A stretch of DNA of 64,000 bases, from assembly GCA_029204225.1 (NCBI GenBank), contig CM055092.1, positions 13,332,476 through 13,396,475 of the forward strand. The letters are read 5' to 3'. The stretch comes from Diphasiastrum complanatum. Taxonomy: Eukaryota > Streptophyta > Lycopodiopsida > Lycopodiales > Lycopodiaceae. The first letter of the stretch is position 1; every line of letters begins with the position of its first letter. A model generated the notes under the pieces. The model did no database searches and had not been told where the DNA came from. It saw only the letters and a list, made by a program, of their open reading frames with translations. The translations under genes and the position numbers were made by a program. Below, one piece after another: positions 1 through 64,000 of this stretch.

Positions 1-1330
1 AAGGATACTCACGCATCTGCTCCTTCACTTCAATTGTTCGGGGACACCGGTCCTTCGACATCTTGAGTCCTAGATCCGTTGGTGAGAGAACTGATTTGCA
101 ATTCATCATATTATATCTGATTAAGACATTGTGAATGTATCTTTGTTGAGAAATATAGATCAACTTTTGTTCTCTATCTCTTTGGATTTGAATAACTAGA
201 TAGTAATGACTTCGCCCACCAGATCGATCATGTCAAATTCGAAAGATAGCATTATCTTAGCTTCTTTTATCAAATCGATACTGTTGTTGAAAAGCAATGT
301 GTTTTCCACGTACAAAGTGATAATGATAAAGGAATGTTGCATTGACTTAAAGTAGACATTGGAATATGAAGAGCTTGGTGTGGTCATGATCAATAAGGAA
401 AGTATTGATCCTTTGAAACCATGCTCAAGCAGATTTCTTCAAGCCATAAAGTGCTTTATGGAGTTTACACACATGATTATGTTTACCTTCGATATTGTAA
501 CCTTCAAGCTGCACCATGTAAATGTCCTCTTCGATAACTCCATTAAGATAGTTGTTTGTACATCCATTTGATGTACTTTTAAATCTACTACGATAGCAAA
601 TGACAGTAGAAGTCTAATAGAAGAATGTTTAACTACTGGACTAAAAGTCTTAGTGTAGTCGACGTTCTGTACCTGAGATAATCTTGTGGCTACAAGTCAA
701 GCCATTCTTCAATCAATACTTCTATTTGCCTTGTACTTGATTTTGAAAAACCAGTTGCAATCGACTACAGTTCTATTGGTAGGTAATTCGACGATTTTCC
801 ATGTCTGGTTCTTGATAAGAGATGAATACTCTTTATCCGTAGTTTCTTTCTAGAGATTGGAATCAGGCTGACTGCGTGCCTCTTCAACAGTTGTCAGCTC
901 TTGAACAAGGTAACCTGTAGACTCGTCGATATACTTGATAGGTAGTCTGCTTTGTCTTGTCGGATCTTCTGGGTGGTGTTCGAAGTTGATAATCTTCATC
1001 ATGCTGTAGTTGATGAACTGCAACATCATCTTCTCTGGATTTATTGTTGATAAGCTATCCGTCGGGAGTAGACAACCTTGGATCTTCGATAGGAATAGTG
1101 GACTTTGAAAATTAATCTTCGATGAAGACGACATCCCGACTAGTGAATATCTTCGACTTGACAGGATCATACAACTTATAAATTTGATCTGAAGTAGTAT
1201 AGCTGATGAAAATCGATTTGATACTCTGGAAGTCGAGCTTCTTCCTGAGATCATGCGGTATTTGCACATACGTGATACATCCAAAAACTCGTAAGTTGAA
1301 TAAAGAAGGTTTGGAGCCTGTCCAAATTTC
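1..1330 (-). pseudogene. Ty1/copia pol remnant (integrase C-terminus to reverse transcriptase)
   Basis: Read on the minus strand, 1369-1112 resembles the end of a copia integrase, with a conserved stretch around FNLRVFGCITYVQIP and the hallmark ending TSRDVVF. The segment 1284-850 is the linker after integrase. The piece at 393-196 carries a degenerate reverse-transcriptase signature in which the usual YVDD box has become YVEN, followed by an IKEAKIMLS-like segment. Stops and frame changes separate these blocks, so no product is expected. The fragment runs off the left edge of the window. Order and motifs make copia pol the only reasonable reading; the exact family is unknown. Confidence 0.8.
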
Positions 1331-1340
1331 GTATGGTGTT

Positions 1341-1929
1341 ACCACTAATATGTCATTGGAAAGGTGCAAAAAGGGTGTTAATGTACACCTCGACTACAAA
1401 AGACTATGGCACAGTTTATAAAAGGACATATATTTGTTTGATAGCATACTTGGACTCAAGTTTTGTAGGTGACAAGATGGTTAGAAGATCCATAAGTGCA
1501 TTTGGTACATTCTTATGTGAAGGAGTCATATCTTGGCTTTCCAAAAAGCAAGATACCGTCTCTCTTTCATCAACAGATTCCGAGTATAAAGCTATGACAA
1601 CAACAACAAAGGAGATTCTTTGGCTTAAAAGGCTTTTGGAGGAGCTTCATGTGATCAAGGATGGAGACATTCCATGCATATATTGTGACAATCAAGCAGC
1701 TCAACAACTTGCAAACAATCTATTCTTCCATGCTCGAACAAAGCACATTGAGATTTCACATCATTTCGTGAGGGAGAAAGTGCAACCAAAAGAGATCAAG
1801 CTTATTAATGTTTCATCATCAGATTGCATTGCTGATATACCCACCAAGGCATTGCCCAAAGATCCATTTGTAAAATTAAGATTGGCTCTTGGAGTTATAG
1901 ATAGATCTATGCTAGATTTACCAAGCTAG
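1341..1929 (+). pseudogene. Ty1/copia RNase H domain, 3' end of pol
   Basis: An open frame encodes the C-terminal RNase H of a copia polyprotein. Visible landmarks are HWKGAKRVLMY, the AYLDSSFVGD block (YSDADWAGD in typical copia), SLSSTDSEYKAM, CDNQAA, HARTKHIEI and the tail around IPTKALPKDPFVKLR. It ends at a stop just before a polypurine tract (around 1930-1940) and a TG that opens an LTR, as expected for the 3' end of a copia element. The left boundary is abrupt: the neighbouring copia piece at 1-1330 lies on the opposite strand, so two different insertions or an inversion meet here. The rest of pol is missing. Confidence 0.88.
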
Positions 1930-1940
1930 ATTTTGAGGAG

Positions 1941-2725
1941 TGTAAAAAATGCAAAAATTATGCTTGGTCAAGGCCAAATCTATGTATAAAGGATGATTAC
2001 ACATGTGTGGAGCATGTTCCCACGTGTGAAATAAATCAAATGTACCATAATCATATAGGTTGTACATTTAATTTAATTCAAGTTCTAGTGGCTAAAAAGG
2101 CCAAAAACTAGTTTTCTAGTCATATGACACATGGCATCAATCTATTGATTGCATGAGCCACATCATTAGATTAGGTGTCACATCCCATGTGTAGAGGTCT
2201 GATCACATTTGTGGAAAAGGCTAAAGTAGGCGAGTTTTGACTTCTAGAAGATTTCTTAGTAGTTCTCCATATAGTAGGAAAATGGACCAAAAGTGCTCAA
2301 AATAGAAAGTTTGATCCAAGTGTCAATTTTGCATGATGATTCATCATATGACAACGCATCCTCACACGTATGAGATCTGATGCATGATCAGTACCACGAG
2401 CTCTAAGAAATGTATATATAAGGCATATTTGGCCATAATCAACATGAAAACACCAATATTGGTTTTGGAGACAATTTCTTGTAAATCTCTCCATTTGTCT
2501 TCATTTGTTTTGAATGTTTTGAGTTTCTATCATATTGTATTTTGATTTCAGGCTGGAGTCCATACTCTGACAAGTTTTCACACATGTGAAACCAGCAAGT
2601 ACATTTACCTTCATTAATGATTGTTCTTGTTAGATTTTCATGTCTAGAATTGATCTAGATTGATCTAAATCTTGTGTAGATTGATGGATCAATTGTATCT
2701 AACATCCAATCCCTCTTGTGGATCA
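1941..2725 (+). repeat. Copia LTR, 3' copy, truncated at its right end
   Basis: It starts with TGTAAAAAATGC immediately after the polypurine tract of the RNase H remnant and is homologous along its length to the two LTRs at 6214-7044 and 9713-10552. It lacks their final bases: between about 2725 and 2755 the sequence changes into gypsy copy 1. The LTR contains several CACATGTG or CACGTG-type palindromes and a TATA-like stretch near 2410-2420. The RNase H remnant therefore belongs to an autonomous relative of the short element at 6214-10552. Confidence 0.8.
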
Positions 2726-3592
2726 TTTTAGAATTCATTCTTGGTTCTATTTTTCAGATTTTCACATTTTTTACCTAGCTTCTTTTCCGTGTTGTGTGTT
2801 TGCTTGTTTGTCTGTCTTCTATCTTCCAACCACAACACAAGTCTTGTCTCCGGGTCCTACACGAGCTGTGGAGCAATTTATCAAGCCGGGGGAAGCAACA
2901 AAAGAGTCAACTTGGGCATTTTCTTTAAAAAGAAGTGACCCAAGTGACCTTTTTCCTAACCAAACAAGTATATCAGAATTCGCCAGTCTATCTGCAACTC
3001 TAACAGACCCTGATCTTTCATTTTATCACCTCCACGAATTCTGACCACTGTTAGATTATGAGAAAACAACCTGATATACTGTCAAAATCCCTTATTTCTC
3101 ACCCAAATCTTTGTCCTAGAATTCGCCGGCTTCACTGAGGCTAGATCTCATCAAGATCAGTCCTCCAGCAGCTCCGTGAATTCTATCTCAGAGATTTTGC
3201 TAGTTTTCTATCAGAAAGTCCTTTTTTTTTTTCATAATCCCTATCTGTCAGTAAATACTATGTATCCAAAATTGCCACCTAGCCTACAAAATTGTCCTCA
3301 ATGAGCACGAATTACTTGTCTCACTCGCAAATTCTAACAGTATAATTTTTTTTCAAAAACATAAAAAAATCAATATTCTGACAGATAACACTCTATGTCA
3401 AAATTTGCAAGTCCTACAGTTAGATTTATCTGCCTCTCCACGATTTCTCAGCCTGTCCGCAAATTCTATTACATCTGGAAAGACCAGTTTTTTTGTCCTA
3501 CACTCTCCATTCTACAACCAAACTGTCTTTTTTTGCCAAGTACAGTATTGACCTGATCATCTATATTGTTACTCTCCTCCACACTCTCCATC

Positions 3593-4252
3593 ATGTCTCG
3601 TGACTGTGTTGAATCTTCTAATTCGGCTCCTCCACGACTAGAATGCAGAATTTCACGTATCGATGCACCAAAGTATGACGGAGAATCTGACCCAGTCCGA
3701 TTTCTCCAGGACTTTGATAATGCATGCCATTTTTATGGAGATACCTCAAAAACTAAAAAACTTCACCTATTTCCCATGGTACTCTATGGAATAGCCAAGG
3801 AGTGGTATCTTAATCTTGAAGCTCCTGATCTTGCTTCTTAGACCACCCTCAAGGATGCTCTCATCAAGCATTTCAAACCATCCAAACTGACTCAGAGCCC
3901 ACTCATCCAAATTACCCATATCAAGATGCATCGCGAAGAGCCTGTTCGAAACTACATTGAGCATTTTAAACGTCTCAAAGTAGAATGTGCTGATGAAAAT
4001 ATCACTGAACGTATGGCCATAAAACTGTTCTTGGTTGGATTGCCTCAAAACATCCGTTGTGAACTCAAACCAGTTGACCCTTATGATCAACTTAAAGATG
4101 TGATGACTGATATTATCTGTGAGGAAGACAAAGGTTCCGACGATGACTTTGACCATTGTGAAAAGAAATCTAAGAATCCGGACCGTCCTAATCACTTAAA
4201 GTCTGACAATGTTGCCCAATCTTCTGAACTTTTGCATCAAATAGAAACTTGA
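3593..4252 (+). pseudogene. Gypsy gag (retrotransposon gag domain) with in-frame TAG
   Basis: Translation from 3593 begins MSRDCVESSNSAPPRLE and continues through a typical plant gypsy gag domain: YDGESDPVRFLQDF, KLHLFPMVLYGIAKEWY, then KDALIKHFKPS, EEPVRNYIEHFKRLKVEC, MAIKLFLVGLPQNIRCEL. An in-frame TAG at 3839-3841 sits where related gags have a tryptophan before the TTLKDAL block. The same TAG is present in gypsy copy 2. The frame closes with TGA at about 4250. Gag forms the virus-like particle of the retroelement; this copy can make it only by readthrough. Confidence 0.82.
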
Positions 4253-6004
4253 CAAAAAACTCAACAATCTCATATGGATAAGATCATTGCCGATTTCCAA
4301 ACCGCCATGAAACAGATTGCTGAGAATCCTTTCCAGCAAGAGAAAATGTCTGGTGTCCAATCTGCTCACAACATCATACTGTTAATGAATGCCCTCAACT
4401 GTGAAACCATTTTCCAACAGCAACCAGATCCACCATCTATCGAGCATACCGCCCTACCCTCCACAACAGCCAGTGCCATGACCAGGGATCTACCAACCAC
4501 GACTAGCTACACCAAATCAGTACTAACCACCATGTCAACAGTTTGTCGTTAATCAACCTGTCCCACAACAAGCCGTCCATTATCTTGATCCGAATACCAT
4601 CGATTTGGCAACCTACTATGTGGAAGACACTACTCAACCAATTCTATTGAAATGGTTATTTATTATACATATGATTCTAATGCTCAAGTAGTGGATCCCA
4701 ATGACCAAGCTTACAATCCAAACCAAGCTGTCTTTGCCGCACATCAACTCCCCACTCCCCACAATACGAGGATGTTTTATCTATGCAGGTAAGAATCCTA
4801 GTATTCGCTGCTATTACTACTTGGTCGTCCGTGGCTCACCAATGCAAGAGTCGTTTATGACTGGAGCAAAGGCTGAGTCACTTTTGGAAATCATGACAAT
4901 TCTGTCACCATTGATTCAATGGGCAAACTCAAACCTGCATGCATTCATGACGAAGGGTCCTTGACCACCAACTCAGTGTTTGAACCATACCAGTCCAGCC
5001 ATGATAAAGGTCATTATGTTAAATCTACTGATATCATAAACTAGAGTCACAGTTTAGCTACCATTTGATTGTGTAAATGCCGATTACTGTGCTCATCATC
5101 AGGATGATTGTACCTCTCCACTCCCGATCGATCATGACCAATTACCTGATCTTGATACACCTATCATCAATATCAATTTTATTGATATCCTTCCACACAA
5201 TGATGAGTTACAAAATGTTGCATGGCTACCTACTAATGAATCAGAAGATTTATTCATCGATGACGAGAATGTTTTATGAATTCAGAATTGTCCAGAAGAA
5301 TTGGACATTTCTAATATTCAGATCCTCAATTACATGGAGGCACTTCCACTTAGGGCCTATCCGCAACATGCTTCCAAGTTGGAACTGGTTGCCAATGTTA
5401 CAGTTGAAAAGCCTGATACAAAACTCTACCGTGCCAAACGCCCAAACTATCCATGGGATCTCTACGAGGAGAAGACCATCTTTCAAATTGATGACAAGAT
5501 CCTCCATGACGTACCACCCGTTCCTCATCTACACACCTCCCCACATCCGAAGCCTCAACCACGTGGCCATGCTATGAAAGAAAAGATGAAAAAATTGCTT
5601 CAAATTCAAATGCTTGGCGACCTCACAACTGCTAGGAAAGTTCTTGAGATTGCCTCTGTTCCTACACCAACCCCCGCACATCCCCAATCACCATCCCGGC
5701 AGGTGAAAGGCAAGGCTCTCCTCAAATCTCCAGCCCATGATGTCCCTGCATACTTTAAAGACTATACGATCGAGGATGTCACAATCCAATTACCCCAAGC
5801 TCAACGTGAGCCAAATGGTAATTTGCCCTACGAAGGCCCTACGTGAACTATCACCCTTTCTCTGAGTGAGCCAAATGAAACCAACGAATATATTGTCCAT
5901 GTCGGAGCTCATGTCAATTGCGAACAATGCATACGGCTTGAAAAGCTCCTACAAAAATATAGACATGTCTTTGCGTGGACCTATAAAGACATGAGAGGCG
6001 TCTC
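4253..6004 (+). pseudogene. Gypsy gag C-terminus, protease-like and pre-RT region, broken
   Basis: After gag, frames alternate because of indels. At 4274-4552 a glutamine-rich segment (AMKQIAENPFQQEK, FQQQPDPP) continues gag. At 4701-4964 a block around RGSPMQESFMTGAKAES parallels the copy 2 region preceding pol. At 5301-5846 is a long spacer with VKGKALLKSPAHDVPAYFKD, which in copy 2 leads directly into RT. No intact aspartic protease motif was found. The reading ends at the junction with copia gag near 6004. Confidence 0.65.
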
Positions 6005-6213
6005 ACACCATGTAGCTGTGCATCGTATCCCGCTTATTGTCATTATTGCAATAGGCCTAGCGATTGGGAGCACGAGTGCTTCAAGAAGCAAAAGAACATG
6101 ATGCAACACAAGGGCAAATGACAAGTGAGCAATTATGCCGATCAGTTTGATGATGACTAGTATGAAGAAGACAAAGGTGCAAGATCAAACTTGTTCATTA
6201 TGACATTAATGAG
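6005..6213 (+). pseudogene. Copia gag C-terminal fragment, left of a nested insertion
   Basis: The frame shows a damaged zinc-knuckle region (CHYCNRPSDWEHECF), then a run around YADQFDDD and EEDKGARSNLFIMTL, which is the gag to protease boundary of a copia element. The continuation, beginning DEAKNKWYIDNGASKHMT, is found at 10559 and after, on the far side of the LTR element 6214-10552. The two halves therefore were one copia polyprotein split by insertion. Confidence 0.75.
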
Positions 6214-7044
6214 TGTGAAAAATGCAAAAATAAGCTTGGTAGAGGCCAAAAATCTTGTATATAGATAAACACACATGTGTGGAACCTGTTCCCACGTGTG
6301 GAAATAGTGTACTTGTCATGTACCATAATCATATAGGTTGTACATATGATTTAATTCAAGTTCTAGTGGCTAAAAAGGCCAAAAACTAGTTTTCTAGACA
6401 TATGACACATGGCATCAATCTATTGCTTGCATGAGCCACATCCTTTGGTTAGGTGTCACATCCCATGTGTAGAGGACATATCACATGTGTGGAATAAGAT
6501 GAAGTAGACGAATTTTGACTTCTAGAAGATTTTCAAGTAGATCTCCATATAGAAGGAAAATGGACCAAAAGTGCTCAAAATAGAAGGTTTTGTCCAAGTG
6601 TCAGTTTTGCATGATGAATCATCATATGACAAAGCATCTTCACACATGTGGGATCAAAGGGATGATCAGTACCACGAGCTCCCACTTATTGTATATATAG
6701 AGCCACATTTGGCCATAATCAGTGTGAGACACCAATCTTGGTTTTGGAAGCAATTTTGAGTGATTCTCTCCATTTGTCTACATTTGTTTTGATTGTTTTG
6801 AGGTTCTATCAATGTGTACTTGATTTTCAGGTTGGAGTCCGTACTCAGACAGTTTTTCACACGTGTGAAACCATAAAGTACACTTACCTTCAATTAATGA
6901 TTGTTCTTGTTAGGATTTTGTGTCTAGAATTGATCTAGATTGATCTTAATCTGAAGTAGATTGATAGATCAAGTAATCTGACAACAATCCCTCTTGAGGA
7001 TCAGATTAGGATCCACTCTTGGTCCTTTTTGTACTTTTTTCACA
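6214..7044 (+). repeat. 5' LTR with TATA box and CACGTG/CACATGTG palindromes
   Basis: It begins TGTGAAAAATGC and ends TTTTTTCACA just before the primer site. A TATA box (TATATATA) lies at 6692-6699. At least six short palindromes of the CACATGTG or CACACGTGTG type are scattered from about 6272 to 6866, the kind of site bound by plant bZIP and bHLH factors. The same palindromes recur in the 3' LTR. Confidence 0.88.
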
Positions 7045-7056
7045 TGGTATCAGAGC
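7045..7056 (+). other. Primer binding site for tRNA-iMet
   Basis: The bases TGGTATCAGAGC directly follow the 5' LTR. This is the complement of the 3' end of plant initiator tRNA-Met and the standard priming site of plant copia elements. Confidence 0.92.
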
Positions 7057-8707
7057 CTAGTATAAGAGATTTTGTTAAAATTGATAGGGTTAATCCAAAT
7101 CAAAGCCAAAATTAGCAGTTTTTTGGAAACTAATCAAATTCTGTGTAGTGAGTTGGATTTGATAGCTATCCTCAAGATTTTTGATACAGATCTTGTTGTG
7201 GGCTGTAGGAACCCTTTTCACACGTGTGAGGCCGTACAGCTCCGATTTTGACTGAGAAATTTCAAAAATTTGTAGAATTTGACTCACATACCCAATTTGA
7301 GTGATTTTTGGTGCAAAATCAAGCATTTTCTATAGTGAATCTAATCCTTTGATTAGTTCTTGGATTAGATCAGCCAAGAAATTAAATTTGAAGCTTGAAT
7401 TAGGTGCATTAATTGATTATCTCTGATTTTTTGAGTGCATGTTGAAGTTGAGAGAGATTTTGCTAAAAATCATAGATTAAGGAGTGATATGCAAGGTGAG
7501 AGGTTGAAATCCATTGTACCATCACTCTAGATTTGTTCAAGAGTGATAGGGTCAAGTTTAGAAGCATCAATTTGCTAGAAAACATCTTTGGATCTGTCCT
7601 CCAAGTGAAACCTTTGAGAGTTTCTAGTGCATATAGAGCATCTATGCAAATCTTTTGTAGAATTTGACATAGATTGGCTTAAATTGAGAGTTCTAGAAAA
7701 GAGATTGAGATCCAAGTCACATTGTTCAACCCTACTCAATTTGTTTGAGTGACTGTAAGGTTTGAAAAGATTCATTAAGGTGTCTATGAAAAATGTGTAG
7801 AGAGAGATCCAATTTTCTAAGAGTTCCTTCCTTTGTAGAGGACAAGATCTAGAAGCTCATTATGTGTTGTTATTGGTGAAGAATTTGTCTTCTCCTATGT
7901 GATCAAATCTTTCTAAGTGGCATTAGCTCTTTGAAGCACAATATCTTAGTGAGAAAAATCACAACTTTTAATTTTGAATTTCAAAGGTAGAGTAATTGGT
8001 GGAATCCAATAGGAGTAATTGAATTCAATTTGTTGAGCAAAAATTGACATAGAATGTATGAAACTCAAATTAGTTCTATTCAACTTTCTTTGTGAGAGTG
8101 TGAGGGTCAATTTGTGATCCCATTGGATGACTAGAATGAGGAGGAGTCCATATTTGAGTATTCATGCATTGTTGAGATCTTTGTGAATCTCTAGTTGTCT
8201 AAATTTTTAAGCTTTGTGAAAAATTGGTGGTATAGTTTGTTTTCAAGTCAAATCAAATTCATTTTAAATCTCAAGTGTGAGATTATTTGGGTCAAGAGTG
8301 AGTCCAAAAGAAGTGACTAAGTTTTATTTTCATGTATTTGAAACAAAACCCATCTTTTGTTCAAGAATCTCAAGTGTTGAGAGAACTAGTCAAGTGAAAA
8401 GGAAAATCTAGGTGTCAAATCTTTTTCATATCCATTTCAACTTTCAAAAGAAAGAGTCATTGGTATTTGATGAGTCCAATACAAGATTGGATTTGATTTC
8501 TTTTGTGATTTGATTCAAAGATTGTGTGCTTTTGTCTTAGTGATCAAAGCAAAGTTTCCAAGTGACTAGTCATTACTGTGAAGATTGATTCTTAGATTTG
8601 TGAGCTAGATCTTTTGTAGATCCTTCTAGATTGTTGAAGATGTTCAAATCTAGTCTCTTGAAAGTCACAAATTACATTGTAGAATCATATCACAGGTTTT
8701 TATTCAC
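7057..8707 (+). other. Long non-coding leader of the non-autonomous element
   Basis: About 1.65 kb between the primer site and the gag remnant has no long frame on either strand. It is AT-rich with many direct word repeats (for example GATTCAAATT- and CAAGTG-type words). It looks like the filler interior of a large retrotransposon derivative. No other feature was recognised. Confidence 0.6.
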
Positions 8708-9334
8708 ATGGCATCAATAGGTGGCATCCTATTGAAGGAAAGAAAGGATCCTGAGTGTAACCTTTGTGGCAAGGGAGGATATTTTTTCTCAAGATGCTAC
8801 AAAAAGAAGACCAATCCATCCAAGGAGAACCAAAGCAAGGGGGCTGAGGTGAAGGATGGAGCTTCAAGTTCAAAATGCAAATATAAGAAGGAGAAGTCCA
8901 AGGAAAGGTGTTTCCTTTGTGGAAAGGTAAATGAGGCTTGGAGTCTCACAAGGACTTGCAAGATTTGTCTTCAAGAGTCCATCACAACACATGTCAAATT
9001 TTTTGAAATTTTTCATTTGGAAGTGCATTGTTTGGTTCAAGATGCAAAGATAGATGTCACTTTCATGAAAGTAACTTGGATTTATTTTATGTCCTTGGAA
9101 AGTATTTTGCTTGGAACTTTAGATAAGTTCAAACTTATTGTTATGATCCAAGAGAAATCAATCAAGAATAAGGAGCATCAATCACAAAATGAAAATAGTT
9201 TTATTTATGCTCTTATGTCAACTTATGAAGATCTATTTTGCTTTGAAGGGATTTTTGTATCTCAAAGGTGGCTTAAGGCAATGCTAGTTGAGTGTGATGC
9301 CTTAAAAGATAGCTTCAAGTGTGCCAAGGATTGA
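8708..9334 (+). pseudogene. Copia gag remnant with zinc knuckles
   Basis: The frame starts MASIGGILLKE, like the gag starts of the copia elements at 21190 (minus) and 59415 (plus), but jumps at once to zinc-knuckle sequence. The gag core has been deleted. The first knuckle reads CNLCGKGGYFFSRC, with tyrosine in place of the zinc-binding histidine. The second (CFLCGKVNEAW) is also incomplete. The rest of the frame, and the following frames to 9697, do not resemble pol. A functional nucleocapsid is unlikely. Confidence 0.7.
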
Positions 9335-9712
9335 GGAGGAGAGACCTTCTCAAGTTGTGATGCCAAAAAGAAACTCAAAAAACATGGCTGAACCCATGTG
9401 GCTCACATTTCAAGGGAAAGAGGAGCATATCTCATGTGAAGGAGCAAGCCTCAAGGTCAAGCATCTACATGAAAATTGGAAGGAATCAATTTTGGAGGTG
9501 CTAGGATGGTGCAAAGCTCTCAAGCTCATCAAAGATGTCAACATCAAAGAGGCACTATCATGGATATGGTGATTTCAGATCAACATCAAGCTCATTGGCT
9601 GATCTTCACACCTTTTGAACCAGCAAAGACCAATTCAGCCCATGGAGTCAAGTTCAAGATCATCATGTTTTCCATCAAGCTAGATTTACCAAGCTAGATT
9701 TTTGAGGAGGAG

Positions 9713-10552
9713 TGTGAAAAATGCAAAAATAAGCTTTGTAGAGGCCAAAAATCTTGTATATAGATAAACACAGATGTGTGGAGCCTGTTCCCACATGTGA
9801 AAATAGTGTACTTGTCATGTACCATAATCATATAGGTTGTACATATGATTTAATTCAAGTTCTAGTGGCTAAAAAGGCCAAAAAGGCCAAAAACTAGTTT
9901 TCTAGACATATGACACATGGCATCAATCTATTGCTTGCATGAGCCACATCCTTTGGTTAGGTGTCACATCCCATGTGTAGAGGACAGCTCACATGTGTGG
10001 AATAAGCTGAAGTAGACGAATTTTGACTTCTAGAAGATTTTCAAGTAGATCTCCACATAGAAGGAAAATTGACCAAAAGTGCTCAAAATAGAAGGTTTTG
10101 TCCAAGTGTCAGTTTTGCATGATGAATCATCATATGACAAAGAATCTTCACACATGTGGGATCAAAGGGATGATCAGTACCATGAGCTCTCATTTATTGT
10201 ATATATAGAGCCACATTTGGCCATAATCAGTGTGAGACACCAATCTTGGTTTTGGAAGCAATTTTGAGTGATTCTCTCCATTTGTCTACATTTGTTTTGA
10301 TTGTTTTGAGGTTCTATCAATGTGTACTTGATTTTCAGGTTGGAGTCCATACTCAGACAATGTTTCACATATGTGAAACCATAAAGTACACTTACCTTCA
10401 ATTAATGATTGTTCTTGTTAGGATTTTGTGTCTAGAATTTTTCTAGATTGATCTTAATCTGAAGTAGATTGATAGTTCAAGTAATCTGACAACAATCCCT
10501 CTTGAGGATCATATTAGGATCCACTCTTGGTCCTTTTTGTACTTTTTTCACA
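9713..10552 (+). repeat. 3' LTR of the non-autonomous element
   Basis: It matches 6214-7044 along its length, including the TATA box (about 10199-10206), and carries one extra nine-base unit near 9880. It is preceded by a purine-rich tract (TTTTTGAGGAGGAG), as expected for second-strand priming. Confidence 0.88.
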
Positions 10553-12270
10553 ATGAAGAGCGATGAAGCTAAGAACAAGTGGTACATTGACAATGGAGCA
10601 TCCAAGCACATGACTTCAAGGAATGAATGGTTCTCAAAACTTAGAGAACTTCACGATGGAGATGAAGTTGGTCAAGCGGATGGACAAGTGCTACCTGTTA
10701 TGGGATTCGGAGTGGTACTAGTGAAGCTTGCGAATGGGAAGATCAAGTGAATCAACAATGTGCAGTATGTGCCTGGCTTAGCCAACAACAATTGTCAGTT
10801 GGGACAATGGCAAATCAACAATTAAAAGTCGAGTTTGATAGCGACAAGTGCCTTGTCAAGGACATCAAGAATCACTATAAAGTGATTGCTATAGGGGTGA
10901 GAGTCAATGGAAACAAGTTGTATAAATGAATGCAAAATCATTTGATCAAGCCATGGTGGGTATTATGGTTGATAGCCGAAGGGACCTTTGGCATCAAAAA
11001 TTTGGCCACATCAGTGCTCAAAGCCTACAAGTTTTGAAGAGAAACAACTTGGTGATTTGTTTGCCTAATATTTCATTTGAAGAAAAAATTTGTAAGTATG
11101 TAATATGGGCAAACAACATAGGGAGAGATTTTCCAAGAGTGGAGCGAGAAGAGCCAATGGGATCCTAGACCTTGTCCATAGTGATCTATGTGGGCCTATG
11201 CAAACGAAAGCTCTCAGTGGCTATTACTATTTCATTACATTTATTGATGATTATAGTAGATGTATGTGGATTTAAAAGGGATCAAAAACCCCCTTAAAGG
11301 CTAGAGATGAACCTAGCTTTGATGGGTATAGTGCTCAAGACTCAAGAACCTAATTCATTTGATGAAGCAAAGGAGTACAATGAATGGAAAGCAACTATGG
11401 AGACATAATTGGAAGCCATAACGAAGAACAAGACATGGGACTTGTTGAACTACCTGATGGTAAGACATCTATCTCTTGCAAATGGAAAACAAGGTCAAGT
11501 ATGGAGCGAATGGACAGCTCAGCAAGTATAAAGCACGACTAATTGAGAGAAGATTTGCGCAACAAGAAGGTATTGATTTTGAGGAAACCTTTGCACCCAT
11601 AGCTAAGATCGTCGCCATATGTTCTATTATTGCCATTTCTACTTTTTATGGTTGGAAGATCCAACAAATGGATGTGTTAAAATTAATTTTCTTAATGGAG
11701 TGCTAGATGAAGAGGCGTATTTAGTAGCCTCAAGGATTTTTTGAGCCAGGGAGAGGACATGTTGTTTGCAAGCTCAACAAAGCTATTTATGGATTGAAGC
11801 AAGCGCACAGGTGGGATACTCTTGCGTTGATGAACACTTCAAGCGAAGAGGAATGGTAAAGAGAATGTTGATCCTAATCTTTACATTCTATAGCAAGATT
11901 CAAATATAATGTTCATTTTATTACACGTGGATGATTTGACTATTACATGAAGTAATGAGAGCTTAATAGATATATCAATTGAAATCTTTCCAAGGCTTTT
12001 GACATGAGTGATGTAGGATTGATGAACTATTGTCTTGGCATTGAAGTATGGCAAAAGGAAGACACTGTCTTTCTTACACAAAGCAAATACGCACGAGATT
12101 TTTTTTATAAGTTCAATATGCAGGATTGTAAGCCCGTATGTACACCGATGGATGTCAACACGAAGCTAACTACATATGATGAAGATGTAAAAGTGGATGG
12201 TTATTCATAAAGGCAACTGGCGGGTTGATTTACTTGACACACACACTACCTAATATTGCTTATTTTGTTG
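10553..12270 (+). pseudogene. Copia pol remnant (protease, integrase, RT), right of the nested insertion
   Basis: Blocks in order are the protease region KWYIDNGASKHMTSRNEW (about 10577), the GAG-pre-integrase part ending RRDLWHQKFGHIS (about 10975), an integrase scrap FIDDYSRCMW (about 11240), the RT start YKARLIERRFAQQEGIDFEE (about 11525), LNKAIYGLKQA (about 11780), and the segment GLMNYCLGIEVWQKEDTVFLTQ (12016 onward). Many stops and deletions, including most of integrase, separate them. The last part is closely related to the copia tail at 39690-40948. It ends where transposon copy C begins. Confidence 0.82.
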
Positions 12271-12358
12271 TGTTGTAAATTAAATTATGCAAGATCAGGT
12301 CCTAGTAGATTTGTTATGTCAGATTATATACTGGAGCTTACTTTGTTTTTTATCATTT

Positions 12359-12798
12359 CAGGAAACAATTTTCCTTGATGATTTCGCAATTCGTCGAGGA
12401 GGGCATAGATCTTCTGTTGGAGAATTTTCAAGAGATCATGCACTGGGCCACTGTCTGAAGTCCTTCAAGAATAATGAGATAAGTGTTGCCCATTCAAAGT
12501 TCATCAACATAGTGAAACTATAATTATGGCAATCAAGGCACTATCTCATTTTCTTGGAGGACATAATTTCAATAAGGTGCATAAAATAATTTTTGTAAAG
12601 AAAACTATTGCGGTTAAAATTTTAGGATATGGACCAGTGAATTCCATGCTCAGATCATCTCATTTTGTAGTGTATGCTGCTTACATTGATCTGAGTAAGC
12701 ATGAAAACTATGAACTATTGGATCCATACGAAAGAAGAAAATTGTTGCATGATTATAAGTTGCAACTTTCATTGGAAAAAATATCGGAAGCAGATTAG
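12359..12798 (+). pseudogene. Transposon ORF2, last exon (copy C)
   Basis: A splice acceptor (ATCATTTCAG) precedes the exon, at the same place as in copies A and B. The protein block reads FLDDFAIRRGGHRS, HALGHCLKSFKNNE, HSKFINI, MAIKALSHFLGGH, KIIFVKKT, SMLRSSHFVVYAAYIDLS and ends near LLHDYKLQL. It breaks once, near 12521, where the frame shifts between the two pieces. I do not recognise the family and see no catalytic motif. It always lies tail to tail with the transposase, which suggests an element-encoded accessory protein. The downstream UTR gap to the transposase stop is very short. Confidence 0.7.
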
Positions 12799-12829
12799 AT
12801 ACTGCTGAATTGTACTTTGTAAATATTTT

Positions 12830-15644
12830 TGTTTAATATACAAAATTTTATTGTGTGTCTATAGCCTACTGGCTTGTATAAATTTGCATGCTTTTTGAAA
12901 TTTTTTATAATTCGTCGATTTTGTATTATGACGAATTTGGATTCTTCTGTAAAACCATTGAAAAAGTTGTAGTATATAGTTGTTTTTTGTGCTAGTCCCG
13001 CCATGTTATGTACTTTTATGAAATGCTGCTCTTGCTTGCTAATGAGATTTTTCCATTCCTTGCGATGACCATATGCTAAGACTTCCACTATTTCTTGCAA
13101 AAAATGTCGAATGATGTCGTAATATGTGCTGCATGTCATAAAAACATAATCTAATCAGTACCAAAAGTATCTAATTTAACTGCACATATTTGTCTATCGT
13201 AGTGTAAAATCAAAATCTTACCATATAATGTGTTATATGATCAATACCCCATGCACTTTGAACTGCATCCACAAATTTATTGGTTGTTTTCTGTATCATT
13301 TGAACATCAATATTTAAAAATTTATCTTTTCTCAAGTATTTCACCATGTTGTCTAACTTTTTCCAAACTTCTACTTTGTGTATACGAGTAGAACCTTCTT
13401 CGAAATCCTGAGTTGCTACAATAATTTCTTTCCAAACCGTGTATTGAACCTTAGATTATTTGCCAGAATAATTTGATAAAAATCTTCGAGCTTTAGATCG
13501 GCCAAAGCTAGGCTTGCATGAAATATTTTCTGTTTTGCATGATAGCTTGTCATCATTGTTTCTAATCTTCCTCCAAAGCCTCTAATTTAACGTGGCCTTT
13601 ATGTAAGCCTGCTTTGGACAACACATTCTCTAATATGGAAATAGCTTCCTTCGCTGAGGCCTTTGGCTCGGAATTCCATGCAAACAAGATGTGAAGATAT
13701 ATTATTTTATCTATAATACGCACCTCCGCATGCAATGTACAGATATGAACATTTCGTAGAGGAATCGGTAGTACAGATTTTGGGATTAGGATCTTTTCAA
13801 CCTCTTGATATTCCTGTACTCCTTGTCATATCTTTTGCTATTTTCATGCAGTACAAACAAGGGTGTTTAGAGTTAGCGCCATGAGATACATTGAACATAC
13901 ATTCTAATGACTTCAGATCTCCTGCTAAATGCCATTCAATGTTAAAAGTGCCAATTTCAGGAATATTGAGTGGAACTCCCTCCATGTGATTTTTTATGGT
14001 GGCAAAATATGATGTTCTACTAAATATCAATGAGAGAATGTTATGGTCTTCTTTCAGCACCTATAAGAGAATACAAAAATGTGATTAGCCTCATAATATC
14101 GACACAAAGAAGATTTTAGATATGAAATCCATATTCAAATGATTATCCCCATTTATTATGCGAAGGAACTGCTATACTTGAAATGCTGCCAACCACCAGA
14201 TATTATTTTCTGATTGAACACTGAAATTGAGGCCTTCTGAGTCTTCTAGATTTGAAAGTGCTCCATTCATGATTGTGAGACTGACTCTTTCCATTTTTTG
14301 TCCTTTTATAATTTCAGACTCATCTAACTTGAGAACAACTATCAACTTGTTATTGACATTCTCATTTGTAATACCGTAAATATTTATATTGAATGTAAAT
14401 AACTGATTAATGTCAATAAATAAATGGTTGGAATTGTTATATGCTAGACTTTCTCCTTTCCAGCAATACACTTCATTGATATGAGATGGATTACCAACTA
14501 TTGTCTGCATACCAAGGTTTAACATATCTTTTTTTTTTAAAGATGAAATGATCGTGGGATTGGAAACTTTTTGATATTTACCTGTGCAAATGCCTCCTTT
14601 ATCATCTTGAACATTGTTGCATATGCTTCCCTACTGATGCTAGAAAAGTCACATGCCCCCTGAAGCAATGTAGTGTCTAATATTTTTTCAACTTCATCCA
14701 TAATGCTATAACTAATTGAATCCTTAATCTTTTTCATTTTGTTATTATTTAACATTGATTTCATAGATTTTCTATGAGCCTAGTGAGTTTTCAATTGGAA
14801 TCTCATCGGCCAAATGGTCTTCAACAACCAATGCTGATCTGCATTGCAAACATAATGTTCATGAAAATGTCAGTAGAAATTAGGACACTCATAGTATTCA
14901 CAACAGTATATAATAAGCAAATCAACAGAAAGTTGAAATGAACAAATAACAAAATTAGTGATTATGAATGAATCAAAAAGTTCAAGCAATATTCAATACC
15001 AAATAAGCTATAACTTACTTGAATGCACGGATTCGTCTTTTTCTATGACCTCCTCTAGATAATAGATCACATATATCCTTGTTTACCAGTCTTTTCCTCT
15101 TGTCGCTTCAGACCTTTCTGTTGAGCACATCCATATCTTTAACAAGAGACAAATATGAGATACGCATGGATTGAAATGCAATTTTTATCTCATCATTACT
15201 AGTTGTATAATGATCCAAAGAAGATTTCAACCTTTGGATCTCCTCCTTGAGCATCTCATTTTCATCCAAACAAGTTTTCATCTTTGTAAATTTTTCTTCA
15301 CACTCCTTTGATATTTTCCTTGATTCCTCTTTCAAATAATGTATTATTTGCATTGAATGTGCATTCCCATAGAGCATCAAATTCTCATAGTTATCCAGAA
15401 GGCCATTTTTACCATGACACATATAGATTATTAACTGACTCACCGAATGAAAATCTAGATGTTGCAATGAACATGGATCAGTAGGATACAATGTTCCTGA
15501 TGACCATAAATCTACATGTTTTAGCTTTTCCTCCCTGTATCGGACCATATCAGAAGTTGACAATTTGGGTTGCTTTGAATTTCTCGTCCTGAGCGGAGCA
15601 TATTCTGGTGATAGATCCACATGAAGATGATAAAGCTTTGTCAT
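12830..15644 (-). pseudogene. Transposase of the H3/Ulp1 element family (copy C), spliced and decayed
   Basis: It starts at 15644 with MTKLYHLHVDLSPEYAP, followed by a coiled-coil stretch (LKEEIQRLKSSLDH). Exons then carry an N-terminal helical part (14764-14537: TLLQGACDFSSISREAYATM), a first acidic block VVLKLDESEI (Asp codon about 14322-14324), a second block WHLAGDLKSLECMFN followed by HPCLYC (Asp codon about 13917-13919), an internal exon ending AWGIDHITHYM (about 13220), and a last exon with WSSQGMEKSH (about 13060). D, D and E with a Cys pair after the second Asp are the expected layout of an RNase-H-fold transposase. Introns at 15020/14840, 14170/14060 and 13220/13120 have GT-AG ends. 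Several stops make it non-functional. Confidence 0.75.
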
Positions 15645-15980
15645 CAGTATAGTAGTATAGTAACAAACAACACAATGACAATAACAAAGCTGGAGATGGC
15701 GCTAACGACTCTGCTGGAGATAGAGATGGCGTAGGCTTTTTTCAGAAATGTCACTCCTAATTCAAATTTTTGAGTGTTCCCAACTATTGGGAGGGAATAT
15801 TTCAACATTTTGAAAAATTATATTTTAACTGTGGTTAAACACCAGTGAAGTTTGATGTGATTAAGCTAAGGTGCATTCATTTACATAGAAAGTAGTGTGG
15901 GCAGATGTGTAAAGAAGTTAGAAAATGATATTATAATTACTTTATAGTTATTTTTCTCTCTCCTACATGGCATTTCTTAT

Positions 15981-16012
15981 AGGGCCCTCTTTGGGCCCAT
16001 ATTTTCTCTAAT
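15981..16012. repeat. Candidate terminal motif of copy C
   Basis: The stretch containing GGGCCCTCTTTGGGCCCA and then ATTTTCTCT lies about 340 bp outside the transposase start. A similar stretch (GGCCCTCGTCGGGCTC, then ATTTTCTCT) lies about 450 bp outside the ORF4 start of copy D, reading outward in the same sense. That is what a terminal inverted repeat would give. No target duplication was confirmed. Confidence 0.4.
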
Positions 16013-17213
16013 GTCAAATATGTAGACTGTTAAAAAACAGTTCATTTTTAGCAGGTTGCATTTGAGAGAGTAAAAATCAGAGAAGGAAGAAGGGCTGTTG
16101 GGATGAGTAGGAGTTAGATTAACTTCCAACAAAATGTAATGAAAATTTTATATATTTCTCAATATGATGTGTATTATTTGTTTATCATGCCCATTTTGGA
16201 ATTTTTTGAAATGCATATGGCTGTGAATTTTCTAAAGTTTTTAACTCAATGGATTGAGATTAGGCACAAACATAAAAGAATGCAATCATGAAAGAATTTT
16301 AAGATATATATCCAACATAATTACCTCATGGTTAATCACCCTCTAGGTTAGTAGGCCACATCATAAAGGTTAATTCCAAGTAGTTAGCTTATCTATAAAC
16401 AACCGTATTAGTTTCATTAGAAAGAGGAGATAAAGATTATTAATCGAGTAGAAAATCATCTAAAGATGGGATCCAACCCAGTAGGTTGACATGAGGTATT
16501 CTTATTCTTCAGAAGGAGAAGGAGGTGAGAGGCTTTCATATGCATGTCAACTACAAGGGATCTGTGAAAAGTATAGTACTAAGGACCATAAATGGATCTG
16601 TGAATGATCCACAAGGTGATTGTATGCTTGTTAAACAATCTATCAGAAACTAGTCATCAGAAAACAAGATCTAGTTTAGCAGCTTGATAGAAAACAAGTA
16701 GAGACAATCAAAGCATTGATCAATTAGTGTAATCCAACTCCACACGTGTGAAGATAAGCTGTAGTACGGCTTGTAGACAATGTTTACAAAGTTCCAAAGC
16801 TGGGTTTCATTGGAAATCAAGAGTAATCACTATACAATGAGAGGAAACTCGAGTTTCTCCTTGAGGCTCCAAAAAGTTTCTATCTTCTCACTATGGAGAA
16901 TGGGAATACATAGTAAAACACACTTCCTTTGCTAAGTTAGGTGAAAATCCAATATGTAATAAGGAAGTAGACTCCACTTTCTTGCCCTAATGTGAAAACC
17001 CTAGCCTAGATCCAAGAGTCATGCTTGGTAGGTGCATGGTAGGTACAAATCTCATCATAAATCATGGTCTAGATCCTACAAAGTCGGAATCACTACCAAA
17101 TCAACACAATCACTCCTCTTGACTCGTGGTAACCTACTTTAGGTGTGTATGTACAAGTGGCACTTTGGCCATTCAAGTAACCAACAAACAATATTGACAA
17201 AATGTACAATATT
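16013..17213. other. Anonymous sequence and probable copia LTR body
   Basis: No gene is visible. From about 17252 leftward the DNA is the 3' LTR of the minus-strand copia at 17214-21190, opening (minus strand) with TGTGAAAAATTGCC after a GAGGAGGAG purine tract. Its far end could not be fixed. A CACACGTGTG palindrome occurs near 16742. Sequence between about 16030 and 16480 is unassigned. Confidence 0.5.
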
Positions 17214-17253
17214 CTACATGGCTAGATTTGCCAATGTAGGCAATTTTTCACAC

Positions 17254-20200
17254 TCCTCCTCAAATCTAGCCTTGGAGATCACAATGCTTTTATCAATAAC
17301 TCCAATTGAAGATCTAAGCTTGACAAATGAATCGTTAGGTAAAAGTTTAGTAAACAAATCAGCCAAGCAACTTGATGATGTCACGTGTTGGAGCTTGATC
17401 TTTTTAGCTTGCACTTTTTACCTCACGAAATGATGAGCAATTTCGATGTGTTTGCTCCTTGCATGGAATGTAGGATTAGTTGCAAGTGATTGGGCTGATT
17501 GGTTGTCACAATAGATGATAGGGATCTCCTCCTCCATGACATGAAGCTCCACCAATAGCCTTTTGAGCCACAAGACCTCCTTGCATGTTGATGTCAAGGC
17601 CTTGTATTCGGATTCTGTGGAAGATAGGGAGATGGTATCTTGCTTTTTGGAAAGCCATGATACTACTCCATCACATAGAAAGGTGGCAAAGGCACTTGTT
17701 GATCTTCTATACACTTTGTCACCTGCAAAATTCGTATCACTATAGGCTCTTAAGCCAAGATTAGTTCCTCTATCTAAAATGCCAAAATTCTTAGTGGATG
17801 AAATGTATCTAAGAACTCTTTTGGCCATCTTCCAATGTGAAACTAGAGGACTTTGCATGAATTGGCTTAACTTTCCAGCACTATAACTAAGATCAGGTCT
17901 AGTTATAGTTAAATAGATCAAGGAGCCAATAAGCCTTCTATATAATGTGATGTCCTCAAAGGATGCTTCATCACAACCAATAGATGCTTTTACATGTTGC
18001 TCCATTGGTGTCTCAATGCCTTTACAATTCTTCATTCCAAATCTATCTAGGATGGATGTAGAATATTTAGATTGACAAATGAAGCTAAAATCACATTCTC
18101 TAATAAACTCTATTCCAAGAATGAAGCTTAATAGGCTGAGATCTACCATCTTAAACTCTTTTGCTAAAGCAATTTTTACATCCCTAATTCCATCTAGATC
18201 ATTACCGCTCAATGATAATGTCATCTACATACAAAACAAGAATAATGATCATGCCATCATGAAAACTTATATACAATGATGGATCATAGGCACTTATTAC
18301 AAAATTGATAGAGATGAGAAAAGAGTTTAGCCTAGAGTACCATGCTCTAGGTGCTTGCTTGAGCCCATAAAGGCTCTTCTTCAAAAAACACACCTTTCCT
18401 TCATGCTTTGCCTTGATGAAGCCCTCGGGTTGCCTCATGTAGATCTCTTCCTCCAAATAACCATTGAGGAATGCATTTGTGAAGTCAAGTTGGAATAGCT
18501 CCGAATTGAAGGTTGTAGCAAGACTAATGATCAACCTGATAGTAACAAGCTTAGCCATAGGAGCAAAAGTCTCATCATAATCAATGCCTTTGGTTTGTAA
18601 AAAACCTTTGGCAAAAAGCCTAGCTTTATGCTTGCTTATTGATCCATATTGATTATACTTCAATCTAAATACCCACTTGCAATCAAGAGGTTTCTTCTCT
18701 TGAGGAAGATCCACAAGATCCCAAGTATGATTCTCAATAAGAGCATCATACTCTACTTGCATAGCATCCATCCAACTTTTAGACTTACAAGCATCTTCAT
18801 AGCATGTTGGCTCATCTAACATTGAAGTAAGAAAGGTGTAAGATGTGAAAGATGATGAGCCTTTCCTTTGATGACCTTGACCATCATAGGTGAGCCTCAA
18901 TGGCTCGGATCTTGCCCTTGTAGATCTTCTTGGAGTTCTTAGAGTTCTTGCATCTTGAGGTGGATCCTCAAGTTCTTCTTCACTTGGAAGCTCCTCCTCC
19001 ATCCTAGCATGATCCTTGGCATCAAGATGATTAGTAGCATTATCATCCAAATCACAAGCATGTCCTTCATAAAAAATAACATCCCTACTCACTATCACCT
19101 TGCTAGTGATGGGATTGAAGACTCTATAACCTTTGCTATTCTCACCATATCCCACAAAGATGCCTTTGATGGATGTTGCATCATCCTTCCTTCTCTTATC
19201 CAAGGATTGGTGTACATAGCAAGTGGATCCAAAAACTTTGAGATCCTTGAGATTGGGCTTCTCTCCAAATAGAGCTTCAAATGGTGTGATCCCTCCAATG
19301 GCTTGGTTTGGCAATCTACTGCACAAATAGTTAGCACAAGTTATTGCTTCACCCCAAAATGGTTTGGATAGAGAAGCATCTAACCTTAAGGCCTTAGCAC
19401 ACTCACAAAGAGATCTATTTATTCTCTCACTCACTCCATTTTGTTGAGGGGTGTATGGACATGACAACTCCCTCTTTATGCCATTAGAACTACAAAAGTC
19501 AATCAACTTATTGGAGATATATTCACCTCCATTATCACTCCTTAATACCTTAATCTTGGTACTAAGTTGATTTTCTACCAAAGTCTTGAACTTTACAAAA
19601 GAATCAAACACCATTGATTTGCTAGACAAGAGGTACATCCAACAAAATCTAGAATAGTCATCAATGAATATTACATAGTACTTGGCACCACCATTAGACT
19701 CATGTGAAAAACTATGAACATCCGAATGGATGAGTTCAAGAGGAGAGTTTGATCTTGATGTAGATCTTGAGAAGGGTAGTTTGTGAGCCTTTGAGAGGCT
19801 GCATGCTTCACATCTCTTCCTACACTTTGACAAATGCTTGGGGAGTCCAACTGCAAGCTCCTTTGCAACCATAGATTCCATGGCTTTGTAGTTGGGGTGG
19901 CCCAACCTTTTGTTCCACAGTTCCACCTTTGCCAAGTTAACAATCTCCACTGCAATATTAGCATCAAGCTTAAACAATCTACCTTACTTAAAGCCTTTGG
20001 CTATACATGCATCATTTCTAAGGATGGAACAAACTCCATGCTTAAATTGTACATCTAGGCCATTATCCATTAACTGGCCACCACTAAGCAAATTCTTGGT
20101 TAACTTAGGAACATAAAGAACATTATCAAGATTCATCCTTTTGGATGATCCCACATACAAGGGAATTGTTCCTATTCCACTTATCTTACATTCTTGACTA

Positions 20201-20274
20201 CTTGCAGTATAGATTGATCTATGTAAGTCATTGTAAGAAAGTAAGGTGGAGAATATGTCTTTTTGATATGTCAT
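17254..20274 (-). pseudogene. Copia pol (protease tail, integrase, RT, RNase H)
   Basis: The frame 20274-19984 carries the protease tail (MTYQKDIFSTLLSYNDL, LDNVLYVPKLTKNLLS). After a TAA, 19977-18202 is a 591-residue open frame with GAG-pre-integrase (RLGHPNYKAMES, CEACSLSKAHKLPF), integrase catalytic parts (HSDVH, FIDDYSRFCWMYL, LRSDNGGEY, YTPQQNGVSE) and RT (LDFTNAFLNGYLEEEIYM, SLYGLKQAPRAWY, LYVDDIII). A frameshift near 18215 leads into 18224-17418, the end of RT and RNase H ([39 protein letters not shown]). A stop at 17418 separates the last 65 residues. Confidence 0.9.
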
Positions 20275-20279
20275 GTGGG

Positions 20280-21190
20280 AACTTGCCCCATTATCAATTC
20301 ACCAAGAATCATTGGTGTTGCTCTTGGATGATGGTGGTTTGTTGGAAACCATCAAGGATGACTCTTCATCCTCCTCCCCTGATGTGCAATGTTGCTTTGT
20401 TTGCTCTCTTGTGCCTTCTTCTTCTTGAGACATCCTGATGCAAAATGTCCTTTCTTTCCACAGAAAAAACATTTGTACTTGGACTTGTCTTTGATCTTGC
20501 CCTTTGACCCTTGAAGTGCTTCTTCTTGCCATTGGTCTTCTTCTTGCCTTTGAATGAGAAATTAGCTTTCTCATCACCATCCTGCAGAGAAATAGCATTC
20601 ATTCTTGCATTGGTATGCATCATGCTACACTCTTCAGCCACTAATACACTGTGTAGCTTTTCTATAGTAGGCAAAGTGTCTTGGATTGCAAAGCTTTGGA
20701 CCAAATTTGTAAAGCCACTCCCTAGACCATTGAGGACAATCTGAACAAGCTCACTATCTTAAATCTTCTCTCCAATGGAAGCTAACTCCCTATTGAGAGA
20801 CTTGATTCTTAGAACATAATCCTGTGCACTCTCATCACTCCTCTTCATATTTTGTAGAATCTGATTCCTAAGCATGAGAACCCTCGAAGTGTTACTAGAC
20901 TCATAGATAGATTTTAAAGATTCCCAAGCCTCTTTAGCACTCTTACATGATGATACTTCCCTTAAAAGATCATTGCTTACATTCATCTTAATACAGTGAA
21001 GTGCAAGCCTAGACCTCTTCTTGTATCTCACTAATTCCTGTGCACCTAGAGGTTCATCTTCATCATCTATTAGAAACTCATAAAGATCTTGGAGCACCAT
21101 TAGTGACTCCATCCTCACTTTCCAAATAGCACAATTGGTGGAATTTAACCTCTCACTAGCTTCTAGAAGGTAGGCTCCCACTGATCCCAT
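20280..21190 (-). pseudogene. Copia gag with zinc knuckle (UBN2-type)
   Basis: The frame starts MGSVGAYLLEASERLNSTN and shows the standard copia gag: a WKVRMESLMVLQ motif, AKEAWESLKSIYESSNTSR, and SAQDYVLRIKSLNREL. An in-frame TAA at about 20759 interrupts it. The next block (20704-20366) reads LVQSFAIQDTLPTIEKLHSVLVAEE, then a basic stretch, then a complete knuckle CFFCGKKGHFASGC in a neighbouring frame (about 20480-20440). Gag would form the particle; this copy needs two repairs to do so. Confidence 0.85.
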
Positions 21191-21224
21191 CTTACTAGCA
21201 AAATTCTACACACAAGATATAGAT

Positions 21225-21690
21225 TTGTTTGGACCTGAAACTCACAAAGGTTTCGACCTTTCCACGATAGTTAGTTTATGATTTGTAGAATTTCATTATG
21301 TGTCTAGGCTTGTTGCAAATATAACACACCTTCTTAGTTTTCTTCTAAGACATGCGTTTCTTTCGCTAGGTCTCTGCTATTATTTTATCAAGCTCATCAA
21401 TGTATTTGATCTAAGCTCTCTGACAAACCTATTTTTTTCTCTTATTTAGTTTAAGTGCTGATGGATTTTCTTGAAGCTATCTCCTTGATGCCATCATTGT
21501 GGAGTCACAAGTTTTTTTCCCATTTGAATCACATCATCAAAAGCTCGAAGAAAATTGCACTTGCATTTGTTGTAATAGTCAACCAACAAACCTAGGATTG
21601 ATAGACAAAGTGTCGACTTAGAATCGAATGACGAAATTTTGTTCAAGTCCAAACTTTTATTTTCCATCTTGCAATTCACAAACTTCTAAT
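21225..21690 (-). pseudogene. Second copia gag fragment, heavily decayed
   Basis: On the minus strand, 21679-21494 contains MENKSLDLNKISSFDSK, a stretch typical of another copia gag group. Near 21340-21280 lies a damaged knuckle CYICNKPRHIMKFY whose last cysteine is lost. Frames are broken throughout. Sequence from about 21690 to 21940 holds nothing I can recognise. Confidence 0.6.
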
Positions 21691-22189
21691 AGTAGTTCAA
21701 ATCATCTGCAACTACAAATGACTTCTTAAAAACTTCCAAAAACAACATCCCATGTAGCAGATTTTGGCTACAGAACACGCCACCTGGTATGACATTTTGT
21801 CATGGAAAAATAGGGCCATGCTTTCAATCTTCTTTTCTTTTGGGATATCGATAATGTAAATGTTTTATTTGACAAGTCATCTATGACCTCACATTTTTTT
21901 TAAAAAAAATTCACCCTCATATACGGCTTAAGTTAAAAATTTAATGACAGATGGTTGGATTGAGAAAATTGATGTAACATTAACGTAATTACATAATTGT
22001 CAAATCATGGTTTACAAGATTAACTAGAGTTAACTCGTAGTGCCAAATAGTTCAGTGTTTCAAATTTTTGCCTACACATATTTCCAAGGCTTTTCGCCTA
22101 CCCATATTCTCAAATTCATAGTTCAGTGTTTCAAATTTTGGCCTGCACATAACGAGTGTCATCATCAAGGAAGCCGTGCTCCTCAATCG

Positions 22190-22990
22190 ACTCTGTGATT
22201 ATCTTCGACAGAGAGAGATGACAATGGATTATGGGTGCCAAGAAATATTCAAAAAACTCTTTGGCTCTGATGCATCCATCATCAAAAGAAACATTTCGAA
22301 AAAGCAAAAGGACAAAACTATCATTTCGATCTTATTGGAAGGATAGAATTTTGGATTTTAGAATATCATTAGGAGGTGAATCTATTTCCAAAATTTTAGT
22401 CCAACATGTATATACGCATTCAAAGATAAATGTGAAAAGATTCAACCATCAGGATCACAAAAAAAACAACTATGAGTATTAATATATTATAATACTTTGA
22501 TTTTTTTTGTCATTTCTTATCATCTATTATTAAACTTGCCTATCTGATCATTTTTCTCTTGCAGATTTATATCCATTGCAATATAAATGAATGGGAGCCA
22601 AGTTAATCTCTTGTACGTGTGTTTGATGTAGTACACACTAATATTAGACATCTGCAATATAGAGGTAAAACTGTAAAAGATCTTGCTGAAGTAATTGTAA
22701 ACACTCTATTTTTTATGTATAATTTCTTCCAAAAATTGCTCATATACTATGATCTTTACACAAAATGTAACATACTTTGTGTTAAATTTATGCAGGTACA
22801 TAAAAGAATGAGCTCGAGATCAAATGTAGAGATATTGGCAAAACTATCCAACTGATGGAAGAATACTGAGATTTACTATCAGAAAATACACATCCATCTT
22901 CATTACTCAAGATGAAAACAAGGATCTTGTCTCTTATCAATGTAGAAAACTTGCAATCTAGTATTGTACTATGGACACAACTTGATTGTA
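22190..22990 (+). pseudogene. Transposon ORF4 (copy A), degenerate
   Basis: It aligns with ORF4 of copies B and D. Recognisable parts are LNRLCDY near the start, DNGLW, HHQKKHF, the block around SISKILVQHVYTHSKINVK (22380-22430) followed by a donor-like site, then after a long T-rich intron an exon with NGSQ and QYRGKTVKDLAE (about 22590-22690). Frames shift several times. No family or function is recognised. It converges with the H3/Ulp1 gene, whose stop is about 220 bp away. Confidence 0.6.
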
Positions 22991-23210
22991 AGAATCTATA
23001 TTGATATTAATAAAAATCTCATAAATGGGTTGCTTACATGTATGATTTTGTCTCCTTTTTCGGATGGTAATATATACACATTTACAATTGAAATCCTATT
23101 CAGTAACTTTATCTTTATTTTCTAATATAGTATCAGGAGCTGTGATGGCAACAATCTCCTGTCTTGTAATTTCGCCTTCCTCTGTATCAGGAATGACTTG
23201 TATGCCTCTC

Positions 23211-25049
23211 TAATCGTATAAAATAAGCTCGACATCCTTAGCAACTTGAAAGGATGTTAGGACAGGAGTAGGATTCTTTACAACGCCCTCAAGCTTAGGC
23301 ACAAAACTCATGCCATTCTGTACAAATGTTTTGATCAACTCTTGTCGCAATCTATATACATCGTCGGAATTGTATGGCTCAAGAGTGAACTGTCATCACA
23401 AACCAGGTGAATGTGTGAATAACTAACAATCACACTAACGAAATAAAAATTGGAATCAATAAAACAACAAATGAGCAAAATTATATATTTTTAATATCTA
23501 CATTGACTTGTAGATTGTACCACTTGAAAAAAAGCTTTGTATTGTACAAGCATACACACTGCAGATATTCAACAAAAATTATTAATATTATGACTTATAG
23601 TTTATTCATGCTATGACAATAGATTTAAAAAAAAAAGATGCATATCAACGATAAATTGTATATACCTTGAGAGATTCAATAGTTATCTTCCCAATAGAAA
23701 TTGCCGTTGTTGGTATTTCACGAATGACATCATGAAGTAGAGAATCAAATTCTCTATGTGTATTTTCAGCTGAGTTTATTTTTACACAGAAAATTTGTTA
23801 CTCCCTCTTTATTTATTTTTATAGAAAGAATATTCGAGCTCCAATGCCGACTGCAACAATCAAAATGAAAATTAGAATCAATTCTGACATGAGTATAATG
23901 ATCAAAATAAAAAGAATCAATAGCATATAACAAAGCTTACTTATTTGCATATGGAATCAAATAGAATTTGGCCACAAGACTGCACTTGATGAAATATATA
24001 TCCCTTTCAAAATTGGTCTCTTCTGTCTTAACAGCACCCAGGAAAAATGGACTGACAACAAAAACAATTTTCTTCGAATCCATACTAATACTATGCTGCA
24101 AAATTTTTTGGCCTGCTTCAACAATCACATCTATGATTTCTGGAGTTTTATCTTTAACCTCTGTAAAAAATTTGAAACCTAATCTATAGCTTCTATTTGA
24201 ATTTGAAAGAAAAAAAATCAAAATCAATAATTTCCAAGCATATCAATTTTATTGCTAGATAAGCCTCGTATTTATTGTAATGGTCAGAATAAAAATAATC
24301 TGATTGGGATCGTATGGGATTCTAACAAAAAAATTATGTACAGATTTTGAATCTGATGCCCCAACAATACTAATAGATTTCTCAGTTATCTTATCAAGCT
24401 CCTCTTGGATTATCTCCACCTTCGGTGAAGAAACCTTCTGAGGTGCTGGACGGATAACAAGAGGAGATAGTGTTTCTGCTTCTGAATCAGAGCTAGAGGA
24501 CAGAACGATCCAGGGTTGCTTTGCAGAGATTACCTTAGGAGGAAGAGAAGCAGTTGGCCTACGAGATCCAGCTTTCTTAGGAACATCCTACTTTATTTTC
24601 CTCCTTGAGGTAGTTGGCAAATCATATCTATCTAGAGGCAGGTCTCTGGAGGTGTTGGTGTTATCCACATGAAGACCTGAATACCGGTCCCGAAGTCGTA
24701 TGAGAATAATAAAATTTTTAGGCATGATGGTAACACGCTTACCACGCACTACCAGAAGACAAGAATCCTCAAAAAACTGGGACAAAAAATCTTCTGTAAC
24801 ACCTGTAAGGCCTGCATGGCTATGACATTAAAACGAACATCTAGCCCAAGTGACAGTGTGACATTCCTAATAGATCGGCTGAAAGGAGCTCTAGAGATCA
24901 ACAATTCAGTTGATTTCTAGAGTTTTCTAATTTTTCTCAACCAGACCTGCTTTCTGCCACGTATACAGCCAGTACCAGGGGGGGCCATGGGCACGGGAGG
25001 GCTGTACAGAGGTTATGGCAAGAGTAGTGGCCTTGGTCCTAGCCATCAT
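23211..25049 (-). pseudogene. Transposon-encoded histone H3-like / Ulp1-like fusion gene (copy A)
   Basis: The start at 25049 or 25046 gives an N-terminus MARTKATTLAITS, matching the MARTK beginning of histone H3. After an indel the H3 core follows: PGTGCIRGRKQ, a KSTELLISRAPFSRSIRN helix region, DVRFNVIAMQALQ, then, after another indel, LSQFFEDSCLLVV and [10 protein letters not shown]. The frame continues through a basic extension and an acidic/serine patch WIVLSSSSDSEAE (about 24515-24475), a good SUMO-interaction motif candidate. Downstream exons carry the protease part: KFYLIPYANK (23937), an exon with HWSSNILSIK (about 23846), one with LYNTKLFFKWYNLQ (about 23530) and a last exon FTLEPYNSDDVYRLRQEL ending at 23211. 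Stops near 24588 and in the H3 core inactivate it. Chromatin targeting plus deSUMOylation is inference. Confidence 0.82.
24475..24515 (-). other. Candidate SUMO-interacting motif in the copy A fusion gene
   Basis: The encoded stretch WIVLSSSSDSEAE has a hydrophobic core followed by serines and acids, as in phosphorylation-enhanced SUMO-interacting motifs. It lies between the H3 fold and the Ulp1-like part. Copy B has KVKIVDTTDS at a comparable position. Confidence 0.45.
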
Positions 25050-25129
25050 GGTCAGATATTAAAAAAGGACACAATTTTTTTTTTGGAGGACAAGACAAAA
25101 TGCAGAAGAAAAGATACAAAAAAATCTAC

Positions 25130-26910
25130 AGAAAAAAGGAACTTGAAAGGTTGAATATCGGTTTCAAGCGCAGGATAAGCAACGAGAAAAGAAGAAGTAA
25201 TGTTTCGCGAAAGCGATATCGGAGATATCGCGGTATCGGTCTTGAGCGCGGGGGGTGATGGCGGATACTAGGAGGCTGTTGGACACGCTTGAGATTAATA
25301 TTGAGATGTGAAAACTGAAAATTTGCGAGAAAAAATGAAAAATCTGTGGAGGTATTTATAAATTTTTTTTTGCATGTATGAAAAACTGACCCGAGACACA
25401 TGGCATCATTTTAGTGGTCCACATGTCCATCCATATAGTAATTATGACTCATTGATAAGGGACACGTGGGTATTTGACACATGCACTAATCAGATAGAGC
25501 CATGTGTATTTTGCACGTGACTGATGGGGCAAGGGAGTACGCAGAACGTGAACGGAGAAAAGAGCAGAAATATTTGCAGAATAGCTCTCCCATTGCAATG
25601 GGATCCTAGATGCAAAAATAGTCTAATAGATTGCTTATGCTAAATATAATCACAGCTCAAATGTTTTGTTGTCCAACAGGATCTTATAAATTAATTCATA
25701 CTCACAAAAACAAAATGAGTATAGTCCACCGAAGAGATTAGAAATGGTTTGTGTGTGGTATTACTGGAAATGGATTTAATCAGGACTTCAGTTGTGAATA
25801 CATTGACAGTGCAACAAAAATAATGGCGAGTTCCTCAAACATCAAAGACAGCCATCGTCTGATCAGAAGTTGAGTCATAGACGTTCGTGTTCTGATCAGA
25901 GTGAGTAAACAAGTGTGATCAAACAAAAATGAAGTGCATTCAAATCACAATAAGCATTCATCTACGTTATACACAGATAGAAAAGCATGTTGCTACTATA
26001 TTACACTGAACCACAACAATGACAGTTACAACCAAAATGACGGCGTGACTGGGTGACTCAAAAACATTCGTCTCATGGACAGAGCATCACGTAGAGTGTG
26101 TCTGGATGATCTATTTATAGATTGCATCCATGTATTAATTACAATAAATGTTTGTCATGTAATTAGGCAAGCCGTTGTACTTGGAAGTATTTGGCTTGTG
26201 ATGACAACTGTACATTGTGTACACGGAAAACCCGTAGGGAACGTTGACGCGGATGAGGACATGTGACATCATTTCACTGGTGCACATGTCCATCTATACA
26301 TTAATTATGACTCATTGATGAGGGACACGTGGGTGGGTGACACATGCACTAATCAAATAGTGCCACATGTCATTCCGCACGTGACAATTGTCGCATCGAT
26401 CATTATTTGTACGGACAAATATTTTTGACCAATCATGAAACGACACATGTCCTTAACAATTTTTTTGATTTTTGCGTCTGATATCGATTTCAAGCACACT
26501 TTTCAATCTTTTTAGCCTCAGTTTGTACCTACGCGCCTGAATTCGATATTATAGTCTAGGATATCGGTCTCAGACACACGTTTTCATTCCAAAATTCTGT
26601 GGCCAATGTACCCACGCTCAAAACCGATACAAGGAGCCTTTTTGACGTGCTTGAGATCGATATTGCAAAAAAAAAAACTAAAAATTTGCGATGATAAATG
26701 AATTATTTGAACACGTGTGGTCCACATGTTTATCCGTACACATCATTATGACTCATTGATGATGGCACGTGGGCAATGACACGTGCACCAATCCTATTGT
26801 GCCATGTGTCATTCTGCACGTGACAACTGTCGCATCAATCATTATCTATACGGACAAATATAATCAGTGAATCACAAAATGACACGTGCCCTATCGATCG
26901 AATTCCACAC
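25130..26910. promoter_or_regulatory. G-box-rich repeat block upstream of the H3/Ulp1 gene
   Basis: Three related repeats lie at about 25396-25526, 26258-26460 and 26710-26910. Each contains a shared core with TATGACTCATTGATGA, then CACGTGGG, then GCACGTGAC. Together they hold about ten CACGTG cores in 1.5 kb. A second motif, GATATCGGTCTCAAGC-like, recurs near 25155, 25215-25245, 26475, 26560 and 26665. The block lies directly upstream of the copy A H3/Ulp1 start, so a promoter or a subterminal transposase-binding array are both possible. Confidence 0.6.
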
Positions 26911-27040
26911 GTGTAAATTTTTTTTTATAAATTCCTCATTTTCGGCACGGATTTTCATGCATAAAATTTTCAAAATGCTTTAAATTTTCATAAATATTTG
27001 ATCCAAACATAAGACTAACATTATGATTTTGACATATGCA

Positions 27041-27313
27041 GCACATACTAAGAGATCATACAACATTTTTTGCAAATACATATGGAAGCTTGAGTGTATG
27101 GTCATCACAAGGGATGGAGAAGTCACACTGGCAAGCACGAGCAACATTTCATAGAAATACACAACATGGAGGAACCAATGAAAAACGAAACTACAGTTGT
27201 CAATTGTTTCAATGGTTCTACTGCAGAGTTCAGATTCGACATATAACAAAGTCCACACAATACAATAAGTTTAGAAAAGCATGCAAGTTCATACAAGAAG
27301 AGAAAATTAGATG
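27041..27313 (+). pseudogene. Transposase last exon (copy A)
   Basis: An acceptor (ATATGCAG) at 27040 opens an exon encoding HILRDHTTFFANTYG, WSSQGMEKSHWQARATFHRN, THGG-type and LFQWFYCRVQIRH blocks, ending with EEKIR and a stop at about 27313. The glutamate of SQGMEK is the proposed third catalytic residue. The exon itself is intact, but the upstream exons are absent here. Confidence 0.75.
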
Positions 27314-27447
27314 ATTGCTGAGTAGAAGATCATCATTGCTGAGTAGAAGATCATCATGACATGTTCATAATTGCTTTGCAAATTCATTGAACAAGAGAGG
27401 AGCAATACCCAATGTAAATGTATTGATTGTATTATACAAAGTGTCAA

Positions 27448-28500
27448 CTATTCATCATCAGATCTTGTATCAGATTCTATGGTAGCATTGTCATGAAGAA
27501 ATTCTCTGCTAGCGTATGCATCTAATAGATGTGCATTATCCTTATTTCCACTAAGCTCAATATAAGTGGAATACAATGAATAATGGGAGCTTCTTAAAGG
27601 AACATTCCCATCAGTAAAGTCTAAAATGTTCAAAACATAAGATCTTTTGACAAAAATGATCTTATTTGTCTTAACAAATTCATGTCCTCCTAGATAAAAT
27701 GATAAAGCTTTAACTGCCATAAAAAGACTCTTCCCGACTGGACTCAGCTTGGAATGAGCAATATAGATCTCATTCTTCAAGAAATGCAGAAGATAGTGGC
27801 CCAGTCCACTGTCCCTCTGGAACGAGGATGCGTGTTGTCTGAAACCACCTCGTCTCGTAGCAAAATCATCTATTATGAGAGCATCCTGCAATAGGAAATA
27901 TGTTAGCAAAAACACATTGCGTGATTGAAAACATTCAAATGCAAGGAAGATTAAACACTTATACATTCTTCATCATCAGCAGCAACCAGATCAGGATGAT
28001 CAATATAATGACCACATCCTGAAGTGGAATTATCAGTGAAATGCATTAATGATGGACGAGGGAAGCCCATCTGGGATTGAAATGCCGTGAATTTTTCATC
28101 GGATGGTCTGCCTCACCCATCCCTAGCTATATTTGATAAAGTCTTATTCAGACATTCTTCACCGGTCATAAGACCCTCCTCATTATCAAAATCAATACCC
28201 GCAACAAGGTCATTTGTCTCAAAATCTACAAAGTCGGAGAATTCAAAAATTGTGCCGGATAATAAACATAGAACCTCGTCCTCACGATAGTCAAAAAATT
28301 TACATAAATTAGCAGTAGTAAAATATACATCGTCATTAATATAATATACAGACAAATTGAAAAGACATTTCGAATCCTCCATAGATTTGGATTCATCATC
28401 AGATGTATTTTGGCTAATGAAAGAATCCCGGAGAACATCAGTATTTAAATCAATGAAGTCACTTTCTTTATCAGGAGTGTCGATAAGAAAGTGAATTCTG
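27448..28500 (-). pseudogene. Transposon ORF2 (copy A), truncated at its 5' end
   Basis: Exons on the minus strand: 28440-27965 (CLFNLSVYYINDDVYF, TTANLCKFFDYREDEVLCLL, EFSDFVDFE, then MGFPS, DHPDLVAADDEE) and 27890-27448 (ALIIDDFATRRGGFRQ, FQRDSGLGHYLLHFLKNE, AVKALSFYLGGHEF, SSHYSLYSTYIELSG). The intron between them (about 27965-27890) is at the same site as in copies B and C. The last exon is uninterrupted, the best preserved ORF2 exon in the window. The N-terminal part is cut off by gypsy at 28500. No known domain was recognised; TTANLCKFFDYRED vaguely recalls BRO/KilA-N DNA-binding segments, which is a weak guess. Confidence 0.7.
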
Positions 28501-28581
28501 TGATTTTCTTAGCCCATATGAGTGTAGAGTCAACTTGGAAAAGGATGACATATGGTAATCAGAGGTGGGAAGGTTAGGGAT

Positions 28582-30519
28582 TCAAGACAAATGATCCGCT
28601 AGAAAATGTTGAACTACCTTATGAACCATGATCCTAAACTCAAATTCTCGTAGTAATAGGATCCATCTAGTAATACGGCCTGTGGTGAAAGTCTTGTTGA
28701 TAAGATATAATAGTGCTTGATGATCAGTGAAGAATACAAAAACTTTTCTTAGAAGATAATGGCAAAACTTCTGAACCGCATATACCATTGCCAAGGCTTC
28801 ACATTCGGTAGTGGTATAATTGACTTCAGCAAGTATCAATTGTCTACTGAGAAAATAGATTGGGCAGTTCTTTTTGAATTCTCCCGCTTGTGTGAGCACT
28901 GGTCCAATGGCATACTTGGATGCATCGGTATGCACATGGAATTCTTTAGAATAATCAGGAGCCCGGAGGATAGGTGCATTGGTAAGGGCTTCTTTGAGTT
29001 GATTAAATGTGACGCGTTGTTCATCCGTACATTTGGAAACTACAACTACTTTGTAGATTAAGCGTGCTTTGTTAGCAAAATAAAAAATAAAGCACCGATA
29101 GTAGTTGGCGTGGCCAAGGAAAGAGTAAACTTCACGTATCGTACGCGGTTCCAGTAGATTTTAAATGATAAGAATCTTTTCGGGGTCAGTGGCAATGCCA
29201 TTTCGGGAAATAATATGTCCTAACACAATACCATGTGTTACCCAGATCTGGCTTTTTTTAGGATTAAGGGAGATGCCGAAGCGTCGACATTGGATAGATT
29301 TTTTTTTGAGCACAGATACTTGACATGCTTCTTCTAAATGTACACCTAAATCGTCCAAGTAAACCTCTAGGGTATTGCCAATTTGCTGAGAAAAGGCAGC
29401 TTGCATAACACGTTGGAAGGTGCTAGGGGCATTGTAGAGACCGAAAGACATGACTTTCCAGCAGAAGGTTCTCCATTCTGTGGCAAAAGCGGTTTTATGT
29501 TGATCTTCTTCAACAATTTGGATCGTATTCTATCTGCTAAAGCCATCTAAGAAAGAGTAAGCCTCATCTCCTGCTAGATTTTCTAAGATGGATTCTCCGA
29601 AAGGTAATGGAAAATGATCACGTTCGGTGACGGCGTTAAGTTTTTTAAAGTTGACACAAATTCAGAGTTTTCCATTTTTCTTGGGAACGATGACAATTGG
29701 GGAGACCCACTCAGTGTGCTCAATTTCATAGATAAATCCCGCATCTAAGAGGCATTGCAATTTTTCTTTGATCTTGGCCTTATAGATTGGATTGCATCTG
29801 TATGGACAACTAGCAGTTGGCCTCGCACCTGGTTTAAGCGGGAGGGGTGAGACGTCTTTCATGTCTTTATAGGTCCATGCAAAGACATGTCTATATTTTT
29901 GTAGGAGCTTTTCAAGCCGTCTGCGTTGTTCGCAATTGAGATGAGCTCCGATGTGGACAATATATTCGTTGGTTTCATTTGGCTCACTAAGAGAAAGGGT
30001 GATAGTTCGCACAATGCCTTCGTAGGACGAATTTCTATTTGGCTCACATTGAGCTTGGGGTAATTGGATTGTGACATCCTCGATCATATAGTCCTTAAAG
30101 TATGCAGGGACATCATGGGCTGGAGATTCGAGGGGAGCCTTGTCTTTCACCTGTCGGGATGGTGATTGGAGACATGCAGGGGTTGGTGTAGGAATAGAGG
30201 CAATCTCAAGAACTTTCCTAACAGTTGTGAGGTCGCCAAGTGGTTGAGTTTGAAGCAATTTTTTCATCTTTTCTTTCATAGCATGGCCACGTGGTTGAGG
30301 CTTCGGCTGTGGGGAGGTGTGTGGATGAGCAACAAGTGGTACGTCATGGAGGATCTTGTCATCAATTTGAAAGATCGTCTCTTCCTCGCAGAGATCCCAT
30401 GGATAGTTTGGGCATTTGGCACGATATAATTTTGTATCAGGCTTTTCAATTGTAACCTTGGCAACCAGTTCCAACTTAAAAGCATGTTGCGGATAGGCCC
30501 TAAGTGGAAGTGCCTCCAT
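28582..30519 (-). pseudogene. Gypsy pol: spacer, reverse transcriptase and RNase H
   Basis: The frame 30519-29662 leads from the spacer (HDVPAYFKDYMIED) into RT: HLNCEQRRRLEKLLQKYRH, ARPTASCPYRCNP, WVSPIVIVPKKNGK. A TGA at about 29660 replaces a conserved arginine. RT continues to 29161: MSFGLYNAPSTFQRVMQA, VYLDDLGVH (the catalytic YLDD), GISLNPKKSQ. RNase H lies at 28935-28582: HTDASKYAIGPVLTQ, ECEALAMVYAVQKFCHYL, FTDHQALLYLI. The region after RNase H is lost at the junction with ORF2. Confidence 0.87.
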
Positions 30520-30875
30520 GTAATTGAGGATCTAAATATTAGAAATGTCTGATTCTTCTGGACAATTTTGAATTCGTAAGACATTCTCGTCATCGACGAA
30601 TAAATCTTCTGATTCATTAGTAGGTAGCCATGCAACATTTAGTAACTCATCATTGTGTGGAAGGATATCAATAAAATTGATATTGATGATAGGTGTATCA
30701 ACATCAGATAATTGGTCATGATTGATCGAGAGTGGAGAGGTACAATCATCCTGATGTTGAGCACAATAATCGGCATTTACACAATCAATGGTAGCTAAAC
30801 TGTGACTCTAGTTTATGATATCAGTAGATCTAACATAATGACCTTTTTCGTGGCTGGACTGGTATGGTTCAAACG

Positions 30876-32254
30876 CTAAGTTGGTGGTTGAGGACCCTTC
30901 GTCATGATTGCATGCAGGTTTGAGTTTTCCCATTGAATCAATGGTGACAGAATTGTCACGATTTCCAAAAGTGACTCAGCCTTTGCTCCAGTCATAAATG
31001 ACTCTTGCATTGGTGAGCCACGGACGACCAAGTAGTAATAGTAGCAAATACTAGGATGCTTACCTGCATAGATAAAACATCCTCGTATTGTGGGGAGTTG
31101 ATGTGCGGCAAAGACATCTTGGTTTGGATTGTAAGCTTTGGCATTGGGATCCATTACCTGAGCATTAGAATCATATGTATAATAAATAACCATTTCAGTA
31201 GAATATTGTGGTTGAGTATTGTCTTCCACATAGTAGGTTGCCGAATCGATGGTATTCGGATCAAGATAATGGACAGCTTGTTGTGGGGCAGGTTGATTAA
31301 CGACAAACTGTTGACATGGTGGTTGGTACTGATTTGGTGTAGTTGGTCGTGGTTGGTAGACCCTTGGTCGTGGCACTGGCTGTTGGGAGGGTAGGGTGAT
31401 ATGCTTGATAAATGGTGGGTCTGGTTGCTGTTGAAAAATGGATTTGCAGTTGAGGGCATTCATTAGCAGTATGATGCTATGAGCAGATTGGACACCAGAC
31501 ATTTCTCTTGCTGGAAATGATTTCTCAACAATTTGTTTCATGGCAATTTGGAAATTGGCAATGAGCTTATCCATATGAGATTGTTGAGCTTTTTGCCAGA
31601 TTTCCATTTGATGCAGAAGTTCAAAAGATTGGGCAACATTGTCAGACTTCAGGTGATTAGGACGGTCCGAATTCTTAGATTTCTCTTCACGATGGTCAAA
31701 GTCATCTTCGGAAGCTTTTTCTTCCTCAGGGATAACATCAGTCATCACATCTTTAAGCTGATCAGAAAGGTCAACTGTTTGAGTTCACAACGGATGTTTT
31801 GAGGCAATCCAACCAAGACCAGTTTTATGGCCATACGTTCAGTGATATTTTCATCAACACATTCTACTTTGAGACGTTTAAAATGCTCAATGTAGTTTCG
31901 AACAGGCTCTTCGCGATGCATCTTGATATGGGTAATTTGGATGAATGGGCTCTGAGTCAGTTTGGATGGTTTGAAATGCTTGATGAGAGCATCCTTGAGG
32001 GTGGTCTAAGAAGCAAGATCAGGAGCTTCGAGATTAAGATACCACTCCTTGGCTATTCCATAGTATACCATGGGAAATAGGTGAAGTTTTTTAGTTTTTG
32101 AGGTATCTCCATAAAAATGGCATGCATTATCAAAGTCCTGGAGAAATCGGACTGGGTCAGATTCTCCGTCATACTTTGGTGCATCGATACGTGAAATTTT
32201 GCATTCTAGTCGTGGAGGAGCCGAATTAGAAGATTCAACACAGTCACGAGACAT
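30876..32254 (-). pseudogene. Gypsy gag (copy 2) with the same in-frame TAG
   Basis: The start at 32254 gives MSRDCVESSNSAPPRLE, and the gag domain follows as in copy 1 (YDGESDPVRFLQDF, MVYYGIAKEWYLN). A TAG at about 32006-32008 occupies the same codon as in copy 1. The rest of gag (31990 to about 31750) contains shifts, then 31748-30876 is a long open frame: acidic segment, FELLHQME, QQPDPPFIKH, a glutamine/proline-rich linker and RGSPMQESFMTGAKAES. No CCHC knuckle was seen. Confidence 0.8.
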
Positions 32255-33129
32255 GATGGAGAGTGTGGAGGAGAGTAACAATATAGATGATCAGGTCAAT
32301 ACTGTACTTGGCAAAAAAAGACAGTTTGGTTGTAGAACGGAGAGTGTAGGACAAAAAACTGGTCTTTCTAGCTATAATAGAATTCACAAACAAGCTGAGA
32401 AATCGTGGAGAGGCAGATAAATCTAATTGTAGGAGTCGCAAATTTTGACAGAGAGTGTTGTCTGTCAAAATATTGATTTTTTTTATATTTTTGAAAAAAA
32501 TTTGTATAGTTAGAATTTGCGGGTGAGACAGGCAATTTGTGCTCATTGAGGACAATCTCATAGGCTAGGTGACGATTTCGGATACAGGGTATTTACTGAC
32601 AGATATGTAATATGAAAAAAAATGACTTCTTGATAGAAAACAAGCAAAATCTCTGAGATAGAATTCGCGGAGCTGCTGGAGGACTGATCTTGATGAGATC
32701 TAGCCTCAGTGAAGCCAGCGAATTCTAGGACAAAGATTTGGGTGAGAAATAAGGGATTTTGACAGTATATCAAGCTGTTTTCTCATAATCTAAGAGTGGT
32801 CAGAATTCGTGGAGGTGATAAAATGAAAGATCAGGGTCTGTTAGGGCTATAGATAGACTGGCGAATTTTGATATACTTGTTTGGTTCAGAAAAAAGGTCA
32901 CTTGGATCACTTCTTTTTAAAAAAAATGCCCAAGTTGTCTCTTTTTTGCTTCCCCCCGGCTTGATAAGTTGCTCCACAACTCGTGTAGGACCCGGAGAGA
33001 AGACTCGTTCTGTGGTTGGAAGATGGAAGAAAAACAAACAAGCAAACACACAACATGGAGGCGAAAAAACAAAAGGAAAAGAAGCTAGGTAAAAAATGTG
33101 AAAATCTGCAAAATGGGACCAAGAATTTT

Positions 33130-35206
33130 TCTCTGGTTGGTCACAAGTATGATCCATTGTTGATGAATCATCATCCTCTTTTTGAACCACTAGTTTGATA
33201 GTCCAAGTTGCACGATCAACTTTGACTACACGTTCACGATTTTCAAAAGTGATTTTCTCGGTACCCCAGTTATGAATTACCTGCGCAACTCGTAACCATG
33301 GACGTCCCAATAGGACTCGGTAGACATTTGGTGCATCTGATAAGTGCATTACTACGGTGGACTTCTAGTTCTGCTTGAGCTAACTTTTGCGTTAAGACTT
33401 CTTTTGCTTTTGGCACCAACTTCAAGAACTCTCCCAATGAGATATTGATCTTACTAGACAAAATATTCAATGAGCAGTTCTGTTTGCGGTGCTTCCGATT
33501 GAATCATCTTGAAGGGTTCTTCATGATGATGCAACTGATCATTCATATCTGTACGTGAATTTCTTGATGGCTACAATGGTGAAGAACAAACTCCGGCTGT
33601 TGCTTTAGCAGCTTCAAGCTCCTCTTCTTCTTGTAGATGTTTAATCTACTACCTCATATCCTGATATCTTCTTTTTTCTGTATGAAGATTTGGATAGACT
33701 CCAGATGTTGTTGATATAATGGTATAGAATTGGTAGGTATTGGATCTGCTACCGGTTCTTTCTACTTTTGTGCTCTGGTGACCACCGTCAAGGGTACACT
33801 TGGTTTATTCTGAGCTACTGGCCTTCGCTTGATGGTAATTATAGGAGCTGTAGCTAGTGGTGGCTTCGGTCTTGCTGGACAGTCTTTATAGCAATGCTTA
33901 TAACCACAGTCACGATAGAATGGTACAAATTTCTCTTTATTTGGGCAATTTGCAACTCTGTGATTTTTTCCACATGCAAAGTATCCAAGTGGTGCTCTGG
34001 TCCAGTTTCTAGATGCTTGTTGTTGCACGGCAACATAAATAGCATACTATTCTGAAGATCCACCTTCTTGATCATTACCATAGTTCCATTGCTCGTCACT
34101 TCTGTATAGTTCTAGTTCCATCAAATTGGCAGGAGGAGCGGGGTGCTTTGGTGGGGCAGGTAAGGCTAAATGTTTCAGGTATCCAAAAGCAGATTGTTGA
34201 GGTCTAGCTGCTAGATTTCTTCCATACTGTGGTTCTCGATATCCCATTTGGCATACCATTGCTGAATTATCCGAGGATTGAAGTTGCAAAATGCGGTCTT
34301 ATGATCAGGCGAATTACACAAATGGCATATACTGATTTCCATTCATTTTTACAATTGAGGACACTCATTCACTGTGTGATTTCCTATACAAATAGAACAC
34401 CAAACATTTTCCCTACTAGGAAAAGTTTTTGCAAACTTCTGAGGTTCCTTGTTTGCTTGTCTATGGAAATCTTCCAATGCTTTGATCTTTTCATCAAATT
34501 GCAACTGTAACTTTTTCATCTATTTCTGCTGGTTCTTCCTGAGTCTCTCAAACTCATTGGGCATCATTTCTGCAGTAGCGTTGACATTCGTTGATACAAT
34601 GGTGGTGGATGTCGTAGTGGTCTGCCCTGCCGTATAAGGCAACATACTGATATCCGGCTCATCGTCTGAATCTTCATCCTCCTCCCGAATTGCATTATCC
34701 ATAGCATTCTGCAACATTGCGTACTCATTATGGCATTTCAGTTCACGTCTGATCCTTTTAGGTAAACCTGACAAAAATCACATAATCATGGCATTTTCAT
34801 TAATCAGCTCAGGTTTGCACTCAGATATGAGGCGTTTCACCCATTCAATGTAATCTCGAACCATTTCCCGCTTTTCCATTTTAATTTTACTTAATAGTAG
34901 AAAAGGGTCTTCCATAAACTTTCAAGGTTTGAACCGTGTGATAAGGGCTCGTTTAACAATCTCCCAATCCGTACGTTCAGTTTCATCTTGATTATAGTAC
35001 CAATCTTGTGCTGCGTCTGTTAAGGCCATAAGAAAAGCTTAAGTTTATCTTGGGAAAAAATTTCGCCATAGACTTCACAAGATTCAGCATAGATCTGAAG
35101 AAATCTAACTGGATCTGTTAATCCATTGTATTTGGGTATCCAAACGGGGTGCTCTTCTAACAATGATTGGATTGACTTCCTGGGAAGCAGCTCCAGAGGC
35201 AGCCAT
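33130..35206 (-). pseudogene. Different Ty3/gypsy gag and protease region
   Basis: Gag starts at 35206 (MAASGAASQEVNP), continues in another frame with DPVRFLQIYAESCEVYG and QDWYYN, and at 34774-34520 shows SGLPKRIRRELKC and an acidic stretch. A zinc-knuckle region follows at 34028-33762 (YFACGKNHRVANC, missing its first cysteine, and a second, also incomplete). The protease tail is at 33349-33130: VYRVLLGRPWLRVAQVIHN and WGTEKITFENRERVVKV. Frames are broken between the parts. At about 33115 the sequence changes into gypsy copy 2. Confidence 0.75.
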
Positions 35207-38200
35207 TTTTCACAGATTCAAATCAAGCAGACAATGAGATTGGATCTAGATTTTCAATCAGAACTATCTCAGATCAGATCTGCTAGATCTATTCCACTTG
35301 ACAAGAATCAGATTTCTATATCGTGAAAAGATTTTGAAATTCAATCAATCGATACTTCTCAAAAATGAAAATTTCTCAGAATCAAAATCAGACTGTATCA
35401 GATTTGACACAAATTTTGACAGAAACTTGATCTGGAAAATCAAAATCTAAAAATAGAATTGGCACTAGGAAAACCGAATGACTCTTTGACAAAAGTATAG
35501 AAGAGAAGGTTGATTCATAAGGCTCAACCTTATCAATTGATTGCAGGACAATTATATTGTCGTGGATCAGACCATATTCTACGTAGATGTGTTTTACTAC
35601 ATGAAATCCCAGATTTAATCATGTTTTCACATGATGGCATGGGCGGTGTGCTTTTCTGACAAAAATATGACAATATGACAACTGATCTTCCGAGAAAACC
35701 TTCTTTTTCTGATATTATTCTTCGTCGACCTGGCAGTAGATAGATCTGAATCACACATATGCACAGTGAATCGGACGAAGGTTCTTTTTCTGTATTTTTA
35801 GGATTTTGATGATTTTTTGGTGTTTTTTGATGGTTTTTCTGATGTTTCTGGAAATCTGCTGGGAAGGATTGTTCGCCCTTCAAATTGAAGGTTGTGTGAT
35901 CAAAAAAGAAGGTGTCTGCAAGGAACGAGAATGGACACTGGATTCACATTTGTATTGTAAAGAATCTTATTCCTAAGAGTTGTAACTCTCAGATGGTAGG
36001 AATTCGGGATGGATAGTACCAACTAGAAGGGTTGTTTTATGTGACAAAAATACCATGTGCAAATTCTTGTTAAATCACAATTTGTTAATGGATTATTGTA
36101 ATTTATTTGGAACAAATTTGGGGGTACTCCAGTACTTGGTGAAATAGATATGTGCATATCTGGTATTGGAAATCCAAATGGAATTTTAAAGATCTCTGGA
36201 ATATCAGATAATGCGGTTTAAGATCTTTTTGAAGATTGGATTCTATATTGGATATAGGATGGCCAGTAATTGTTTTGATTTTCTGTTGATCAGATCTAAA
36301 GGCAAAGAATTTTCTTGGAGAGAAAACTGATGGTATGGGACATCATTGATTTCAAAGAGAAAATTCTTGTGTGAGAATGATCTGTAGGCCAGTGGTTAGT
36401 ATTTACATTAATTGTAATGCTAACAGTTGAAACCATTGGTAAAGCCTATTTGGGGTATTTGGAGAGGTTATGAGATAAATCCAGATCCCTCAATGGTATC
36501 TCATAAATTCCAAATCGGAAATCCTTAAAAGTTATTTCTCTATTAATTTTAAACCTCTACTTTTTAGAGGTTTCTTATATACGAGACAAATGGATTGAGA
36601 TTCATATAATTCTTTCCAGTGTAGAACTAGGTTCTGAAGGACTGCTTAAGTTATATGAATTCATGCTTCCATTTTAGGTTTGTGAGTATAGCTCTAAATC
36701 AATTGATTAAATGGAATTTAGACCTTCTGAGCCCAAATTATTATCTCTATTTGATAGTTGAATATTGAGAGTAATGTTTCTATCACTCGGGATAAGATAT
36801 TTATTGATTTTAAGGAAAAAGTCCGGTTTGTAATAGTATTGAATACTCATTACTAACTTTTTCAAATCTTCGATATCTTATACGTTGTCTCCTGGAAAAT
36901 TTTTAATCGAAATTTTGGAATTTCTTTTAAAAGGGAGAAAAGAAAATGATAGAAATAAGATTTTCATGGGATTAACCAATTGCATAGATTTCTTTTGTGG
37001 AATCTAGTTTGTGTGCAATGGGGGAACTATCCAGTGGAATAGAGAAAATCTCTAGTGATTATTTGAATAATCTAGAACTAGAGGAGATTTGGGGTTTTTC
37101 GAGCTGTGAGATATTCATGAATATGGGAAGCAATGGTAAAGATTAAATTAGGTTCATTGATTGGCTACCAAATACCATTTGGTTATGGATTGGATTAGTG
37201 GAATAAAGCTTTAATCTGAACCGTTTCTCCAAAGATGTCTGTATAAGTCAGCTTAATCTTGGTTTTCACACTAAGATCTGAAGTAGGCTGAATGATTGAA
37301 AAATTTTTGCTGATAAAAGTATGATGGTTGGAAAACTTGTGTTGTGGAATTGTTCACTTCAGAGATTTCTCAGATATGTTATTTACTCAAGAGAAATAGA
37401 ATTTTCTGTAGCTGAGTTACAAGATTCTCAGTGATATATGTGAGTAACATATGCAGATTTTGGAGAATTTGCCAGATCATGATATATGTGTTTATGTACT
37501 GGTTCATAGTGAGATTTTTCTCATATGTGCACGATTAATCTTGTGTGGATCTGCTATGTATTCCTAGTTACTAAGATTATCTATTGCACTTAACCTAGTG
37601 GTTGAACTTAGACATATGACCAAGTATTGTGTTTGACAATCACTTGCATAGTTAACAGATCTGTTCCAATAGATCTATAGGTTAACTTAAATGTGATTTG
37701 GATATGGATCTAAATGTGGTGTTGTACAGTACAATTAAGATCTGCACCTAGACATTTATGATTTCTAAGTCATGAGCAATTAACTTGAGTAGTTGATTTA
37801 CTCATGTGGAAGTTAATTGGTAAAACGGACAGTGTGAAGAGAATTCACCGGAAACTGTTTGTTTTGTGTGTATTGCTTGTAAGACACATAAATTATGAGT
37901 CATTTGGATTCATTAGTTAATTGTGTGCATAGGATACTGAATTTTTGGATGAGCATTTCTCAGTAGGGAAGTAGACTTGATTCATTAGTGATTGTATCCC
38001 TATGAGCTCAATTGGATACCGGATCCTAATGGTGCCAAGAATGGTATACTGAATTTTGGGAACTCAGTAGAACTTTAAAATCTCTAGATGTTGTTCTAGG
38101 ATATTGTATAGAGTTTATATTGTTAAAGATGAATGTTATAATAGTCTTTAATTACTTGGTTGATTGTAGAATTTGAAACTCATAATTTGATTAAGAATCG

Positions 38201-39211
38201 ATTTGGAAGAATATTCTTGGAATCCAATGATTTTCCTTGTGGAAAAGATTTCAGAATGATTCTTATATTTCCTGAGTTGTATATTGTACATATACTCCAG
38301 TATCTTCCAATGATTAAGTATGGTTTTGAAATCCTATAAATTATGATTGACGAATCACAAGATTCTAAATGTTTATGATTGACGGATCATAAATTGATAC
38401 TTAAAAGTCATTTGAAGATTATAGGAAAATGTGAAGATTCTTAAGATAATGAGTAATTCTTGATCAATTGGGTGAGTCAAGGATTTAGATTGATTATTTG
38501 GACTCTAAATTCCTTTACTCCAGTGCATACTTGAGATTGTATAGATCTCATAGGCCGTTTCTTTAAGTCATTGTTTACTTTACAGATTGTAGTCTATAAG
38601 TGCTTGTGTACAAAGTTCAGTCTAAATCTCCAGTTGTGAAGGAGACAGATAAATCTATTAAGATACAGATAGATGCTGATTTCTTGCATGTGATGCTAGA
38701 AATGGAGTTGTTAACTCATTAGAGTAACTGCAGTACTCTGGTTTGAGTTATGATTGTCTGAGACTTGATGGATCTCCTAGAGATTTTAGATGACTGAATT
38801 GTTGTATTTTAGAATATTTGGATATTCTAAGAATACCAGTATCAAGAAGCATTATTTTCTACAAGAAATTGAAATGGAATTTCTTTAGCTTTTGGATTTG
38901 ATCTCTGAAATAAAGAAGTTAATTCACCCAGTGGTTCATGTAATTAGGATTACATGAAGGTGATGAACTTTTGTTTTGGAGTAGATCAACCCATTTGGAA
39001 ATTTTATAGTTTAGTGTATCTTTTGGAATTTGAATTAGTATTCATGAGTAGAGGCAAGCAATTAAAAAATTGTTGCATCTCTGAGTGCTTATTTAGATGG
39101 AAAGATCAGACTAAGTATAATGGTTCATGGGTAGGATTTGAAAGCTTAAGGAATAGTTTCATGTTTTCTTTTTCCCGTTCTGAGGACGGAACCTGTTTAA
39201 GGGAGGAAGAA
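35207..39211. other. 4 kb AT-rich region without recognisable genes
   Basis: From 35207 to about 35900 the sequence looks like the leader of the gypsy at 33130-35206. From 36000 to 38950 there are no frames above about 60 codons, and no known repeat was identified. Directly repeated words (for example AATTGATTA and TGGATTCATTAG types) are common. An open frame at 38954-39361 is not recognisable as any family. The region ends in a purine tract and a gypsy-type LTR start, so it may be the interior of a decayed large retrotransposon derivative. Confidence 0.45.
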
Positions 39212-39680
39212 TGTTACGGCCATATTCGGTTGAGGACCTGGAATAGTCCTAATATGGTAGATCGGCCCTCCAGTGTTCGAGATTATTGGTCACGCCAAGA
39301 TTTTATTCCACATCAAGGCATGTTGGTGACTAATGACCTTGAGAGGACCCAGACACTCTAAATGAGTGGAGTAGTGCATGTACGTGTGACTGATATAGGC
39401 AGGAGATATGCATGTAGAGTTGTAACCTATTTATTGTTGACCTGCATGGGAATTGCATGTGCTCATGCATAGGATCCTACTCTCTATATATTGAGGTAGT
39501 GATTATTCCGTCGACGACTTGGTCTAGGTTACCTGATGAGCTCTTCTCCTCTTGCTGTCACATTGGCATGGATTGGGGGCTAGATCCAGGAGGGATTTAG
39601 GTTTGGTTGGGTGGTTTTGCTCCACTGTCTCTCTTGTGTTTTCCTATCCTCATCTTAGGGGTTTTCCCTAGTGGTCTTTA
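39212..39680 (+). repeat. Gypsy-type LTR, single copy
   Basis: The purine tract TTTAAGGGAGGAAGA precedes TGTTACGGCC, the common start of plant gypsy 3' LTRs. A TATA-like box (CTATATAT) lies near 39493. The right boundary is near 39680, where copia RT sequence begins. No second copy of this LTR is visible in the window. Confidence 0.6.
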
Positions 39681-39689
39681 CAGAGAGCA

Positions 39690-40948
39690 TCTTGTTTGTA
39701 AACTCAACAAAGCTATTTATGGACTGAAGCAAGCACCACGGGTGTGGTACTCTTGCATTGATGAACACTTCAAGCGAAGGGGAATGGTAAAGAGTAATGT
39801 TGATCCTAATCTTTACATTCTACGAAAAGATTCAGATATAGTGTTCATTGTTTTGTATGTGGATAATATGAATATTACAGGAAGTAATGAGAGCTTAATT
39901 GATGAAATCAAATCAAATCTTTTCAATGCTTTGACATGAAAGATCTAGGATTGATGCACTATTGTCTTGACATTGAAGTATGGCAGAAGGAAGATGTTGT
40001 CTTTCTTACACAAAACAAATATGCACAAGATTTGTTTTATAATTTCAATATGCAGGATTGTAAGCCTTTAAGCACACCGATGGATGTCAACACAAAGCTT
40101 ACTGCATATGATGAATATGAGAAAGTGAATGCTTACTTGTACATGCAGCTGGTGTGTAGTTTTATCTATTTGACACACACACAACCTGATATTTCTTATG
40201 CTGTTGATGTTTAGTCAATTTATGCAAGATCCTAGTCAAGCACTCTAGAAGTCTGCTAAACTTATTCTCAGGTACATTCGAGGGACATTGAATTTTGGTT
40301 TGAAGTATGATCAACATGAAGCGACAATGTTGGTAGGTTACATAGATGTCTATTGGACAGGTAATATCGATGACAGAAAATCGATCAGTGGTCATACATT
40401 CAGTTATGGTACAGCTACAGTTTCATGGAGCAGTAAAAAAACAATCTACATTAGTCTTATCTTTGACGGAAGCTAAATATCATGCACTCAGGTAATATTG
40501 ATGACAGAAGATCTACCAGTGGTCATACATTCAATTACGGTACAACTGCAGTTTCATGGAATAGTAAAAAACAACCTACGTTAGTCTTATCTTCGACAGA
40601 AGCTAAATATCGTGCACTCAACAATGCTACACATGAAGTGGTATGGTTACGAAGATTACTTGTTGATTTAGGTCAACCACAAGTGCATGCGACTACTATC
40701 TCTTGCGACAACCAAAGTTGCATTCACCTTGTCAGAAATCTAGTTCTACATGCTTGAACTAAGCACATCGAAATACATTATCACTTTGTTTGAGAGAAAA
40801 TTCTTGATGGAGCCATTGATCTTGCTTTTTGTAAATCTAAAGATCAAGTGCCAGATATTTTTACTAAGATTTCATTAGGTAGATGTAAATTTGAAAAGTT
40901 TCGTACTCTATTAGGAATAGAAGAACGTAATTTTATTATTGAGGGAGA
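39690..40948 (+). pseudogene. Copia pol tail (RT and RNase H) with an internal duplication
   Basis: RT blocks are LNKAIYGLKQAPRVWYS (about 39705), NVDPNLYILRKDSD, VLYVDNMNITGSNE (YVDD changed to YVDN), and the following segment GLMHYCLDIEVWQKED. RNase H follows with TLNFGLKYDQ and SGHTFNYGTTAVSWNSKKQ, STEAKYRALNNATHEVVWLRRLL, CDNQSCIHLV. Part of RNase H is tandemly duplicated (40360-40490 and 40491-40620). The tail has further stops (about 40757) and ends in a purine tract before an LTR. It is the same copia family as 10553-12270. Confidence 0.85.
40360..40620 (+). repeat. 131-bp tandem duplication inside RNase H
   Basis: Two adjacent units, 40360-40490 and 40491-40620, both begin GGTAATAT and end ATGCACTCA or GTGCACTCA. 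They differ by scattered substitutions, and the first has one extra A in a poly-A run, which shifts its frame. The second unit is the frame that continues into the rest of RNase H. Confidence 0.9.
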
Positions 40949-41120
40949 GTGTTAAAAATCAATGATAAACTTATTATTGTTTACGATTTACTGTTGACAA
41001 CTGTAACCTATTGTAAGTATCTGTAGGCTAGTCTATAGTCAACTACTAGTCTCTCTCTCTCTCTATATATATGTTCATTATTCAGTGTGATATTGTGATA
41101 GTGTGTTCTTCCTCCTTTTG
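40949..41120 (+). repeat. Copia 3' LTR start, short
   Basis: TGTTAAAAATCAATG follows the purine tract TTGAGGGAGAG. The LTR contains a TC/TA microsatellite (about 41049-41072) that overlaps a TATA-like stretch. The right end merges into transposon copy D at about 41120-41150 without a clear CA end. Confidence 0.6.
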
Positions 41121-41149
41121 ATGGCGATTGCTTATGGTGAATGATTGAT

Positions 41150-42890
41150 AGTGCTCATAAGATCATTGACATATATTACCATCCAAACGATAGATACAAT
41201 CTTACATGTGCATAACCCATTTATGGGATTGTTATTGATATGAATATAGATTGTTACAATCAAGTTGTGTCCATAGTACAATATTGTATTGCAATTTTCT
41301 TATTTGATAAGAAACAAGAATCTTGTCTGAAGATATTTTTTATTGTAGGAGCAATAGTTCTTGCCTGATGTAATTCAGGCTCCAATCTCCCTCCACCTCA
41401 ATACATGTCCAAATTGCATCATTGTATATTATTTTAATATTCTTTCCTTCAAATAGTCCACTTGCTTAAAGTCTTGATCGAGTGGAATCCATTGACTTTT
41501 TTCATCTTTGATAACGAAAGCACATGGAAGATATTTTTATTCTGCATTCTATATCTCCATCTGATTTTTTGTCCCAACCTTCATCCATAAGTTAAGATAA
41601 TAAACTATCTTTTAAATTTTTGCATACAAACATCGTTGGGGTTCTGTGGACACTGGCGCTTGAAAAGAAATCCACAAATATATTCAAAGAAATAAACCAA
41701 CTTAATTGAATTGTTTTTATCCTGTGCTTATCTTTAATGAATTTTTTGCATCATTATATAGCTTGCAACGAAATGATTCTGAAACTGCAGCATATGGAGT
41801 ATCCATTAATCACTTCCAAAACTAGGTAATGGAATTGGGACTATTTGCCCAAAATCTCCTGTTAGTACATAGATTCATAAAAGAAGATTCCACAATCAGC
41901 AAGATCTTTTGTAGTTCTACCTCTATATTGCAATTGTCCAATATCACTGAGTACTACATCTAACACACCTACAAGAGATCCAGTTGGCTCCCATTCATTT
42001 ATATTGGATGGATATAAATCTGCAAGAGAAAAATGATCAAATTGGCAAGTTTAATAATAGATGATTATTATGAATGAGAAAATCAAAGTATGGTAGTATA
42101 TCAATACTCATAGTTGTTTTTTTTGTAATTTTGATGGTTGAATCCTTGCACATTTATCTCTGAATGCATATATAAATGTTGGACTAAAATTTTGGATATA
42201 GATTTTCCTCCTGTTGAAGTTCTAAAATCCAAAATTTTGGCCTTTCAATAAGATTGAAATGATAGTTTTGAAATGTTCCTTTTGATGATGGATGAGTTAG
42301 AACCCAAGAGTTTTTTGAATATTTTCTTGGCACCCATAATCCATTGTCATCTTTCTCATTGAAGAGGAAAACAAAGTCGATTGGAGAGCACAACTTCTTT
42401 GATGGCGCCATTCATTATGTGTAGGCAAAAAATTGAAACACTGAACTATGAATCTGAAAATATTGTAGGCAAAAAGCCATGAATCTAAGAATATGTGTAG
42501 GCAAAAATTTGAAACATTGAACTATTTGGCGCTATGAGTTAACTCTAGTTAACCCTGTAAACCATGATTTGACAATGCATTTACATTAAAGCTACATCGA
42601 TTTTCTCATTTCAACCTTAATGTCATATTCATTTTCAATATTTTTGGGCCTCTTCGGGCTGTGATGAGCTGGAAGGGCAGGCCTCAACATCCAATAGCAT
42701 TTCTACATGTTGTCGGACGAAACATTTCTATATTTAAATAGTTTTTATTTTATTTATATTTGAAAAAAGCTACATTATGTAGAAGCCTGATATCAAGGTT
42801 TCTATTGGTCCACATGGCTACGAAAATGAGAAAAAAAAAGCATCTTTTTAAAAGGCCCTCGTCGGGCTCTAATTTTCTCTTATTTATTCA
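41150..42890 (-). mobile_element. H3/Ulp1 DNA-transposon family, copy D (ORF4 and outer flank)
   Basis: The sequence 41155-42650 corresponds to 23050-21940 of copy A in inverse orientation: ORF4 on the minus strand and the flank outside its start. Farther out, a motif at 42856-42886 (GGCCCTCGTCGGGCTC, then ATTTTCTCT) resembles the outer motif of copy C. The H3/Ulp1, ORF2 and transposase genes are absent. Confidence 0.7.
41340..42411 (-). pseudogene. Transposon ORF4 (copy D)
   Basis: The start at 42411 gives MAPSKKLCSPIDFVFLFNEK, then DDNGLWVPRKYSKNSWVLTH and a break in the next block, which in other copies reads VLVQHVYMHSEIKV. After an intron (about 42115-42020): EPTGSLVGVLDVVLSDIGQ, QYRGRTTKDLADCGIFFYES. 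Farther on: GWDKKSDGDIECRIKISSM, then WIPLDQDFKQ-like and a C-terminal IIYNDA, EVEGDWSLNYIRQELLLLQ. Stops and frameshifts interrupt it. This copy has the best preserved N-terminus of ORF4. Family unknown. Confidence 0.65.
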
Positions 42891-44960
42891 TCTATAGATT
42901 GATTGTCTTTAAGACAAAGCAGAATATGGTCATAGCACACAACACGTTATTATTGTGAGAGTCATTCGAATACTATAGTGTTAGAATACTCACAAAATTC
43001 ATGATCTCATTGATGTACTCAAGTAGCTCAATCTAGAGAATTATTTACTACATTTATTGTGTGTGTTATATTCTGTATCAGTTGTTGTGTACTAAAACTA
43101 TCTGCTGTACTTTAATTACCAATCTATTTGAGTAACAGATCAATGAATGTCATGGTAGATGAATCGATTTCATATTCAACATAAATCAATAAATAGTGCT
43201 GAATAGAGCTAAGAAATTGTAAATTGATCTTATATTCAACATAAATTATTGATTGATGTTGAATACTAGATCATGGCAATCATAGTTGCCTAAAATTTCA
43301 CATTCATTACGGTTGTCATAGATGCCTATTATGAAACTATAGCCTGAATATTTTTCTAAATCTCTTAGGGTCATCCATTGTAACTAAACTTTCATATGTG
43401 ACACCTCCAACTACCCTATTTGACACATTGCTCCACACCAACACACAAATTGTATCTTCATCTTCCATTAGACAATTAACAATGGCTCCACTAGTAGTAG
43501 TTTCTCATTTGGCCCCACACCTACTAACTATTATTGACATCTTTTGGATAGTTCATTCAAGCTCATCATTGTTGAAATTGAAACATCAACCATAGAAGCA
43601 AACAAGACTAAAACATCACAAGCCATTCTTAAAAGACTGACTAGAACACAAATTGCCAATTTCAAGGCCAAGGATGAAATGTTCTCATTGAAAGTGGGTG
43701 AAATACCTTCTGATTGCAAGCACCTATGCATGAGGAGGAATAATACATTGAATGATCGTGATAAAAAAGAAATGCATTTAGATATTTGTTAAACTTGCTA
43801 TGAAGTATGGATTCTTGATACAAATGAAGAGATAAAAACCTTGTTAGAATGGAGGCTACAGATCTATGAGCATTAGCACATGAGTACTTATTCCCAATGA
43901 TCCTAGAATGGATCTAAACCATGAAATTAAATGTGAAAAATAAATTGACAACAATGAGGAATGGATTTACATGCTTGAACTACAAGAACTTCTTCTAGAA
44001 TCATTGTACGATCATAGTACAAAAATAGCTTAACGCATATTGGTTATTTAGGTTTTAACACATATAGTCAGATGGCAACTTGAATCATAGAAATGGATAA
44101 GAAATCGTTAACTTGAAACCCTAAACGTTGCATTTTGAAAAGGAAAACATGAACTTATAGAAACCCTAAAACCTAACAACAATCTATTCAGCAAAAAATT
44201 GCTATAGTGCATCCAAATTTCAAGGTGGAGCTCACAATGTGTATGTAAAATAGAAGAAGTTACAATGAAAACAACCATGCCAAAAGAAACAACACGACTA
44301 GAAGTTGTTGTTGTTGTTGCTCACCGGGATGCCCAATGGCCACCATCATCCATGAAAAGCTTTCTTTCATTGTTGATGCTAATGCTTAGCCTGATTTTGA
44401 AATTGAAAATCGTTAATACTTGCTAGGACCATCATGGCAAGTCATAGTTTGGCTCCAACAGAGGTTGTTGCATGGCAAGGCAATGTTGCAACAACTCCTT
44501 GACATGGATCCCCTCACCCGTTTTCCATGATGACATCCATAACGAGTGGGGGGAGACGTCCCCTGGGCCTCTTGCATCTCCAATCTACCATATCGTAGGT
44601 GTGTTGGGGTTGCCATTTCAAGCAGCTCTACCATGTGAATATGGCCCCTTGTGGCACATAATAAATCCAAGCTATTTGCAACCATATTTGTAAAACATTG
44701 TTATTTTCAAAACTTAGTGTTGCCTTCCTCCATCATGGAATTAGTACAATCCCTTGATGTTTACAATTCATTGAGAAAGAGGGGGGTTTGGGGAGAGATG
44801 GTGTCCTCTCTCTCTCCTCTCTCTCTCTCAATGTGCTCAAAGCAAAGTGTCATTTCAAAAGAATTCTAGATTTGCACTTCACCACCTGAGCTGAGCTGCA
44901 TACAACATTGTTAGGGGCAAGTAGTCTATCAAGCATTTTTAGGGGCAAGGAGTATATTAG
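42891..44960. other. Intergenic DNA, nothing recognised
   Basis: Short frames at 43398-43792 and 44413-44693 have no recognisable motifs, and shared matches with the rest of the window were not seen. There is a GGGGAGACGTCCCC palindrome near 44550 and a CT-rich microsatellite at about 44807-44830. This stretch separates the transposon copies from the host gene. Confidence 0.4.
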
Positions 44961-44971
44961 GTAGCCTTCCC

Positions 44972-44979
44972 TTATATAA
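44972..44979 (+). promoter_or_regulatory. Candidate TATA box of the methyltransferase gene
   Basis: TTATATAA (within CCCTTATATAAGCC) is a good plant TATA match about 1 kb upstream of the start codon. It would put transcription start near 45005, in front of a pyrimidine-rich leader. No direct evidence of use. Confidence 0.4.
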
Positions 44980-45004
44980 GCCATGGCCATTGGGGGCTCC
45001 AAAT

Positions 45005-45983
45005 AGAGGTCATCTACAACCAATAGCATGTTCCCCCTACCAATACCCTATTCCCCTCTCACACAGAACATCCTCAATTTAGGATATGCCCTCAACTCCT
45101 CTATGGCATATGTTTTTGATCAGCTAATAAGCAATAGCACATTAGTTGCATTTATGATTAGAATATAATGTGTTACTATTGTAAGTGTCATGTGCGTTTC
45201 ACTACTCCGCCTGCTATGGCGATGGCGATGCCAACGGTGACGACCTCGCGAAGCTACTAGGCGTTGCTACTTTCTTCTTCTTCTTCTTCTACTCCTCATC
45301 CTTCTCCGCAGCATTAGCGCTGCCTTCAAGGTGCCAGCTTATATTCCTCGTTCTCTTCCCACCTCCTCCTCCTCCTTTTGTGCTTTGCCTTCCTTATTTG
45401 GAGATCAATGTTTCCCACCCCATTGCAAGCTGCGTCCATACATCGCTGCATGCATCATGTTTGGTCTACAACATGGGCTGGATCGGCTTTCCAACGTCGC
45501 AAATTCTTGCTTCTTTCTCGCTGTGCAAACAACTGTAACTGTTACGGAGATTTGATGCTTGTCGGGGTACTGAGGCTACTCTTGCTGTTGCAGGCTATGA
45601 CTGCTGCTAGACCGCCCTCGGTCTTTGCCTTTCTGTGATTTCCCCTTGAAGCTGTTGGGCAGATCGGCTCTCACTATTTGTGCAGGTAGATCGGTGGCGA
45701 TCGTGTTCCTGAGTGAGACATCAGGCTTCTTGGTCAAGGAAAGGACGTTGATCGGACCTTCGATCGGTCACTATTTTAGTGATGTACGCGCATTGCACTT
45801 TGCGCACAAAAAGGAGCAAGCTGGGATTTGTGAGTAGAATGTAGCTAATTTGAGTTTTGCTTGCAACAATAGATTTGCGTAGATGATTAAGCAGCTGCAG
45901 GAATGTAGTTTAGAGTCCTGTAGTTTTCTTCCGTCGAGTTCCAGATCTAGGTTCACTTAGAGATTAATATACATTCATAAAGC
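45005..45983 (+). other. Probable 5' leader of the methyltransferase gene, possibly with an intron
   Basis: This stretch is more GC-rich than its surroundings and contains TTCTTC and CTCCTCCT pyrimidine tracts (45270-45380), typical of plant 5' UTRs. It has upstream ATGs (for example 45190 and 45210) and several possible 3' splice sites (TTGCTGTTGCAG near 45593, TTTGTGCAG near 45686). A spliced leader is therefore likely but not proven. Confidence 0.4.
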
Positions 45984-47390
45984 ATGGCATTTGATCCGGC
46001 ATCCAAGCAACATGAAGGAGGCAAAGCCTTCCGAAACCTCGATAATTCCTGGAAAGCATTGGATGGAATAAAGAATTCACGAGGCCTGTATCAAAAGTTA
46101 GTCCTGCTGTTTCTTGTGGTAGGTATCAATATTGTTGCATTTTATGCTTTTTCTAGTTTTCTGAAAGGACAGGAGAAAGATAGCCGCCATGGATATAGTC
46201 CCGATCAGCTGGAGCTTAAGCAGTTAGGTATAAGCTCTAACATTCTTATTGTCAAACTGGGCCAAATCAAAGAAGAACTTAGAAATACTCAAGAACAGCT
46301 TCAAATGGCGAGGGAAGATCTAAGAAATACATTGGATCAGCTGGGCGATCTCACACGAGCTCATTTAACAGCTCTTCAATCCGATCCAAATCTAGAAAAA
46401 CTATCCGGATTTGAGAATCGAATGCCTGACAGTGCAGAGCTCTTGACATATATTGAGCCTAGAAAGCTGCCTCTGGGATGGAACCCATCGCTTAATTCTG
46501 ATACGATGACCTCATCTGTTGGGCATAGATGCTTAGAGCAAAAGGAAGACATCAAGCGCTTCATGGACTACGCGGTAGGCGGCGTCTGCCCAGATGACGA
46601 AGCTCTAGCACAGAAGCTGTTGCTTGCAGGCTGTGAGCCGCTTCCTCGTCGCAGATGCTTTGCTCATATACCATCAAACTTCTCTGAGCCGTATCCAATC
46701 CCTCGATGCCACTGGGAGGGGCCGCCAGATGGAAGTATCGTCTGGACTGCCTACGATTGCAAGAGCTTCGAATGCCTCAACACCCGTGCAAAGAGAAAAA
46801 TCTTCGCAGATTGTTTGGATTGCTTTGATCTGAATGGAAGAGAGAAAAACAGATGGCTGTTTGAGTCCAATCAGCTCGCCTACACGATCCAGGAAGTACT
46901 GGATCTAAAGCCAACTGGTTCCATTCGCATAGGCCTTGATATAGGAGGAGGAACAGGCTCATTTGCAGTAAGAATGCGTGAGCACGATGTGACGATAGTG
47001 ACCACCAGCCTCAATTTGGGAGGCCCTTTCAACAACTTTATAGCCCAGAGAGGAGTCCTTCCTTTCTTCATGACCATCGCTCAACGCCTTCCCTTCTTCG
47101 ACAACACCCTCGACATCGTCCATTCCATGCATGTGCTCAGCAACTGGATACCTACAGAAACTCTGGAATTCATACTTATGGACATCAATCGTGTTCTGCG
47201 GCCGGGAGGGATCTTATGGCTTGACCACTTCTTCTGCTTGAGGCCTCAGCTGGACATCTATGTGCCCATGATAAAGCGTCTAGGGTACAAGAAGCTGAAG
47301 TGGGGTGTAGGCGAAAAACTGGATCGTGGGCGTGAGTTGCAAGAGATGTATGTTTCAGCTGTTCTCGAGAAACCGTTAAAAAGATCATAA
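45984..47390 (+). CDS. Golgi type II membrane, putative SAM-dependent methyltransferase (At1g29790-like)
   Basis: An uninterrupted 468-codon intronless frame. Residues 1-36 are polar, about 37-58 form one membrane segment (LVLLFLVVGINIVAFYAF), and 65-125 are predicted coiled coil (KEELRNTQEQLQMAREDL). The C-terminal half, after a cysteine-containing region (MDYAVGGVCPDD, CEPLPRRRCFA), is a class I methyltransferase: motif I IGLDIGGGTGSFAVRM at about 317, then VTIVTTSLN, LPFFDNTLDIVHSMHVL and VLRPGGILWLDHFFC. This matches the plant family of putative methyltransferases typified by Arabidopsis At1g29790, which share an N-terminal anchor and a luminal catalytic domain. Substrate is unknown; related Golgi enzymes act on cell-wall polysaccharides. 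The first ATG after a stop is chosen and gives the expected start. It is the only intact gene in the window. Confidence is high for the fold and moderate for location. Confidence 0.93.
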   Translation: MAFDPASKQHEGGKAFRNLDNSWKALDGIKNSRGLYQKLVLLFLVVGINIVAFYAFSSFLKGQEKDSRHGYSPDQLELKQLGISSNILIVKLGQIKEELRNTQEQLQMAREDLRNTLDQLGDLTRAHLTALQSDPNLEKLSGFENRMPDSAELLTYIEPRKLPLGWNPSLNSDTMTSSVGHRCLEQKEDIKRFMDYAVGGVCPDDEALAQKLLLAGCEPLPRRRCFAHIPSNFSEPYPIPRCHWEGPPDGSIVWTAYDCKSFECLNTRAKRKIFADCLDCFDLNGREKNRWLFESNQLAYTIQEVLDLKPTGSIRIGLDIGGGTGSFAVRMREHDVTIVTTSLNLGGPFNNFIAQRGVLPFFMTIAQRLPFFDNTLDIVHSMHVLSNWIPTETLEFILMDINRVLRPGGILWLDHFFCLRPQLDIYVPMIKRLGYKKLKWGVGEKLDRGRELQEMYVSAVLEKPLKRS

Positions 47391-48830
47391 TACTTCCCCT
47401 TATAAGCTCAATTAGCAGCTATTTCAAGCTGATTCTTATCTGGATCCTGTCATTAGACATGCTGATCAGGCTGCAGCTTGCCTGTTAAATTAGTGAGTTG
47501 CTCTCTGGCTTGCAAGCAGCATCTATCTCATATTGGTGACAAAAAGATGAAGTTGGTGTTGCTTATGGTAAGCTAAGATTGTAGTTACTAAGGTTCGAGA
47601 TATTGGATCAAGCAGTCTTATCCCCACAAGTCCAAAAATACATGGGTGAGTGCAGATGTTGGTTTGAAGCTAGATGATCAAAGTGATCAATACATATTTA
47701 ACATTCGTTGGTATTGCATGTTCATAAGATGTTTGTGATCTGTAGGAGTGATGATGTTCTTCCGATCTGAGTTATTGACGCAAGACATGTATCTGTGTTG
47801 GAACCATACTTAGGATTAGGTTTAAGGTAAGCAGGTGTCCTGCCATTTATTACATATTGACATGTGGCATGCACAAGTGTAACTTTTCTTGAGTCCTCGT
47901 GACAAGTGTGAGTACTTGTGAAGGGTTCTCATGCCCTGTCCATTTATTTTGCTAATCAAGCTTCCTAACAATCTGTTAATTGGGAGGCACATGAAGGTTT
48001 ATGAGACAATCCAGCAAAAGCAATTCAAAATTTAGCTCTAAACATATTTGTTCATATAATGGCCCAAATTTTTTTTGCATACTAGTCAATTATTGCATTT
48101 CCACCACTCCATGTGCATGGTTTTTCATTTTAAGAGAGGGCTTGCTTTGAAAGAATATTGTAAAAGAGGTAATCATGTGAATGATGAAAGGTCAGGATTA
48201 AAAATTACACAATCAAATTCCTTTGCAAGAACATAAAGGGGTGAAGATGGCACACTCATATCAATTTCAAAAACATTTCCATGTCGATTTGCTTCACAAT
48301 TTTTGGCATTGCCCTGCAAAGTCAATAGTATATGTTCAAGTTGGTCAACGTAGTTTATGCAAGGTCAAGGTTAAAGTTAATGTTTTCAATCATAAGGGTA
48401 TGGGTGCACAAAAAGATTGCCAAGGACTTTATTGCAATAATTTGATCCTTTACATGCACCTTCAGAATATGCAAGTTGTAAATGATGTAGATGCACCTTA
48501 ATATGCAAGTCATAAATAGCAAAATGTTCATGAAGTTCTCTTTTTCTTGCAAGCATCCCTAGGCTCTCAATGTGCATGATGCACCAACCACAATAATCAA
48601 ATAAACCTTATTGATTTGCATTAACAAAATCATTTTATATATGTTTTTTAGTGTTGTCACATCTCTACTCATGCACACCTTGAGATAATAAAAGAAAATG
48701 CCAACCATTATGCCACACTTTCAAGACAACTAAGATTAGATTAAAGCTAATTACCTTCTATCCAATCTTAGAGTTTAACAAGAAAATTGTGGTCCAAGTG
48801 CCTTTCTGGTATATCACAATGTTCTTAATA
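47391..48830. other. 3' flank of the methyltransferase gene and anonymous DNA
   Basis: The 3' UTR probably lies in the first few hundred bases; no single strong poly(A) signal stands out. A short frame at 48223-48501 shows no known motif. Nothing else was recognised. Confidence 0.4.
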
Positions 48831-48984
48831 TTTACCTTGTACCTACAATAAATTTTCTATGACAAAGTATTTGTTGGCCTTGCCTTGCAAAGGCAATACT
48901 ATGTGTTGGGGAATGATTTTTGGCGAGCAACTTGAGGTGAGCTCTTTCGTGTTCAAAGAGAACTTTTTTGCATTCGAATCGAAC

Positions 48985-49005
48985 TTCTCTGATACCAATT
49001 CGGAT
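48985..49005 (-). other. PBS-like sequence on the minus strand
   Basis: On the minus strand, ATTGGTATCAGAGAAG resembles the copia primer binding site (TGGTATCAGAG). The LTR would lie to the right, but no clear CA end precedes it and no pol follows to the left. It may be a residue of a copia leader. Confidence 0.35.
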
Positions 49006-49194
49006 AGGTTTATGGATCCAACAACCTTCATTTATCTGATGCCGAATAAATGCACTCAGAAAATGCAAAATTCTAGCTAAAATTTTGGTGACAAACTGAT
49101 AAACTGAATCTCGAACGATTTGCTAAACTTTCTTGAAACTCGAATTATTTCTGTTCAAGAATAATTCGTGCTAGATCATGCAGGCTCTGTAACA

Positions 49195-49510
49195 CAACCA
49201 AATGAAACGAGATGAATCCTAAACGAAAACGAAGCGAAGCGAAACTTAAACGAGCACTGACATTGATTCATGCTGGAAGCTTACAGATCGCGTGACGAAA
49301 CGAAACGAAGAGAAAGAATTCGTGACAAGATCAATCAAGCTCTATAATGAGACGAGACGAGACGAGACGAAACAGGACAAAATCAAACGAAACGAAATGA
49401 AACCTAAGTGAGCCTCTGAAATTGATTTACACTTGGAGCCAAGTGATCGCGAAGTGAGACACGAAGCGAGGCGAAGTGAAAGGATTCACGAACAAAATCA
49501 ATTCCTCAGG
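49195..49510. repeat. Degenerate two-unit tandem repeat rich in ACGAAACGA
   Basis: Two related units (about 49200-49345 and 49346-49510) share the order: ACGAA-rich run, AACCTAAACGAGC-like, AAATTGATT, AGATCGCG-like, GAAGCGA run, ATTCACGA and AAAATCAAT. Between them is a pure ACGAG array (about 49350-49372). Confidence 0.65.
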
Positions 49511-50974
49511 AATTTTGATATGACTGCTGGTCACTGCCAGCTATATCACTCCTACAATCCTTTAGAGAGTAGACAATCACATCTGATCTACGTTAACAGA
49601 TTAATGTAGCATTCAACAATATCAAACCAAGGTGCGAAATTAAATGAACAAGCGAATCAGACACACAAATAGTAGCAGACAAATTTACATTCAAGATCAT
49701 ACAATCTTAGAATAATAATGTGCACAACACCTACAATATCATCTATTGATTTTCTGATTCTTCAAGCACTACATGACAGATCCACGCAGTGCGTTGGCAT
49801 GAGAGAAATACAGTTCTCTCACAAATTCGTGTCTCACTTACTAGCGAACTTCTGGATCTACAGATCCTATGCATAATTGTCTCGCACGCAGGCGGACTTG
49901 TATTCTGAATATTTTTGTGTCTTCTTCTTGTCTTGCTTACTAGCATTAGAGTTACTGTATTATGCTTCAAACAGAAAATATATAGAGTGCGAACAATTTT
50001 GTGTCGCGTCTTGTAACTTACAGATTAGAAAGAGGGAGTGTGAAAATTGTCAACATTTCGTAGCTAGTTTGAGGCCTAAATTGGCAAATTTTGTACATAG
50101 TTTTGGATCTAACCTTCCACACATGTGAAAGAGGCCTAGATACTTTTATTTTAGTATATATTCTATATTGAAGAAGTCCCAAACTTTAGGACCTTCGAAA
50201 TGACACCAAAATCATGTTATTTGGACATATAGGCCAAAATTGGCTATTTTAGGCTACTGGTGCCCTAAAATTGGGTCTTAAGTTCTAGAGAGAGGAGAGA
50301 GAGTCATCTCTCTCACCTATATTAGGCTGAAATTCGTGGAAAATAGATTGGAGAAACTTTTTGTATTGTTGAGAGAGATCAATAGATCATTTTCATAGTT
50401 TTTTCCTCCATTGAGAGCATTGCTTTGTGTATTGTCTTTAAGCTTTTGTGTATGATCTTAAGAGGTTTCCAAAAGTGGTAGGCTGCTGTTGTAGGGCTGG
50501 TATACTGTTGTTTTTTACTGCCATCAGTATCTTTCATAGGTTTCTTTTGTCTCTTGAATGCTTTGTCAAGTTCATGTGTATCAAAGGTAGCAGGATGCTT
50601 TGCCATTTCTAGCTTTTGTAGCTTGTTGTGCAAAGATCTTAGCCAGAACATTTGGGATCTTAGATCCATTCAAGATCCACTCAGAGCTGAATGGCTATTA
50701 TTTATAGTAAGGTTTCCATTTATGGTGATATTTGGATGTTTGATCAAGTTCTAGCATGATTATGCATTGCATTGTTGATCAAATCTTACTAACCTTTGTT
50801 TGCTGAGTTGAACTTGTGGATCAAAAGCATATTTCAGGTCTACTGAAGATTAGAGGCTGAGAAGAAGCTATTTTGGATCAGATCATAACATCTAATCATT
50901 TGTTGATTGTGAGGCTTGTGCATATTCAATACTAACAATGTTCTGTTCAATCTATTGTTGACAATCTCCACTTT
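49511..50974. other. Anonymous AT-rich DNA
   Basis: No gene is visible. A short palindromic run GAGAGAGTCATCTCTCTC lies near 50290-50312, and an ACATGTG motif near 50121. Parts have the flavour of a retrotransposon LTR, but no partner copy was found in the window. Confidence 0.35.
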
Positions 50975-51084
50975 TGTGGATGAACACTCTCCTTTGTGGA
51001 TGAACACTCTCCTTTGTGGATGAACACTCTCCTTAAGTGGATGAACCCTCTCCTTAAGTGGATGAAACTTCTCCTTAAGTGGAT
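50975..51084. repeat. 20- to 21-bp minisatellite
   Basis: Five full units and a partial sixth follow each other. Three are identical TGTGGATGAACACTCTCCTT, and the later ones begin AAGTGGATGAA with single changes. On the minus strand it reads as repeated FIHLRRG-like heptapeptides, but no gene context supports coding. Confidence 0.92.
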
Positions 51085-51732
51085 AACAAATACTCTTTGA
51101 GTGATTTTGTATTTCTCCAAAAGGCTAAGCAAAGCTCCCACTTGGATGAAAGATCCCCTTCATAAGAGGAGTTCTGAATATCAAAAAGACCCTTTAAGGA
51201 ATGCCATGTAGGATATAGAAAAATATCAAAATAAAAAAAACAATATTGTTTATTTGCTTGCCCACACCACTCCCAAGGCCTCCCCAACTCCCAATGATCT
51301 AACCATAGTGTCTATAGTCACAGTTAAAAATTGTTAACAGTTCGTAGTATAACTTACTAAATTCAAAAATATTCCCTCCATTGGTTACAAAAAGGGAAAT
51401 ATTTTTACTAGATCTAGAATATGACCGCCACCCCAAATTCGAATCAGGAAAAATTGTAAAATGTTTACATATGCATTCCTTCCACGAGAATGGAAATATG
51501 GGTGCCATCTCCAATTTATGAACGCCATCATCACTTTGGAATGGAGATATGAGCTCCAACTATCTATTGGAATGAAAAAATGAGCGACATTTCCAAATTT
51601 GAATCAAGCATACAAGCATGGAGTTTGGATCGATCGTACATAGTATATAATATAATCAAACATGGGTACTTTGCTTTGCTTCATAGAATCTGGTCATAGT
51701 ACTTTGATGCAACTGATTACTCTATTATTTTT
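51085..51732. other. Left flank of transposon copy B
   Basis: No gene and no terminal motif like those of copies C and D were found. The copy B left end is therefore either truncated or diverged. Confidence 0.4.
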
Positions 51733-54337
51733 TTGATGATGACATTGTATCATCTACATGTGGATATCCCTATTGATTTGGCACCTTTGCAGAGAAGAGT
51801 ATCTGCTGAGGATCGTTCTCGTTACAGGGCAGAAGGAAAAAAAAAATTTGCATTTGTGGATAGATGGAACATTATATCCACAAGATCCAAGCACTTTGAC
51901 ACATCCCATGTTCTCTTCAATAACTCATTTAGTTATATGGATATGCAATGGACATAGTGGATTACTAAGATATTGTGAAAGATTGCGAAACCATGGAAAA
52001 CAACTTTATATGAATAAAGTTCACTTTTTAGAAGGTGAGTTAATTAGGATATCCTCTTATTGTCAGAATAGAGATTGTCATCTCCAAAAGACATTAGAAG
52101 AAAATGAACAACTTAAAAAAAATAATGAATCATTATAGAAGATAACAATCAATATCAAATCAGAACTAGAGCGAATGCAATCAGTCTTACGGTCTATTCA
52201 TATTGAAAACTTACAATTATTGAAGGATAAGTATTTGGCAAAGAAGAAGGCTGAAAGTAAGAAGTGAAAGCGAAAAAGTTGCAAGGATATTCAAACGCTT
52301 TCAAAAGGATTTTATCGAAATAGAAGTATCCGTGCATTCAAGTAAGCATATTCTGATTTTTGTAAGTTTCTCAATGACATTTGGATTTAATTTCAGCTAT
52401 GGTATATTTCTGTTAACTATCTGTTTTTTTTGCAGATCTGCATTAGTAGCTCCTCGGAATATTAAAGACAATGCTTCACTAGGAATGTCATTGGGCACAA
52501 TATTGACTTGCAAATCCATTGAGTGTATCATGATGAACAATAGGATTTCAAATGTAAAGTGTAAAATAGCAGAGTCTTTGATGGTGGACATTCAAAAATT
52601 TTTAGATAAGACTATAGTTCAGGGTGCTTGTGATTTTGCGGGTATTAGCAGGGAAGCATATGCAACAATATTTAAACTAATTAGAGAAGCTTTTAAGCAA
52701 GTTCAAATTAGAAAAGTCCCAATCCCTAGGACATATCACTTGAAGAAAGAGAGGGATACATTAAACATAGGTATGCATAAGATCATCGGTACCCCATTTA
52801 TATTGAGGAGGTGTATGAAACTGATGGAAGATCAATATCTTATAATTCATCAAACAACTTATTTGTTGATCTAAATTACTTGCTAAGATACATCATCACA
52901 TTCTATGATATAACCTTTGAAAAGGTGAATGGCAAAATAATCATAGTACTTAAGTTAGATGAGTCAGAAATTGTGAAAGGGCAGAAGATGGAGAGGGTTA
53001 GTATAACTCTCATGAATGGTGCTCTATCACAAACAGAGAACCAAGAAGATTTCAGATTCAGTGTCCAGTCAAAAAATGATATATGGTGGTTGGCAGCGTT
53101 TCAGGTAACTAGCCTCATTATTACATTACATTACATTACATTAATTTTTTTGGACATGTGCTAAAAGAGGATCATGATATATTATCATGGATATTCTCAA
53201 GGACATCTTATCCTAGGATCATCAAGGACCATATGGATAGAGGACTTCTCAATGTTCCAGGAGTTGGAGACTTCAATGTTGAATGGCACTTAGCAGGTGA
53301 TTTGAAAACATTGAATGCATGTATAATGTCTCTCATGGTGCTACATCAAAACACCCTTGTTTGTAATGCATGAAAATGGCAAAAGATATAACTAGGAGTA
53401 CATGAATTACTAGAGAATATGCAGATCCAAACTGGAAGCCTATGTTGCCTATCCCCTTTAAAAATGTGCATGTTTGCACTCTTCATGCAGAAGTTAGATT
53501 AATAGAAAAGATCGTTTATCTTCATATAGTTTTTGTTTGGAATACTAAGCCAACATCATTAGCAAAGGAAGCTATCTCTTGATTAGAAGATGTTTTATCA
53601 AAAGTAGGACTCCATAAACGACATGTCAAAATTCAAAAAGATGAAAAGCTTTCAGGAAAGAATGGGAACATGCCAACTAAGCCAAGCATAGGAGGAGCAA
53701 AAGCACGTCGTTTCCTATCAAATCATACTGGTAGGGCTTCTAATATTCAACACTCAGTTTGGACAGATATTATTGCTGCTACTCAGGACTTCGAGAAAGA
53801 CGACAAAACCCGAGTATTAAAAGTTGATGTACGGAAAAAGCTTGATAGTATGATTGCTATTTTAAGAAAAGAAAAATACTCTGATATTGATAAGAAAGCT
53901 GTCCAAAGGACTTGTGTCGAGTTTGTTAATGCAGTATCAAAAGCATGGGGAGATGATCACATCACTCATTACATGGTTAGTATTAAATTCTTAAAATGCT
54001 TTCAAATTTTCATATATATTTAGATCCAAACATAAGACTAACATTATGATTTTGACATATGAAGCACATACTAAGGGATCATACAGCATTTTTTGCAAAT
54101 ACATATGGATGCTTGAGTGTATGGTCATCACAAGGGATGGAGAAGTCACACTGGCAAGCACGAGCAACATTTCATCGAAATACACAACATGGAGGAACCA
54201 ATGAAAAACAAAACTACATTTGTCAATTGTTTCAGTGGTTCTACCACAAAGTTCAGATTCGACATATAATAAAGTCCACACAATACAACAAGTCTAGAAA
54301 AGCATGCAAGTTCATACAGGAAGAGAAAATTAGATGA
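51733..54337 (+). pseudogene. DDE-type transposase, spliced (copy B)
   Basis: It starts MMMTLYHLHVDIP and is followed, after a frameshift near 51880, by a coiled-coil part (LEENEQLKKNNESL). Exon 2 (after TTTTTTTTGCAG at 52436) has GACDFAGISREAYATIFKLI. Then VLKLDESEIVKGQKMERVS holds the first Asp (52958-52960), and WHLAGDLKTLN the second (53299-53301), with a Cys pair nearby. The last exon (from 54062) has WSSQGMEKSHWQARATFHRN, with the proposed Glu at 54140-54142. D-D-E order, the motif after the second Asp and the QGxEK context resemble RNase-H-fold transposases found in animals and algae, though the superfamily is not assigned. The second intron acceptor is mutated (ATG where copy C has TAG). 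Stops lie at 52138 and 53373. Confidence 0.78.
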
Positions 54338-54471
54338 TTGTTGAGTAGAAGATCATCATTGTTATCAAATCATGACATGTTCAGAATTGCTTTGCAAATT
54401 CATTGAACAAGAAAGGAGAAATACTCAATGTAAATGTATTGATTGTATTATACCAAAATACAAAGTGTCAA

Positions 54472-55931
54472 CTATTCATCATCATATCTTGTGTCAGATT
54501 CTATGGTAGTATTGTCATGAAGAAATTCTCTGCTAGCGTATGCATCTAATAGATGTGCATTATCCTTATTTCCACTAAGCTCAATATAAGTGGAATACAA
54601 TGAATAATGGGAGCTCCTTAAAGAAACATTCCCATCAGTAAAGCCTAAAATATTCAAAACATAAGATCTTTTGACAAAAATGATCTTATTTGTCTTTACA
54701 AATCTATTTGTCTTATTTGTCCTCCTAGGTAAAATGATAAAGCTTTAACTGCCATTATAAGAGTCTCCCCGACTGGGCTCAGCTTGGAATGAGCAATACA
54801 GATCTCATTCTTCAGGAAATGCCTAAGATAGTAGCCAAGTCCACTATCCCTCTGGAAAGACGATGCGTGTTGTCTGAAACCACCTCATCTTGCAGCAAAA
54901 TCATCTATTATGAGACCATCCTACAATAGGAAATATGTTAGCAAAAATACATTCAGTGATTAGAAATATCGTAATGCAAGGAAGTTTAAACACTTACACA
55001 TTCTTCATCAGCAGCAGCAACCAGATCAGGATGATCAATATAATGACCACGTACTAAACTGGAATCATCCGTGAAATGCAATAATGATGGACGAGGGAAG
55101 CCCATCTAGGATTGAAATGCCGTGAATTCTTCATCGGATGGTCTGCCTCGCCCATCCTCAGTTATATTTGATAAAGTCTTAGTCAAGCATTCTTTACCAG
55201 TCATAATTCCCTCCTCATCATCAAAATCAATACCAGCAACAAGATCATCTGTTTCAAAATCTACGAAGTCGGAGAATTCGGAAATTTTGCCGGATAATAA
55301 ACATAGAACCTCATCTTCACGATAGTCAAAAAATTTACATAAATCAGCAGTAGTAAGATATACATCGTCATTAATATAATATACAGACAAATTGAATAGA
55401 CATTTACACTCCTCTATAGGGTTGGATTCATCAGCAAATGTATTTTTGCCAATAAAAGAATCCCGTAGAGAATCAGTATTTATATCAATAAAGTCACTTT
55501 TCTTATCAGGAGTGTCGATAAGAAAGTGACTAATATCCTTAATAGCTGACTGAACGGAGGATGATGCAAAAGGAGGGTCAACAACAGAAATTTCATCATC
55601 ATCTGAGATATGAACTAACAGGAAAAGTATGAAACCACTCTGATATTCAATCGACATTTTTTGTTGCAATAAGGACACAGTGAACTGCTTTTGAAAAGAT
55701 CAAACAATTTGGTTGACATTCTATCCAGTCTATGTCTGAAAGCTGGGAAGAAATGAACTAGATCAGTATAATGCATGTACTGGAGTGAACCTATGGAGAA
55801 AACACGCTTACTAAGTATATCTATGAATCTAACATAATGTTGATAAAAAACGTCAGAATTCAATTGTGCAGTCCTGAAAACATGTACATATGGCCTCCCT
55901 GGCTCATCCTCAGCCCCTACGGTGGCCATTA
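54472..55931 (-). pseudogene. Transposon ORF2 (copy B)
   Basis: The start at about 55931 gives [18 protein letters not shown], followed by [37 protein letters not shown] and a Cys pair (CPYCNKKC). A frame change at 55678-55615 leads into SDDDEISVVDPP, CKCLFNLSVYYINDDVYL, TTADLCKFFDYREDEVLCLL. A TAG at 55106-55108 stands where copy A has CAG (Gln). After the intron (about 54990-54920) the last exon has IIDDFAA, a TGA where copy A has CGA, and ends at 54472. No family recognised. The CPYCNKKC pair could bind zinc. Confidence 0.68.
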
Positions 55932-57603
55932 CCCCTCCTGCTAGACATAGAACATGCAACCACAGCAGGTGGCTCTCTGAGATACGCAAGTACCAGAGAT
56001 CAACTGCTCTGTTGATCCCAAGGGCTCCATTCTACCGTGCTGTCCGAAACATAACAAGAAATAATCTCGGACAGCTAGTCAGATTTACATCCAGTGCTCT
56101 TCAGTGCCTTCAGGAGGCTGCTGAAGATTACCTTAGTCTTTTTTTTGAAGATTCATTTTTGCTTGCCATCCATTCCAAGAGAGTCACCATAATGCCCAAG
56201 GATTTTTAGCTCCTGATGAGAATGAGGGATAGGTTTTGTAGGTTACACGTATCTCAACCTTCTACTCCCAGGCCAACTCCTGTAGATAGGACTGATCTTC
56301 CTACGAAGCATCCTAGGAAGCAGAGAGCCCCCAAGAGAGATCCAAAGAAAGTAAAGATTGTAGACACCACAGATTCTGTGAAACCTGACCCGGAATCAAT
56401 TGTAGATAACGTTGTTGTTGATAATGCTGTAAATATAGCTACAGTTGTTTTGGATACTGCTTTAATTCCTGTAGATACTACACATCCACCTCCTCCTCCT
56501 CCTCCAAATTTTTATACATATATAGAGTCGGATGAGTATCTTAAATTTGAGAAAGACATATCCGATGCTATAGATATAATTGGTACTCCTTTTTGTTTTA
56601 GACTAGATGAACTTGATTTTAGTATTAATTTTGGAGTTCTAGATTTCTTGGATCTCAAAGACAGACGGACTTCTAGCAGTGATCCTGTGATAGAGTCCGG
56701 GCTGACACTCTTGCAATTTGACATTGCAAGAGATTCATCAAATGAGTTGCTGGTGCTGAGTAACTTTATGCTCCAGGCCTTCAAGGAGAATAATGACACA
56801 TTGTCACAGTGTCTGACAAGTGGATTCACACCAACAACAAAGTATCTGCTCATCTCTTATCATACCAAGTAAGATATATTAAATGCTTCTTGTTGTTTTA
56901 TGTATTAATATTGGCATTTTCAATTTAAATAGTTCTCAAAATTGTCGCTAAAGGACTTTCAATCTTATTTTGCAGTGACCACTGGATTTTAAACCTGATC
57001 TCTATTAAGAGATCTGTAAATAATAGTATCAAAGGTTTTTGTGTCATGATGAATTCGGTGAGAAATACGCATAAGGATGTAGATATATATATATGCCATA
57101 TTTAAGTAGATATATTCCTACAGATGTTTCCCATTCCATGGATTGGGAGATCGTGAGTTTGGAGCTAAACTCTGTCTTTCTTAATAGCATGTTGAAATCA
57201 GTATTTTAATGTAATTGTTTCATTCTAATTCATTCTGTTTCATAATTGATTTCTTTTGTGCTGAATTATTTTGCAGTCACCACAGCAAAATGATTCTTTT
57301 AGCTGTGGTTGGTACACATTATACAATGCAAAGCTATTTTTTGAGTGGTTCAACCTTCAGCAAGATGTTGATATTTCTAAGGTAATAAATTCTGGGTATT
57401 TTTATTTTGAAATCATGATTAGTTTTCTATTTTGTTGATGTTTTTAGCCATTACTAATACATGAATGTTCTATTTTGCAGTTTACACTTCCTAAGTACAC
57501 ATCAAGCCAGGTGTATAAATTCAGACAAGAAATCATCCTGAGCATACTGGCTAGGGCAAGGCTTCAGCCTCCCTTTATTGATGATGGGCAAAGGATGATG
57601 TAG
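55922..57603 (+). pseudogene. Histone H3-like / Ulp1-like protease fusion, spliced (copy B)
   Basis: Exon 1 (to 56868) begins with an H3 fold: [72 protein letters not shown]. Residues around His113, Arg116 and Lys122 of H3 are kept; loop 1 is one residue longer than in H3. A TAG (56207-56209) follows, then the same frame continues to 56868 through a basic part (KHPRKQRAPKRDPKK), SIM-like KVKIVDTTDS, a proline run and a folded part. Exon 56976-57057 has DHWILNLISIK (proposed catalytic His 56980-56982), exon 57277-57381 has PQQNDSFSCGWYTLYNAKL (Cys 57304-57306, Gln in the expected position), and the last exon 57481-57603 ends RMM. H, Q and C are those of Ulp1/C48 proteases. The Asp position reads MNS, so the triad may be impaired. 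The true start is unclear because the MARTK tail is missing here. Confidence 0.85.
55970..56206 (+). other. Histone H3 fold domain (copy B)
   Basis: The encoded stretch aligns without gaps, apart from one extra loop residue, to the alpha-N, alpha-1, alpha-2 and alpha-3 helices of eukaryotic histone H3. The most diagnostic part is [10 protein letters not shown] preceded by [12 protein letters not shown]. The H3 Lys56 position is Arg. The canonical H3 ending after KDI is replaced by a long extension. Confidence 0.88.
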
Positions 57604-57942
57604 TTGTACTAAATTAAGATTAGAACAAATATAGATAGCATAGAAAAAAAAATACATGTACAGAATTCATAGAAAAATATACATTTATATATCATATGCT
57701 ACTCCATTTTATGAATTTGGGAGCACAAAATACATGTACTGATGCCCAACTTGGGCTTTCATTTATTGAATGAAAGAGTGTATACACAGATTTCTACTAA
57801 AGTTTATTTGAAACTATTGTTCTCCCACAATGGTGATTGTTGTAGGTAGATCTTTGCAGCACGTTATCAGCTCCTGTCTTTTTCGCATCTGTGACATGAC
57901 AAATATTAGTGAATGTGAAATTGTAAATGATGACATTTTCTA

Positions 57943-59155
57943 TTATTTTGTTCTATTTTGACATGGCAATAAACATAAAGTACTTACGAGTCTTCCGTTG
58001 ATGATAAATCTGAAATATGTTGGTAGATTGGTTTGTAATAGCATGAGCTCTGTTCTGATAAAATCAAGCTTCCAATGTTCTTCCACCTCAACCATAGTCA
58101 AATATTCATCATTGTAGATAATGCTTATCTCCATTCGGTTTGTGTGACCATTTAGTTTAAAGTCTTGATCCAGTGGTAGCCATGTACCTTCAATTTTCTT
58201 GTATCTCTGGTAGCTAAATGTGAGACTGAGCATTTGCTTTTCGATATGATAACGAAAGATCATTGAGGACTTTTTAATCCTGCATTCTATGTCATTATTT
58301 GTTTTACTATCCCAACCTTGATCCATGCAATCTGACAAAGTCTCATCTGATAAATCCTTGCAAACAAATAAAATTGGTGTCCTACGAACACTAGCACTCA
58401 AGAAAAAATCAACAAATATATGTAATGAGATAAACCAACTTAGGTGAACAATTTTTGAGCCTGTGCTTATCTTCATAGCATTTCTAATATCAATTAGTAG
58501 CTTGCATCTCAAGGATTCAGAAACAATGCTGTCAGGAGTAGGCCACTCATCACTTTGAAAACTAGGCAATGGAATTGCTTCGAGCTTGCCAAAACCTCCA
58601 TCTGTTTGTGGCATATATAAAGTTTCATAAAAATAGATACCACAATCTGCAAGTGACTTCTTCCTCTGTATTGCAGCTTTCCAACATCAAAGTGAATCAC
58701 GTCTAATATTCCTGCAAGTGATTGTGCGGGCTCCCATTCACTTATGTATGATGGATATAAATCTGAAAGAAAAAAACAATGTTGAGACATTTAAATCATA
58801 ATCTGAAGAGCATCAATAAAGAAAATCACCTATGATTGTTGTAGAGTGCATATGTTTTGATATACTTACAATTACATTTTTGATGATCATGAGGATTGAT
58901 ATCATGTACTTTGATTTCCGAATGCATATATACATGTTGTACTAGGACTTCCGATATAGATTGACCTCTCGGGGTAGTCTTAAACTCCAAAATTTTTGCT
59001 TTCCAATAAGATTTGTAAGTCATTTTTTGCTCTTTTCTTTTGTCGAAAATTGTTCTTTGATGATGGATGCAACAATACCCATGAGTTCTTCATATATTTT
59101 GTTGGCTTCCAGTTATCAGATTCATCTTTCTCATTGTAAAGAATCACAGAATCGA
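57943..59155 (-). pseudogene. Transposon ORF4 (copy B), two exons
   Basis: Exon 1 begins near 59155 (AIDSVILYNEKDESDNWKP, SWVLLHPSSKNNF, VLVQHVYMHSEIKV) and ends at a donor (GTAAGTATAT) near 58868. Exon 2 starts after TTTTTTTCTTTCAG near 58766: DLYPSYISEWEPAQSLAGIL, VGKLQYRG; a single-base shift near 58672 separates it from MPQTDGGFGKLEAIPLPS, IVHLSWFISLHIFVDFFL, TPILFVCKDLSDETLSD, GWDSKTNNDIECRIKKSSM, WLPLDQDFKLNGH, MEISIIYNDEYLTMVEVEE and FRFIINGRL. The C-terminal 70 residues could be a small beta-grasp-like domain, a guess. No known family. The length would be near 380 residues. Confidence 0.68.
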
Positions 59156-59202
59156 TTGCTTAAGCTCTCAAAGTGATTTGGTCACTTTGAGAGCTTAAGC
59201 AA
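59156..59202. repeat. Perfect 21-bp inverted repeat with a 5-base loop
   Basis: The left arm (59156-59176) begins TTGCTTAAGC and ends AAAGTGA; the right arm (59182-59202) is its exact reverse complement. The loop is TTTGG. The left arm is part of the ORF4 N-terminal region of copy B and the right arm opens the leader of the copia at 59203, so the palindrome marks the junction of the two. Confidence 0.97.
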
Positions 59203-59414
59203 GAGTGTGTTCAGGTTGGTTTCAATTTGTAATCCATTCTTAGTGTGTGCAAAGTGTTGCATGTGTTTTCTATCTTCCTTTCTATGCTTGGAAACCAGCC
59301 AGGTTCAAGATAGAAGTGTTTTAGGGTCCTAGATCTTCTAAGATCCCCTGATGAGAGAAAAGTGAGTGCTAAGTGCATTAGGACAGAGCCTAGAATTGAA
59401 GAATCATTATATTC

Positions 59415-60254
59415 ATGGCTTCCAATGGTGGGATCATGTTAGAAACTAATGATAGGTTGAGATCATCAAACTACTCTACCTGGAAAGTGAGGATGGAGTC
59501 CTTACTTGAGTTGAATAAACTCATGGACGTAGTTGCAAGAATTGAAGAGAGACCATCCACAGTTCAAGAGCAACAAAGGTTTGATAAGAAGGCTAAAAGG
59601 GCTTTTCATATCATTAAAATGAATGCTACCAATGAGCTTCTCAAAGAAGTTGGTAAAAGTCAAAGTGCAAGTGAGGCATGGAATGCCTTGAAGAAGCTCT
59701 TTGAATCAAAGTTCACAACTAGGGTAATGACCCTAAGGAGGCAAATATTTTCTAGTAGACAAAGAGGGGGAGAAAGTGCTCATGCATTTGTCTTGAGGGT
59801 TAAGTCCTTAAGTGATGATCTAGCATGCATTGATGAAAGCATAAAAGATGGTGAAATAGTCCAAGTTATGTTGAATGGTTTGCTAGATGAACATGCTAAC
59901 CTTGTGCAAAGTTTTGCCATTCAAAGAGTCTTGCCAAGCATGGTTGACTTGCAAGAAATCTTATTGGCTGAAGAACATAGGATGCAATCAAAGCTTGATG
60001 GTGCATCCTTGCAAGGTGGAGGTGAGGAGGCTTTTTTCACAAAAGGCAAAGTCAAAGGCAAAGGTAAAGGCAAAGGGAAATGGTTAAAAGGTGGTAACTT
60101 GGATCATGATGATCACTCTTCCTCCTCCTCTTCTACTTCTTCTATAAAGAAAGATAAGTCAAAGTTCAAGTGCCTTTATTGTGGGATAAAAGGTCATTTT
60201 GCTAATGAATGTCATAAGAAGAAAAGACAGCAAGTGAGAGGCAAGGAAATCTAG
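59415..60254 (+). pseudogene. Copia gag with zinc knuckle
   Basis: A 279-codon open frame: MASNGGIMLETNDRLRSSN, TWKVRMESLLELNKLMD, SASEAWNALKKLFESKFTTR, SAHAFVLRVKSLSDDLACI, QSFAIQRVLPSMVDLQEILLAEE, a KGKGKGKGK-type basic linker and the complete knuckle CLYCGIKGHFANEC. It stops at 60254, where a frameshift separates it from protease. The knuckle is the packaging domain. This is the best preserved gag in the window. Confidence 0.9.
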
Positions 60255-63183
60255 CAACAGATGAAGAAGAGAATAGCATTTTTGAATCTCTTCTTATGAC
60301 TTCAAGTTTACTTGCACATATAGGTGGGAATGATCCTTGGTGGATTGATAGTGGAGCCTCATCTCACATGACGAGACATAAGGAATATTTTTCATCCTTA
60401 TTGTCTTATGAGGGAGAGAGCAACATCATCTATACTGCAAATGTGACATCAAAGGCATAGGCACAATTCCTATTTCTCTTTCAACAAATAGGAAAGCTAA
60501 TCTTGAAAATGTATTGTACATTCCTTCAATCACTAAGAACTTGCTTAGTGTTAGTCAAATGATTGACAAGGGGCTTGATGTTGAGTTCATTGGAGATGCT
60601 TGTTTGATAAGTAAGTGTGGATCCTTGATTGCTAAAGGAAGAAGGCATGGTAAACATTTCAAACTGGATGCATGTGTGATCTTTAAGAATGAAGGATGTA
60701 TGGCTAGGGAACAATTGACGAACCAAGAAATTTGGCATAAGAGGTTGGGCCATCCCAACTTCAAACCTTTGGAGGTAATGGCAAAGAAAGAGCATGTTCT
60801 TGGTCTCCCTAAAAGTCTTGTTGCAAATAATACATTTTGTGAACATTGTGCCTTGTCCAAATCTCATAGACTTGCTTATACTAGATCTACTTCTAGATCT
60901 AAAGAAGCTTTTCAACTTGTGCATTCGGATCTTCATTCTTTTAGTACAACTAGCAATGGTGGGGCAAAAATGTATGCAACTTTTATTGATGCCTTTAGTA
61001 GGTATACTTGGGTCTATCTTCTTAAAACCAAGGATGAAGTGTTTGCTGCATTTGTCAAGTTTAAGAATGAAGTGGAAAATCAATTCAATACAAAGATCAA
61101 ATGCCTGAGATCAGATAATGGAGGGGAATACACTTTAAGTAAGTTCAAAGATTTTTGCATAGCACATGGGATTAAGAGAGAGTACTCTAGTCCTAGGACT
61201 CCACATCAGAATGGAGTGGCAGAAAAGAAGAATAGAACCCTTTGTGAATGTGCCAAGGAAATGAGACTACATGCTAATCTTGCTAAGTCCTATTGGGGGG
61301 AAGCTTTAGCATGTGCTAACTATCTTTGTAACAGGAGGACAAGTGCTTCTTTGAATGGTAAGACTCCCTTTAAGGTCCTCTATGGTAGGAGGCCGAGTGT
61401 CAAGCATTGTAGGATCTTTGGTTGTACTTGTTTTGTCAACATCACTCTTGATGATAGAACTAAAGAGGATCCTTTATCAAAGAAGGGTGTGTTTGTTGGC
61501 TATAGTGAAGTAAGCAAGGCTTACAAAGTGTACATTCCTTCTACGAATAAAGTTGTCATAAGTAGGGATGTCATCTTTCATGAAGAGAATGTTTCCAATG
61601 CTGTCAATGTTGATGATGATGTTGATGTGCCTAATAATCATCATGATGTGCAAGATGTCTTGGATGAAGGTGGAGATTCCACTCCAAAGCAACCTTCAAG
61701 GAGGACTCAAAGGCAAAGGACTAAGCCATCAAGGCTAACCTATGATGAAAGAGGAAAGCAAGTGGTGGAGAACTCTAACTTTGCTTTTCTTACCTCTTTT
61801 TATGAACCAACTTGTGTAGGTGAAGCAATTCAAAAGGAGGAATGGATCCAAGCCATGGATCATGAGCATCAAGCACTCATCAAGAACAACCCTTGGAGGT
61901 TGGCGGAACTTCCAAAAGGCAAGAAGACAATTGGGTGTAAGTGGATTTTCAAGATCAAAAGAAAAGAAGATGGATCAATCAAAAGATACAAGGCAAGATT
62001 GGTGGAAAAAGGGTATGCTCAAGAGTATGGCATTGACTATGATGAGACCTTTGCACCCGTAGCAAAGATGGTAACAATTTGAACCCTTATCTCTCTTGCA
62101 ACTCTTTATGGTTGGGACATGTGGCAAATGGATGTTACTAATGCTTTTTTGAATGGTAATCTTGAAGAGGAAATCTACATGGAGCAATCTGAGGGCTATG
62201 TTTCACATGATGAGCCTAATCATGTGTGTTTCCTACAAAAGAGCTTGTATGGGCTTAAGCAAGCACCAAGAAGTTGGTATGCTAAGCTCAATTCCTTGTT
62301 ACTCTCTCAAAATTTCATCATGAGTGAGTATAATCATTCTCTCTACTTTAGATTGAATGATAATGGTGACATCACTTTGCTTTTGATCTATGTTGATGAC
62401 ATAATCTTAAGTGGTGATAGCAATGAAGATATAGATGACATCAAGATGGCACTTAAAAGTAACTTTGAGATACAAGATCTTGGTAAGCTTCACTATATCT
62501 TAGGAATAGAGATTGTTAGGACTTCTAATTCTACTTTCATCTGTCAAGAGAAGTATTCTAACTCTATTCTAAAAAGATTTCATATGGAAAATTGCAAAGT
62601 AGTTTCTACCCCTATGGAATCAAATGTAAAGCTATCTATAAGAGGTAATGAAAGATCCTTCAAGGACATTACTCTCTATAGAAATCTCATAGGATCTCTT
62701 ATTTGGTTAACCATCACAAGACCTGATCTAAGCTACGTGGTTGGTAAACTAAGTCAATTCATGCAAGATCCTAGTGAGGCCCATTGGAAGCTAGGAAAGA
62801 GAGTACTAAGATACCTCTCGGGATCTAGAGATTTTGGCATCTTGTATGAAGGATCTTCACCTAACCTTTGTGGTTTCTCAGATTCAGATTTTGCAGGTGA
62901 TCAATGGATAGGAAGTCAACAAGTACCTTTGCAATATATCTTGGAGAGGGAGCTATCTCATGGCTATCAAAGAAGCCTATCTTCCACCGAGGCCGAGTAC
63001 AAGGCATTGACAACATACACCAAGGAGATGCTTTGGATAAAGAGGATGCTATTGGATCTTCACTTGCTAGATTCTAAGAAGACACAATCATCTATTGTGA
63101 CAACCTTTCAGCCCAAAGCTTGGCAACCAATCCAGTTTTCCATGCTAGAAGCAAGCACATTGAGATTGCTCATCACTTTGTGA
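60255..63183 (+). pseudogene. Copia pol: protease, integrase, RT, RNase H
   Basis: After the frameshift, the protease region carries DPWWIDSGASSHMTR (catalytic Asp about 60347). A second shift near 60445 opens 60514-62082: GAG-pre-integrase (EIWHKRLGHPNFKPL, CEHCALSKSHRLAY), integrase (HSDLHSF, FIDAFSRYTWVY, LRSDNGGEY, RTPHQNGVAEKKNR), linker and RT start (YKARLVEKGYAQ, DYDETFAPVAKMVTI). A TGA at 62080-62082 replaces an arginine codon. The frame goes on at 62119-63183: QMDVTNAFLNGNLEEEI, SLYGLKQAPRSWYAKL, LLIYVDDIIL, then RNase H with SSTEAEYKALTTYT. Damage near 62900 and 63100 removes part of RNase H. Two to four lesions only. Confidence 0.9.
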
Positions 63184-63304
63184 GGGATCAAGTCATTGCC
63201 AAAGAGGTGGAGTATGAGCAATTTTTGAAAGAAGCTATTCATAAAGAATAGAGTGTTTCCATTTACTTATGTTTACCATTGGAAATGAATATGAAGTCTG
63301 AAGA

Positions 63305-63816
63305 TATTTCATATTGTAGAAGCAAGAGTTCTTGCCTGATGTAATTCAGGCTCCAATCTTCCTCCACCTCAATACATGTCCAAATTGCATTATTGTATAT
63401 TATTTTAATATTCTTTCATTCAAATAGTCCACTTGCTTAAATCTCTTGGTCGAGTAGAATCCGTTGACTTTTTTCATCTTTGATAACGAAAGCACATAGA
63501 AGATATTTTTATTCTGCATTCTATATCTCCATCTGATTTTTTGTCCCAGCCTTCATCCATAAGTTCAAATAATAAACTATCTTTTAAATTTTTGCATACA
63601 AACATCGTTGGGGTTCTGTGTACATTGGCACTTGAAAAGAGATCCACAAATATATTCAAAGAAATAAACCAACTTAATCGAATTGTTTTTTATACTGTGC
63701 TTATCTTTAATGAATTTTTTGCATCATTATATAGCTTGCAACAAAATGATTCTGAAACTGCAACATCTGGAGTATCCATTAATCACTTCCAAAACTAGGT
63801 AATGGAATTGGGACTA
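63305..63816 (-). pseudogene. Transposon ORF4 C-terminal fragment (copy E)
   Basis: It matches 41325-41830 of copy D closely. Readable parts are FVDLFSSANVHRTPTMFVCK, GWDKKSDGDIECRIKISSM and a C-terminal EVEEDW-like and QELLLL stretch in broken frames. It starts near the end of the copia RNase H and ends abruptly at 63816, where a copia integrase fragment begins. Confidence 0.7.
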
Positions 63817-63819
63817 CCC

Positions 63820-64000
63820 CACCATAATTCATGTGGTATCATGTGAGAGACACTAGACTTCCCTGTCATGTTCTGAATGTATGCAGTTGTAGCTACTTCT
63901 TCAGCCCACAGTACTCTTGGAGATTTCGAGTAGGCCATCATGCATCTTGTAGCTTCCATCAGGGTCCTATTTTTCCTTTCTGCAACACTGTTGTGCTGTG
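63820..64000 (-). pseudogene. Copia integrase fragment at the window edge
   Basis: On the minus strand the sequence reads, after a damaged start, RKNRTLMEATRCMMAYSKSP, VLWAEEVATTAYIQN and SHMIPHELW, which is the C-terminal part of a copia integrase catalytic core. It continues beyond the window. Confidence 0.82.

Follow-up and report, generated by a model that had tools for sequence, protein, structure and literature searches.

A transposon gene that almost certainly encodes a histone H3 fold joined to a C48 (Ulp1-type) cysteine protease was found in Diphasiastrum complanatum, in a window of 64,000 nucleotides (the whole stretch of DNA that was analysed). The predicted chimeric protein consists of a short H3-like N-terminal tail, the H3 fold, a basic and proline-rich linker and the protease, and its gene would be a conserved component of a DNA transposon with terminal inverted repeats (TIRs), the transposase of which has no Pfam match. 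The best explanation taken as a whole, from the identity of this conserved gene to its proposed action by deSUMOylation tethered to chromatin, is given a probability of about 0.5.

The fusion gene and its transposon in the window

The fusion gene lies on the plus strand and is composed of four exons and three introns, with the exon bounds in the window set by eye under the guidance of the splice sites of other family-A copies. Exon 1 (55898-56868) encodes the H3 tail, the H3 fold, the linker and the N-terminal part of the protease, exon 2 (56976-57164) carries the DHW and MNS motifs, exon 3 (57277-57381) holds the Q and C motifs as PQQNDSFSCGW, and exon 4 (57481-57603) gives the C-terminal end. 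The initial annotation had counted four introns and started the gene at 55922. Only three introns were found from the splice sites of other copies, and the start codon and first 13 residues sit within about 970 bp which other copies have between 55896 and 55898 and which are deleted here. The H3 core that it had recognised was confirmed at 55937-56203 (+), both by Pfam (PF00125, Histone, E 1.4e-26) and by H3 chains in PDB (E ~2e-21). Its protease, described as split over three exons, was likewise recovered, starting in exon 1, with H (DHW) in exon 2 and Q (PQQ) and C (SCGW) in exon 3, all legible in the window DNA. Past a TAG codon (56207-56209) the window frame was open as far as 56869 in the same frame as the H3 fold; the open piece 56210-56869 taken alone gave no Peptidase_C48 match in Pfam, and the broken exons 2-4 of the window were left out of protein scoring.

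The window copy of the fusion gene is dead. Besides the deletion of about 970 bp at 55896/55898, it has the TAG within the H3 part, a disrupted reading frame in exon 2 and no splice donor after 57164, and the right end of the element is truncated at 59158. A second H3-linker-C48 gene, diverged and also decayed, was located at 23258-24988 on the minus strand by tblastn with the L019 (family A) and family-D proteins.

The transposon itself (family A) occupies 51161-59158 (+) as a decayed copy with its left end present and its right end missing. Among the other scored genome matches, 35 of 39 started at window positions 51154-51167 (query 3155-3168), and all 15 copies listed continued past the position equivalent to 59158, beyond which other copies have about 490 bp up to a common right end. 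The left TIR of 35 bp (51161-51195, +, CATAAGAGGAGTTCTGAATATCAAAAAGACCCTTT) pairs with the reverse complement of this right end (...CTCCTCTAATG) with 2 differences, the right end being present in nine of the ten copies listed. The left end reads CATAAGAGGAGTTCT... in the window and CATTAGAGGAGTTCTCAATATCAAAAAGACCC in other copies. Adding the two missing stretches to the part in the window gives an element of about 9.5 kb, with four genes, which are the transposase gene, gene 2, gene 3 and the fusion gene.

The transposase gene was traced by tblastn in pieces over 51742-54265 (+), in line with the adjoining transposase proposed before. Its relatives numbered 29 in metagenome and public sources (E to 1.5e-119), two of them annotated as 'hypothetical protein' and the others carrying no name. 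For 12 members the best Pfam E value was 0.0091, and no family was common to two members among the 25 of 52 families listed; classification by Pfam or PDB was rejected, as the matches were weak and mostly to coiled-coil. The conserved motifs KLDE, EWHLAGDLKTLKCM and HxCTLH suggest an RNase-H-like enzyme. Gene 2 (54989-55896, -) was found by tblastn with the L017 frame and is divergent from the fusion gene. Gene 3 covers 57982-59158 (-), with 58686-57982 found by tblastn and the upstream part by eye, and has relatives at 41343-41909 and 63272-63826 (-). The pieces of genes 2 and 3 matched no Pfam family above cut-off. A family-D element, L052, repeats the window's order and orientation of the transposase, the opposite-strand gene 2 and the fusion gene, and its gene 2 homologue shares 26% identity (E 4.8e-17). 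The fusion gene of L052 lacks some residues of the H3 fold (HGKPKD) and has HQ in place of HW, and no TIRs were recognised among the 7 inverted pairs of the element. Further downstream in L052, a frame resembling the start of gene 3 was noticed by eye.

A target site duplication (TSD) of 3 bp (TGA) was present in one of the five copies with both ends read and absent from the other four, so a duplication is not established. For hAT, the 8-bp TSD was found in 0/5 copies. Mutator-like elements (MULEs) have a TSD of 8-11 bp, which was also found in 0/5 copies, and no MULE model matched the window pieces or the 12 transposase members (25 of 52 Pfam families listed). CACTA/EnSpm elements end in CACTA...TAGTG and make a duplication of 2-3 bp; the ends here are CATTAGAGG...CCTCTAATG. 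As for Ginger1 and KDZ, no integrase-like or KDZ model appeared among the 25 of 52 Pfam families listed for the 12 members, which leaves room for remote similarity.

Copies and families of the fusion gene

The element is repeated, as had been supposed. The 40 scored matches to the window gene, the best of 2788 first-look candidates in the 1.74 Gb genome and including the window itself, were all 90-100% identical over 1352-1682 of 1682 bases. Twenty regions were retrieved with flanks, giving 21 family-A copies with the window. Three of them (L018, L019 and L027) had no stop or frameshift in exon 1, counted from MDRRKQTRR through the first protease part. When 11 family-A copies were spliced, seven could be joined and four were without a sought splice motif; two of the seven (L019 and L027) were open throughout, with Phe replacing the catalytic Cys in L027. 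L019, 93% identical to window 55922-57603, could be read through all four exons into one protein of 491 residues, and this protein matched both Histone (E 1.5e-24, aa 28-123, 87.0 bits against a cut-off of 26.4) and Peptidase_C48 (PF02902, E 7.9e-9, aa 326-450, 36.1 bits against 20.7), which places the C48 protease in the same gene as H3. The last dozen residues of L019 extend beyond the stop position of other copies.

More distant members came from a search of the same genome with an Arabidopsis CENH3 sequence, in which 150 matches were scored among 5403 candidates. Thirteen rows at about 108 bits resembled host H3 genes, and 137 lay at 62.7-77.4 bits. From these 137, 15 loci were retrieved, picked mainly for long open frames, and sorted into family A (L035, L045 and L046), family B (L036 and L039), family C (L033), family D (L041, L042 and L044) and type P (L034, L037, L038, L040, L043 and L047), the last being H3-like frames without an adjacent protease. 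Type P was rejected as part of the same element, since neither transposase nor protease was found within about 6.2 kb upstream and 1.4 kb downstream of the one copy examined.

In all nine loci of families A-D, the H3 fold and linker ran into the protease part, and the HW and MN motifs were legible in each family. Compared with L019, single members of B, C and D were 32-33% identical and had an unchanged domain order. Pfam recognised Histone in four of four members from A-D and C48 in two of four at E <= 0.1; L033, one of the two without a C48 match, ended before exons 3-4. L044 (family D) gave 495 aa up to the end of the retrieved stretch, through all four exons with no interruption. A search for family D scored 86 among 12652 candidates, of which at least 55 aligned in a single block that ran from residue 1-2 to 349 or beyond (hand count), and at least 5 of these had no internal stop.

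The genome repeats, the open copies and the family-D matches together rule out a single-copy accident. The initial annotation would have been abandoned if intact relatives never joined the H3 frame to the protease, or if the H3 match were a host pseudogene landed only in this copy. Instead, the two were joined in less damaged copies, L019 and L044 being open through four exons, and the H3 fold occurs in all four families and forms one tree group (support 91/84). Broken copies were numerous, and long open frames were seen in many copies.

Histone part, protease part and possible mechanism

The protein starts with MARTKQT in L033, L042 and L044, with MARTK-stop-IARL in both family-B copies (L036 and L039), and mostly with MDRRKQT in family A; the ARTK start is inexact in the family-D copies L041 (MAQMKQT) and L052 (MAQTKQT). 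Position 9, a lysine in H3, is L in families B and D (L036, L039, L042 and L044), P in family C (L033, where lysine is displaced to position 10), and D in most family-A copies with E in L011. In the families with a readable start, the K4 region (ARTK or KQT) is retained but position 9 holds no lysine, so that nucleosomes with the element H3 could not accept H3K9 methyl there.

At 31 of 83 positions of the fold all four families are identical to H3, and R83, H113, R116, V117, T118, D123 and L126 are among the H3 positions invariant across A-D. Identity in all four families was found at 8 of the 16 listed DNA-contact positions and 14 of the 29 H4-side positions, so nucleosome competence is not assured. 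A model of L019 aa 1-130 (mean pLDDT 66, pTM 0.40) placed helices at 35-48, 55-67, 78-106 and 113-129, which is the order alphaN-alpha1-alpha2(long)-alpha3. A structure search with this model listed 50 PDB rows, all of them H3 chains from nucleosomes or histone complexes (best E 8.9e-6); TM was 0.38-0.40 and rmsd 10.7-23 A, which means that the packing of the helices is poorly modelled. A structure of exon 1 from 6 rows (mean pLDDT 39.7) was used for helix order alone.

In the protease part, MN and both residues of the HW motif are invariant across A-D. The catalytic H was present in 4/4 families, with Asn instead of the usual C48 Asp in 4/4 when aligned by eye; QQ was present in 4/4 and the catalytic C in 3/4 (L033 being read past a stop), while both family-B copies had Tyr at the Cys position. 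Among 3637 candidates (length-limited), none was related to the linker-protease part at E <= 0.01, hence no characterised homologue indicates what the protease cleaves. SUMO is the putative substrate.

From these parts a mechanism may be proposed. The H3 part would pair with H4, and host histone chaperones would bring the protein to chromatin or into nucleosomes. The tethered protease would then free silencing factors or the transposition complex from SUMO or a comparable modifier, and the element would become expressed or mobile as a result. The absence of K9 together with the kept K4 region makes an anti-silencing reading attractive, and the Ulp1-bearing KIU genes of self-demethylating elements, as far as they are described in PMC13317346, offer a precedent for such a role. 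A chromatin-anchored deSUMOylase that counteracts silencing is put forward tentatively, at somewhat short of an even chance. It seems unlikely that the protein goes further and serves as an element-made nucleosome component, that is, an H3 variant with the K4 region kept, no K9 and a built-in SUMO protease, which chaperones would deposit so that the chromatin there would lose both the H3K9 mark and SUMO-dependent silencing factors.

A different role, rather improbable but to be taken seriously, is that the H3 fold is a platform for dimerisation or DNA binding, or a decoy for H4 or chaperones, and is never nucleosomal, with the protease processing proteins of the element and not SUMO conjugates. 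Divergence from H3 in one family or more affects half of the listed DNA-contact positions and roughly half of those on the H4 side, the tail is short, and the protease is without a characterised relative, all of which would suit such a role, but the retention of ARTK/KQT in families about 32% identical would not be explained by pure dimerisation.

The H3 part may also be a captured CENH3 that directs the element to insert into centromeric chromatin or to persist there. CENH3-directed retrotransposon integration is reportedly the subject of a study cited by PMC13317346. The comparison used three plant CENH3 sequences as references. At 8 positions these three have one residue in common where H3 has another; there, the six element rows carry the CENH3 residue 3-6 times and the H3 residue 0-3 times. 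P63, A65, T75 and L89, with W84 in B, C and D, are CENH3-like residues and suggestive against these three references. Loop 1, which is typically longer in CENH3, has 11 residues in family A (+1) and 14 in family D (+4), against 10 in H3 and 11-12 in the plant CENH3 references. Constraining the elements and type P to join H3 also cost more (lnL 8.8, p-AU 0.046) than joining them to the CENH3 references (lnL 4.0, p-AU 0.066). Nevertheless, the overall identity of the element folds was about equal to H3 and to CENH3, and the tree, in which the folds of A-D form their one group (support 91/84, below the star level of the tool) apart from type P, places them clearly with neither. In addition, MPKD and ARTKQT are H3-like, loop 1 of B and C has the H3 length of 10, and the copies are spread over many contigs. 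A CENH3 origin and role of this kind is considered quite unlikely.

Retention of the fusion and comparison with known systems

Substitutions were compared among 19 family-A copies, namely the 21 without L013 (a near-identical duplicate of L012) and L022 (diverged). A site was called shared when the second base occurred in at least 3 copies and singleton when one copy differed, intermediate sites being excluded; the p values are rough, because the compared sites have common ancestry. Overall, 66 silent and 70 replacing changes were shared, against 74 and 190 among singletons (Fisher p 6e-5). The protease gave 35/27 shared (silent/replacing) against 39/99 singleton (p 2e-4), and the H3 fold showed a trend in 15/14 against 15/39 (p 0.054). 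In the linker (10/21 against 13/35, p 0.62) and the tail (6/8 against 7/17, p 0.49) the p values were far higher. A cruder count over all pairs of the 21 copies agreed in direction, with change at codon positions 1 and 2 relative to position 3 amounting to 0.57 for the H3 fold, 0.62-0.75 for the protease and 1.06 for the linker. The singletons thus resemble neutral change, and the inherited substitutions seem to have passed a filter, which is clear for the protease and a trend for the H3 fold. A stronger sign for the H3 part is that fold residues were retained from family to family. Together with the domain order across families and the gene order in family D, the enrichment in silent changes indicates that the fusion is probably maintained by selection.

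These observations bear on whether a host H3 gene adjoining a protease gene was passively captured, leaving an H3 part without function. The small share of family-A copies with exon 1 open (3/21) would be expected from such a capture, and capture of H3 followed by decay has been seen in fungal hAT elements (PMC6710886, in the text available), but the fusion was kept in four families, silent changes were enriched overall and long open frames remain in many copies, which makes passive capture very improbable. That two adjacent genes were misread as one is extremely unlikely: exons 2-4 are indeed linked by splice-site consensus alone, but H3 fold, linker and protease start share one unbroken frame in six copies (L018, L019, L027, L044, L045 and L046, with exon 1 alone used for L046), and exon 1 joins exon 2 in frame as NDHW (A), NKHW (B and D) or NHHW (C).

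Several transposons with one of the two domains are described in the portions of the literature available to us. KIU (Kaonashi) denotes the Ulp1-bearing VANC genes of plant VANDAL Mutator-like elements, and VANDAL-group elements reduce methylation of related elements or of their own kind (PMC13317346). Like the fusion gene, KIU is an accessory gene of a DNA transposon with a captured Ulp1 domain, but its partner is VANC and its elements are Mutator-like, whereas here the partner is a histone and the transposase is without a Pfam match. Ginger1 transposons have a C-terminal Ulp1 or OTU domain and so resemble the present element in carrying an Ulp1-type cysteine protease in a DNA transposon; there the protease is fused to a Gypsy-integrase-like transposase, and a histone is unmentioned in the text of PMC2836005 that was accessible. 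H3-like genes of fungal hAT elements, such as H3L of Pyrenophora tritici-repentis, and the 784 H3-like copies in 471 hAT repeats of Pseudocercospora fijiensis are similar in that an H3 gene was multiplied inside TIR DNA transposons and diverged from host H3 (PMC3538342, PMC6710886). They differ in having a hAT transposase and an 8-bp TSD, 'ulp1' has 0 occurrences in the accessible text of these sources, and the amplified H3-like copies of P. fijiensis were inactivated by RIP (PMC3538342, PMC6710886). SET and TET/JBP genes have also been captured by transposons, according to the available part of PMC12730594.

Since H3 in fungal transposons was already known from the accessible text of PMC6710886 and PMC3538342, the novelty lies in the fusion and in how long it has been conserved. 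Capture of anti-silencing genes by transposons has precedents, and so has the carriage of either H3 or Ulp1 by itself; what is new is a histone and a protease in one protein. The annotation knew of no earlier H3-C48 fusion, and indeed no report of one was found in the open-licence literature searched by title and start of abstract. The H3 and protease parts stayed joined even as the families drifted apart to about one third identity. Should the histone part become nucleosomal, a selfish element would encode a chromatin-anchored protease, and, if this is true, it would provide a natural test of how strongly SUMO and H3K9 methylation restrain transposons, for which L019 and L044 are suitable natural open reading frames.

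Outside this genome, the Actinidia (P0001) and Phalaenopsis (P0002) candidates were rejected as relatives of the fusion, their gene models each containing two H3 copies. A metagenome protein of 391 aa on a contig of 4779 bp, P0004, matched both H3 (E 1.9e-38) and C48 (E 4e-15), and viral contigs contained no confirmed relatives of it or of the transposase. Like the family-A fusion, P0004 has an H3 fold and a C48 protease within one protein; unlike the element proteins, its H3 is near-canonical (65 of 84 positions), and at the 8 diagnostic positions it matches CENH3 once and H3 five times. Profile comparison aligned P0004 with the element fusion by the H3 part alone, so H3 and C48 were probably joined at least twice, and P0004 is probably an independent fusion.

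Copies of the element in the genome

Two family-A copies of the element, L012 and L013, were 99.5% identical across about 9.7 kb and were both located on C9, in opposite orientations and with about 0.5 Mb between them; they are a recent duplication. In L035, another family-A copy, the transposase frame appears to run straight into the H3 frame as a single open frame, and this locus looks like a derivative of the element by internal deletion.

H3-like repeats and metagenome proteins

A second repeated H3-like type (P), a stand-alone frame, was found at L034, L037, L038, L040, L043 and L047, and no protease was seen near these six loci. Its N-terminal part was rich in proline in most of them, followed by ...KWLQDIRSYQKSVKFLIPRAPF...RRLRRERN, usually with a stop next. 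At L037, a frame upstream resembled, by eye, the N-terminal part of the transposase.

For both the metagenome H3-C48 protein P0004 and the transposase relative P0016, the longest contig was 4779 bp while the sources differed, which may be coincidence or reflect one contig.

Other features of the window

Several decayed elements were present in the window, and additional copies of the transposase and of gene 2 from this transposon group lay at 12928-15635 (minus strand) and 26961-28494 (plus strand). An open methyltransferase frame of 469 aa (45981-47390, plus strand; Methyltransf_11, E 6.4e-10; Methyltransf_29, E 1.7e-9) is probably a host gene. A Copia-type gag frame (59400-60251; Pfam Retrotran_gag_2, E 1.2e-20) sits shortly past 59158, the place of the element's missing right end.
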